In this document: positions 1 to 31,727 of the stretch, piece after piece | How the letters are laid out: each line of letters opens with the position of its first letter | Numbering within the stretch: position 1 is the stretch's first letter | IMG/VR virus record: IMGVR_UViG_3300032267_000413 | Coordinates: 1 to 31,727 of that record | Source of the DNA: a virus | Direction: 5' to 3' (one strand) | Length of the DNA: 31,727 nucleotides | Notes under the pieces: model-generated | Database searches by the model: none | What the model was told of the DNA's origin: nothing | Seen by the model: the letters and a program-made list of their open reading frames with translations, nothing else | Translations under genes and position numbers: made by a program

Positions 1-53
1 CAGCCGATAGCGATGCAGGCAAGACCGACGAGCAAGAGCGAACGCTTTGACAT
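1..53 (-). CDS. partial ORF starting with a signal-peptide-like N-terminus, cut by the window edge
   Basis: The ATG lies 8 bases after the stop of the papain-like gene. Seventeen residues are visible (MSKRSLLLVGLACIAIG): a short basic start followed by a hydrophobic stretch, as in a signal peptide or membrane anchor. There is no strong ribosome binding site. The frame runs off the left edge. If the window is a closed circle, it continues in frame through the join into the small terminase ORF at the right end, so it could be an upstream extension of that ORF rather than a separate exported protein. Function unknown. Confidence 0.35.
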   Translation of the reverse strand, partial: MSKRSLLLVGLACIAIG

Positions 54-61
54 GGCACGAC

Positions 62-1210
62 TCACAGGGCAATGGCATGGGTGATGGATGGCACGCGAGA
101 CACGGATGCTGGCGGTGCGGGCTGGAGCCACTTGGCGTGGTTCAAGTCTCTGTACTTGAAGCCGTCCACGCTCCCGATGACGAAGGAATCGCCTTGAGCA
201 AGGATGGCTTCGGCATCCTGGCGGGTAATCCAGAACGAGCCATCAGGCTGGTCCGATGGGTGCTTGCCGCCTGCCAGAAACGAGCCCCAAGAGTTCATGA
301 CAAGCACGCCGTCGCGCGGGTTCTTCATTGGCGTGGCCGAGCCCGGCCCGTTGTTCTTTGCGTACTTCACGGCGATGATCACCATGCAGTGATTCCACGT
401 CGAAGCCCTGCGGCAAAATCCATCAGCGTCACGGTCGCCCGACGCGAAGCCGACGTTCGAGCAAATGGGCACGCACATGCCTGACTCGAGGGCTGCCGTT
501 AGCGAGGCCCAGTCCTCGCATAACGCCACGGCCTTGGCCGGGTGCTTGTTAGCCTCGCGGGCCAGAGCGTTTGGCACGCCATACGCACCCCACTGCTGCG
601 AACGCTGGATTGAATACTGGCTCAGGTCCACGTCGCCGTACTTGGTGCGGTACAGGATGCCGCCGACGTTGGGGTCTTTGCACCGTCCAGAGACCCAGCG
701 TGCCGCTGCACCGCCGTAGGAGCCATCAGAGAAGCCCGCGTTGCTCACGGGTGGCATTCTGCCTGCGGTGCGTGAGCCGCCGTATACCGGCTCTGTAGCG
801 ACCTCTAGCGGGCATTCGGCAAGCCCACCCGATACGTGGTCAACGCACTGGCCGACATAGGAGCCCATGGCCCAGCCGAACGAGACGCACGAACCGTGAG
901 CCCCTTGGTTCCACGGGCCGAACGGCTTGCCGTACTTCTGCCGGTGGCAACGATCAGCGAAGCGATACAGGTACGTGTCGCTGCCCTTGGCCCCCGCGAT
1001 CACCTCGGCTCCAGCCTGCCGGAACATCGGCTGATCGAGTTCACGCAAGAACTCTTTGACGCCGTCGGGGTTCGGGAGGTAGCCAAAGTTATCCTCGACC
1101 TTGTCCGCGAGCCGAGCGACGTAGCGACTCACCACCGTGCCTAAGACGGCCGCAAATATCACGAACGTGATCGCGGACCAGTTCCAGTTGCTTTCACTTT
1201 GCTGCGTCAC
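62..1210 (-). CDS. membrane-anchored papain-like (C1A-type) cysteine peptidase, candidate lysis protein
   Basis: This 382-residue protein has one hydrophobic segment at about residues 11-29, followed by arginines, consistent with a signal anchor and an exported catalytic domain. The C1A catalytic set is present: Q102 and C108 in NQGAHGSC (the same six-residue spacing as papain Q19/C25), H274 in WNHCMVI and N306 in NSWGSF. The His-Asn spacing is longer than in papain because of an insert. Nine further cysteines suggest disulfides and an extracytoplasmic location. The start is GTG, preceded by GGGAGG at a good distance, and it overlaps the two-membrane-segment gene by 17 bases. The family hydrolyses peptide bonds. 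Its position after a holin-like gene, and the lack of any peptidoglycan hydrolase in the window, suggest an envelope-degrading lysin, but this is inference. A maturation or host-takeover protease is the alternative. Confidence 0.8.
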   Translation of the reverse strand: MTQQSESNWNWSAITFVIFAAVLGTVVSRYVARLADKVEDNFGYLPNPDGVKEFLRELDQPMFRQAGAEVIAGAKGSDTYLYRFADRCHRQKYGKPFGPWNQGAHGSCVSFGWAMGSYVGQCVDHVSGGLAECPLEVATEPVYGGSRTAGRMPPVSNAGFSDGSYGGAAARWVSGRCKDPNVGGILYRTKYGDVDLSQYSIQRSQQWGAYGVPNALAREANKHPAKAVALCEDWASLTAALESGMCVPICSNVGFASGDRDADGFCRRASTWNHCMVIIAVKYAKNNGPGSATPMKNPRDGVLVMNSWGSFLAGGKHPSDQPDGSFWITRQDAEAILAQGDSFVIGSVDGFKYRDLNHAKWLQPAPPASVSRVPSITHAIAL

Positions 1211-1745
1211 TGGCGGCCCTCCCGATGTCGCGGTACGCCGTGACCCACGCCGCCCGTGTCTCAGCCGTCAGCGGCCCGCCATCGGTGCCGACGTTCTTGT
1301 CGAGGTAGGTGGCGATGATGTCGCGGGCTTGCGGCTGGCGGTCGCCGATTGAGATCCCACGGCAGCGAAGAATCCGAGACGCCTTCCGAAGTTCGTCAAC
1401 AGCCACGCCACTCTTGAGATACCGCTCGGCCTCGGGCTGGGTGCCGTCGTACTCAATCTCGTCTGCGAGCTCATTGCACAACGCTCCCACGAGGCTGGCG
1501 TCGTCTGACGCCGATGGGCCGAGGAACGTGCCGCGAAGAACCAGCGGGCCGGTATCAGGAGCCGGGGTCGGCTCGTCGGACTGCTGGCCGCGTGGCATGA
1601 GCAGCACGGCAGCGAGCACCAGGCCAATGGCGATGAGTTTCTTGGGGTCGAGTTTCTTCACCCACTCGACGGCGGGCTCAAACTTGGAGAGGTCGCCGCC
1701 GTAGAACAGGGCGACGGCAGCAGCGACAAGCAGAATCGAGAGCAT
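1194..1745 (-). CDS. protein with two N-terminal membrane segments, holin- or spanin-like candidate
   Basis: This 183-residue protein has hydrophobic segments at about residues 2-14 and 37-50, separated by a charged stretch (KFEPAVEWVKKLDPKK). A Pro-rich linker and a soluble C-terminal domain of about 115 residues follow. The start is well supported by AGGAGG six bases before the ATG. Its stop lies inside the start of the papain-like peptidase gene, so the two are probably translated together. The topology and the pairing with a secreted peptidase resemble a holin/lysin cassette, but the large soluble domain is unusual for a holin and I recognise no family. A membrane partner or chaperone of the peptidase is equally possible. 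Confidence 0.7.
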   Translation of the reverse strand: MLSILLVAAAVALFYGGDLSKFEPAVEWVKKLDPKKLIAIGLVLAAVLLMPRGQQSDEPTPAPDTGPLVLRGTFLGPSASDDASLVGALCNELADEIEYDGTQPEAERYLKSGVAVDELRKASRILRCRGISIGDRQPQARDIIATYLDKNVGTDGGPLTAETRAAWVTAYRDIGRAASDAAK

Positions 1746-1805
1746 GGACAGCCTCCTAGATACCTAGCCGGATTGTGGCACCTAAACCCGTTTGTCTTGC
1801 AGTTG

Positions 1806-2186
1806 CTACGGATCGCCGCAGTTGTCCAGCAGCTCCTCCAGCGGGTCATTTCGCAGGTCGTGCGAACGCTCAACCCGGAACATCACCGTCTCTGTCACGG
1901 TGCGGTACGTCCTAGGCGGCTCTGCCATACGGGTGGCCATGTGCTTGGCTCGCATCTCGGCAGCCCCGGCGGAAATCTCCTGCGGCGTTGGGTCAGCGTG
2001 CCGCTTGCCCTTCTTGCGTTGGCTACGGTCGTGACGCACAGGCAGCCCGAGGCGATCACGCAGCCGCGTAATCTGGTCTCTGCTCACGCCCAGAAACATC
2101 GTCATCTCGGCGTAGGTAGAGCCCGTGGCCCAGATCTGCCTAAGCGTCGCCTGAAGCGTCTGGCACGCCGTCGATACAGTGCCCAT
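1806..2186 (-). CDS. GcrA-like helix-turn-helix regulator
   Basis: This 126-residue protein has a helix-turn-helix near residues 14-50 (IWATG, TYAEMTMFLGVSRDQI, RLRDRLGLPVR). The pattern resembles the DNA-binding part of GcrA-type cell-cycle regulators. A basic linker (QRKKGKRH) leads to the motif DPTPQEI and an unassigned tail. The same W-x-T-x2-T-x-AE helix and DPTPQ-I element occur in the regulator at 5428-5868, so the two are probably paralogues. GGAGG lies six bases before the ATG, which supports this start even though it overlaps the preceding glycosyltransferase gene by 47 bases. A role in late gene control next to the lysis genes is inferred from position only. Confidence 0.65.
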   Translation of the reverse strand: MGTVSTACQTLQATLRQIWATGSTYAEMTMFLGVSRDQITRLRDRLGLPVRHDRSQRKKGKRHADPTPQEISAGAAEMRAKHMATRMAEPPRTYRTVTETVMFRVERSHDLRNDPLEELLDNCGDP

Positions 2187-3054
2187 CGCTCGCCTCCATC
2201 CAGTGCATGACGCACCGCTGAGAGGGATTCAAGAACAGGTGCTGGCCCGTGGCCTTAGCGATGGACTCATGGAACGGCACGTGCTCACAATCGGCAGTGC
2301 CGTCGTATGTGCCACGCAGGTACGCATCGGCACGGTAAATCGTCATGCCGCCGAAAGCAGACGAGACCAGCACGGGCGGCGAGCCAACAGGCGGAAGCCA
2401 CGTATAGCCAAATCCGCCGTACCCATTTTGGTACGTGTCGAAATAGCAGTCGGCCTGGCCGACACCACGCAAGGCCCACAGGTCGTAGTGATACCAGTCG
2501 ATGCCGTTGCCAAAGTTGTGTTGGAAGAGACTGACGCTTGCCATGCCGTACGCACCCGGCAACTCGACTAGCCAGCCGATGCCGTTGACCAGGCCGTGTA
2601 GTGAGAAGCCGCCCCAAGAGTCAAAGTCCATGATCACGACATAGTCGGCATCGGCAGCACAAGCCCGCGCCCACCGCTGGCAGGCAGCACGATACTCAGC
2701 CAGGGCAATCGTGCGGCGGCCTCCAAACTCTCCAGGGTGATGGCCACGCCCTAGCATCTGGTAGTGGAACGTCGCCTGCCGGTGCTCCCGCGAGAACTTC
2801 GCCAGCACGTCCAGCGTGTCATCGTCGCAGTCGTTGCTCTCGATGTGCAGCTGCCACGACTTGCACATGCTGGCGAGCCCGTGAACTCTCTGCAGGTTGT
2901 CGGCAAGTTGTGACCCGCAGTTTCGGGCGAGCCCAACAACAGCGATGGACGAATGCCGCAGCCGCTTGAGGCCCTCGGCGTGCCGCTCATCAAACGCCTC
3001 GCCAAAGGCATGGTGCGGATACCACAGGTTGGCAGGCAGTCCGACGCTAGGCAT
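2140..3054 (-). CDS. CAP59/GT69-like glycosyltransferase
   Basis: This protein of about 304 residues has a GT-A-type pattern. An N-terminal strand (IAVVGLARNCG) is followed by ESNDCDDDT, comparable to the 'E-N-x-S-x-D-x-T' element of CAP59-like mannosyltransferases, then a conserved RT-x-A-x-YRxxC helix, and IMDFD at about residues 141-145 as the metal/nucleotide-sugar-binding DxD motif. The ATG at 3054 is preferred over the upstream GTG at 3066 because GGAG lies six bases before it and it leaves only an 8-base overlap with the GT2 gene. It probably transfers a sugar in the cytoplasm to virion protein, DNA or host glycan. The acceptor cannot be told. It ends a methyltransferase-GT2-GT set. 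Confidence 0.72.
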   Translation of the reverse strand: MPSVGLPANLWYPHHAFGEAFDERHAEGLKRLRHSSIAVVGLARNCGSQLADNLQRVHGLASMCKSWQLHIESNDCDDDTLDVLAKFSREHRQATFHYQMLGRGHHPGEFGGRRTIALAEYRAACQRWARACAADADYVVIMDFDSWGGFSLHGLVNGIGWLVELPGAYGMASVSLFQHNFGNGIDWYHYDLWALRGVGQADCYFDTYQNGYGGFGYTWLPPVGSPPVLVSSAFGGMTIYRADAYLRGTYDGTADCEHVPFHESIAKATGQHLFLNPSQRCVMHWMEASDGHCIDGVPDASGDA

Positions 3055-3820
3055 ATGGAACTCCACGCTTGGTGCAGATCGCAGCGGCGACGCTGAACGG
3101 GATCCCGGCCTTGCCTAAAAACTCCCAGATGGCAACGTGGTACTCGGCGGCACGAGGCCCGGTGCGGTGCTGATGCCCGTACCCGCCATTGTCAACGGTG
3201 AACGTGGCCCCGGAGCCAGCGACGTATGCGGCACCATGCCGTACGCCAACGGCGGCATAGCCAATGGCGTCGCTCCACGGCCCCATACGCCACCACTGCA
3301 GGCTGTTCAGCCACAGCAAGCAATCGCGGCGGATGCCCGAGCCGATGCCTGTCTCCGTTGCATGGGGACGCTCTCGCAGCCGGTGACGCATTTGCTCAGG
3401 CGTGAGCCTGGTTCCCGCAGCAGAGTCGTAGCCCTGCCTGACTGAGCCCGTCAGCGTTCCGCTGGCGTCAGCGACGTTGTAGTCGTGAAACACCACGGCG
3501 GCATCTTCGTGACGGCCGACGCTGTCCACGACGCCAACAGCCAACGTGTCGTCGGCCCCCATCATGATGACGTGGTTGCCGACGAGGCTTGGGTAAAGAG
3601 CCGAGGCTGCCTGCTGCCAATCGTCGGCCTTTGCTTCGTGACGGTGCAGGCGGACGCACGGGTACACGCCACGCAGCTGCTCGACAATGCCAGGCGTGTC
3701 ATCGGTGCTGGCGTCGTCAATGACGAGCACCTCCACCGGATTCTGCATGGCCGCCGAAACAATGGCACGGCTGAGCGTGGCCGCCCTGTTGTGCGTCGGG
3801 ATCACGACCGACACGCTCAC
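3047..3820 (-). CDS. family 2 glycosyltransferase
   Basis: This protein of about 257 residues begins with the classic GT2 strand VSVVIPTHNRAATL. It continues with VLVIDDASTDDT (the DDAS nucleotide-binding element near residue 35) and MMGADD (the DxD-type metal site near residue 90). The start is taken as GTG at 3820 because this places the GT2 strand at the N-terminus and gives a GTGA overlap with the methyltransferase stop. A longer reading to 3925 would overlap that gene by more than 100 bases. The enzyme would use a nucleotide sugar. It sits between a SAM methyltransferase and a CAP59-like transferase, so the three may build or cap one glycan. The substrate is unknown. Confidence 0.82.
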   Translation of the reverse strand: MSVSVVIPTHNRAATLSRAIVSAAMQNPVEVLVIDDASTDDTPGIVEQLRGVYPCVRLHRHEAKADDWQQAASALYPSLVGNHVIMMGADDTLAVGVVDSVGRHEDAAVVFHDYNVADASGTLTGSVRQGYDSAAGTRLTPEQMRHRLRERPHATETGIGSGIRRDCLLWLNSLQWWRMGPWSDAIGYAAVGVRHGAAYVAGSGATFTVDNGGYGHQHRTGPRAAEYHVAIWEFLGKAGIPFSVAAAICTKRGVPYA

Positions 3821-4485
3821 AGCTTGGCCCCCGTGCAAACTGCCAGCCGGTAGTGGCACATCGGGCCATAGCCGGTGTGTAGCGTCTCGTCGTTCATGCC
3901 AAACACGAAGACGTTGCGCCAGCACCGCTTGAGCGTTGCCCGCAGATCGTCCTCGGTCTTGCAGTTCACATGCCCGGCCCGGCTCAACTCTGACGCATGG
4001 GGCTGAGACTCAAGGGACGGCATGCCACACACAAACGTGCCGTGCTCGCCAATGCTCATGGCGACGTTGCCAAGAAACGCACCCTCATGCTCTGGGCGGA
4101 TGTGCTCAAGCACGTCAAGTGCATAGGCGGCGTTAAACGTCTTGGGCAGGCGATCAGGCACGTAGCGTGGCCCGGCCACTATGTCATGCTGCATGAACAA
4201 GACGTTGGATGGCTGCTGTCGGCTGCGGGCTTCGTCAATAAACGCAACGTCAAAGTCAGTCGCCATTACGTGCTCGACGGCCTGGGCAACGACACGGGTT
4301 GCGAACGCATCGCCGCAGCCCACCTCGAGCACCCAATCGCAGCCGGTGAGAACACGGGCAACGAACTTGTAGCGGGCCAGCGTGAACCCCAGCCGTTTGG
4401 CGTCCACCTCGTAGGTGTGCGAACTCATCAGCCCCAGGCTGTGCCGCTCGTAATCCGCAAACACGTCGTACTGCGTTTCGTTCAT
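3817..4485 (-). CDS. class I SAM-dependent methyltransferase
   Basis: This protein of about 222 residues carries the class I methyltransferase motif I VLEVGCGDAFATR (about residues 52-64), motif II VMATDFD (about 73-79) and a motif IV-like region ALDVLEHIRP (about 122-131). This is the Methyltransf_11/23 type, seen mostly in enzymes acting on small molecules or sugars rather than on DNA bases. There is no DPPY or PC motif of DNA methyltransferases. The start is the ATG at 4485, which overlaps the rusA stop as ATGA. Being followed immediately by two glycosyltransferases suggests methylation of a sugar or glycan. This is an inference from the operon. Confidence 0.82.
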   Translation of the reverse strand: MNETQYDVFADYERHSLGLMSSHTYEVDAKRLGFTLARYKFVARVLTGCDWVLEVGCGDAFATRVVAQAVEHVMATDFDVAFIDEARSRQQPSNVLFMQHDIVAGPRYVPDRLPKTFNAAYALDVLEHIRPEHEGAFLGNVAMSIGEHGTFVCGMPSLESQPHASELSRAGHVNCKTEDDLRATLKRCWRNVFVFGMNDETLHTGYGPMCHYRLAVCTGAKL

Positions 4486-4880
4486 GTGATTCGCACGGTC
4501 GTGCGTGCCTCCTGCCCCCATGACTTTTCCACAACAAGGCGGGCCACAAGCGAGTCGTCGCCCATCACATCCTGTAGCGAATCGAGCACGGCCTTGGCGA
4601 CGTTGTCCACGTCGGGCCTGGGCAACTTAGGTGCGGTCGCCTTCACGCCACTCTTGAGCATGTGCGACTTGGGACGCTGAAAGACTGCGTCGATCACGAC
4701 ATCTAGTGGCTCGCCTGTTGCGGTGAGCCCAGCAACACGGGCAGCAACTGCCAGCCGGGTGCGGTATTCATGCACCGGGTGGCTGCCCGGCACGTACGCA
4801 CGAGCGAATCCGCCACGGGTAGATACTCGTGCCCGAGGCTGCGGCACAGGGTTGCCGGTGACGGTGAACGTGATCGCCAT
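4482..4880 (-). CDS. rusA: RusA-family Holliday junction resolvase
   Basis: This 132-residue protein is of typical RusA length. An N-terminal strand (ITFTVTGNPVPQPRARV) leads to the catalytic region PRPDVDN with D90 and D92, K96, and the later acidic pair D108/D109 in GDDSLV, followed by a conserved lysine (K119). RusA dimers cleave four-way junctions symmetrically in the cytoplasm and resolve recombination or replication intermediates. This fits with the RecT annealase and sliding clamp upstream. The start has no Shine-Dalgarno sequence; it is preceded by a 25-base element shared with the zincin gene at 16234. It is followed by the methyltransferase through an ATGA overlap. Confidence 0.88.
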   Translation of the reverse strand: MAITFTVTGNPVPQPRARVSTRGGFARAYVPGSHPVHEYRTRLAVAARVAGLTATGEPLDVVIDAVFQRPKSHMLKSGVKATAPKLPRPDVDNVAKAVLDSLQDVMGDDSLVARLVVEKSWGQEARTTVRIT

Positions 4881-4905
4881 GCACGCATGGTGGCAACCGT
4901 GTCAA
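4881..4905 (-). promoter_or_regulatory. 25-base start-proximal element shared with the zincin gene
   Basis: Read on the minus strand, the 25 bases immediately before the rusA ATG begin TTGACACG, contain TGCCACC and end in GC. They match the 25 bases before the zincin ATG (16522-16546) at 19 positions without gaps. TTGACA looks like a -35 box, but no matching -10 box lies at a usual distance before the start codon. A promoter with unusual structure, a leader element or a protein site are all possible. Confidence 0.4.
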
Positions 4906-4972
4906 GGCGACAGGGTGTCCGCTTTACCGTGCGATCCGCCGATATACCCACGGCATAGCGGGCGCAACGAAA

Positions 4973-5431
4973 TCAAACTCGCCCCAGCAGCGAGCGGAGC
5001 GCTGAGTAATCGCCGCAGGTCTTGGCGTCGATCAGATCGGCGGCATGCTCAATCGCCTCCCGCTCCTCGTCGGTGAGCGTGTCCTGCTTTGCCCCATTGT
5101 CCGGTGCAGGACAATTGTTTTTCTTGGACAAAACTTGACGCAACCGCTCCATCTCGTCGGCAGCCTGGTCCATGAGCAGGTGCAGCCGCGCTAAATGCAC
5201 CGTTCGCCAGTTCCTCAAGCGAGTGACGATGTCGGTCGCCCCACTCATATCACCAACACAACGCTTTTCGTCGTTTCCCACATACGGGTAGTGCCGCAGC
5301 AACCGCGATGCCTCGGCCCGCACCTCGCGGCGAATCCCCTTAATGCCTCCCTCGACGTAAGGCGACGTGAGCCTGACGAGGAACTCGCGCGTCTGGGTCA
5401 CCGCTCGGTCGGATTGCTCTGGGAGGGTCAT
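4973..5431 (-). CDS. unknown phage protein with helical C-terminal DEREAI motif
   Basis: About 152 residues, mostly predicted helical from the residue pattern. The N-terminal half is rich in arginine; a central amphipathic helix covers LHLLMDQAADEMERLRQVL. A polar linker follows, then a C-terminal LTDEEREAIEHAADLIDA helix and LRSLLGRV. I cannot name a family. The ATG at 5431 is chosen because it overlaps the preceding stop as ATGA. It lies in the operon between the HTH regulator and rusA, separated from rusA by 92 bases in which I see no gene. A role in DNA metabolism is possible from the neighbours only. Confidence 0.65.
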   Translation of the reverse strand: MTLPEQSDRAVTQTREFLVRLTSPYVEGGIKGIRREVRAEASRLLRHYPYVGNDEKRCVGDMSGATDIVTRLRNWRTVHLARLHLLMDQAADEMERLRQVLSKKNNCPAPDNGAKQDTLTDEEREAIEHAADLIDAKTCGDYSALRSLLGRV

Positions 5432-5868
5432 GCCACGTCTCCTCGCCATAGCCGGCCCTTGGTAGCCGAGTCACTTTCGCCACGCATCTTGGCTTCGCGC
5501 ATCTCTCTACACTCCATTGCACGTTCTTCAATCTGCTGCGGCGTCGGATCGCTGATACTCGACCCGTCTGGCCGCCGCTTAGGTGGCAACTTGTGCCGCC
5601 GCTTCAGCGTCCAGAGCGTCGTGACTTTGCACCCCAGCTGCTCGGCAATCTCTGCCAGCGTCGCTTGGGTGTGCCAGAGGAGAAACAGCTTCGGCACGTC
5701 CACCTCCACCCGCTGGCCTGTCGTCTTTCGTGGCCACCCGAACCGACGCGCCGCATCAGTCACCGCTGTCTCGCCGCAGCCTAGCCGCTTGGCGATCTCG
5801 CCGTTGGTTACGCCGATGTCCCGCAGCCTCTTGACTTCATCGAAGTCCACAATCTTCCGCTTCGCCAT
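5428..5868 (-). CDS. double helix-turn-helix regulator with DPTPQ-I motif
   Basis: This 146-residue protein has two likely helix-turn-helix units: GVTNGEIAKRLGCGETAVTD (about residues 19-38) and ATLAEIAEQLGCKVTTLWTL (about 69-88). A basic linker (KRRHKLPPKRRP) and DPTPQQIEERAMECREMREA follow. The second unit and the DPTPQ-I motif match the regulator at 1806-2186. The start ATG shares one base with the sliding-clamp stop (TGATG), so translation is coupled to the clamp gene. It is probably a DNA-binding control protein. It could also be an adaptor with no operator of its own. The target is unknown. Confidence 0.72.
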   Translation of the reverse strand: MAKRKIVDFDEVKRLRDIGVTNGEIAKRLGCGETAVTDAARRFGWPRKTTGQRVEVDVPKLFLLWHTQATLAEIAEQLGCKVTTLWTLKRRHKLPPKRRPDGSSISDPTPQQIEERAMECREMREAKMRGESDSATKGRLWRGDVA

Positions 5869-6992
5869 CAGCCGGCCTCCGCTGCGAGTGGCATGATGAC
5901 GCCCGTGCAGTCGCCAGAGCGGAGCACCACAGCGGACTGAGCGTTGACGGCTTCGATCTGCACCGGCTCGCCTTCGTCCACGTGTCGCAGGAAGTCGGCC
6001 ACGTAGTGCGGGTCAAGCTTCACGCTGGCCGGCTGGCCCGGCTCCAGCACGGCACACGTCACGCTTGACTCGCCGGCCTCACTGCTCCTGGCCGTCAGGT
6101 GGATGCCCTCAGACGTGAAGACAAACTGCACGCCCTTGGACTGCTCACTGGTGACGATGGCCGCCTGGCGTACGGCAGAGAGCATCTCGCGGGCGTTGAC
6201 GCTGGTGGCCTTTGCCTCACGCTCGGGGATCACGTCCTGCCACTTTGGATAGCGTCCCTCAATGGTTCGAGAAACCACCACGGCGGTGTCGATGGTCGCC
6301 ACGAGTTCATTGCCGGCGAACTCCAGCTGCACCGCACACTCGCTATGGCTGGCCAGTGACGCAAGCACACCGATGGCCCGCGAAGGCCAGAGCGTGGTTG
6401 AGTCATCCACCGCCTGGTCGATCTCCACGCCGTAGCGGCTGAGCCTTCGCCCGTCAGTCGCCACAAAGGTGGCCTTGCCGTCCTTAACTTCGACGAGCAC
6501 CGCACCCAGGGCGTAGCGGCTGCTGTCGTTGTCCACGGCGTACGTCACGGCACGAACCGCACGGCAGAACTGGTCGGCCGGGATGCGACAGATTGGCTTC
6601 CTCTCCATCTCGGACGGCGTCCACGCAGGAAACTCAGCCACAGCCTCGGTGGGCAGCGTCCATGAACCACGGCCCAGCCGGATCTCGCACGTCGTGCCGG
6701 CAGGCGACAGCGTCACCTGCGCGTCGCGCCCACTAGCCAGGATGGCCGACAGCCTCTGGTACGGCAGCAAGATGGGATCGCCCGTGTATTCAATCTCGCA
6801 CGAGATCCGCAGCTCGAGGTCGGTCGCTTCGGCTACGCCGTTCCCAATCCGAACGTTTGCCAGAGTCGGGCGATTACCGCTTCCGACTGCCGCCTTTACC
6901 GTCGCCATTGCACGACGAAGGGCTTCCGTCGCCAGCGTGATACCAGACGCTGTCTTTGTTCGCTTGGGCTTTTCGAGTGTCGTAGTCGTCAT
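5868..6992 (-). CDS. dnaN: DNA polymerase III beta subunit (sliding clamp)
   Basis: This 374-residue protein is close to the usual length of about 366. Clamp signatures run in order: ATDLELRI (about 56-63), EFPAW (120-124), SRYALGAVLVEV (158-169), ATDGRRLS (178-185), SRTIEGRYPKWQDVIP (241-256) and a C-terminal GVIMPL. All three clamp domains are therefore present. It has a 16-residue N-terminal extension relative to typical DnaN. The family forms a ring dimer on DNA that tethers the replicative polymerase and repair enzymes. The ATG has AAAGGA seven bases upstream and lies 119 bases inside the end of the small membrane-protein gene. No phage polymerase, helicase or clamp loader is visible, so it must work with host proteins or replace the host clamp on phage DNA. 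Confidence 0.93.
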   Translation of the reverse strand: MTTTTLEKPKRTKTASGITLATEALRRAMATVKAAVGSGNRPTLANVRIGNGVAEATDLELRISCEIEYTGDPILLPYQRLSAILASGRDAQVTLSPAGTTCEIRLGRGSWTLPTEAVAEFPAWTPSEMERKPICRIPADQFCRAVRAVTYAVDNDSSRYALGAVLVEVKDGKATFVATDGRRLSRYGVEIDQAVDDSTTLWPSRAIGVLASLASHSECAVQLEFAGNELVATIDTAVVVSRTIEGRYPKWQDVIPEREAKATSVNAREMLSAVRQAAIVTSEQSKGVQFVFTSEGIHLTARSSEAGESSVTCAVLEPGQPASVKLDPHYVADFLRHVDEGEPVQIEAVNAQSAVVLRSGDCTGVIMPLAAEAG

Positions 6993-7098
6993 GTGAAATC
7001 CTTTTCGTGATTGAAATCCCTACCAAAATCCCTAGGCCAAACGTGGCCGCGAGAAGTGTTTCGCCAATTGCGATCCAGACAAAGTCGGTGATGGTCAT
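6874..7098 (-). CDS. small single-pass membrane protein overlapping dnaN
   Basis: This 74-residue ORF has one hydrophobic segment (about residues 5-29, FVWIAIGETLLAATFGLGIL) followed by a polar, Gly/Ser/Lys-rich tail. The ATG overlaps the preceding stop as ATGA, which supports it as a real gene. Its last 119 bases lie in another frame inside the start of the sliding-clamp gene, so its C-terminal sequence is constrained by dnaN. No family recognised. A membrane role such as superinfection exclusion is possible, but nothing beyond the single segment supports it. Confidence 0.5.
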   Translation of the reverse strand: MTITDFVWIAIGETLLAATFGLGILVGISITKRISHDDYDTRKAQANKDSVWYHAGDGSPSSCNGDGKGGSRKR

Positions 7099-7370
7099 AG
7101 TGCGGCCCCCGAATCATCGCCGTCCATGAGCGGCCACTTGGGCTCGTTCGTCGCTTCAATACGCTCGAAGTAGCACGCCTGCTTGACGAGCCTCGCCTTG
7201 AGTTCGCCGTTCGTCTCGGCCAGCTGCTCGAGCTCCTTGCGAGCCATCACGATCCAGCGACGTTGCTCCATGATGAGCTCGGCCATCTCCATCGTCTCGG
7301 CCTGCTCGGCTGCCTCGGTGTGCCAGCGGGCCAGCGACTTGAGTTTCTTCACGATCACGTCAGTGGTCAT
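7095..7370 (-). CDS. small coiled-coil protein
   Basis: 91 residues dominated by a long charged helix (about residues 5-65: LKSLARWHTEAAEQAETMEM, then RKELEQLAETNGELKARLV), a likely coiled coil. A short non-helical tail ends in PKWPLMDGDDSG. It is linked on both sides by ATGA overlaps to the LexA-like gene and to the membrane-protein gene, so it is translated within the replication operon. No family recognised. It may be a partner or accessory factor for a neighbouring DNA-binding protein. Confidence 0.65.
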   Translation of the reverse strand: MTTDVIVKKLKSLARWHTEAAEQAETMEMAELIMEQRRWIVMARKELEQLAETNGELKARLVKQACYFERIEATNEPKWPLMDGDDSGAAL

Positions 7371-7585
7371 GCAATCACCTCGATGTTGCGGGACTTGCCG
7401 GGGATGCGGCGGATCGCACCCTTCTTCTCCAACGCATTCAGGTGGTGGAAGACGGCGTTGTGATTGCGTATGCCCATCTCCTGGGCGATCTGCCGCACGG
7501 TGGGCGAAAAGTAGGCCATGTTCGCCTTGATGAAGGCGAGCACCTGGGCCTGTCGTGCGGTCAATGGTTTGGGGTCTGCGGTCAT
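7367..7585 (-). CDS. LexA-type winged-helix DNA-binding domain, no protease domain
   Basis: The whole 72-residue protein matches the N-terminal DNA-binding domain of LexA: LTARQAQVLAFI, SPTVRQIAQEMGIRNHNAVF (recognition helix), HHLNALEKKGAIRRIPGKSRNIE. The S24 self-cleavage and dimerisation domain found in full LexA (about 200 residues) is absent. It could therefore bind DNA but could not be inactivated by RecA-stimulated cleavage. AGGAGG stands four bases before the ATG, which overlaps the previous stop as ATGA. It may regulate phage genes, compete with host LexA, or act as a DNA adaptor for replication proteins encoded beside it. Confidence 0.8.
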   Translation of the reverse strand: MTADPKPLTARQAQVLAFIKANMAYFSPTVRQIAQEMGIRNHNAVFHHLNALEKKGAIRRIPGKSRNIEVIA

Positions 7586-8454
7586 AAGCCCTCCTTGGCG
7601 GCTGCTAGTTTTCTACGGGTACGGTCAAACGCTTCGGCCTCTGGTCCTGTGAACGCCTTGGGCGGCGCGGGGCTGTCGCCGAAGTCACGGCTGCCACGCT
7701 GCGCATGTCTAGCCTTGGCGTTGTCGAACTCGCCGGCCAAGATTCGGTCAGCCCACCCTGGCTGAATGAACTGCGTGACGGCTACAGGCTTCTCGAGGTA
7801 ATGGCATCTCGGCAGCCGCTCAATCGCCTGTCGGGCTTTCTGCAGCCAGCCAGGGCTTGCAGCGGCATCAATCCATCCATCGGGCGGCGAAAGCACTTGC
7901 CACTTGGCAGCTCTCTCCGTCGCGTTCCAGACGGAAACAAACGATTCCCACTCAATCGCTGCCCATCCTGGCTGCCGGAACTCATCGCCCGCGTGTGTGT
8001 GAATACTAAGAGGAGTAGGAGTAGGAGTAGGGGCTTTCGTTTTGCTTTCGTTTTGCTTTCCGTTTTCGGGGGCGTCTGCTTTCGGTTTGCTTTGCGTTTG
8101 CTTTCCTTCTGCTTTTGGGCGGCCGCCCAGTTTCCCAGCCGCAGCCTTCTTGGACTTGAGCTCAGCAACGGCCACACGCTCAAGCTCAAGCCTCTGGTGC
8201 GACAGCCTCTCTGATGGCGTTCCAGGGTCCAGCAGGACGAGCCTTGAGCAAATTGCCTCCCAGTCCTCAGGGTTCATTCCGCCAGCGATCCGGCCGCATG
8301 CAGCCTCGTCGTTAGGCAGTCCGCCGCGAGTCCATGCGTAGCAGAGCAGTCGCATGTACGCACCGAACCTAGTCGGAGACATGTCAACGCACGACGCTAT
8401 AAGGTCATCGCAGAAGAGCGGTAGTACGTGGTGATTATTTGGCGTCCGAGCCAT
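7582..8454 (-). CDS. DUF1376 (YdaU-like) phage replication protein
   Basis: About 290 residues. The N-terminal 60 or so residues match DUF1376: VLPLFCDDLIAS, DMSPTRFGAYMRLLCYAW, TRGGLPNDEAACGRIAGG. This family is common in phage replication modules next to initiator or helicase-loader genes. A low-complexity Lys/Gln/Pro/Thr linker (about residues 115-150) follows, then a C-terminal region rich in Trp and Pro. The ATG at 8454 is chosen because DUF1376 begins there and GAGG lies five bases upstream; a longer reading would overlap the GIY-YIG gene by more than 150 bases. Origin binding or helicase loading is a family-level guess. Confidence 0.8.
   Translation of the reverse strand: MARTPNNHHVLPLFCDDLIASCVDMSPTRFGAYMRLLCYAWTRGGLPNDEAACGRIAGGMNPEDWEAICSRLVLLDPGTPSERLSHQRLELERVAVAELKSKKAAAGKLGGRPKAEGKQTQSKPKADAPENGKQNESKTKAPTPTPTPLSIHTHAGDEFRQPGWAAIEWESFVSVWNATERAAKWQVLSPPDGWIDAAASPGWLQKARQAIERLPRCHYLEKPVAVTQFIQPGWADRILAGEFDNAKARHAQRGSRDFGDSPAPPKAFTGPEAEAFDRTRRKLAAAKEGL
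8012..8055. repeat. short tandem repeats encoding the DUF1376-protein linker
   Basis: Three tandem GGAGTA units (8012-8029) are followed by two tandem copies of CTTTCGTTTTG (8034-8055). On the coding strand they give alternating Thr-Pro and a Lys/Gln/Ser-rich stretch. These are likely expansions within a flexible linker and could vary in length between relatives. Confidence 0.8.
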
Positions 8455-8461
8455 AAGTACC

Positions 8462-9109
8462 TCAGTAAACTCTGTATTCAACTTCAATCGGATCGGCATC
8501 GAATTTGCATTCTTCTGCAGCCTCAAGCAAAACCTGCCACGCCGAATCGTCTGACATCGCAAACCATTCGCCGCACCTGCGATCGAGGTCAGCTGTGGCG
8601 TGTGCCGTAGCCTCAAGCCGGTCTGCGTCGTACCTGCAGGTCAGTGGCACGTAAGCAATCAGATAAAGGCGACTCGCGTTGCCTGTCTGAAGCGTTCTCA
8701 TCCGATGCTTGATGTCGTTGGCAGCGCCTATCTTGACGTTCCCATGTCCGTCTCCGATTGCGTAAACAAAACTCCTGCCGCCTGACTTGTCGGGCAAGTT
8801 TGCCGGAGGCGAAAGCGTTGCTTCTTCGTATGAACGACGGTGCTGGCACTTTGGCGGATACTCAGTCTTGCACGCTTTTGCCTCACATCCGCGATGCGTC
8901 CACTCCTTAAGTTCACGAAAAAGCCAAAGCCTCACGTCGTGCTGCGTTGCTCCCATGATGATCTCGTTGCACGCAGCAAGAACTCCGTCCCAATAGCCTC
9001 TGCGGTAGTTGCTCTCCGAGGCTTCAATCACCTCCTGGGATTCCCTTGAAATTTCGGAGAACTTCCGCAGCACGAGCGTTCCATCGCCACCACCTAAATC
9101 ACCGGCCAT
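8462..9109 (-). CDS. GIY-YIG superfamily protein (T5orf172/MUG113-like domain)
   Basis: About 215 residues. The C-terminal part (about 113-200) resembles T5orf172/MUG113-type GIY-YIG domains: FVYAIGDGHGNVKIG, then RMRTLQTGN, a conserved E166 in LEATAHA, and GEWF near 180-183. The N-terminal half is a helix-rich unknown region with a Cys/His cluster (RGCEAKACKTEYPPKCQHRR) that might bind metal. AAGGAGG six bases before the ATG at 9109 fixes the start. The gene is more A/T rich than its neighbours, as is the HNH gene just upstream, which suggests joint acquisition. It could be a homing-type or modification-directed nuclease. Family assignment is good; activity is not shown. Confidence 0.75.
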   Translation of the reverse strand: MAGDLGGGDGTLVLRKFSEISRESQEVIEASESNYRRGYWDGVLAACNEIIMGATQHDVRLWLFRELKEWTHRGCEAKACKTEYPPKCQHRRSYEEATLSPPANLPDKSGGRSFVYAIGDGHGNVKIGAANDIKHRMRTLQTGNASRLYLIAYVPLTCRYDADRLEATAHATADLDRRCGEWFAMSDDSAWQVLLEAAEECKFDADPIEVEYRVY

Positions 9110-9184
9110 ACTTGCCTCCTTTCTATTCCGCCCGGCCGCATCAATTCCTGGCTGCATTTCGCTTAGTCACGAACCGCTCGTCCT

Positions 9185-10513
9185 TCAGGGTGTCTCCTCC
9201 TGAGTCGCCGCAAGGTCGCTGTCGCTCTTGCCGGTATTGCACGGCTGGCAAAGCGTCCACAGGTTTTCAATAGTTGTCGGCCCTCCCTTTGAAACAGGAA
9301 CCTTGTGGTCTAGGTGCAAAACAATTCCGTCTTTCTGCTGCAAGCCACAGAGTTGGCACCTGTAGCCATCCCTGCGAAGAACTTCAAAACGCAATCGCTT
9401 TGGGATCGTGATGCGAGCCAATGTCGAGATGCCACTTCCATCGCGTTCACTCTCTGATTCCGGCCCTAAATACCCAGTCGGTATTTCGGACATATTTCGG
9501 GGCATGACGACGCACCCGGCCCGTAGTTGGAGTCTTGGAACCTGGCGATTTGCACCTGTCCAAAACAAGGCAAGGTGCGGGTTTCTCCAATGCGGAGACT
9601 GCTCGCTCAGGCTCTGCAGGGTGCGCCCAAAATCAAAGCCACGGCCAGCAACCCGCGCTGCTCTTTCTTCAAGCCATTTTCGCTCTGGCTCTTCCGCCGT
9701 CGCATGTCTTGCCCTGTCGCGCTCAAGAACGATCGGAGTGATTAAATCAGATCCAGACGCAAGCTGAGCCGCTATAACAGCCAGCCTGTATATGAATGAC
9801 ATCTCATCGCCGACGCGTCGGTAGGACTCGGCCGTTGAAAAGGAGCGAATTGATTCCGGCAGCCCAGCAAAGTTTGCTTGCTGGGATTCCAAAGCTTCGT
9901 CTACGGTCTGATCCGTGTCTCCGCAGCACGAGACGTGCGAAATTTGGATCTTTGATTCGCCACTTGGCAGTCTCTTTTGTGCGACAACAAGCAAGCAGTT
10001 TTGTTCTTTTGGCGCAGTAACCAGCGCGGATTCGTAGCCGCCCGGAACCTGTGATGCGGCAAAGCGAAAGCAAATGGTTTGATTCGGAAACTGCACAAGC
10101 CTTATCGGGAAATCTAGTTTTGTTTTGTTTGCCAACGACACAACAATAGGAAACACGTTGTAGAAAGGCCGATTCTCCTCAAACCACGTGACCTCCGAAC
10201 CAAATCGCATCAAGGCCTGCACCGCTGCAACCTTTAATGCGATTTCATCAGGCAGTGAAAAGACGCACCTATTCACAAAATCAACCGCAGACCCATCGCC
10301 GCGACTTAAAGCAACTAGCCTGCTGAAAACCTGGCTCTGCATTTCCTCTGGAACCCCGCGGCGCAAGAGAGAAATCTCCTGTGAGATGCACTCTCGCAAA
10401 AACTCCGCCGGGTCTGTTGATCGCAGTTTTTGCACCAGCAAAGCCGGTGCTCCTTGTTCCGTGAGTAAAGAAAGAACCGTCTGTTTCGCTGTATGCCAGT
10501 CGCAAAACTTCAT
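9185..10513 (-). CDS. HNH endonuclease with a large unrecognised N-terminal domain
   Basis: About 442 residues. The last 70 or so form an HNH nuclease: RFEVLRRDGYRCQLCGLQQ (C386, C389), LHLDHKVPVSKGG (catalytic D402/H403), IENLWTLCQPCNTGKSD (N417, C422, C425). The preceding 360 or so residues match no family I know; notable stretches are PHWRNPHLALFWTG and EIPTGYLGPE. The ATG at 10513 overlaps the previous stop as TGATG. Base use is visibly more A/T rich than in flanking genes. It may be a selfish nuclease, an anti-host or anti-phage effector whose N-terminal part is a sensor, or a late packaging nuclease. HNH next to terminase is the usual packaging context, and this gene is far from terL. 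Confidence 0.8.
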   Translation of the reverse strand: MKFCDWHTAKQTVLSLLTEQGAPALLVQKLRSTDPAEFLRECISQEISLLRRGVPEEMQSQVFSRLVALSRGDGSAVDFVNRCVFSLPDEIALKVAAVQALMRFGSEVTWFEENRPFYNVFPIVVSLANKTKLDFPIRLVQFPNQTICFRFAASQVPGGYESALVTAPKEQNCLLVVAQKRLPSGESKIQISHVSCCGDTDQTVDEALESQQANFAGLPESIRSFSTAESYRRVGDEMSFIYRLAVIAAQLASGSDLITPIVLERDRARHATAEEPERKWLEERAARVAGRGFDFGRTLQSLSEQSPHWRNPHLALFWTGANRQVPRLQLRAGCVVMPRNMSEIPTGYLGPESESERDGSGISTLARITIPKRLRFEVLRRDGYRCQLCGLQQKDGIVLHLDHKVPVSKGGPTTIENLWTLCQPCNTGKSDSDLAATQEETP

Positions 10514-10836
10514 CACGCCAACCTCCACGCCGTCGCGTACCGGCCACTCATCGCCTTGCGTGTCCCGGCCTCGACCACCAGGCCGCGCCTGACGAGTTCG
10601 ATCCGCCGTGGCCGTGCCGTACTGGGGTTCATCTGCAGCCCCGTGGCAATCTCCTCGTCTGTGGCACCGTGGTCACCGCGAGCCCGCAGGAAGGCGACCA
10701 CCGAACGCTGCAGGGTGTTAAGCCGTGAGCCCATAGCGTCGGCCGCAGCCACGCTCGTCACGCTCGACTGCACCGCCGGTGCTCGAGCAGGTGCCGCGAA
10801 CAGGGGGCCGGCGGATTCGATGCCGTAGTGGTTCAT
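10513..10836 (-). CDS. winged-helix DNA-binding protein
   Basis: This protein of about 107 residues has a disordered Ala/Ser-rich N-terminal third. A winged-helix follows from about residue 35: LNTLQRSVVAFLRARGDHGA, TDEEIATGLQMNPSTARPRR (recognition helix), IELVRRGLVVEAGTRKAMSG. The pattern is close to the phage helix-turn-helix proteins that precede replication genes. The ATG at 10836 is supported by GAGGTGG upstream and overlaps the stop of the 45-residue HTH gene as ATGA. A longer reading from a GTG at 11052 would cover that small gene and is rejected. Likely regulatory or replication-related. Confidence 0.72.
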   Translation of the reverse strand: MNHYGIESAGPLFAAPARAPAVQSSVTSVAAADAMGSRLNTLQRSVVAFLRARGDHGATDEEIATGLQMNPSTARPRRIELVRRGLVVEAGTRKAMSGRYATAWRLA

Positions 10837-10970
10837 GCCGCCACCTCTCTGGCGATCCGGTTGACCACTGACTTTGAGACGCCGAGCCGCAAGGCGACTT
10901 GCGTTTGGGTCAGTCCCTGCCGTAGAAGCTCCGCAATGCGAGTAGCGTCGGCTGGCTTTCCTGATGGCAT
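10833..10970 (-). CDS. 45-residue helix-turn-helix protein
   Basis: A very short but convincing gene. The ATG at 10970 has GGAGG six bases upstream, the ORF encodes 45 residues, and its stop overlaps the next start as ATGA. Almost the whole product is one helix-turn-helix: RIAELLRQGLTQTQVALRLG then VSKSVVNRIAREVAA, the type seen in HTH_38/resolvase-like DNA-binding segments. It is so small that it must dimerise or join a partner. The winged-helix protein encoded directly after it is the obvious candidate. It could recognise the palindromic operators in the control region, but nothing tests this. Confidence 0.75.
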   Translation of the reverse strand: MPSGKPADATRIAELLRQGLTQTQVALRLGVSKSVVNRIAREVAA

Positions 10971-11128
10971 CGCTCACCTCCCTGTGTATTGGCCCCGTAA
11001 CGTGGGGCTTTCCGGCTGAGTCACCCGCAACGGAAACGGGCCTCAACTGCACTGATATGACGCCTCTTGAGTGCGGTGGCGGCTCGCCGGCTGATCGCCG
11101 GTTTACGCTGCGAGCCCAGCGTTAGCGG

Positions 11129-11365
11129 TCAATCTCCTGTCCATCTCACGCCAAAGTCGCGGCATACTGGTGGTGGCGGGTCCAACTCACGCAACCGTGC
11201 CGACAACGCCCGCAACTGCAGCAAAAGCTCCGCGTTCTCTGGCGCGGTTCGCAGGTAGTCATCAATGGCGTACCGCAGCTGCTCGGCTGGGCCTTCGCCC
11301 CATTGATGACGCACCATCTCAATGAGCCGGTGCCGGTGGTCTTTGATCCACGCCGATGGGCTCAT
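11129..11365 (-). CDS. small helical protein encoded directly after recT
   Basis: 78 residues, Arg-rich and mostly helical: MSPSAWIKDHRHRLIEMVRH, GPAEQLRYAIDDYLRTAPEN, ELLLQLRALSARLREL, then DPPPPVCRDFGV. The ATG overlaps the recT stop as ATGA, so the two are co-translated. No family recognised. In many phages a small partner or an exonuclease follows the annealase gene; this product is too small to be a RecE-type exonuclease. After it comes a 158-base gap that holds only a 5-bp GCCCC/GGGGC hairpin (about 10990-11010). Confidence 0.6.
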   Translation of the reverse strand: MSPSAWIKDHRHRLIEMVRHQWGEGPAEQLRYAIDDYLRTAPENAELLLQLRALSARLRELDPPPPVCRDFGVRWTGD

Positions 11366-12213
11366 GCCGTCACCTCGTGCTCGGCGGCTTCGTGCTCGAA
11401 CGCCAGGCCCGTGTCATCGTCTGGCAGCAACTCGGCCTTGCCGATCATGAGCTCAACCAACTCGTGGTGTTGCTCCTCGGTGAACGTCCCTTCGTTGCGT
11501 CTCTTCTGAACGAGCGACCGCAACTTGTTGAGCTCGGCCACGTTCTTGGCCTGCTGCACCGCGTGCCGGGCCTTGGTCATCGGGTCATCCTTGCTCACGC
11601 TTAGCGTCAGTGCCGGTGCGGCTGGTCCGATTACCACGGGCTCTCTGGCCGGTTCTCTGGCCGGTTCCGCCTGCTGGTAGTCCTGGGCCTCCTCGGCCGT
11701 GACGAGGCCACGAAGAACGTCAGGGAAAGCATCACGCAGAGCGAAGCCCCTGGCACGCAGCTGCAACATCCGCTTGGGGTACTGCGTCCACGGACCGGTC
11801 TTGCCCCACAGGTTCGCTTTCTTGGCGTCGGCCACGCTGAATCGGGCCACCACATTGGCGTCCTTGCCCCGCCGGCTGGTCTGGCACACGGCAGTCATGC
11901 CATCGCCGTCGCCCTCGATCGCCTCATGAATGCCGTCGCAGACCGGGCTGGCCAGGCACAGGGCCAGGGCAGCGTCACCCCAGATGGTCGGCCTGCCGTT
12001 GATTACGGCGATGCTCTGGAGCGACTGCATAGGGGACAGGCCCACTTCGCTGCCGTGCTGGATGGCCAGCAGGCAACTCTCGGGCTTGCCCTGAAAGTCC
12101 TTCGGGGCGAAGGCCGACTTCGCCACCATGTTGGCGAACGACATCGCCTCGGCCATTGTTGCCAGCGCCAGCCCTCGGGTCGGCGTCGTGTTCGTGCTGA
12201 GTTCTGTGCTCAT
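11362..12213 (-). CDS. recT: RecT-family single-strand annealing protein
   Basis: This 283-residue protein shows the RecT core: SCLLAIQHGSEVGLSPMQSL, QSIAVINGRPTIWGDAALAL (about 65-84), then WTQYPKRMLQLRARGFALRD (about 142-160) and AFPDVLRGL. The C-terminal third is a linker with an EPAREPAREP repeat and a charged helical tail. RecT proteins bind single-stranded DNA and pair complementary strands in phage recombination. No partner exonuclease or SSB is visible. RusA downstream could resolve products. AAGGAA lies a few bases before the ATG, in a leader very similar to those of the 73-residue protein and dnaN. The 136-base upstream gap shows no clear promoter, so it is probably expressed from promoters at 12.6-12.7 kb. 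Confidence 0.88.
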   Translation of the reverse strand: MSTELSTNTTPTRGLALATMAEAMSFANMVAKSAFAPKDFQGKPESCLLAIQHGSEVGLSPMQSLQSIAVINGRPTIWGDAALALCLASPVCDGIHEAIEGDGDGMTAVCQTSRRGKDANVVARFSVADAKKANLWGKTGPWTQYPKRMLQLRARGFALRDAFPDVLRGLVTAEEAQDYQQAEPAREPAREPVVIGPAAPALTLSVSKDDPMTKARHAVQQAKNVAELNKLRSLVQKRRNEGTFTEEQHHELVELMIGKAELLPDDDTGLAFEHEAAEHEVTA

Positions 12214-12349
12214 GTCGTGTTCCTTTCGTTTTCTGGAATCTGGAAAGCCCGCTCTGCGTCCTGCTCGGCGGGTTGTTTGGTGCGTCCTTGCGTACGGGGC
12301 TCCGCCCCTTCCTTCCGCTTCACGGCGTCATGCCGCTGGCGGTCCTGTG

Positions 12350-12571
12350 TCAGTGCGTGATGTCGCTTACCGGTACGGCAACCCAACCGCCGCCCACGTC
12401 GAGCGTCATGCGGTTGCCCTCGATGAACTCGACTCGGCCTGACCACCTCTTGCCGGCGGTCATGCCAGACACGAAGTCGCCAGGGGCTGGCTGCTGTGCG
12501 GGCGGCATCGTGTGGTCAGCCATGCCGGCGATGGCTGCGAGGTACTCGTTTTCGTGAACGTCGTTCGTCAT
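12350..12571 (-). CDS. small beta-rich early protein
   Basis: 73 residues. The first 28 are polar and helical; the rest looks like a small beta-barrel: PGDFVSGMTAGKRWSGRVEF, IEGNRMTLDVGGGWVAVPVS. The pattern is KOW- or SH3-like by eye only, and no family is named. AGGA lies about seven bases before the ATG. It is the first gene after the two tandem leftward promoters at 12597 and 12680 and is followed by recT, so it is probably among the earliest products. It could bind nucleic acid or a host protein. Confidence 0.65.
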   Translation of the reverse strand: MTNDVHENEYLAAIAGMADHTMPPAQQPAPGDFVSGMTAGKRWSGRVEFIEGNRMTLDVGGGWVAVPVSDITH

Positions 12572-12596
12572 GTCGTTTCCTTTCGTGCGGTGCGGT

Positions 12597-12624
12597 AGTG
12601 TACAGCCGTATAGTCCAGAGTCAA
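12597..12624 (-). promoter_or_regulatory. leftward promoter with TTGACT and TACACT boxes
   Basis: On the minus strand, TTGACT (12624-12619) and TACACT (12602-12597) are separated by 16 bases, 26 bases before the start of the 73-residue gene, with a Shine-Dalgarno sequence between. Box types and spacing match the three other leftward promoters nearby, but the spacer lacks the palindromic operator. It would drive the recT operon constitutively or under different control. Confidence 0.55.
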
Positions 12625-12679
12625 CCGGGGCAAACTAAAAATCGCAGTGATGATTGCCGGTACGGGTAATGTGGTGCAT

Positions 12680-12707
12680 AGCGTACCGATAGCGGTAATG
12701 TTGTCAA
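12680..12707 (-). promoter_or_regulatory. leftward promoter with palindromic operator in its spacer (copy A)
   Basis: On the minus strand, TTGACA (12707-12702) and TACGCT (12685-12680) stand 16 bases apart. Almost the whole spacer is the inverted repeat TACCGATAGCGGTA (plus-strand 12684-12697), which is the exact reverse complement of copy B. Repressor binding here would block both promoter boxes. A degenerate half-match lies at 12655-12668. It would feed the recT operon in tandem with the promoter at 12597. Confidence 0.6.
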
Positions 12708-12847
12708 CGGGACAAAATGCCGGCCACGCTGGCCAGCAGCTCGAGTAGGTCGTGAATGGCCCTGGTGGCTGGCGAGTCGGTGCCGAGCTCCTGGCCGAGG
12801 CGAACGAGAACGAGTGCTGGGAGCAGGTTGTCGATAGTGCGTTTCAT
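12704..12847 (-). CDS. 47-residue helical protein
   Basis: A short gene with an excellent AGGAGG six bases before its ATG at 12847. The product is 47 residues, mostly two helices: TIDNLLPALVLVRLGQELGT and TRAIHDLLELLASVAGILSR. The second helix is amphipathic. No family recognised. It follows the 81-residue gene across a 56-base gap that contains a 9-bp hairpin, so it may be controlled at the RNA level. Its stop overlaps the -35 box of promoter copy A. Small helical early proteins of this kind often bind host enzymes, but that is speculation here. Confidence 0.6.
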   Translation of the reverse strand: MKRTIDNLLPALVLVRLGQELGTDSPATRAIHDLLELLASVAGILSR

Positions 12848-12868
12848 GTTGGCCCTCCTTGACCAAGT

Positions 12869-12892
12869 CCCCGGTGGCGGATTCCACCGGGG
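12869..12892 (-). terminator. strong hairpin between the 81- and 47-residue genes
   Basis: CCCCGGTGG and CCACCGGGG form a perfect 9-bp stem with a 6-base loop, just after the 81-residue gene and about 20 bases before the 47-residue start. There is no U-run, so it is an atypical terminator. Attenuation, RNA processing or masking of the next ribosome binding site are alternatives. Confidence 0.45.
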
Positions 12893-12903
12893 CAGTTGTT
12901 GAG

Positions 12904-13149
12904 TTATGCGGCAAACCCAATTGCTTTCTTTTGGTATCCGGTCATCTTGCCTTTGAACCATGCTTGAACTTCGTAGGCAGTGCCGTACTTGTCGGCCTTG
13001 AATGCGGCCTTTGGAAACCAAGCGGTGCAATTTCCGGTTTTGAGTTGGACTGCCTTTTCTGTGGCCTTGACGACATCGACGCTGTTGCAGCTTGGGTCGA
13101 TTTGGCTCCAGGCAATGTTGGCAAATCCGTTGTCCCAGTTGAGGTTCAT
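12904..13149 (-). CDS. small protein of unknown function in the control region
   Basis: About 81 residues, Trp- and Lys-rich and probably beta-stranded: DNGFANIAWSQIDPSCNS, VDVVKATEKAVQLKTGNCTA, WFPKAAFKADKYGTAYEVQA. The 'TaWFPK' segment recalls small phage proteins with a 'W-x-PKS' motif, but I cannot name a family. The ATG at 13149 has AAGGA a little upstream; earlier in-frame ATGs lack such a site. It lies about 50 bases from promoter copy B and is the first gene that promoter would transcribe. It is somewhat more A/T rich than neighbours. Confidence 0.62.
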   Translation of the reverse strand: MNLNWDNGFANIAWSQIDPSCNSVDVVKATEKAVQLKTGNCTAWFPKAAFKADKYGTAYEVQAWFKGKMTGYQKKAIGFAA

Positions 13150-13200
13150 CGTTTCGTTCCTTGTTTCCATCCCGCGAGTCTCACTTGCTCGCATGCCACT

Positions 13201-13228
13201 AGTTTACCGCTATCGGTAAAGAAGTCAA
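13201..13228 (-). promoter_or_regulatory. leftward promoter with palindromic operator in its spacer (copy B)
   Basis: On the minus strand, TTGACT (13228-13223) and TAAACT (13206-13201) are 16 bases apart, and the spacer contains the palindrome TACCGCTATCGGTA (plus-strand 13205-13218). The layout is identical to copies A and C, including GTTGAC immediately outside. It is placed to transcribe the 81- and 47-residue genes. Confidence 0.6.
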
Positions 13229-13272
13229 CAACAGGTGAAAGATTTTTCTGGAACCTGCGGCAAAGCCGAGAA

Positions 13273-13539
13273 TCAGCGGGTTTTCCGCTTTTTACGCCGG
13301 GGCTTTGCGGGGCTTGGCTTGCTGGCTAGCTCTGCTTTACGGACGTTGGAGTGTGGGGCCAGTGAAGACCGTAAGGCACGGCAACCCTCAACGCTGACCA
13401 TCCAGGCCCGATCGTTCGCTTTCCAACCATCAAGCCGCTTTTCTCGCAGCCGCAGGCGAATCAAGCCGTCAGTGCAGCCGGCGATCCCGACCGCTTCCTC
13501 GACACTGCACCACTTGCCGTCAGGTGTCATCGTTACCAT
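13273..13539 (-). CDS. Xis/MerR-like DNA-binding protein, possibly from a leaderless mRNA
   Basis: 85-88 residues. The N-terminal 60 look like an excisionase/MerR-type winged helix (WCSVEEAVGIAGCTDGLIRL, then GWKANDRAWMVSVEGCRALR). A very basic tail follows (PAKPRRKKRKTR). It is transcribed away from the integrase across a 168-base divergent region, the usual place for an excisionase or a lysogeny switch protein. The predicted -10 box of promoter copy C ends seven bases before the ATG at 13539, so the mRNA may begin at that codon. The in-frame ATG at 13530 has GGAG ten bases upstream as a conventional alternative. It may be the factor that reads the nearby operators; no CI-type repressor is seen. 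Confidence 0.68.
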   Translation of the reverse strand: MVTMTPDGKWCSVEEAVGIAGCTDGLIRLRLREKRLDGWKANDRAWMVSVEGCRALRSSLAPHSNVRKAELASKPSPAKPRRKKRKTR

Positions 13540-13545
13540 GCTCCA

Positions 13546-13573
13546 ACTCTACCGCCAGCGGTAGGGAAGTCAA
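13546..13573 (-). promoter_or_regulatory. leftward promoter with palindromic operator in its spacer (copy C)
   Basis: On the minus strand, TTGACT (13573-13568) and TAGAGT (13551-13546) are 16 bases apart, with the palindrome TACCGCTGGCGGTA (plus-strand 13550-13563) in the spacer. The layout matches copies A and B. It should drive the Xis/MerR-like gene and lies about 140 bases from the integrase start. Confidence 0.6.
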
Positions 13574-13655
13574 CTTGCCCAACCTGCCATTGTCTCGCAT
13601 ACTCGAAACTCTGTACACTACTTCATGCCGATTTTTATAGCGGATGGGGTGTAGG

Positions 13656-13683
13656 TTGAACATTTGTACACCTATGCTAGGCT
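13656..13683 (+). promoter_or_regulatory. candidate integrase promoter
   Basis: TTGAAC (13656-13661) and TAGGCT (13678-13683) are 16 bases apart on the plus strand, ending 24 bases before the integrase ATG, with AAGGGAG between. The spacing equals that of the four leftward promoters. The spacer contains TGTACAC, which also occurs at 13612-13618 and, inverted, at 12598-12604. A second possible rightward promoter is TTGTCT/TACACT at 13590-13619. Confidence 0.42.
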
Positions 13684-13707
13684 TCGGCAAAAAGGGAGCC
13701 CGCAACG

Positions 13708-14631
13708 ATGACACTCAGAGAACTGCTGCACGACAGGATTGCCCCTCTCAAAGACCTTTCCGCCAGGAGCGTCGTCATGTACGACTCCAGCCTAGACCGG
13801 TTCCGCGACTTCCTCGGCCACGAGCCCGACATCGCGGACCTCGATGACCTAGTCCTGTCCAAGTTTCTTCGCTGGCGTTCTACGACGGTCCACGACGCCC
13901 GCCGAGGGATCATCAGCCCAGCCAGCCTAGCCAAAGATTCTGCCCACCTGCGGAGCCTCTGGACGTGGCTGGCGAAGAAGCGGTGGAAAAAGCCAGACGG
14001 CGAACTCCTCGAGTTCCCTGACTACGCCCGGCCTAGGGTGCCTCGGCCTCGGCCCTGTGCCTACACCGTGGAGGAGTTGCAGCAGCTGCTCGACGCCGGC
14101 CGCCACCGGCGCGGCTACATCAGCGGGGTGCCGGCGGCCTGGTACTGGCCCACCAAAATCGTGGCCATGTACCAGACGGGCGAGCGTATCGGTGCTGTGC
14201 TGGCGATCCGGTGGGGTGAGGTGGATCTGGACCGCCACTGCCTGACGTTCCTGGCTGCCACCCGCAAAGGGCACACAGAGACGATTACGCGGGCGATCTC
14301 GGCCGAACTGTGTGCCATGATGGCCCCGCAGCGACGGGCCGCAGACAGCCTCGTATGGCCTTGGCTAGAGGGACGGCAGCCCTTGAGCATCTACCCATCC
14401 CTTAAAGTGCTGTGCAAAACGGCTGGCGTTCCCTACCACCCGTTCCACAGCATCCGTAAAAGCACCGCCTCTTACCTCAAGAAGAAGGGCAAGTCAGCCA
14501 AGACCCAACTAGGCCACTCGTCCGAGGAGATGGCAGAGCAGCACTACTACGACGAACGGATTACGGGCACAGAGTCTGCCCTGGACTACCTGCCCCCGCT
14601 CGATCTCGGCGGGCCGGGGAAGCCAAGGTAG
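13708..14631 (+). CDS. int: tyrosine recombinase (phage integrase)
   Basis: This 307-residue protein is of typical phage-integrase length. An N-terminal core-binding domain (about 1-105) precedes the catalytic domain. Catalytic residues are all visible: R160 in YQTGERIGAVLAIRW, K187 in ATRKGH, H247 and R250 in FHSIRKSTA, H270 in LGHSS, and the nucleophile Y280 or Y281 in HYYDE. It catalyses site-specific recombination between attP and a host attB and marks the phage as temperate. GGGAG lies nine bases before the ATG. It is the only rightward gene and is divergent from the Xis-like gene. I could not identify attP; no tRNA-like core flanks it. Confidence 0.93.
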   Translation: MTLRELLHDRIAPLKDLSARSVVMYDSSLDRFRDFLGHEPDIADLDDLVLSKFLRWRSTTVHDARRGIISPASLAKDSAHLRSLWTWLAKKRWKKPDGELLEFPDYARPRVPRPRPCAYTVEELQQLLDAGRHRRGYISGVPAAWYWPTKIVAMYQTGERIGAVLAIRWGEVDLDRHCLTFLAATRKGHTETITRAISAELCAMMAPQRRAADSLVWPWLEGRQPLSIYPSLKVLCKTAGVPYHPFHSIRKSTASYLKKKGKSAKTQLGHSSEEMAEQHYYDERITGTESALDYLPPLDLGGPGKPR

Positions 14632-14692
14632 GGCATTTCGCCGTTATTGCGTCACAGGCAATCAGCGTGAAATAGCGTACCCGGCACAGGGC

Positions 14693-14731
14693 GAGCGACG
14701 GCAGGGAAAGGGTGAAAACCTGCCGCCGCTC
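14693..14731. terminator. long imperfect hairpin between convergent genes
   Basis: GAGCGACGGCAGG and CCTGCCGCCGCTC form a 13-position stem with one mismatch and a 13-base loop, in the 110-base gap between the integrase end and the end of the leftward DUF6378-like gene. Its position suits a two-way terminator, although no T-run follows on either strand. An arm of an attachment site is a less likely reading. Confidence 0.45.
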
Positions 14732-14741
14732 TAGCCCTGGC

Positions 14742-15194
14742 CTAGGTCGTGCGGCACTCCTCGTAGCAGCTGGCGTACCCTGCGATGTCGATGCCGCCGT
14801 CAGTGGTTGGCGTTGGGCCGCGAAGCCGGGCCACCTTGTCGAGCACCATCACCAAGGCCCAGTCGGCCGGGGTAAAGGTCGTGCCAAATGCAGCATTGAC
14901 GAGAGCGGCCGTGCGACCGAAGTGCTCTACGGGCGGGCCGTACTTGGTGTGCCTGTCGCGGACGGCTTCGATGGCACCCTGCAGCGTCTGTTCCGCCACG
15001 GTCACCGGTTGCTGCTCAAAGCTCTTGAACTCCTCGCGTGCGGCCACGAAGTCCCTGGCGGCCTCAATCGTCTCGGCGTCATAACCGAGGGTCACGTGTG
15101 ACACAACCTCTGCCGGCGGCAGGTTGTCGAGCCGTTGCTGCACCGCGCGACGTAGTGCTGCGTTGGACTCTTCCATGATGCTTGTGCTGCTCAT
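14742..15194 (-). CDS. DUF6378-like phage protein
   Basis: 150 residues. The C-terminal 80 fit the phage DUF6378 pattern: RDRHTKYGPPVEHFGRTAAL, FTPADWALVMVLDKVARLRG, DGGIDIAGYASCYEEC. The helical R-x4-YG, K-x2-R and D-x-AGY elements recall the all-alpha MazG/nucleotide pyrophosphohydrolase layout, but no full catalytic EExxE set is evident. It may act on nucleotides or be a structural helper. AAGGGG precedes the ATG. It converges with the integrase gene and ends the leftward accessory block that begins with the tail-tip genes. Confidence 0.7.
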   Translation of the reverse strand: MSSTSIMEESNAALRRAVQQRLDNLPPAEVVSHVTLGYDAETIEAARDFVAAREEFKSFEQQPVTVAEQTLQGAIEAVRDRHTKYGPPVEHFGRTAALVNAAFGTTFTPADWALVMVLDKVARLRGPTPTTDGGIDIAGYASCYEECRTT

Positions 15195-15242
15195 CTGGTT
15201 CCCCTTTTCTTGAATACGGAAAATCGCAGTGTGCGGCGTGCG

Positions 15243-16244
15243 TCAAGCCGAGCGAACCGTACCGTCACCCATCACGCGGTAGTTGTGAACGTCAAACGCT
15301 CCACGCTCGTGGACGGTGGCCACGGCAAATCCCCAGTTCCACCTGTTGATCTTGGCGTACTCAGGCCGCAGGTCGCACAGGCAGCCGGTGCTCCAGCACC
15401 CGGTCTCGCGGTGCCACATGTCGGATTCAGCGTGATTGCTGGTGCGGTGGGAATGTCCCACTAGGCACGTTGAGAGCGTGCGGAGAAACGCACCGCGAGC
15501 CACGTTCACCGGCGCGGCCATACCCTTGGGTAGCTCATGGCCATGCAGCACAGGCAGCTTCCCCAGCATCACGGGCCGCTGGTCTTCGACTAGTGTGATG
15601 CCGTGCTTGTCTAGGTCGAGCCACGCCCCCAGGCTCATGCGAGGATCATCAGAGATCTCGGCGGCGTGCTGCCAAAGCCAGTGCGTCCACCGCTCCTCAT
15701 GGTTGCCGAGCTTGTAGACGATTGGGATGTCGGGAAACTCTTGCCGCACGTAGGCAAGGAACTCACGCACCGCCTCGAGCTCGCCTTTGAAGTCCCGCTG
15801 CGTCGGGTCTTTGTTGTATCGACTGATGGCGTAGAAGTCTGCGATGTCGCCATTCAATAGCAGGCCCGCCAGCCCCTGCGACTTTAGGCATGTGATTGCC
15901 GACGCAACGGCAATCTCGGAGTGATAGGGCACGTGTACGTCGGACATGATGCCGACGTGGCCGAGCACCTTCATGACGTGCGGGGTCCACGTGTCGGCGA
16001 TCGACTTCGGCATCTCAAGTACTTGGCCGGCGTTTCGCGGGGCGCGAGGAGCGGCAGGCTTGCTCTCTTTTTTGTGCTTGGCTCCCTGGACGCCAAACTG
16101 CCTGCCAATCCTTTTGCGAGCCTGCTCAAGCGTGATGGCCCCCTTGGTCTCTCTCACCAGGCGACGTGCCAGCGTTCGTGACGCTACCTCGGGGTGCTTG
16201 CGGCAGAGCCGTTTCGCCATCTCAGTGATTACGTCACCCGCCAT
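15243..16244 (-). CDS. calcineurin-like metallophosphoesterase
   Basis: 333 residues. The five metal-site blocks are present in order: SDVHVPYH (D102, H104), LNGDIADF (D133), KLGNHEERW (N181, H182), LHGHE (H234, H236) and VGHSHRT (H264, H266). Such enzymes use two metal ions to cleave phosphate esters in nucleotides, nucleic acids or phosphoproteins. The first 60 or so residues are a basic helical extension that might bind DNA. GGAGG lies six bases before the ATG, which overlaps the zincin gene by 11 bases. Phage relatives occur beside replication or structural genes; the substrate cannot be read here. Neighbouring zincin and DUF6378 genes give no clear pathway. Confidence 0.88.
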   Translation of the reverse strand: MAGDVITEMAKRLCRKHPEVASRTLARRLVRETKGAITLEQARKRIGRQFGVQGAKHKKESKPAAPRAPRNAGQVLEMPKSIADTWTPHVMKVLGHVGIMSDVHVPYHSEIAVASAITCLKSQGLAGLLLNGDIADFYAISRYNKDPTQRDFKGELEAVREFLAYVRQEFPDIPIVYKLGNHEERWTHWLWQHAAEISDDPRMSLGAWLDLDKHGITLVEDQRPVMLGKLPVLHGHELPKGMAAPVNVARGAFLRTLSTCLVGHSHRTSNHAESDMWHRETGCWSTGCLCDLRPEYAKINRWNWGFAVATVHERGAFDVHNYRVMGDGTVRSA

Positions 16245-16521
16245 TCGGCACCTCCCTGTAGCCCAGCATGGTCAAAACACGACGCTGAACCTTGGCCGCC
16301 TCGGTAACGGCTTCCTCGCTGATGCTCGGGCCGAGAGCCGCATGAAGTATCTCGTGCAGGATTGTCTCAAGCCTCTCGCCGCCCTTTAGTGTCTCGTCAA
16401 TCAAAATCCTGGGCCGCTTGGCAGTGTCAAAGAACGTCCAGCCGGCGGCCCTGCCCTTCAGCCGCGTGAATCGCAGCAGCCACCGCTTGCCGTCAATCGT
16501 GACGTTGTGATCCTCGGCCAT
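16234..16521 (-). CDS. minimal zincin-like metalloprotease (HEILH)
   Basis: 95 residues. A short beta-rich N-terminal part (WLLRFTRLKGRAAGWTFFDT, PRILIDETLKG) precedes the zinc motif LETILHEILHAAL with H56, E57 and H60, and an acidic follow-on (SISEEAVTEA) that could supply the third ligand. It is half the size of SprT- or ImmA-type peptidases but follows the same layout. It probably cleaves protein, for example a repressor or virion precursor, or is a degenerate metal-binding protein. No Shine-Dalgarno sequence precedes the ATG; instead the 25-base element shared with rusA is found. Confidence 0.75.
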   Translation of the reverse strand: MAEDHNVTIDGKRWLLRFTRLKGRAAGWTFFDTAKRPRILIDETLKGGERLETILHEILHAALGPSISEEAVTEAAKVQRRVLTMLGYREVPNGG

Positions 16522-16546
16522 GCGAGTAGGGTGGCAGGCGTGTCAA
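16522..16546 (-). promoter_or_regulatory. 25-base start-proximal element shared with rusA
   Basis: The 25 bases before the zincin ATG begin TTGACACG and contain TGCCACC on the minus strand, agreeing with the element before rusA at 19 of 25 ungapped positions and at the same distance from the start codon. Neither gene has a recognisable Shine-Dalgarno sequence. The element overlaps the stop of the upstream gene at 16543. Confidence 0.4.
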
Positions 16547-17052
16547 CCGTTAGCCCTGGCCCTGCGGCACGCCAGCAGCACGAGTTGCCTCGCACCCATG
16601 TCAGTCCACGACAGGATGGTGCGGCCGTCAGCCCATCTTTTGCCATGCTCGGCACGCATCACCTCGAGTATGGACGCCATGCCGTCGCCTTCGCACCAGT
16701 CGGGGCCGAGCGTGTCCATGCGGCGGGCCATCGCGTTACACGAACACGTCGGCGTGGACTCGATGCCGAGCCAGTCCTTCAGCAGTGCCTTGAGTTCTGT
16801 CCCGCAGCGATAGGCCGGCGGCTTCGCCAGCGAGTCCTCGATGCCCAACTCGGCCAGCATGGCCGTGGCAGCGTCTCGCAGTCCTGGCGGCGGCTTGTAG
16901 CCGTCACGGGCGGTCTTGGGGTAGGCCTGGTGCTCAACGTCCACGTCGAAGAAGCCGTTGCCGAGGGCCACCGACAGCACCGGGCGGATCTCGTCGGCGG
17001 TGTAGCCACGCTGGGCGGCCCGAAACGCAACGTCGAAGGCGCGGAGTTTCAT
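16543..17052 (-). CDS. unknown Cys-containing protein after the tail-tip genes
   Basis: About 169 residues. The N-terminal half is helical (FDVAFRAAQRGYTADEIRPV) and mentions no family I know. The middle holds a Cys pattern: YRCGTELKALLKDWLG, then PTCSCNAMARRMDTLGPDWC, which could bind a metal ion. The C-terminal part is WADGRTILSWTDMGARQLV. The ATG at 17052 overlaps the stop of the Cys/Pro-rich gene as ATGA, so it belongs to the late operon. It could be a virion component or an assembly factor. Confidence 0.6.
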   Translation of the reverse strand: MKLRAFDVAFRAAQRGYTADEIRPVLSVALGNGFFDVDVEHQAYPKTARDGYKPPPGLRDAATAMLAELGIEDSLAKPPAYRCGTELKALLKDWLGIESTPTCSCNAMARRMDTLGPDWCEGDGMASILEVMRAEHGKRWADGRTILSWTDMGARQLVLLACRRARANG

Positions 17053-17702
17053 GGAGCGATGACAACCGTGAGCTCGGGATCCGTGAACTTGCACGGGTCA
17101 AAGTTGCCGGTGCCACCGCAAGTGTCGTCGGTAGTGTTGTCGGTCAAGTCCATGGTCACGACTGCTGCACTGCCGTCAAAGCATTGCGATACGGTGCAGT
17201 CGTAGTTTTCGCTGGTGATGACGTTTTCCCACGGCGTGTAGCTTCCGCCAAGCAATCGAAACCCGGTGCCTTCCTGCCCAACGCTGACGGTAAAGCTCTT
17301 TTCGTAGCCGCAAGTATACAGGCCACCGCCGCTAAGAATCGTAACTGCGATTTCCTTTCGGGTTGCCTGCGTGTAACTGTCTTCCGCTCCGTATCGGCCA
17401 GTCGTGTTGCATACGAACTCGTCGATGTTTTCAGTTGCGTAGTAGGTGTTTACTCCGCCTATTATCTGCTCTGTCGCAGTAAGCCCGCACCACTCAAATA
17501 CGAGCGACACGGTCTTGGCAGGATCAGGCACCGGAAACGGTTCGTTTGCACACGATTCGCCGGCAGCAAGAACACGGAAACCCGCCGAATCGCAGCAGCA
17601 CAGAGGCGGCGGAGGCACCGGCGGGTCGCAGCAGCACCCTACGCTGGTGCCTAGCGTCCCATTCTTGTTCAGTAGGTTGCGGTTCTGGACGTACAGCGAC
17701 AT
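17049..17702 (-). CDS. Cys/Pro-rich putative virion or tail-tip protein
   Basis: About 217 residues with 14 cysteines, including two CCC triplets flanking a proline run (CCCDPPVPPPPLCCCD) near residues 23-38. The remainder looks beta-rich, with a VGQEGTGFRLLGGSY segment resembling IGREGTAWRLINWQW in the 162-residue protein encoded just before it. GAGG lies before the ATG at 17702, seven bases after the previous stop. No transmembrane segment. Position after the tape measure suggests an exposed tail-tip or adhesion role, with cysteines forming disulfides or metal clusters. This is inference; no family is recognised. Confidence 0.65.
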   Translation of the reverse strand: MSLYVQNRNLLNKNGTLGTSVGCCCDPPVPPPPLCCCDSAGFRVLAAGESCANEPFPVPDPAKTVSLVFEWCGLTATEQIIGGVNTYYATENIDEFVCNTTGRYGAEDSYTQATRKEIAVTILSGGGLYTCGYEKSFTVSVGQEGTGFRLLGGSYTPWENVITSENYDCTVSQCFDGSAAVVTMDLTDNTTDDTCGGTGNFDPCKFTDPELTVVIAP

Positions 17703-17709
17703 GGCTACC

Positions 17710-18198
17710 TCACGTCGTGCTGCACGTGGCGACGGCAACCGAGAACGTCACCGTAGAAGACGTTGACACAGCACCAACCGGCAGCGTGTCAAACCGCAGC
17801 GATGTCGTTGTGAGCGTGGCCGCCGTCGCAGCGTGAGCGATGTCCCACTGCCAGTTAATGAGCCGCCACGCTGTGCCTTCTCGGCCGATGACGCAGTTTC
17901 GGGTGCCAGCACTGGGCAGGTTCATCAAGTCATTGACGGCGTTTGCCGTGCCCGTGATGTATTTGTAGGTGACGTTTTTTGTGCCGCCGATTGACCACGA
18001 GCCGGTAAACGTGGCTGTGCGAATCAAGGCCTGGCCGCCGCCCGGCATCGGGTGGTCAAACGTCAGCCCCGGCTGGTTGCGGTCGCCAGCCTCGATAACC
18101 CGCACAGCCTTGGCGATCCGCTGGGCTGCCGGCCTAGAGAACGACACAAAGCTCTTGCCAGCCCCCTGCCCCGCACCGTTGCTGGCACCCTGGCTCAT
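17710..18198 (-). CDS. putative tail-associated structural protein
   Basis: 162 residues. A Gly/Ser-rich start leads to FSRPAAQRIAKAVRVIEAGD, then a beta-rich, Thr/Ala-rich body (TATFTGSWSIGGTKNVTYKY, then TRNCVIGREGTAWRLI) typical of virion proteins. GAGGG precedes the ATG. It lies in the late operon between two other beta-rich genes. The GxEGTxxRL motif it shares with the Cys/Pro-rich protein suggests a related fold. No named family; a tail-tip or fibre component is the likely role. Confidence 0.62.
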   Translation of the reverse strand: MSQGASNGAGQGAGKSFVSFSRPAAQRIAKAVRVIEAGDRNQPGLTFDHPMPGGGQALIRTATFTGSWSIGGTKNVTYKYITGTANAVNDLMNLPSAGTRNCVIGREGTAWRLINWQWDIAHAATAATLTTTSLRFDTLPVGAVSTSSTVTFSVAVATCSTT

Positions 18199-18199
18199 G

Positions 18200-18577
18200 T
18201 CATCCCTCGACGATGCTGATGACCAGCTGCGTGCCAGTGCGATTTGATTGGGCCGCGTAGGTGCCAGCAGCGAGACGGCCTACGGCAGCCTCACCGCCCT
18301 TGAGAGACACGCACGGGACTAGGGCACCTGCGGATAGCTGGCCGAACGATACGGCCGCTGTGGCGATCGTGGAGAGGTTGCGAGCGAAGAACAGCCCAAC
18401 GCTCGACAGCGTAGCTGTGCTGATGGCTGCGGTGCCTGCGGCGTTCGTGCCAGGCGTCAGCGTCAGCGTGGTGATGCCGCTGGCCGAGCAGTCCGCAGTA
18501 ACGCCAGACGCTACGAAAGCCTGGTACAGGTTGCCGCGTGCGACCTGGGCGTTGATCGACCACGTTAAATCTGCCAT
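18200..18577 (-). CDS. small beta-rich structural protein
   Basis: 125 residues, rich in Thr, Ala, Gly and Ser, with alternating hydrophobic strands (GITTLTLTPGTNAAGTAAIS, LSSVGLFFARNLSTIATAAV) and the ending TQLVISIVEG. The composition fits a virion surface or tail-tip subunit. AGGAG precedes the ATG. It sits between the 288-residue tail protein and the 162-residue protein, each separated by only a few bases. No family recognised. Confidence 0.6.
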   Translation of the reverse strand: MADLTWSINAQVARGNLYQAFVASGVTADCSASGITTLTLTPGTNAAGTAAISTATLSSVGLFFARNLSTIATAAVSFGQLSAGALVPCVSLKGGEAAVGRLAAGTYAAQSNRTGTQLVISIVEG

Positions 18578-18586
18578 GGGACTCTC

Positions 18587-19453
18587 CTACTGTTGTGTTG
18601 GTGTGCCGAAATACTGCTGAAAGTTCACGGCCTTATGCACGCGGCGAACCAAGATGGTTGGGGCACCGGTGGCTAGCGTGCCGTCGGTGTTGAGCGGCTG
18701 CGGGTTGCTGGATGGCACCCTTTCGTCGCTCTGCGAATCGATTACGTAAGCCCGCTCCTTAATGCCGAGCGCGTTAAGGTAGTTCCAGCCGATGTTGGGC
18801 AGCTGGAGCGGCCAGCCGTCAGGCCGATACTCCAGCGTGACTTCCACCTGCCAGTAGCGGACCTCGGATTCGTTCACCACCTCGACGGCCGGCGTGGCAG
18901 CAATGCCGGAGCACTTCCACGTGTAGGGAGGTGCTCCCAGGTACGGAGCCGAGTTGATGGCGTTCGTCACCGTCGTGGCCAGGCCGTAGTCGAACGTGGC
19001 ACGGTTTCCGCTGATGGACGCCTGCAGCGTGCTGATGTCTGTGGTGACGCCCTCAAAGAAGTCGTTGGCCGAGTTCTGAAGCGGTGCCAGGGTCTCGCCC
19101 TCGTAGTAGTAGAGCGACGGCACTTGCAGGCCGCCCGTGCTCCACTTCCAGATATCTGCTCGAGCCAGCGGGTTGGGGTCAACGTTTTGCTGCTTCGGCA
19201 GTTCGTAATCCCAGGTGACTAGGTAGTGCCAGCGGCTGCTGTTGTAGTTGCTGACGCTGGCGTTGAGTGCCTTGCAGTAACTGGCTTCCGGGTGTGGTGC
19301 CAGAAACGGCACGTTGGAAGCGACGAGTATCTCCGACTGCGTCGTTGCCGGGCTGTCCACTTCAACAACGAACTGCCGCTTAAATACCGGCGGCTCGCCG
19401 AACTTCCTGCTGGCAGATACCTGAGCGAGTTCTGTGACGTTGACGATGCCCAT
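18587..19453 (-). CDS. tail protein encoded directly after the tape measure
   Basis: 288 residues with many aromatic and beta-prone segments (RWHYLVTWDYELP, EVRYWQVEVTLEYRPDGWPL, WNYLNALGIKERAY). In siphophages the gene after the tape measure is usually the distal tail (Dit) or a baseplate-hub protein, so that role is likely by position, though I cannot show a Dit motif. The ATG shares one base with the tape-measure stop (TAATG). No transmembrane segment. The downstream genes are all smaller, so this is the largest candidate for the tail tip. Confidence 0.62.
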   Translation of the reverse strand: MGIVNVTELAQVSASRKFGEPPVFKRQFVVEVDSPATTQSEILVASNVPFLAPHPEASYCKALNASVSNYNSSRWHYLVTWDYELPKQQNVDPNPLARADIWKWSTGGLQVPSLYYYEGETLAPLQNSANDFFEGVTTDISTLQASISGNRATFDYGLATTVTNAINSAPYLGAPPYTWKCSGIAATPAVEVVNESEVRYWQVEVTLEYRPDGWPLQLPNIGWNYLNALGIKERAYVIDSQSDERVPSSNPQPLNTDGTLATGAPTILVRRVHKAVNFQQYFGTPTQQ

Positions 19454-21165
19454 TACGCAGCGGCTCCGAGGATGTCCACTCTCTCTTGCTGCAGGGCACG
19501 CAGTTCGCTGCGGATCTCTTCGAGCTTTTGCGTCTGCTTGCGGTACTCAGCGATGGCGGGATCTTCGCGGCCCGTAGCCAAGGCCAGAAACTGGGCCATG
19601 CCCTCGCCGGAGCGAACGTCGTTGGCCTTGAGTGCCTCATTGGACTTGCCACCCAAGGTGGCGCGACGCTCACCAACTATGTCACTTGCGTCTTTTCGTT
19701 TGTCGTCGATCTTGGCTTGAATCGCATCTGCCTTGGATTGAATCGCCTCGGCCTTCTTGGCGGCTTCATCCTGCCGCTTCTTGGCAGCCTCTGCGTCCTT
19801 CCTAGCCTTGGCGTCAGCGGCCGCCGCTTCTCTGGCAGCTTTGTCGGCCGCTTGCTTAGCCTTGCGTGCAGCCTCTCGCTCAGCCCTAGCCTCTGGCGTC
19901 ATTCGCTCGCGGGCGTCTCGCACCGCTCGCCTAGCCGGGCCCAGTTCTGCTTCTTGGGAGTCGTTGCCCCCAAACACAGCACGATTGGCGTACTTTACGA
20001 CGCCGGATGCTGCGTCCTCAAGATCCCGCGAGTTCTTTTCGGTGGACTCCATGGCGGCCTGCACCATGCCAGCGCCAAAGGCTTCTAACTCATTGCTGCC
20101 GAAGTACGATCCAAGTTTTTGCAGGAACGTACCTAGCAAGGCGGCCAAGGCATCGCCAGCCAGCTGGAACACGTTGAAGGCTGCTCGAAGGGCTTCGCCC
20201 ACGGCCGCAAACACGTTTCCGGCGCTCTCAAATATGGAGCCAACTGTCTCCATCGTGACGCTGAATCCTTCAAACTGCGCCACGGCGTTGTCAAAGATGC
20301 CAGCGAAGTAGTCTGCGATGTCTAGAAGGGCGTTAGAAATCACGTCGGCAATGCCGCCGCCTTCGCCGCCAGCGTTGTTGAACTCTTCCACAAACGCCAG
20401 CAAGTCGTTGGCCAGCGATTCGACCACCGGCGCAAGGTTGCCAGCTACGTTTGCGATGATGCCGTCAAAGGTAGCCTGTACCATGCCTAAGGCGTTATTC
20501 ATGCCGCCGATGGCTTCTACTTGGTCATCGCCAACAATCGCCCCAAGTCGCCGCATTCGCTCTTCAACTTCGGCAAGGTTCTGGTTCATCAGCGGCAGCA
20601 ACGCAACGCCAGCATTGCCGAACAAAGACACTGCGGCCGCTGCTCTTTCTGCTGGCGTTTCCAGTGCAGAAATAACGGATTGGATCGCCTTGAACTGCTC
20701 TTCCGGCGACATGGCCTGAAGTTCTTGAAAGTTCAGCCCCAGCTTGGTGAATGCTTCGGTATTTCCACTTTCGGCAGCGTTGCCAATGGCGACCGCAAGT
20801 TTTTGCAATGCACCCGTGGCGTCATCAAAGCCAGACATCTTGGCTGCCATCTGCAACGCCTGCAGAGACTCCACGCTCATGCCGAGACGTAGCGCCAATT
20901 GGTTTGTCTGGGCGGCAGCGTTGGCCGCACTGGCGGCATACGAAAGGGCAGCACTGCCGGCACTTATGAACGCATTGGCCGCCATGCTGATGCCCTTGGC
21001 CAGCACGGCACCAATGGCGACGTTCTTGAGCGTCGAAACGTCTCGAGCCGTCTGCTTAGCCTGCTTGCCCATGCGGTCCATTGCACGGCTGGCGTCGCTA
21101 GCACCAGACACAACTCCGCTGGCGGACATCGAAGCCCGCATCGACAGTGCTAGAGTTGTTGCCAT
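19453..21165 (-). CDS. tape measure protein
   Basis: This 570-residue protein is Ala-rich. Hydrophobic stretches near the N-terminus (VAIGAVLAKGISMAANAFIS) precede the TMP-like core LRLGMSVESLQALQMAAKMS, with AAAAVSLFGNAGVALLPLMN. A further hydrophobic region is at 230-340 and a long charged coiled coil at about 405-500 (ARAEREAARKAKQAADKAAR and similar). It spans the tail tube lumen and sets tail length. At about 1.5 Angstrom per residue it would give a short tail of roughly 85 nm. It follows the tail-chaperone frames by three bases, the classic gene order. Confidence 0.9.
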   Translation of the reverse strand: MATTLALSMRASMSASGVVSGASDASRAMDRMGKQAKQTARDVSTLKNVAIGAVLAKGISMAANAFISAGSAALSYAASAANAAAQTNQLALRLGMSVESLQALQMAAKMSGFDDATGALQKLAVAIGNAAESGNTEAFTKLGLNFQELQAMSPEEQFKAIQSVISALETPAERAAAAVSLFGNAGVALLPLMNQNLAEVEERMRRLGAIVGDDQVEAIGGMNNALGMVQATFDGIIANVAGNLAPVVESLANDLLAFVEEFNNAGGEGGGIADVISNALLDIADYFAGIFDNAVAQFEGFSVTMETVGSIFESAGNVFAAVGEALRAAFNVFQLAGDALAALLGTFLQKLGSYFGSNELEAFGAGMVQAAMESTEKNSRDLEDAASGVVKYANRAVFGGNDSQEAELGPARRAVRDARERMTPEARAEREAARKAKQAADKAAREAAAADAKARKDAEAAKKRQDEAAKKAEAIQSKADAIQAKIDDKRKDASDIVGERRATLGGKSNEALKANDVRSGEGMAQFLALATGREDPAIAEYRKQTQKLEEIRSELRALQQERVDILGAAA

Positions 21166-21168
21166 ACG

Positions 21169-21465
21169 TCACCGCTTGATCTTGCTGAGTTCTGCTGCGA
21201 TCTGCTCGGGCGTCATGGGCAGTTTTTCAGTCGGCATGAATGTGTCTTCCCGTGGTGGATTGCCTCGCCCGCAATGCGGTGCCAGCGTTGCCGCCACCAC
21301 CCGTGCCGTCTGCCGCCACTCGCCTCCCAAGGGATTCACGTATCTATGCAATGCCAACCACTGTCGGTACTCGGCCACGTCCATTCGTTCGCCAAGTTCC
21401 CGCACCGTCATTCCCAGGTGACCGGCCAGCAGCAGCGGGAATGCGTCCAGCGGCCGGTCAATCAG
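21169..21465 (-). CDS. tail assembly chaperone, frameshift extension (T part of G-T fusion)
   Basis: This frame has no good start of its own. It is entered from the chaperone G frame by a -1 shift at the A-AAA-AAC heptamer (21471-21465), which would add 98 residues beginning LIDRPLDAFPLLLAGHLGMT to the 110-residue G part, giving a 208-residue G-T protein. The tail GERMDVAEYRQWLALHRYVN, then PLGGEWRQTARVVAATLAPH resembles the C-terminal parts of tail-chaperone fusions in many siphophages. The fusion is made at a low ratio to G and coats the tape measure during tail assembly. An independent internal ATG at 21411 exists but has weak support. Confidence 0.75.
   Translation of the reverse strand: MIDRPLDAFPLLLAGHLGMTVRELGERMDVAEYRQWLALHRYVNPLGGEWRQTARVVAATLAPHCGRGNPPREDTFMPTEKLPMTPEQIAAELSKIKR
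21419..21460 (-). other. stem-loop downstream of the frameshift site
   Basis: TGACCGGCC and GGCCGGTCA form a perfect 9-bp stem with a 24-base loop. In the mRNA it begins four bases after the slippery heptamer. A stem at this distance is the usual stimulator of -1 ribosomal frameshifting. Confidence 0.65.
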
Positions 21466-21794
21466 TTTTTTCCTATCTCCTCGATTTCCTTTTCGTCTAG
21501 GTCGTTGTGTGCCTGAGCGATCTTGAACAGCCTTGCACCGACAGTGCCGCTCACCTTCTTGAGTTGCTCGCTCGTGAAAATCTGCTTGCCGTCAGCGTCG
21601 ACTAGGCACTTGGACAGATACGTCGTGCGGTAGTCGTCCACGCCTTCGCCCTTACTGCGAAGGCACGCCAACTCCCACGACTGCAACTCACCCAGCGGCA
21701 GCGTGCGGATCCACACGTCACACTGCCACTCAGGAACAGCAACCTTGATGCTCTTGGCTTGGTCGGCCGCAAGGATTGTCTCGGCAAGTCCCAT
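21462..21794 (-). CDS. tail assembly chaperone (G protein)
   Basis: 110 residues, acidic and helical at the C-terminus (LFKIAQAHNDLDEKEIEEIG). The order tail tube, this gene, shifted frame, tape measure is that of phage lambda G/T and its analogues. The zero frame ends GGA-AAA-AAC-TGA, so ribosomes either stop at once or slip back one base and continue. WQCDVWIRTLPLGELQSWEL in the N-terminal half recalls other tail-chaperone and tail-assembly proteins. The ATG shares one base with the tail-tube stop (TAATG). Confidence 0.82.
   Translation of the reverse strand: MGLAETILAADQAKSIKVAVPEWQCDVWIRTLPLGELQSWELACLRSKGEGVDDYRTTYLSKCLVDADGKQIFTSEQLKKVSGTVGARLFKIAQAHNDLDEKEIEEIGKN
21465..21471 (-). promoter_or_regulatory. 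A-AAA-AAC slippery heptamer for programmed -1 frameshift
   Basis: The heptamer A-AAA-AAC is correctly phased to the G frame (GGA AAA AAC) and is followed at once by the zero-frame stop TGA and a 9-bp stem-loop. A -1 slip re-pairs both tRNAs on AAA and opens a 98-codon frame. Confidence 0.8.
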
Positions 21795-22180
21795 TACGAT
21801 GTCCTTGATCCTAGTTTGAGGGTCAGAGAGTATTCCTGCAGTTCCCCCACACTAGCCCGCCATGCAAGCGATTGGATGATTGCCGGGCCGCTCCAGTACG
21901 TCTGTGCCGCACTAGAGTCTGCAATTGTCAGCGAGCACGGTTCGCCGACGACGCTTTCGGTGATGTAGTTCTGCGAACGCATGACGATGGACACGGTGCC
22001 ATAGTCCGTGTCCGCTGGGCTGAACGACTTGTTCCGGCCCGTGTGCGAACGGGACGTAACCTCGACGATGTCGGACTGAATGCCGTCGATAGAAACGCTG
22101 ATGACTTCGGTGACGTTTACGTCACCCGCTGATCCGGCGTCATCAATCTGTATGGAGATGCCTTGAGAACTCTTTGCCAC
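21794..22180 (-). CDS. putative major tail (tube) protein
   Basis: 128 residues, beta-rich: GISIQIDDAGSAGDVNVTEV, DIVEVTSRSHTGRNKSFSPA, then TYWSGPAIIQSLAWRASVGE and the ending YSLTLKLGSRTS. The early 'VTS' strand followed by an exposed loop, and the C-terminal strand 'SLTLKL', are typical of tail-tube proteins that stack as hexamers. The gene stands directly before the chaperones, the standard place. It starts with GTG at 22180, preceded by GGGGT. Its C-terminus resembles that of the 108-residue neighbour, so either could be the main tube subunit. Confidence 0.7.
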   Translation of the reverse strand: MAKSSQGISIQIDDAGSAGDVNVTEVISVSIDGIQSDIVEVTSRSHTGRNKSFSPADTDYGTVSIVMRSQNYITESVVGEPCSLTIADSSAAQTYWSGPAIIQSLAWRASVGELQEYSLTLKLGSRTS

Positions 22181-22194
22181 GACGCACCCCAGAC

Positions 22195-22521
22195 TTAGGT
22201 GCGGACCTTAAAGGTCAGGCTCTGCTTGACCAGTTCGCCGACGGCGTAGGCCACGCTCGAGCTCGCACAGATGGCGGTGTACGTCGTGCTGGCAAACACG
22301 AGATTGCCGCTAGTGCCAACGGCCACGGTTGAGGTGCCGAGGGCTTCCATGCTGATCTCGTCGTCCTTCAGCGCCGGGGTCTGGTAGCGTCGCCCAGCAC
22401 CGGTGGCAAGGCCCAGGTGCGACTCGTCAAGCAGATCACCGCCGGGAGTGACGGTGACGCTGGTGACCGTGTAGGTGGCGCTGGCAAAAACGAACGTCGA
22501 GCCCTGCGAGTCGGTAGCCAT
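22195..22521 (-). CDS. second tail-tube-like protein
   Basis: 108 residues, beta-rich and Thr/Ser/Val-dominated (STFVFASATYTVTSVTVTPG, then GNLVFASTTYTAICASSSVA). It ends VGELVKQSLTFKVRT, which parallels VGELQEYSLTLKLGS in the 128-residue tail protein; the two may be diverged duplicates or interlocking subunits. AGGAG precedes the ATG. After the upstream gp10-like gene come 74 bases without a gene. It could be the tube protein, with the other acting as terminator or cap. Confidence 0.62.
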   Translation of the reverse strand: MATDSQGSTFVFASATYTVTSVTVTPGGDLLDESHLGLATGAGRRYQTPALKDDEISMEALGTSTVAVGTSGNLVFASTTYTAICASSSVAYAVGELVKQSLTFKVRT

Positions 22522-22595
22522 CTGGCCTCTCCTGGTGAGTTACGGGCGGCACAGCCCTACTCACAGGCTAGGCGATGGCGGGGCAACCCTTGCAG

Positions 22596-23135
22596 TTACG
22601 CCCGGCCCTTCTTAGCCCTGGCAGCCATGTAACGTGGCAGCTGCTTGAGGGCTTTTTCGTAGGCCAGTTTCATCTCTGATTCAAGCAATGCCTTTACCTG
22701 TGACTCAGAGGCACGGGACGCTTGCTCAATGGGGTGCATGGCAGGCATGCGGCCACGATTGGCATCGCTCTTCGTTACCCGTGGCTTGGTGCCGTACTCC
22801 ACCATGAACTGGTGCTGCGTCTTGTTGTTTGCCTTGTTTCGACGCTTTGAGCTCTTGGGTGATTCAGTGCCACCCTTCGGAGACTTGCGATAGCCGACAA
22901 TCGCTACGGCCGAGCCGGTCTTCGTATATCGCTTGGCCTTGGTGGCGATACCACGCCGCAGATTGCCGGTTGGCCCGACGGGCGTTTGCCGTTTAAGTTC
23001 CTCTTCGGCGGGCTTCATGGCACGCTTGACGCCAGCACCAATGGCAGCCGACGCGAGCGACTTCGGCAACTGCCGGAACTGCTCGGCCAAGCCGGGCAGG
23101 TCTGGAAACTCCAGCGTCATTCCTGGTCGTGCCAT
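22596..23135 (-). CDS. HK97 gp10-like head-tail/tail completion protein
   Basis: 179 residues, strongly basic. The HK97 gp10-like layout is visible: an N-terminal LAEQFRQLPKSLASAAIGAG helix, the central TPVGPTGNLRRGI motif (about residues 50-62, conserved 'TPvdTGnLr' in this family), VAIVGY strand, FMVEYGTKPR and a long C-terminal helix. Such proteins act at the head-tail junction or in tail completion. An additional Lys/Arg/Asn-rich insert (SPKSSKRRNKANNKTQHQ) lies near 92-109. Its start shares one base with the DUF3168 stop. Confidence 0.8.
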   Translation of the reverse strand: MARPGMTLEFPDLPGLAEQFRQLPKSLASAAIGAGVKRAMKPAEEELKRQTPVGPTGNLRRGIATKAKRYTKTGSAVAIVGYRKSPKGGTESPKSSKRRNKANNKTQHQFMVEYGTKPRVTKSDANRGRMPAMHPIEQASRASESQVKALLESEMKLAYEKALKQLPRYMAARAKKGRA

Positions 23136-23557
23136 TACGTCGCCTCGTTGATCCTGAACTCAAACGACTGCTGAACGCTGTAGTACGGCAGCATCTGGTC
23201 ATCGGCTGGCATGTCCACGCCGTCAGCCTCAGTCTGTAGCGTGCTCCTCTGGATCGTCACGCCCGCCGTCGTGCCCGTCCAGCCATCCACCGCCAGGCGT
23301 ACGGCACGGGCAATGGACTTCACTGACGTGTAGGACGTGCCGTAGGTGGTCAGCTGCAGCGTCACGACGGGGTTGCCGACGTTGCCGGCCAGCGACTGCG
23401 GACGCTCTACGCCCGTCCGCTGATACACCACAAGCGGCAGCGGCGTGCCCTGCGGGGCAATCAACGGATAGACCCGCGAACCGATGAACTGGCTCACGGC
23501 CGTCTGGCTCGTCAGCCGCTGAAACAAAAACGATTCCGGTGCTTCAACGATGCTCAT
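23135..23557 (-). CDS. DUF3168-type tail completion protein
   Basis: 140 residues. The N-terminal LFQRLTSQTAVSQFIGSRVY, PLIAPQGTPLPLVVYQRTGV and the later VTLQLTTYGTSYTSVKSIAR, AVRLAVDGW fit DUF3168/gp17-like tail terminator proteins, which cap the tail tube and bind the head connector. It ends YYSVQQSFEFRI, the usual final strand. It overlaps the adaptor gene as ATGA at 23554-23557 and the following gene by one base, so these three connector proteins are translated together. Confidence 0.8.
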   Translation of the reverse strand: MSIVEAPESFLFQRLTSQTAVSQFIGSRVYPLIAPQGTPLPLVVYQRTGVERPQSLAGNVGNPVVTLQLTTYGTSYTSVKSIARAVRLAVDGWTGTTAGVTIQRSTLQTEADGVDMPADDQMLPYYSVQQSFEFRINEAT

Positions 23558-23880
23558 GTGGCGGCCTTTTCTGTGCAGATGAGCTCAAGGTACCAGCCCC
23601 GCTCGTATTCGTTTATCGCCCCAATCTCAAGCGTGCGGGTTCCTTCCCACACAATTCGCATGGAAACCTTGACGCCGGGCAACTCGCGGATGGTCACTTT
23701 GTGCCCAGTGAATCCGACTATCTGGCCATACCGCTCGGCTTCCCGGCCCGAGAGTGCCTGCACGTCTGCCCACACCGTGGCAAACGTTGACCACGACAGC
23801 GAGACTTCGCCAACGGAATTGCGTGTTTCCGTCGCCTGCTCAATCACGATTCTGTCGGTCAGGCTGCCGGCGTCGATCAT
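23554..23880 (-). CDS. head-tail joining protein (adaptor)
   Basis: 108 residues with the pattern of the phage head-tail joining family: IDAGSLTDRIVIEQATETRN, VGEVSLSWSTFATVWADVQA, LSGREAERYGQIVGFTGHKV, TIRELPGVKVSMRIVWEGTR, then YERGWYLELICTEK. This beta-barrel protein sits below the connector ring. Overlaps on both sides are ATGA. It is of standard length and complete. Confidence 0.87.
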   Translation of the reverse strand: MIDAGSLTDRIVIEQATETRNSVGEVSLSWSTFATVWADVQALSGREAERYGQIVGFTGHKVTIRELPGVKVSMRIVWEGTRTLEIGAINEYERGWYLELICTEKAAT

Positions 23881-24557
23881 TTGTAGGAACCCCAGCCAAT
23901 AGTGCTGAGCATCGTCTTTACGCCAAATGGGATCTCAGTAAGCGTCACTTCGGCTGAAGCCTCACGGTTTTTCCATAGGTGAGCAACCAGCAAGAGAATG
24001 GCCGACTTGACCGGTGCGGGCACGCTGGTGCCGGTGGCTGAGTAGCCCGCGTACCACGTCACCACGGTGCTGTTCTGATCCACGAGGTGCGAGGGCCACG
24101 TCTTGCCGTACAGCGGGCGACAGACGCCAGGAGTGGCCTGTCTATCCACCCGGTACTCAACGGCGTCTAGCGTCGTCGTAGAGGCTCCAGCGTCTGGCGT
24201 GTAGGTAATCGTAACAGCCGTGGCCGTCCCGGTCTGCACCATGGGCGGCCGTGGCAGTTCGATATCAAGGTTGGGCACCGTGCCCTGGCGTCCCTCGATG
24301 TTGTTGCCGTCCGCCCGCAACCCAAACTGCACCGGGCTGCCGACAGGGCCATAGAACGAATCGAGACGCATCTGCCACTGGGTGGTGCAAAACGTCCTGT
24401 CGGTGTAGTCCTCTGCCCAGCGTGTCGCCGCCGTGATGAGCGTGCCAATTAGGTCGTCCTCGGCCGACGAATCAATACGCAGGTGGGCCTTAGCCTCTGC
24501 GAGCGTTACGGGATTGTTGGCCGGCTCGGTGGCCCGCACCAGGCTGCGATACCTCAT
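23877..24557 (-). CDS. head-tail connector protein (gp6/gp8-like)
   Basis: 226 residues. The N-terminus shows the connector helices: NPVTLAEAKAHLRIDSSAED, DLIGTLITAATRWAEDYTDR, followed by the beta-rich middle and the C-terminal helix VKSAILLLVAHLWKNREASA. This is the phiE125 gp8/HK97 gp6-like family that forms the ring under the portal. It joins the preceding and following genes by ATGA overlaps. About 80-100 residues longer than the shortest family members, because of the beta-rich middle. Confidence 0.85.
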   Translation of the reverse strand: MRYRSLVRATEPANNPVTLAEAKAHLRIDSSAEDDLIGTLITAATRWAEDYTDRTFCTTQWQMRLDSFYGPVGSPVQFGLRADGNNIEGRQGTVPNLDIELPRPPMVQTGTATAVTITYTPDAGASTTTLDAVEYRVDRQATPGVCRPLYGKTWPSHLVDQNSTVVTWYAGYSATGTSVPAPVKSAILLLVAHLWKNREASAEVTLTEIPFGVKTMLSTIGWGSYK

Positions 24558-24775
24558 TTGGACTTCCTCCCTCTGCGACGTGGTGCGTCGGCCGTCTCAA
24601 CGTCTCGGCGTTCGACCATGGCCACCTCGAGCAGCTGCCGCTCTTCGGGCATGATCTCGCAGACGCCAGCAAACAGCAAAGACTTGGCCGGGCCACGCGG
24701 GTACGTGATGGTGTCGCCTTTGCGGTACACGCCGTGCGGACGAAGGAATCGCAAAGTCACTTGATCGTCAGGCAT
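24554..24775 (-). CDS. small basic head-module protein
   Basis: About 73 residues: VTLRFLRPHGVYRKGDTITY, PRGPAKSLLFAGVCEIMPEE, then a charged C-terminal tail (ADAPRRRGRKSK). The 'G-x-Y-x-KGD' turn resembles small beta-barrels found before connector genes. The ATG at 24775 is chosen because GGGGAGG lies about six bases upstream; the earlier ATG at 24790 has none. Probable minor head protein; no named family. Confidence 0.62.
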   Translation of the reverse strand: MPDDQVTLRFLRPHGVYRKGDTITYPRGPAKSLLFAGVCEIMPEERQLLEVAMVERRDVETADAPRRRGRKSK

Positions 24776-25532
24776 TGGACGCCTCCCCATGTTCGATGGA
24801 ACCCCACGCAGACGGCGGGCGTTTTCCGCCGGCAGACCAATACTGGCTCGGTGACTGCCAGACGGGCTTCAAGTCCCTCCCCGGCCACGTGAACTTGAGT
24901 TCAGCGTGCCCAATGGCTATCTGCGGTGCGATGCCGAGCGTGTTGCCGCCTGCCTTGAACTGCCGCCAGAAGTGGATGTCTGGGTCGGTTCGTGGCTGCT
25001 CGCCTTCGGGGGCGTCGCCCCAATGCCCGTCAGGGCGTGGCGTACCCAGGAACCAAGGCGTCGGCGTTTTCTTGAGCGCCTCGCTGCGGATCAGCGTGCA
25101 TCCGAAGTGGGCGGTGCTCACCGGCTGCACGACAGCCTCAAACCACGTATTGGGCAGCTGCACCAGGCCGATGGTGCCGTCGTGGCCTTCTGGCGTAAAC
25201 ATGGGCACGCCCTCGTCCCTCTTCGTTTGCAGCGGAGCGACGGCGTCGTAGCCGCTCACCATGGCAGCCGTCATGAGCCGCTGGACTGTGTCGGCCTCAA
25301 AAACGCTGTCGTAGTCAATCGCCAGAATCCAGTCGGTGCGATCCAGCATCTCGAGCAGGACGCGATCGAGGCACTGCTCCCAGAATGCCCCCACGAACTT
25401 TGTTGGGCGAATGCCGAGCGGCAGCAGCGACTGCATGACGCAAAAAAAGTTATCGCTGAACGTCAGGCGTGGCATCGAGAATGCCGCCTCGACTCTCAGG
25501 TCGTGCTCGGCGTTGCCAACACTTACTTTCAC
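24768..25532 (-). CDS. GT-A type glycosyltransferase within the head module
   Basis: 254 residues. WILAIDYDSVFEADTVQRLM (about 68-87, DYD as metal/nucleotide-sugar motif) is followed by a segment typical of GT-A acceptor sites: STAHFGCTLIRSEALKKTPT, DPDIHFWRQFKAGGNTLGIA and IGHAELKFTWPG with a conserved histidine (H209). It starts at GTG, supported by GGGAG seven bases upstream. Located between capsid and connector genes and apparently transcribed with them, so virion proteins are likely acceptors. It belongs to a different subgroup from the two transferases at 2-4 kb. Acceptor and sugar are unknown. Confidence 0.8.
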   Translation of the reverse strand: MKVSVGNAEHDLRVEAAFSMPRLTFSDNFFCVMQSLLPLGIRPTKFVGAFWEQCLDRVLLEMLDRTDWILAIDYDSVFEADTVQRLMTAAMVSGYDAVAPLQTKRDEGVPMFTPEGHDGTIGLVQLPNTWFEAVVQPVSTAHFGCTLIRSEALKKTPTPWFLGTPRPDGHWGDAPEGEQPRTDPDIHFWRQFKAGGNTLGIAPQIAIGHAELKFTWPGRDLKPVWQSPSQYWSAGGKRPPSAWGSIEHGEASNA

Positions 25533-25615
25533 GGTGTGCTCCCTGTAACGCAGAACGGGCGGCCGGGGCGAACCCAGCCGCCCGCTGTGGGCGTTATCGC
25601 AGCAATGTCAAGCAA

Positions 25616-26047
25616 TCACAGGTTGGCGACGTTGTTGACGCCGCTCTGGGCAGCCGTCACGGCATGCTCCTCGGCCTTGCCGAGGCGGGCGTTGCTCGCA
25701 ATGGCAACGGTGTTGCCGGGGCTCGTCACGACCGTCAAGTATCGCTTGCGGCCCCGCAGGTCAACGTTAAACCGAGCAACCGCACCAACGGCCGCGCCGG
25801 TCGTGCTGCCAGCACCAGCCGTGATCGACAGGCCCGTAACGTCCGCCTGGCCCGAGCCGCTGGCGTCGCTCTCCTGAACCTTCAGCACGCTGGCATACGC
25901 CGCAGTGGCCGCCGTGAAGGGCGAGAACACAACGTCGATGCTGGCGTACTTGAAGCCTGCACAGTCGATCTCGTGCGAGTGCGTGGCCGAAGCCGCAACG
26001 CTCGCCGTGGCCTTCGTGACGCTCTTGTTACCAGAGGCGTGGTTCAT
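25616..26047 (-). CDS. putative head decoration or minor capsid protein
   Basis: 143 residues, Ala/Thr/Val/Ser-rich and beta-prone: KSVTKATASVAASATHSHEI, FKYASIDVVFSPFTAATAAY, then ITAGAGSTTGAAVGAVARFN and VDLRGRKRYLTVVTSPGNTV. No Cys except one. The gene follows the capsid gene after 31 bases, the usual place for a decoration or head-stabilising protein. No clear family match; the ribosome binding site is weak (GGAG ten bases before the ATG). Confidence 0.65.
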   Translation of the reverse strand: MNHASGNKSVTKATASVAASATHSHEIDCAGFKYASIDVVFSPFTAATAAYASVLKVQESDASGSGQADVTGLSITAGAGSTTGAAVGAVARFNVDLRGRKRYLTVVTSPGNTVAIASNARLGKAEEHAVTAAQSGVNNVANL

Positions 26048-26078
26048 GTCTCAAAGTCTCCAGGGAAGGGTGTCAGGG

Positions 26079-27476
26079 TCAGGCGAGCTTGAGGGCGACC
26101 ACAGGGCCGGCCTCACTGGTGGTGCCCAGCGAGTGATGCACAGCCGCAATTCGCATCACGCACCTCCACGCGGTCTGGTCAACCTCGAAGTAGCGGTCGG
26201 TCGAGCTGGCAATCTGCATGTCGCCCTTGTTCGCCATGATGGACGACAGCGAGATGTCGCCGCAGTAGGCCGCGATCTGGCCGCTCGTCGGGGCCGCCGT
26301 CATCTTGAGCACCCACACCACCGGCAGGCCGAGGAACGTGTTGGGCGTTCCCTGGGCAAGGTTCTGGGCGGTGTTGCCACCAGACAGAGCACCAATCGTG
26401 CCAGAGCCAGCGGTGCCGCTTGAGAGCATCATCCGCTGCACCGACTGGTGGTAGACCTGCGGGTGCATGTACCAGGCCGAGGTGCCGATGGCGTATCGGG
26501 GCAGCTTGGCGAGCACCGACAGGTAGTCATCAATGTCAAGAGCCGCAATCGACGTGTTGCCGCTTCCGGCCGACACGACACCAGCGGTGTGCGTGCCGTC
26601 ATCGATCTGCGACAAGCCCCGGATGCCGCCGTAGGCCGACGTTCCCGTGCCGTTAAAGAACGCATCGTCGATCGCGCCGGAGAGGCTAGTCGCGTACTCT
26701 TGGACCAACCACTGAGCCACCGAAATCGCATTGTCGGCCAGGAGCTCGTTGCTGACGCGGGTGGCTGCCGCGATCTTTTGCAGGACCAGCTGCACCATCG
26801 TCGCACTGGGGTCGCTGGTCGTGATCGTGGAATTTTCACCGAGCCAGTAAGAAGTCACGCCCGACAAACGCTTGGGCACCAGCAGGGTGTCAGACGAAGT
26901 CGTGACCCGCTGGGCGAGGTTCATGGACACGCCGAAAGTCTCGACAAGGCGAATCAACGAATTGCTGAAATCCTCGAAAACCAGCGCACCGCCGAGGCTG
27001 TTCACCTGGCCGCCGAGGTCACGGGACTCGATGCCGAGCGAGTCACGCACCCACTGGCGGGCGTGAGAGTCGCCGTTGAGCGACTTCAGCCACATGCCGC
27101 AGCGATGGGCCACCTCGGGCGACTCGAAAACGCCGGCCTTGTAACCACGGTAGGACACGGCCTCGATACGGGGCTTGGCCATTTCGGTGGACTCCACGGG
27201 GGCAGCACGGTGCAGAACCTTGAGCAGTTCGGCCTTACGGGCCTCACGGGCCTCTTCCTTGGCGATTGCCGACTTGATCCGCTCGGCCTTGGCGAGCAAA
27301 TCGTCGTACTTCGCCTGGCGAGCTTCGGCAGACCGCTCCATCGCGGCGGGCATGGTCTCGTCGCCTTCCATCGCCGTCTCTTCGGCCGGCTCGCCCTCTT
27401 GCTCCTCGAGCATCCCCATTTCGGCGAGAGTCGCGGCGAGTTCGTCGAGCAGTTCCTTGACTTTGCTGGCGGCCAT
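26079..27476 (-). CDS. HK97-like major capsid protein
   Basis: About 465 residues. An N-terminal charged coiled coil (residues 1-95, acidic then Lys/Arg-rich) is typical of a scaffold-like delta domain removed by the prohead protease. The HK97 fold follows: GGALVFEDFSNSLIRLVETF, LLVPKRLSGVTSYWLGENST, KIAAATRVSNELLADNAISV, AIDDAFFNGTGTSAYGGIRG, then GLPVVWVLKM. The ATG at 27476 has AGGAG eight bases upstream; an earlier in-frame codon at 27518 lacks a site. Directly downstream of the protease and zinc-ribbon genes. Cross-linking residues cannot be judged by eye. Confidence 0.9.
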   Translation of the reverse strand: MAASKVKELLDELAATLAEMGMLEEQEGEPAEETAMEGDETMPAAMERSAEARQAKYDDLLAKAERIKSAIAKEEAREARKAELLKVLHRAAPVESTEMAKPRIEAVSYRGYKAGVFESPEVAHRCGMWLKSLNGDSHARQWVRDSLGIESRDLGGQVNSLGGALVFEDFSNSLIRLVETFGVSMNLAQRVTTSSDTLLVPKRLSGVTSYWLGENSTITTSDPSATMVQLVLQKIAAATRVSNELLADNAISVAQWLVQEYATSLSGAIDDAFFNGTGTSAYGGIRGLSQIDDGTHTAGVVSAGSGNTSIAALDIDDYLSVLAKLPRYAIGTSAWYMHPQVYHQSVQRMMLSSGTAGSGTIGALSGGNTAQNLAQGTPNTFLGLPVVWVLKMTAAPTSGQIAAYCGDISLSSIMANKGDMQIASSTDRYFEVDQTAWRCVMRIAAVHHSLGTTSEAGPVVALKLA

Positions 27477-27563
27477 TCGTGTGGCTCCTGTGTGCGGTAG
27501 GTGGTGACCTATACGCACGCTAGAGCCAGCGGTGCCGTTCCTTGCAGTTAAGGGAACGAGGTT

Positions 27564-27581
27564 GTTACCTAGTTAGGTAAC
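27564..27581 (-). other. 18-base palindrome at the end of the zinc-ribbon gene
   Basis: GTTACCTA-GT-TAGGTAAC is a perfect inverted repeat overlapping the stop codon of the zinc-ribbon gene, about 90 bases before the capsid start. A second, weaker GTTCC/GGAAC hairpin lies at about 27536-27556. Together they could slow or partly terminate transcription before the capsid gene, or serve as a protein site. No T-run follows. Confidence 0.45.
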
Positions 27582-27745
27582 GAGCGCCGGCGAACTTCGC
27601 ACGACTTCACGACGTGCTTGGCCGTCTTGCGGCATGACGGGCATCGCAGATAGCGAGTGCAGACGCCGCCCTTTTCAGCCGACGCATACACGCCAAGACG
27701 TGCAGATCGACAGTGGTGGCAAACGTCACCCGACTTTGTAGCCAT
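27569..27745 (-). CDS. small zinc-ribbon protein
   Basis: About 58 residues with two CxxC pairs: VCHHCRSARLGVYA and LRCPSCRKTAKHVVKSC. This is a zinc ribbon. The ATG at 27745 is the likely start because it begins just before the ribbon; a longer reading adds 14 residues of protease-gene overlap. The gene is squeezed between the prohead protease (20-base overlap) and the capsid gene. Zinc-ribbon proteins at this position are unusual; a regulator of late transcription (as in ogr/Delta proteins) or a nucleic-acid-binding assembly factor are possibilities. Confidence 0.6.
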   Translation of the reverse strand: MATKSGDVCHHCRSARLGVYASAEKGGVCTRYLRCPSCRKTAKHVVKSCEVRRRSLPN

Positions 27746-28367
27746 GCTGTCGCAGGAACCTACGGATTGCCTTTTCGCTCTTCGCATCCCGTGAGAGACC
27801 CGGCAGCGTCAGCGCCGGTCGGTGCGATTGTAGGAACCGCTCAAAACTCCTCTGAGCGATAGACACGGTGGCATCTGGGTACGCCGGGCTCAGGACTGGC
27901 GACACGTCGAAAACGCCGTCTACCTCGTGGACGTATCGCACCGCCATGCCATCATCTTCGGCCCAAGTTTCGCCAACGCCAGGCTCTTTGAGAGCGAACG
28001 CGAATGACGAGCCCCAGATGTCGCCTCGAGCGATCAGCACAGACAAATCACGGCCGAGCGAAGTGTCTGGCGTTTCGACAGCGTACGGCATCCCCTCTGA
28101 GTCAGTGGACACAGACAAGGTGCCGCTGCGGGTGCTGCCGAGAACATAGTTGCTGTCGTGATTCCACAACGCAACAACGGGATGATCCTGTTCCCGCAAA
28201 GCCCGGTCAAACGCACCGGGGCGGATCTCTTCACGAAACTGAAACCGCTCCCCAAGCACCACAGAGCGGACGCCATACTTAGCGGCGTAGCCGGTGATGT
28301 ACGTCTTGCCGTTCTCACGCTTCTCGACGTTGAGCGGCAGTTGCGAGTTGTGGCGGGAGACCTGCAT
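27726..28367 (-). CDS. HK97-type prohead protease (U35 family)
   Basis: About 213 residues. Family features are in order: TYITGYAAKYGVRSVVLGER, EEIRPGAFDRAL (about 46-57), VVALWNHDSNYVLGSTRSGT with catalytic H70, DIWGSSFAFAL with S120/S121, and GVFDVSPVLSPAYPDATVSI. The enzyme cleaves the capsid scaffold domain and itself during head maturation. GAGGA lies seven bases before the ATG at 28367; the upstream in-frame extension overlaps the portal gene and lacks family sequence. Portal, protease, capsid order is standard. Confidence 0.9.
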   Translation of the reverse strand: MQVSRHNSQLPLNVEKRENGKTYITGYAAKYGVRSVVLGERFQFREEIRPGAFDRALREQDHPVVALWNHDSNYVLGSTRSGTLSVSTDSEGMPYAVETPDTSLGRDLSVLIARGDIWGSSFAFALKEPGVGETWAEDDGMAVRYVHEVDGVFDVSPVLSPAYPDATVSIAQRSFERFLQSHRPALTLPGLSRDAKSEKAIRRFLRQHGYKVG

Positions 28368-28369
28368 GG

Positions 28370-29713
28370 TTATTTCCTCTTGCGGCGTGAGCGTGCCGGT
28401 GCTGGCTTGACGGGCGTATCGTTTGGCATGGGCGGCCCGGCCAGCAGCTGGTCGGTGTAAGACACGGGCAGGTTGTCGGCCGGGGCCGGCTCGCCAGCGT
28501 TGCCAGCAGCCGCTGACGCAATGCCCTGCATGGTGGTGAGGTTCATTTGCATGTATCGCTGGTCGCCATCCGCCCCGATGGGGTTCATGTTGAGCACTTC
28601 GCGGCACTCGTTGATTGAGTAAATGCCAGTGTTGAGCATGGTTTGCAGCCAGTTGGCCTGGGCGGCCAGGTCGCCACGCAGCAGGCCACGGGTATCAAAC
28701 TCAGCAAAGAAAACGTCATCTTTGACCACAAGGTCGCGGGTAATGGCCGACTCCCAACGTCGGAACCACGGCAAGAGCGTCTGCTGCACCAAGTCGATGG
28801 CGGCCTGCTCCTGGCTGGCGTACCCCACCTTGGTCTTGTCTTGCACGTAGCTAGGGTCAACGCGGTACGCGCGGCAGATCTCAATCACTTGGTATTGCCG
28901 AGTTTCCAGAAACTGGCTGGCCTCGTTCGTGCTTTGCACGTCCTTCCAGTGGACGCCCTGCGGCAGCACAGCCGTTCTATGACTTCGGTCGGCCCCACGG
29001 TGCATGCGTTCAAACTGCTCACGCAGCCGCTCGGCAGTCTCCACCGTGATCGGGTTGTCGGACTCCATGAGCCCTGACAGCCGGCAGGCGTTGCCGAAGT
29101 AGGCCCCGCCGTGCGTTTCCAACGCTTGAGCCAGGGCGATGGCATCACGGCTGAGCGTAATCGGCAGCATCCCCATGACGCCGTCGTTTGACAGCCAACG
29201 CAGGTGGAAAATCTGGTCTTGCCGGTAGATCGTCTCTCGCCCGTTTTGCTCTCGGTAGCAGTACCGGAGCGTCCCGTCCTCAAGCTGCTCTACCGTCATC
29301 CGGCTCGGGTGCAGCGGCCACAACTCTGACACAGCACCGGCCGAGCCGCTGCGGATCTCGGCGTAGGCATTGCCCCACAGCAGGCAGTGGGCCGTCAGCA
29401 TCTCGCGCAGTTCAAACGACGTGAGCCAGCCATTTGGCTGCTGGTTCAAAAGACGATAGAGAGGCAGATCGCGGGCACGCTCTTTGCCGCCCTCGGGCAG
29501 CCGGCGAAACACATGCAGCGGAATCGTGGCGACGTTCTCGGCAATCAATCGCACGCAGGCCAGCACCGTCGAGCACTGCATTGCCGTCTCGGGCGTAACC
29601 CTCACGCCAGCCGGACCACGGGACGGCGAATCGTTCCAGCCGTCGCCTGACGCACCACGCAGGTCGATGATGCGGTAGCTCTTGTCCTCTGTCGTCTCGG
29701 CGTTGGCGATCAT
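28370..29713 (-). CDS. HK97-type portal protein
   Basis: 447 residues. Recognisable portal elements: TVLACVRLIAENVATIPLHV (about 49-68), LYRLLNQQPNGWLTSFELRE, NAYAEIRSG, QIFHLRWLSNDGVMGMLPIT, FERMHRGADRSHRTAVLPQG, and DPSYVQDKTKVGYASQEQAA followed by TLLPWFRRWESAI. A Pro/Ala-rich, basic tail ends the protein. Twelve copies form the DNA entry ring and bind the terminase. The ATG overlaps the terL stop as ATGA. The length is standard. Confidence 0.92.
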   Translation of the reverse strand: MIANAETTEDKSYRIIDLRGASGDGWNDSPSRGPAGVRVTPETAMQCSTVLACVRLIAENVATIPLHVFRRLPEGGKERARDLPLYRLLNQQPNGWLTSFELREMLTAHCLLWGNAYAEIRSGSAGAVSELWPLHPSRMTVEQLEDGTLRYCYREQNGRETIYRQDQIFHLRWLSNDGVMGMLPITLSRDAIALAQALETHGGAYFGNACRLSGLMESDNPITVETAERLREQFERMHRGADRSHRTAVLPQGVHWKDVQSTNEASQFLETRQYQVIEICRAYRVDPSYVQDKTKVGYASQEQAAIDLVQQTLLPWFRRWESAITRDLVVKDDVFFAEFDTRGLLRGDLAAQANWLQTMLNTGIYSINECREVLNMNPIGADGDQRYMQMNLTTMQGIASAAAGNAGEPAPADNLPVSYTDQLLAGPPMPNDTPVKPAPARSRRKRK

Positions 29714-31281
29714 ATGGCGACCAAATCCCAGTTTTGCTCAGGTGGCGGTGCTGTCGATGTCTGCCAGAGGCCAATAGCCATCACCAGGCTGACGATCCCG
29801 TCGATGCGTTCGGTGCTCTTCGCCTTGCTTGGTTTAATGTTTCCGGCCGCACTGTCCTGCTGAATCGCCACGTTGCTCGCCTGCCACGCCAGCACCGGGT
29901 GCCCACCGTGCAGCAGCTTGCCCGATACGACGAAGTTCTCCAGCTGCTTTGACGGGCCTGACAAAGAGCCGTAGCCCTGCCGAAAGTCTGACATGGGAAG
30001 CCCATCTCCTTGCAGTTGCTGACCGAGGTGAGCACTACCCCAAGGGTCTAATCCGATGCCACGAATGCGGTACTTACTGGCAAGGTTGACGATGTCACGC
30101 CGCACCACCTCGAAGTCGGTGACGTTTCCATCAGTCATCGTCAGAAGGCCCTGCCGCTGCCAAGTCAGGTAAGGAACCTTATCGCGTCGCTCACGCTGAT
30201 GGGCGTTATCACTCGGTATCCAGAAATGCGGCTCCACCCAGTACGTGCCGTTGTCCAAAGGGAAGAACAGCACGAAGGCCGTGGTATCAAACGTCGTGGC
30301 TAGGTCAAGCCCGGCCCAGCACTCACGGCCGGCAAGATCCACCGGGCAGGCACCGTTGCCCTGAGCCCAGTGATCCATACGCAGCCACCTTTGATCCTGC
30401 TCCGTCCATTGGTCCAGATAGAGCTGGCGGAAAGTGTTCTCGTAGGTCGGCATCTCGATAGCCCTGGCACACTCGCTCCGCAGGAAGTCGAGCTTCACCG
30501 AAACGCCCAGGTTGGGATTGGCAGCGGCCCAAACTTTTTCGTCTTTCCAATCGGCCTCCACCGGAGCCGCAAAGATCATCGGCAGGAATGACTCGTCTTT
30601 GATGGCACCGCTGGCGACACCTTCGGCGTACTTCCAGACTTCCCAACAGACGCTCTTGCGGTCATAGCCCGCCGTGGTCAGGGCCACCGTCAGCGGGTTG
30701 CGTCGAGCACCTTGCCCCGACAGCATCACTTCCCACATCTCACGGTTGCTCACATGGAGCTCGTCAAAAACCACGGCATGGGGCGAGAGCCCGTGCTGCA
30801 ATCCGGCCTCGGCGGAAAGTGACTTGTAGGTTGAGTGCGTGGACTCGCGGACGATGGCGTTTCGGTAGACCTTCAGCAGGCTTGATAGCGTAGGCGACTG
30901 CTCCACTGCGATGCGGGCGGTATCAAATACCAAGCGTGCCTGGTCCCTCGAGGCAGCACACGAGTACACTTCGGCACCGGGCTCATCTTCGAGCAGGCAC
31001 CGCAGGGCAATGCCGGCAGCCAGCGTGCTCTTGCCATTTTTGCGAGGCACCGCCAGTAGCGACGTGCGGACTTTGCGGCGGCCGTTGATTTCAGCGAACA
31101 GCGACCGCACGTAGTCCTTCTGCCACCGCTCCAGCAGGAACGGCTTGCCGCCCAACTCGCCCTTGGCGTGCGTCAGGTGTTTCTCGAAGAACCGAACGGC
31201 TATGCACGAGGCACACTTGCCGCAGGGCTTCTTAACCGAACATGAGACGGTCTTCGTCGTCGGTGTCTTTCGTTTGCTCAA
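29710..31281 (-). CDS. terL: terminase large subunit (HK97 family)
   Basis: 523 residues. ATPase: Walker A VPRKNGKST (about 78-86) and Walker B AVVFDELH (D173, E174). Nuclease: D326 in AGLDLA, D412 in GIGLDPWG and D494 in ERIDGIVSL. It cuts and pumps DNA into the prohead. Start: an in-frame stop lies at 31314-31312 and the only nearby start is TTG at 31281, with GAGGG nine bases upstream, so I accept a TTG start and a 50-base overlap with terS. Unusual: a short Cys cluster near the N-terminus (C14, C20, C23, C26 in CSVKKPCGKCASC) that might bind zinc. Confidence 0.93.
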   Translation of the reverse strand: MSKRKTPTTKTVSCSVKKPCGKCASCIAVRFFEKHLTHAKGELGGKPFLLERWQKDYVRSLFAEINGRRKVRTSLLAVPRKNGKSTLAAGIALRCLLEDEPGAEVYSCAASRDQARLVFDTARIAVEQSPTLSSLLKVYRNAIVRESTHSTYKSLSAEAGLQHGLSPHAVVFDELHVSNREMWEVMLSGQGARRNPLTVALTTAGYDRKSVCWEVWKYAEGVASGAIKDESFLPMIFAAPVEADWKDEKVWAAANPNLGVSVKLDFLRSECARAIEMPTYENTFRQLYLDQWTEQDQRWLRMDHWAQGNGACPVDLAGRECWAGLDLATTFDTTAFVLFFPLDNGTYWVEPHFWIPSDNAHQRERRDKVPYLTWQRQGLLTMTDGNVTDFEVVRRDIVNLASKYRIRGIGLDPWGSAHLGQQLQGDGLPMSDFRQGYGSLSGPSKQLENFVVSGKLLHGGHPVLAWQASNVAIQQDSAAGNIKPSKAKSTERIDGIVSLVMAIGLWQTSTAPPPEQNWDLVAI

Positions 31282-31690
31282 CGGCCGAAACCCTCGACAT
31301 GGCTGACGCTGTCAGGCCGAACTCGGCGGCAAACTTCAGCATGGACGTGCGAGCGTCACGCTTGCGAGTCCACGCCGGATGATTACTTACCCTACCCTTG
31401 TCGTCCATGAATGTTGCGCCGTTTGCTTTCAGTTCACGGTCGGCATCGATCATGTCCGCCAGAGAATCGCAATACGCCGCGAGCGTTTGCTGATGTCGCG
31501 GGCTCATGACCTTGGACGCCTCAAGCATTGGCACGATCCTCGCCCACTCTTGGCGGGCAACTTCGCCCAGCCAATCCGGTGCCGGCGGAATCCCTGGCGG
31601 TGCGTCGATGCCGGTGACGTGCGGCCCGCGAATCCGCGAGCCCCGGATTTTCAAAATCGGTTTTGGCGTCGGCTTTCGCCCGCGTCCCAT
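31232..31690 (-). CDS. terS: terminase small subunit (P27 family)
   Basis: About 152 residues. An N-terminal basic stretch (MGRGRKPTPKPILKIRG) precedes APDWLGEVARQEWARIVPML, SPRHQQTLAAYCDSLADMID, the disordered loop GATFMDDKGRVSNHPAWTRK and the C-terminal FAAEFGLTASAMSRV, the usual P27 terminase layout. It recognises the packaging site and stimulates TerL. The ATG at 31690 is preferred; a GTG at 31714 has no ribosome binding site. The frame stays open to the right edge, and if the molecule is circular it continues to an ATG at position 53. Confidence 0.85.
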   Translation of the reverse strand: MGRGRKPTPKPILKIRGSRIRGPHVTGIDAPPGIPPAPDWLGEVARQEWARIVPMLEASKVMSPRHQQTLAAYCDSLADMIDADRELKANGATFMDDKGRVSNHPAWTRKRDARTSMLKFAAEFGLTASAMSRVSAVEQTKDTDDEDRLMFG

Positions 31691-31727
31691 TTTCAATCTC
31701 TCAATTTCGGCCACGTGTACGCATAGG

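Follow-up and report, generated by a model that had tools for sequence, protein, structure and literature searches.

How does a temperate phage leave its host cell when none of the usual wall-degrading enzymes can be found in its DNA? This question is raised by the virus record IMGVR_UViG_3300032267_000413, of which all 31,727 nucleotides were analysed (in the following, the window). Near its left end, a first-pass annotation had noticed a papain-like C1A cysteine peptidase next to a protein with two membrane segments, and had suggested that this pair may take the place of an endolysin in a phage of a planctomycete-like host.

A predicted papain-fold peptidase with an intact active site

The peptidase is encoded on the minus strand (62..1210, GTG start, 382 aa), with the catalytic domain at residues ~55-350. 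Hydropathy predicts a membrane segment at residues ~12-28 (SAITFVIFAAVLGTVVS; 1127..1177, minus strand), which lies within a helix at residues 10-38 of the AF2 model. The catalytic residues follow the order of clan CA, namely Gln, Cys, His and Asn. These are the oxyanion-hole residue Q102 (codon at 905..907), the nucleophile C108 (887..889) at the Q-x5-C spacing known from papain, H274 (389..391) and N306 within an NSWG motif (293..295), all on the minus strand. All four are invariant in an alignment of 37 sequences (A1), two Mucilaginibacter proteins being among them. In a larger set of 82 aligned relatives, Q102, C108 and H274 were kept throughout, while N306 was kept in 80/82, with gaps in the other two.

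The AF2 model obtained from 37 homologues (pLDDT 87, pTM 0.82) shows the papain fold. Xylellain from Xylella fastidiosa (PDB 3ois) was matched with a Z score of 22.3 over 242 residues (rmsd 3.0) and procathepsin B with a Z score of ~19. Both carry a pro-region at the place where the peptidase has a matching membrane-proximal N-terminal part. In contrast to these two enzymes, to which it is only ~17% identical, the peptidase has a membrane anchor, sits in a phage cassette and gives no match to Peptidase_C1 (PF00112). Such a match was found neither for the window peptidase nor for the 37 homologues, even at E 1, nor elsewhere in the record. Pfam, PHROGs, PADLOC and INPHARED leave the peptidase unrecognised; INPHARED holds zero relatives, IMG/VR 556 viral ones. 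On its modelled fold and its sequence, the protein is a member of the papain superfamily (clan CA), and proteolysis would be its activity. It defines a papain-fold family that is missed by current phage annotation libraries. The first-pass description of a papain-like C1A peptidase with an intact Q102/C108/H274/N306 set is thus confirmed by the invariance in relatives and by the modelled fold.

In the case of the membrane segment, 41% of the residues are A/G/S/T, and the net charge of the N-terminal flank is at least that of the C-terminal flank in 25/35 cases. By the charge rule the topology is ambiguous, as the window's own flanks point the opposite way, and this speaks against a role in lysis. 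In the model, the part next to the membrane aligns with zymogen pro-regions, which would allow the enzyme to stay controlled up to its release, in the way of SAR endolysins. The latter, e.g. P1 Lyz, are peptidoglycan hydrolases of known families. They resemble the peptidase in that the enzyme domain is preceded by one N-terminal membrane segment and that soluble relatives exist, and the anchored and soluble forms of the peptidase parallel the SAR and canonical endolysins; the delivery of SAR endolysins has been described (PMC6116114). A further parallel is the N5 domain of mycobacteriophage LysA, a papain-family-like cysteine peptidase domain found in endolysins and proposed to cut the wall (PMC3314691). 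Like the peptidase, N5 is a papain-superfamily peptidase of phages and a proposed lysis protein. Unlike the peptidase, which is one anchored enzyme with no other domain, N5 is soluble and forms part of a modular endolysin, where its usual companions are a wall-binding domain and either an amidase or a glycosidase. With the N5 precedent known, a stand-alone anchored papain-like enzyme in phages without another recognised lysin would be new.

A conserved cassette of small membrane proteins

The gene of the partner protein (1194..1745, minus strand) ends with an overlap of 17 bp on the start of the peptidase gene. It encodes 183 aa, comprising N-terminal hydrophobic segments, a Pro-rich linker and a helical domain. 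When the same gene pair was sought in related phages, both genes were side by side, with the partner upstream, in 80/80 viral loci kept, and their ORFs overlapped in 75/80. The earlier description of the partner as a two-membrane-segment protein applies to the window's lineage and some others, but two segments are not conserved: many homologues have one, and these single-segment partners are N-in/C-out by the charge rule (24/24). What is conserved is the helical domain behind the Pro-rich linker. Because two segments occur only in some lineages, the partner would make a poor holin, and it was rejected in this role. Neither Pfam nor PHROGs names the partner, and structure comparison detected no known fold and no family.

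On the other side of the peptidase, the start of a gene e (MSKRSLLLVGLACIAIG) appears in the ORF list at 1..53 (minus strand), where it is cut by the window end. In relatives (e.g. L001:7348-7620), gene e encodes ~90 aa with a membrane segment and a Pro-rich linker. The conserved unit runs from the partner over the peptidase and e, often followed by a three-segment YeaQ-like protein, to f, a protein with a short amphipathic W-rich N-terminus and often a Cys-rich tail. Using neighbour HMMs, e and f were found in 68/68 loci having enough downstream DNA. A 120-aa protein, LDGL, lies upstream in 61/67 loci, the six loci without it being the window's own lineage. The three-segment YeaQ/GlsB-like protein occurs near e in 43 loci, the window's nearest relatives included. 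Judged by sequence, it would be a better holin candidate than the partner; its absence from many loci speaks against lysis. Its match to Transgly_assoc (E 0.002) is below the Pfam cut-off, and this weak match is the only one that Pfam, PHROGs and PADLOC gave for the cassette proteins. Cys-rich motifs, some of them DnaJ-like, are a recurring feature of small proteins across cassette types (L156:6327-6566; tails of f, e.g. L065 after 11415).

In the window's group, the cassette precedes the terminase small subunit gene (TerS) by 2-5 kb. In another group (~10 loci), it is flanked by the prohead protease and capsid genes, and in two further genomes (G016 and G018) it comes after the tail genes. 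A position in the late region and the company of small membrane proteins are both characteristic of lysis cassettes, and both are found here; the variability of the position counts against the lysis reading.

Search for conventional wall hydrolases

The first-pass annotation took the window for a whole phage. This does not hold, as the IMG/VR record is linear, has no end repeat, and gene e runs off its edge. In two relatives with peptidases 94-95% identical to that of the window (L001 and L002), the distance from the peptidase to TerS is ~4.5 kb, and among the genes in this interval are e, f and those of the YeaQ-like protein and of a concanavalin-like protein. Given this incompleteness, nothing can be concluded from the lack of an endolysin in the window by itself, and relatives therefore had to be examined.

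At the right end of the record is TerS itself (31232..31714, minus strand; Terminase_4, E 1.5e-23). The packaging and head genes further comprise TerL_nuclease, Phage_portal, Phage_capsid and a prohead protease (27726..28607, minus strand; Peptidase_S78, Pfam E 1.2e-40). Several other genes were observed in the window. Beside the cassette, the stretch 2140-4521 holds two glycosyltransferase-like genes and a methyltransferase gene, to be seen together with 24768-25532, where another glycosyltransferase-like gene lies within the head block. A phage-encoded DNA polymerase III beta clamp (DnaN) is found at 5868-6992. T5orf172/GIY-YIG-like and HNH genes are adjacent in a stretch of lower G+C (8462-9157 and 9185-10528) and are likely homing or mobile inserts. 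Directly after the tail genes, a 95-aa HExxH protein (Peptidase_M78 / SprT-like) is encoded at 16234-16521, and several other phages with the peptidase have it too.

The window itself yielded no wall hydrolase. The claim that it has no lysozyme, amidase, transglycosylase or NlpC-type enzyme stands in this respect, for a stretch that lacks ~4.5 kb. A conventional hydrolase in the rest of the genome had been named as the finding that would overturn the proposal. This gap is covered by a near-complete close relative (G011), and together with the window's unassigned genes it gave no wall hydrolase among the best 25 of 36 Pfam families, those outside the best 25 being weak (E > 2e-4). Direct repeats of 127 bp at both ends indicate that G016 (42.7 kb) and G018 (45.4 kb) are probably complete. 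The Pfam scan of G018 showed no wall hydrolase, and neither did that of G016 among the best 25 of 38 families, with the remainder at E > 2e-4. Profiles of Phage_lysozyme, NLPC_P60, Peptidase_M15_3 and SLT had hits in 0/41 records, the bacterial controls being positive, and Amidase_2 in 0/30 records. In the case of the circular plasmid pPLIM01, described below, the full Pfam list for 39 otherwise unassigned proteins contained no wall hydrolase. Among known families, the peptidase is the only wall-degrading candidate in the complete genomes; a wall hydrolase of a family not yet known could be present.

Exchange of proteases in the cassette slot

In phages whose TerL is ~75-81% identical to that of the window, the same slot holds a soluble homologue of the peptidase together with a different membrane-anchored partner. 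This homologue has 307 aa, no membrane segment and the same active site (profile comparison, 100% probability). As the soluble homologues have no signal peptide, their site of action could be the cytoplasm, which speaks against lysis. In portal relatives, LDGL is followed in this slot by C1b, a protein of 291 aa, and by a secreted protease of the trypsin type (Trypsin_2, E 1e-21), whose near-full-length copies all have the GDSGG/S motif (59/59). This alternative cassette (L251:6618-8267; L244, L268, L276, L287-L346) was found in 71 loci, none of which has the window's type of peptidase (C1); C1 and C1b never occur in one locus. Residues Q77, C83 and H236 of C1b are invariant in 20 sequences, and our guess from these residues would be that C1b is a cysteine peptidase; its profile comparison with C1 was not significant. 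From these sequences the slot seems to change its protease type. No peptidoglycan hydrolase was seen in the cassette slot of related phages.

Some further proteases and homologues were observed. The trypsin-like protease of the alternative cassette has a DnaJ-like CxxCxGxG motif in its N-terminus. G011 has a further secreted trypsin-like protease beside RusA (L099:4540-5319). A 77 kb record (G005; L008, L338) contains both a C1 cassette and a C1b gene ~50 kb apart, and represents two prophages or a chimeric record. Soluble homologues with 33-36% identity to the peptidase are also encoded on Mucilaginibacter chromosomes (L081:9953-10915 and L082:9857-10783). These have no phage genes nearby and lie outside any prophage, a point against the lysis reading.

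A homologue on a planctomycete plasmid

Using the homologue from the complete genome G018 (L065) as query, the sole plasmid match was pPLIM01 of Planctopirus limnophila (L350, NC_014149.1). This 37-kb circular molecule, the only plasmid of the species, encodes terminase, portal, head protease, capsid, tail, integrases and ParB, and by this gene content it is a phage-plasmid. The original report of the plasmid makes no mention of phage, and a literature search found no paper on the peptidase family or on pPLIM01. The homologue is PLIM_RS21800 (WP_013112484.1; 344 aa; HMM E 1.5e-22, hhalign 98.8%); next come a small membrane protein whose tail is Pro-rich, then HNH and TerL. Like the window peptidase, the homologue is membrane-anchored, keeps the Q/C/H/N set and has a small membrane protein next to it. 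It differs in sequence (24% identity) and in its upstream neighbour, for which profile comparison gave no significant relation to the window's partner. Relatives of the pPLIM01 terminase showed no detectable C1 homologue. A 370-aa protein of pPLIM01 (21-1133) appears to combine an N-terminus of two segments, resembling a holin, with a lipobox and a Pro-rich linker behind it, and is possibly two nested genes.

Through pPLIM01 the planctomycete-like host gains support, and for the window itself such a host is still presumed; in INPHARED, the neighbours by beta clamp and by TerL come from mixed hosts. The protein-rich, peptidoglycan-free envelope that had been part of the proposal is doubtful, because P. 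limnophila possesses sacculi of peptidoglycan that are sensitive to lysozyme (PMC4432640). On the other hand, the majority of the genes for peptidoglycan synthesis in this species are reported to be dispensable (PMC10632474), and thus targeting peptidoglycan with an endolysin may not be enough.

Proposed function and alternative explanations

As to function, the balance tips slightly towards the peptidase being the catalytic centre of an envelope-opening (lysis) module in planctomycete-type phages. The partner, the peptidase, e and f would probably be made together with the late genes. The N-terminal segment would hold the partner, and probably the peptidase too, in the inner membrane, facing the periplasm. 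There, the membrane-proximal N-terminal part of the peptidase would perhaps hold the enzyme inactive, in the manner of procathepsins and xylellain, and a small multi-segment membrane protein, e.g. the YeaQ-like one, may serve as holin or trigger. The peptidase would then cut peptide bonds of the envelope, be it in envelope proteins, in peptidoglycan stem peptides, or in both. The soluble version would need a holin. We infer lysis in this way, along with the proteolysis, orientation, zymogen control and substrate that it would involve.

An unlikely explanation that nevertheless has to be taken seriously is a membrane-bound late protease with a task other than lysis: shaving of surface proteins (superinfection exclusion), envelope remodelling for non-lytic release, or degradation of host proteins. 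The module is membrane-rich and seemingly host-specific, its slot can hold a secreted trypsin-like protease, and the soluble versions without signal peptide would also be compatible with such a task. In addition, a deep-sea planctomycete phage has been reported to be released without lysis (PMC10945688); lysis genes therefore need not exist, and this keeps the non-lytic explanation alive. However, it would leave complete genomes without any identified lysis enzyme, and a multi-gene cassette in 80/80 loci is conserved above what is expected of accessory genes. No PADLOC defence model was matched.

Processing of virion proteins, in head or tail maturation or in DNA injection, is very unlikely; the first-pass annotation had named it as an outcome that would count against its proposal. 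The cassette is common to phages with unrelated packaging and head modules and is travelling independently of the virion: G016 and G018 have a GpA terminase and Phage_capsid_4, and G018 also has Phage_portal_2. As these head genes are unrelated to those of the window, the module is shared across heads, as lysis modules often are. Moreover, a membrane anchor and membrane-protein partners are ill-suited to head assembly. Virion processing would be favoured by the placement in ~10 loci, where the portal/prohead protease genes lie on one side of the cassette and the major capsid gene on the other, and by the position of the pPLIM01 homologue just before the terminase, but S78 is present in one such locus (L059) as well as in the window, and pPLIM01 has a ClpP-like head protease. 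C1 was rejected as prohead protease for this reason, since it is not the sole protease.

Little credence can likewise be given to the explanation that the peptidase is cargo from which the lysogen or the plasmid-bearing host would profit, e.g. by proteolysis of nutrients or toxins. Cargo genes are usually sporadic, whereas the cassette has a near-universal gene set with overlapping ORFs on the late-gene strand; the temperate or plasmid lifestyle (integrases, ParB) and the chromosomal homologues in Mucilaginibacter would be consistent with cargo. Finally, it is hardly credible that a divergent or missed conventional wall hydrolase lyses the host with the cassette as an accessory: the window lacks ~4.5 kb, many proteins in these genomes are without known function, and the Pfam results are the best 25 of 38 (G016) and the best 25 of 36 families (G011 set), but G011 covers the gap with none among its best 25 of 36, the profile searches were negative in 41 records with positive controls, and the complete pPLIM01 list was negative.

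Implications for phage exit from planctomycetes

Beyond the window, it is possible, though rather doubtful, that a large group of planctomycete phages does without peptidoglycan hydrolases and would open the envelope by proteolysis. Interchangeable cassettes would then carry the anchored papain-like enzyme, its soluble form, or a cysteine peptidase with a secreted trypsin-like protease. Phage exit from planctomycetes is almost unstudied. With a protease cassette in hundreds of viruses and a homologue on the phage-plasmid of a tractable planctomycete, the question of exit becomes directly testable.

Follow-up and report, generated by a model that had tools for sequence, protein, structure and literature searches.

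A small excisionase-fold protein as the candidate reader of an operator repeated in three promoters of an uncultured phage

RESULTS

Gene and promoter layout of the locus

The window, by which we mean the whole stretch of 31,727 bases analyzed here, is an IMG/VR phage record with terminase, portal, capsid, tail, and recombination genes. Reading leftward from the tyrosine integrase gene, promoter C with a dyad is followed by the gene for an 88-aa protein, then promoter A with a dyad and a variable 81-aa gene (gene A), and further on promoter B with a dyad, promoter D without one, and lastly a 73-aa gene and recT (Table 1).

Table 1. Features of the integrase-recT region and of one outlying reading frame in the window
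Feature	Position	Strand	Remarks
Tyrosine integrase	13708..14631	+	divergent from 88-aa gene
Promoter C, TTGACT-16-TAGAGT, of 88-aa gene	13546..13573	-	ATG 6 nt past -10
Operator in promoter C, TACCGCCAGCGGTA	13550..13563	.	predicted from sequence
88-aa HTH_17/excisionase-like protein	13273..13539	-	proposed reader and autorepressor; recognition helix ~residues 24-32
Promoter A, TTGACT-16-TAAACT, of variable gene A	13201..13228	-	
Operator in promoter A, TACCGCTATCGGTA	13205..13218	.	predicted from sequence
GCGAG...CTCGC inverted repeat, start of gene A leader	13174..13192	-	by eye
Gene A, 81 aa	12904..13149	-	96 aa if from 13194; function unassigned
Promoter B, TTGACA-16-TACGCT, upstream of recT operon	12680..12707	-	
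Operator O1 in promoter B, TACCGATAGCGGTA	12684..12697	.	predicted from sequence
Second operator O2 of promoter B, TGCCGGTACGGGTA on +	12655..12668	.	degenerate; 29 bp from O1
Promoter D, TTGACT-16-TACACT	12597..12624	-	without dyad; spacer ATAC-GGCT-GTAC
73-aa gene	12350..12571	-	first in operon behind promoters B and D
RecT-like single-strand annealing protein	11362..12213	-	operon behind B and D
HTH_3-like 45-residue ORF (PF01381)	10833..10970		

The original prediction described four look-alike leftward promoters, three of them with the same palindrome in the spacer, and this description proved accurate. A search of both strands of the window for TTGAC-N17-TANNNT (TTGAC plus one base, a 16-base spacer, and TAnnnT) returned exactly four matches, all on the minus strand, compared to a mean of 0.17 in shuffled sequences, where four matches were reached in 0 of 100 cases. 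The window holds three exact copies of TACCG-N4-CGGTA, and 100 shuffles held none. Each copy occupies the 3' part of one promoter's spacer and extends into the TA of the -10 box, and the relations predicted between the copies are correct to the base, with those in promoters A and B being exact reverse complements and that in promoter C deviating in the centre alone. The palindrome is not scattered in coding DNA, there being no copy outside these promoter positions either in the window or in 24 related phage records. The sequence GTTGAC, which was said to be kept outside the repressed promoters, is present there but precedes promoter D as well, and is therefore no marker of "repressed" promoters. 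A second, degenerate operator at promoter B (O2) had been overlooked.

Gene A varies between phages and had no relative in 22 related records. By eye, however much the gene differs, the leader in front of it recurs in many relatives, with an inverted repeat of either GCGAG/CTCGC or GTCAGG/CCTGAC, and several of these leaders begin GGAGACGAAACGATG; it is possible that this leader is a conserved RNA element before a cargo slot. Also by eye, a conserved CCACCCC(A/G)TCCGCT-like block was seen between the integrase and HTH genes, at 13574-13707 in the window and in relatives. This block resembles an attP core and may be the 3' end of a tRNA; ARAGORN detected no tRNA in the window.

The dyads accompany the 88-aa protein among relatives

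The 88-aa protein has 33 viral relatives, and an exact dyad precedes the homologue's gene in 32 of them, with the 33rd (L032) carrying a dyad with one mismatch. Among 24 phage records with a homologue (7-44 kb, searched whole), 58 exact dyads were found, always in the same places, compared to 4 for the pattern read backwards in the same records. Three dyads were present in 16 of these records, two in 2, and one in 6, several of the records being fragments. The 88-aa protein is also the most conserved gene of these phages, at 68-87% identity in 22 of 22 records, compared to 38-77% for the integrase and a patchy occurrence of other genes. Its presence in all 22 is expected, since the records were picked by the 88-aa protein, but the high identity is not so explained. 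A viral scan for the promoter-dyad pattern itself yielded 26 contigs, 23 of which are also among the 88-aa relatives. A 24th (L099) has an integrase of 29% identity, a remote HTH_17 homologue, and two promoters that contain the dyad. The remaining contigs (L111 and L115) match the pattern with no detectable homologue of the 88-aa protein, and were set aside as probable chance matches.

The geometry of the sites is equally regular. In the window's family, O2 lies 29-31 bp from O1 in 14/14 recognised B promoters and has 0-1 mismatches at 8 compared positions; a control stretch taken 100 nt beyond has 3-4. The -10 box ends 6-7 nt before the ATG in 94/94 unique loci with a recognised promoter, a further 7 of the 101 unique loci having none; loci were counted as unique when they differed within the first 201 bases of the gene, which left 101 of 140. 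About 100 distinct relatives retain the layout with other half-sites.

The original prediction had left the reader of these sites unnamed. That place can now be given to the 88-residue protein, which was among its candidates, fits far better than anything else, and is most likely the reader. Its companion claim, that no CI-type repressor is visible, stands: in 17 phage records, PF00717 (S24 peptidase-like) was found in none and PF01381 (HTH_3) in one, solely as the window's own 45-residue ORF, and no CI- or LexA-type repressor gene of these two kinds is common to the records. This 45-residue ORF was ruled out as the reader because it is absent from all 22 related records.

The 88-aa protein belongs to an excisionase-type family

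The winged-helix family HTH_17 matches 40 of 53 family members, although not the window protein taken alone, and excisionase families of PHROGs match many members. Pukovnik Xis is the nearest solved structure in the PDB and the best match in both sequence and fold. The structure model of the 88-aa protein is modest (pLDDT 67), with a predicted recognition helix at residues 24-32. As is usual for the HTH_17/excisionase (Xis, RDF) family, the 88-aa gene is small and lies beside a tyrosine integrase. According to two reports (PMC7498355, PMC11963761), characterised Xis-family proteins bind direct repeats. This trait is absent from the window's family, where the operators are exact inverted repeats with an N4 centre. 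These family 1 inverted repeats misfit the binding of characterised RDFs, so that "Xis-family protein" describes a fold, with the excisionase role being putative. In addition, half-sites are not enriched between the integrase and operator C (4 compared to 6.0 expected, 2 compared to 12.0, and 16 compared to 21.2), and thus give no sign of att binding there.

The fold also raises the possibility of a MerR-like activator acting from the spacer, given that HTH_17 is MerR-related and that CadR and GlnR are among the weak fold matches of the 88-aa protein. However, MerR-activated promoters have spacers of 19-20 bp, whereas those found here are 16 bp, near the sigma-70 optimum, with -35 and -10 boxes near consensus, and we regard activation of this kind as very unlikely.

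Recognition helix and operator vary together

Integrase relatives with other HTH_17 proteins in the same place have promoter half-sites of TAACG, TGACG, TAGCG, or TTGCG, and the half-sites of one phage are common to its own several promoters. When the protein's own promoter was paired with each other promoter, the left half-sites had the same letters 2-3 in 53 of 74 pairs (permutation mean 25.1, p<=5e-5) and were discordant in the remaining 21. Agreement was also found among unique combinations (35/53; permutation mean 14.6, p<=5e-5), outside family 1 (21/39; mean 9.8, p<=5e-5), and within family 3 (7/17; mean 3.2, p 0.0095), for which the left-half register, like that for 17-base spacers, was fixed after inspecting those sites; within family 2, 12/20 pairs agree (mean 9.5, p 0.052). 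In these comparisons, by a rule fixed in advance of the counts (as was that for unique loci), A and B sites were retained only with a left half ending in CG, a filter that removed D-type promoters and left 75 sites, one of which was lost from the agreement test on account of an own promoter with a 17-base spacer. The A sites of family 3 have a clear left half and a poor right half. No site passed the filter at the F5 loci (L121, L122), and a viral scan with the F5 protein as query returned no relatives.

The association can be narrowed to one residue and one base. At promoters other than the protein's own, among 54 unique proteins, half-site base 3 is C in 21/21 of those with Arg32 and a base other than C in 33/33 of those with a non-Arg residue. 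Residue 32, at the end of the predicted recognition helix, gives the column with the highest mutual information (0.964, next 0.656), and it remains highest without family 1 (0.67, next 0.37), while the best integrase column reaches 0.28 of 0.97 in 50 of the 54 loci. The rule is looser at the own promoter, where, among 74 unique proteins, C occurs with Arg in 24/25 and with non-Arg in 11/49. When a tree was built without this helix end, both traits changed 5 times on the best tree; strongly supported branches force just 1 independent pair, indicating that kinship accounts for part of the association. Protein and DNA sites appear to have changed together across relatives.

These data bear on whether another protein might read the sites. 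It is conceivable that a different phage-encoded protein does so and that the 88-aa protein is merely a linked excisionase, as its gene occupies the usual xis position and its binding is predicted from sequence. Given that the 17 records have no second DNA-binding gene of the kinds searched for in common, and that the covariation of residue and base is specific to the recognition helix of the 88-aa protein, we consider this highly improbable.

A host regulator such as LexA is a further candidate, which would make the three promoters SOS or host promoters that the phage has acquired. The dyad has a length fitting for a LexA-like dimer, and TACCG-N10-CGGTA is present in lexA promoters from the family of one metagenome-assembled genome (MAG), G025. 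However, the spacing in these promoters is 10 and not 4, TTGAC-N5-TACCGNTANCGGTA occurs in 0/294 genomes of the phylum of a second MAG (G026), and no dyad was seen over the 70 bases upstream of 20 lexA genes from the class of G026. Nor is the dyad enriched in G025 (2 compared to 7 in the control) or G026 (1 compared to 12). Moreover, one relative (L038) has an integrase 98% identical to that of the window, yet carries a different HTH_17 protein and different sites, which argues against a host reader. On the genomes covered here, there is, in our estimation, hardly any chance that a host regulator reads the sites.

A first genome scan found nothing, and a second found integrase relatives in a MAG labelled Proteobacteria and in a Phycisphaerales MAG. 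The latter contained two more integrase-bearing contigs, and a different genome from the same class yielded one match; these contigs are <=21 kb. Phycisphaerae are accordingly a weak lead as to the host. These distant MAG-borne integrase members were left out of the counts. More distant cassettes of integrase and HTH genes were also observed in a Phycisphaerales MAG (L262, L267), and in the first of these CGTTACG-CCGC-CGTAACG lies close to a TTGACA promoter and may represent another operator type.

A GWWC-N4-GWWC element was observed in 51/98 integrase-side intergenic regions (integrase-HTH). Separately, lexA genes in the family of G025 (L225, L228-L240) have upstream boxes like ATACCGAACAAATGAACGGTAT, with GWWC-N4-GWWC present in 13/14. 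The GWWC-type element resembles a LexA box of the Gram-positive type, and it may be a mark of SOS control or of integrase arm sites.

DISCUSSION

We consider it very probable that a dimer of the 88-aa HTH_17 protein binds TACCG-N4-CGGTA and represses its own gene, the variable gene A, and the recT operon, with promoter D under other control. The sequences themselves show the sites, where these lie, and the covariation of protein and DNA. Binding would presumably be by a head-to-head dimer that lies over the spacer and -10 box of promoters A, B, and C, and, since the dyads lie in the 3' part of the spacer and overlap the -10, the bound dimer should exclude RNA polymerase and thereby repress transcription. 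At promoter C, this would result in negative autoregulation of the 88-aa gene, whose mRNA is probably leaderless given the distance of 6-7 nt from the -10 to the ATG. The second operator at promoter B, three helical turns from O1, suggests cooperative and tighter control of the recT operon.

Promoter D, which stands behind B and lacks the dyad, would be controlled otherwise. The proposal that one protein serves three promoters while a fourth has no operator is supported by these data, but the claim that the fourth escapes holds only by half, as D spacers hold another element. Specifically, D-type promoters of relatives have a conserved GWWC-N4-GTAC in the spacer in 34 of 52 cases, a count to be taken as a lead only since the filter partly preselects the motif. 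This other element suggests that D may answer to a different regulator.

That the 88-aa protein is the immunity repressor of the phage is a further and weaker proposition. An immunity circuit is plausible, and a brake on early lytic expression is equally compatible with the sequence; because repression of an early operon could also serve lytic timing, the circuit does not in itself establish immunity. There is close to an even chance that the 88-aa protein reads the sites while acting mainly as an excisionase or early lytic regulator, similar to Cox, Apl, or RdfS, with immunity residing elsewhere. Family membership and gene position favour such a role, and the recT operon would still be transcribed from promoter D, which lies behind B. 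Moreover, Apl, Cox, XisF4, and RdfS join excision with regulation (PMC7498355, PMC7379572, PMC11963761). Against this role stand the lack of half-site enrichment between the integrase and operator C and, as regards immunity elsewhere, the finding of no other repressor gene among the 17 records searched for PF00717 and PF01381.

Alternatively, we would tentatively propose, at somewhat less than even probability, that CI has been replaced by an autoregulated excisionase-fold dimer in a large uncultured family of temperate phages, with immunity groups defined by residue 32 and base 3 and a possible coupling of immunity to excision. As residue 32 and operator base 3 change together, related phages would then fall into immunity groups that are readable from sequence, and if so, who is immune to whom would be predictable from residue 32 and the five-base half-site. 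Many environmental temperate phages have no recognisable repressor, which blocks the prediction of lysogeny and immunity from metagenomes. Here, a putative repressor, its operators, and a one-residue/one-base specificity rule were obtained together from sequence, for a class of protein normally annotated just as "excisionase".

A search of open-licence papers found no description of this circuit, but several known systems share parts of it. The coliphage 186 protein Apl and the Cox proteins of P2-like phages are small excisionase-type proteins of temperate phages that also repress early promoters, but they act at direct repeats one helical turn apart and are accompanied by a separate immunity repressor (PMC7498355). 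In the present phages, by contrast, three promoters carry dyads, and the search of 17 records for a further repressor gene was negative. In Pseudomonas phage Pf4, the excisionase XisF4 controls the lysis-lysogeny switch, but it differs in activating phage replication as well as its own expression and in counteracting a separate repressor, Pf4r (PMC7379572). RdfS covers the -35 and -10 of its own promoter and represses it (PMC11963761). RdfS of Mesorhizobium ICEs, BldC, and Pukovnik Xis (HTH_17) have the same fold as the 88-aa protein and form head-to-tail oligomers with weak or direct-repeat specificity, in contrast with the sharp inverted-repeat sites and the residue-base rule of the 88-aa family. 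In lambdoid phages, with their CI/Cro operators, and in mycobacteriophages, with their stoperators, one phage protein serves several operators, and specificity differs between related phages. The logic of these systems is alike, but the fold of the 88-aa protein is unrelated, there is no S24 domain, and the sites are far fewer than stoperators. The 88-aa protein would act in the manner of a Cro/CI-type repressor while being of a different family.
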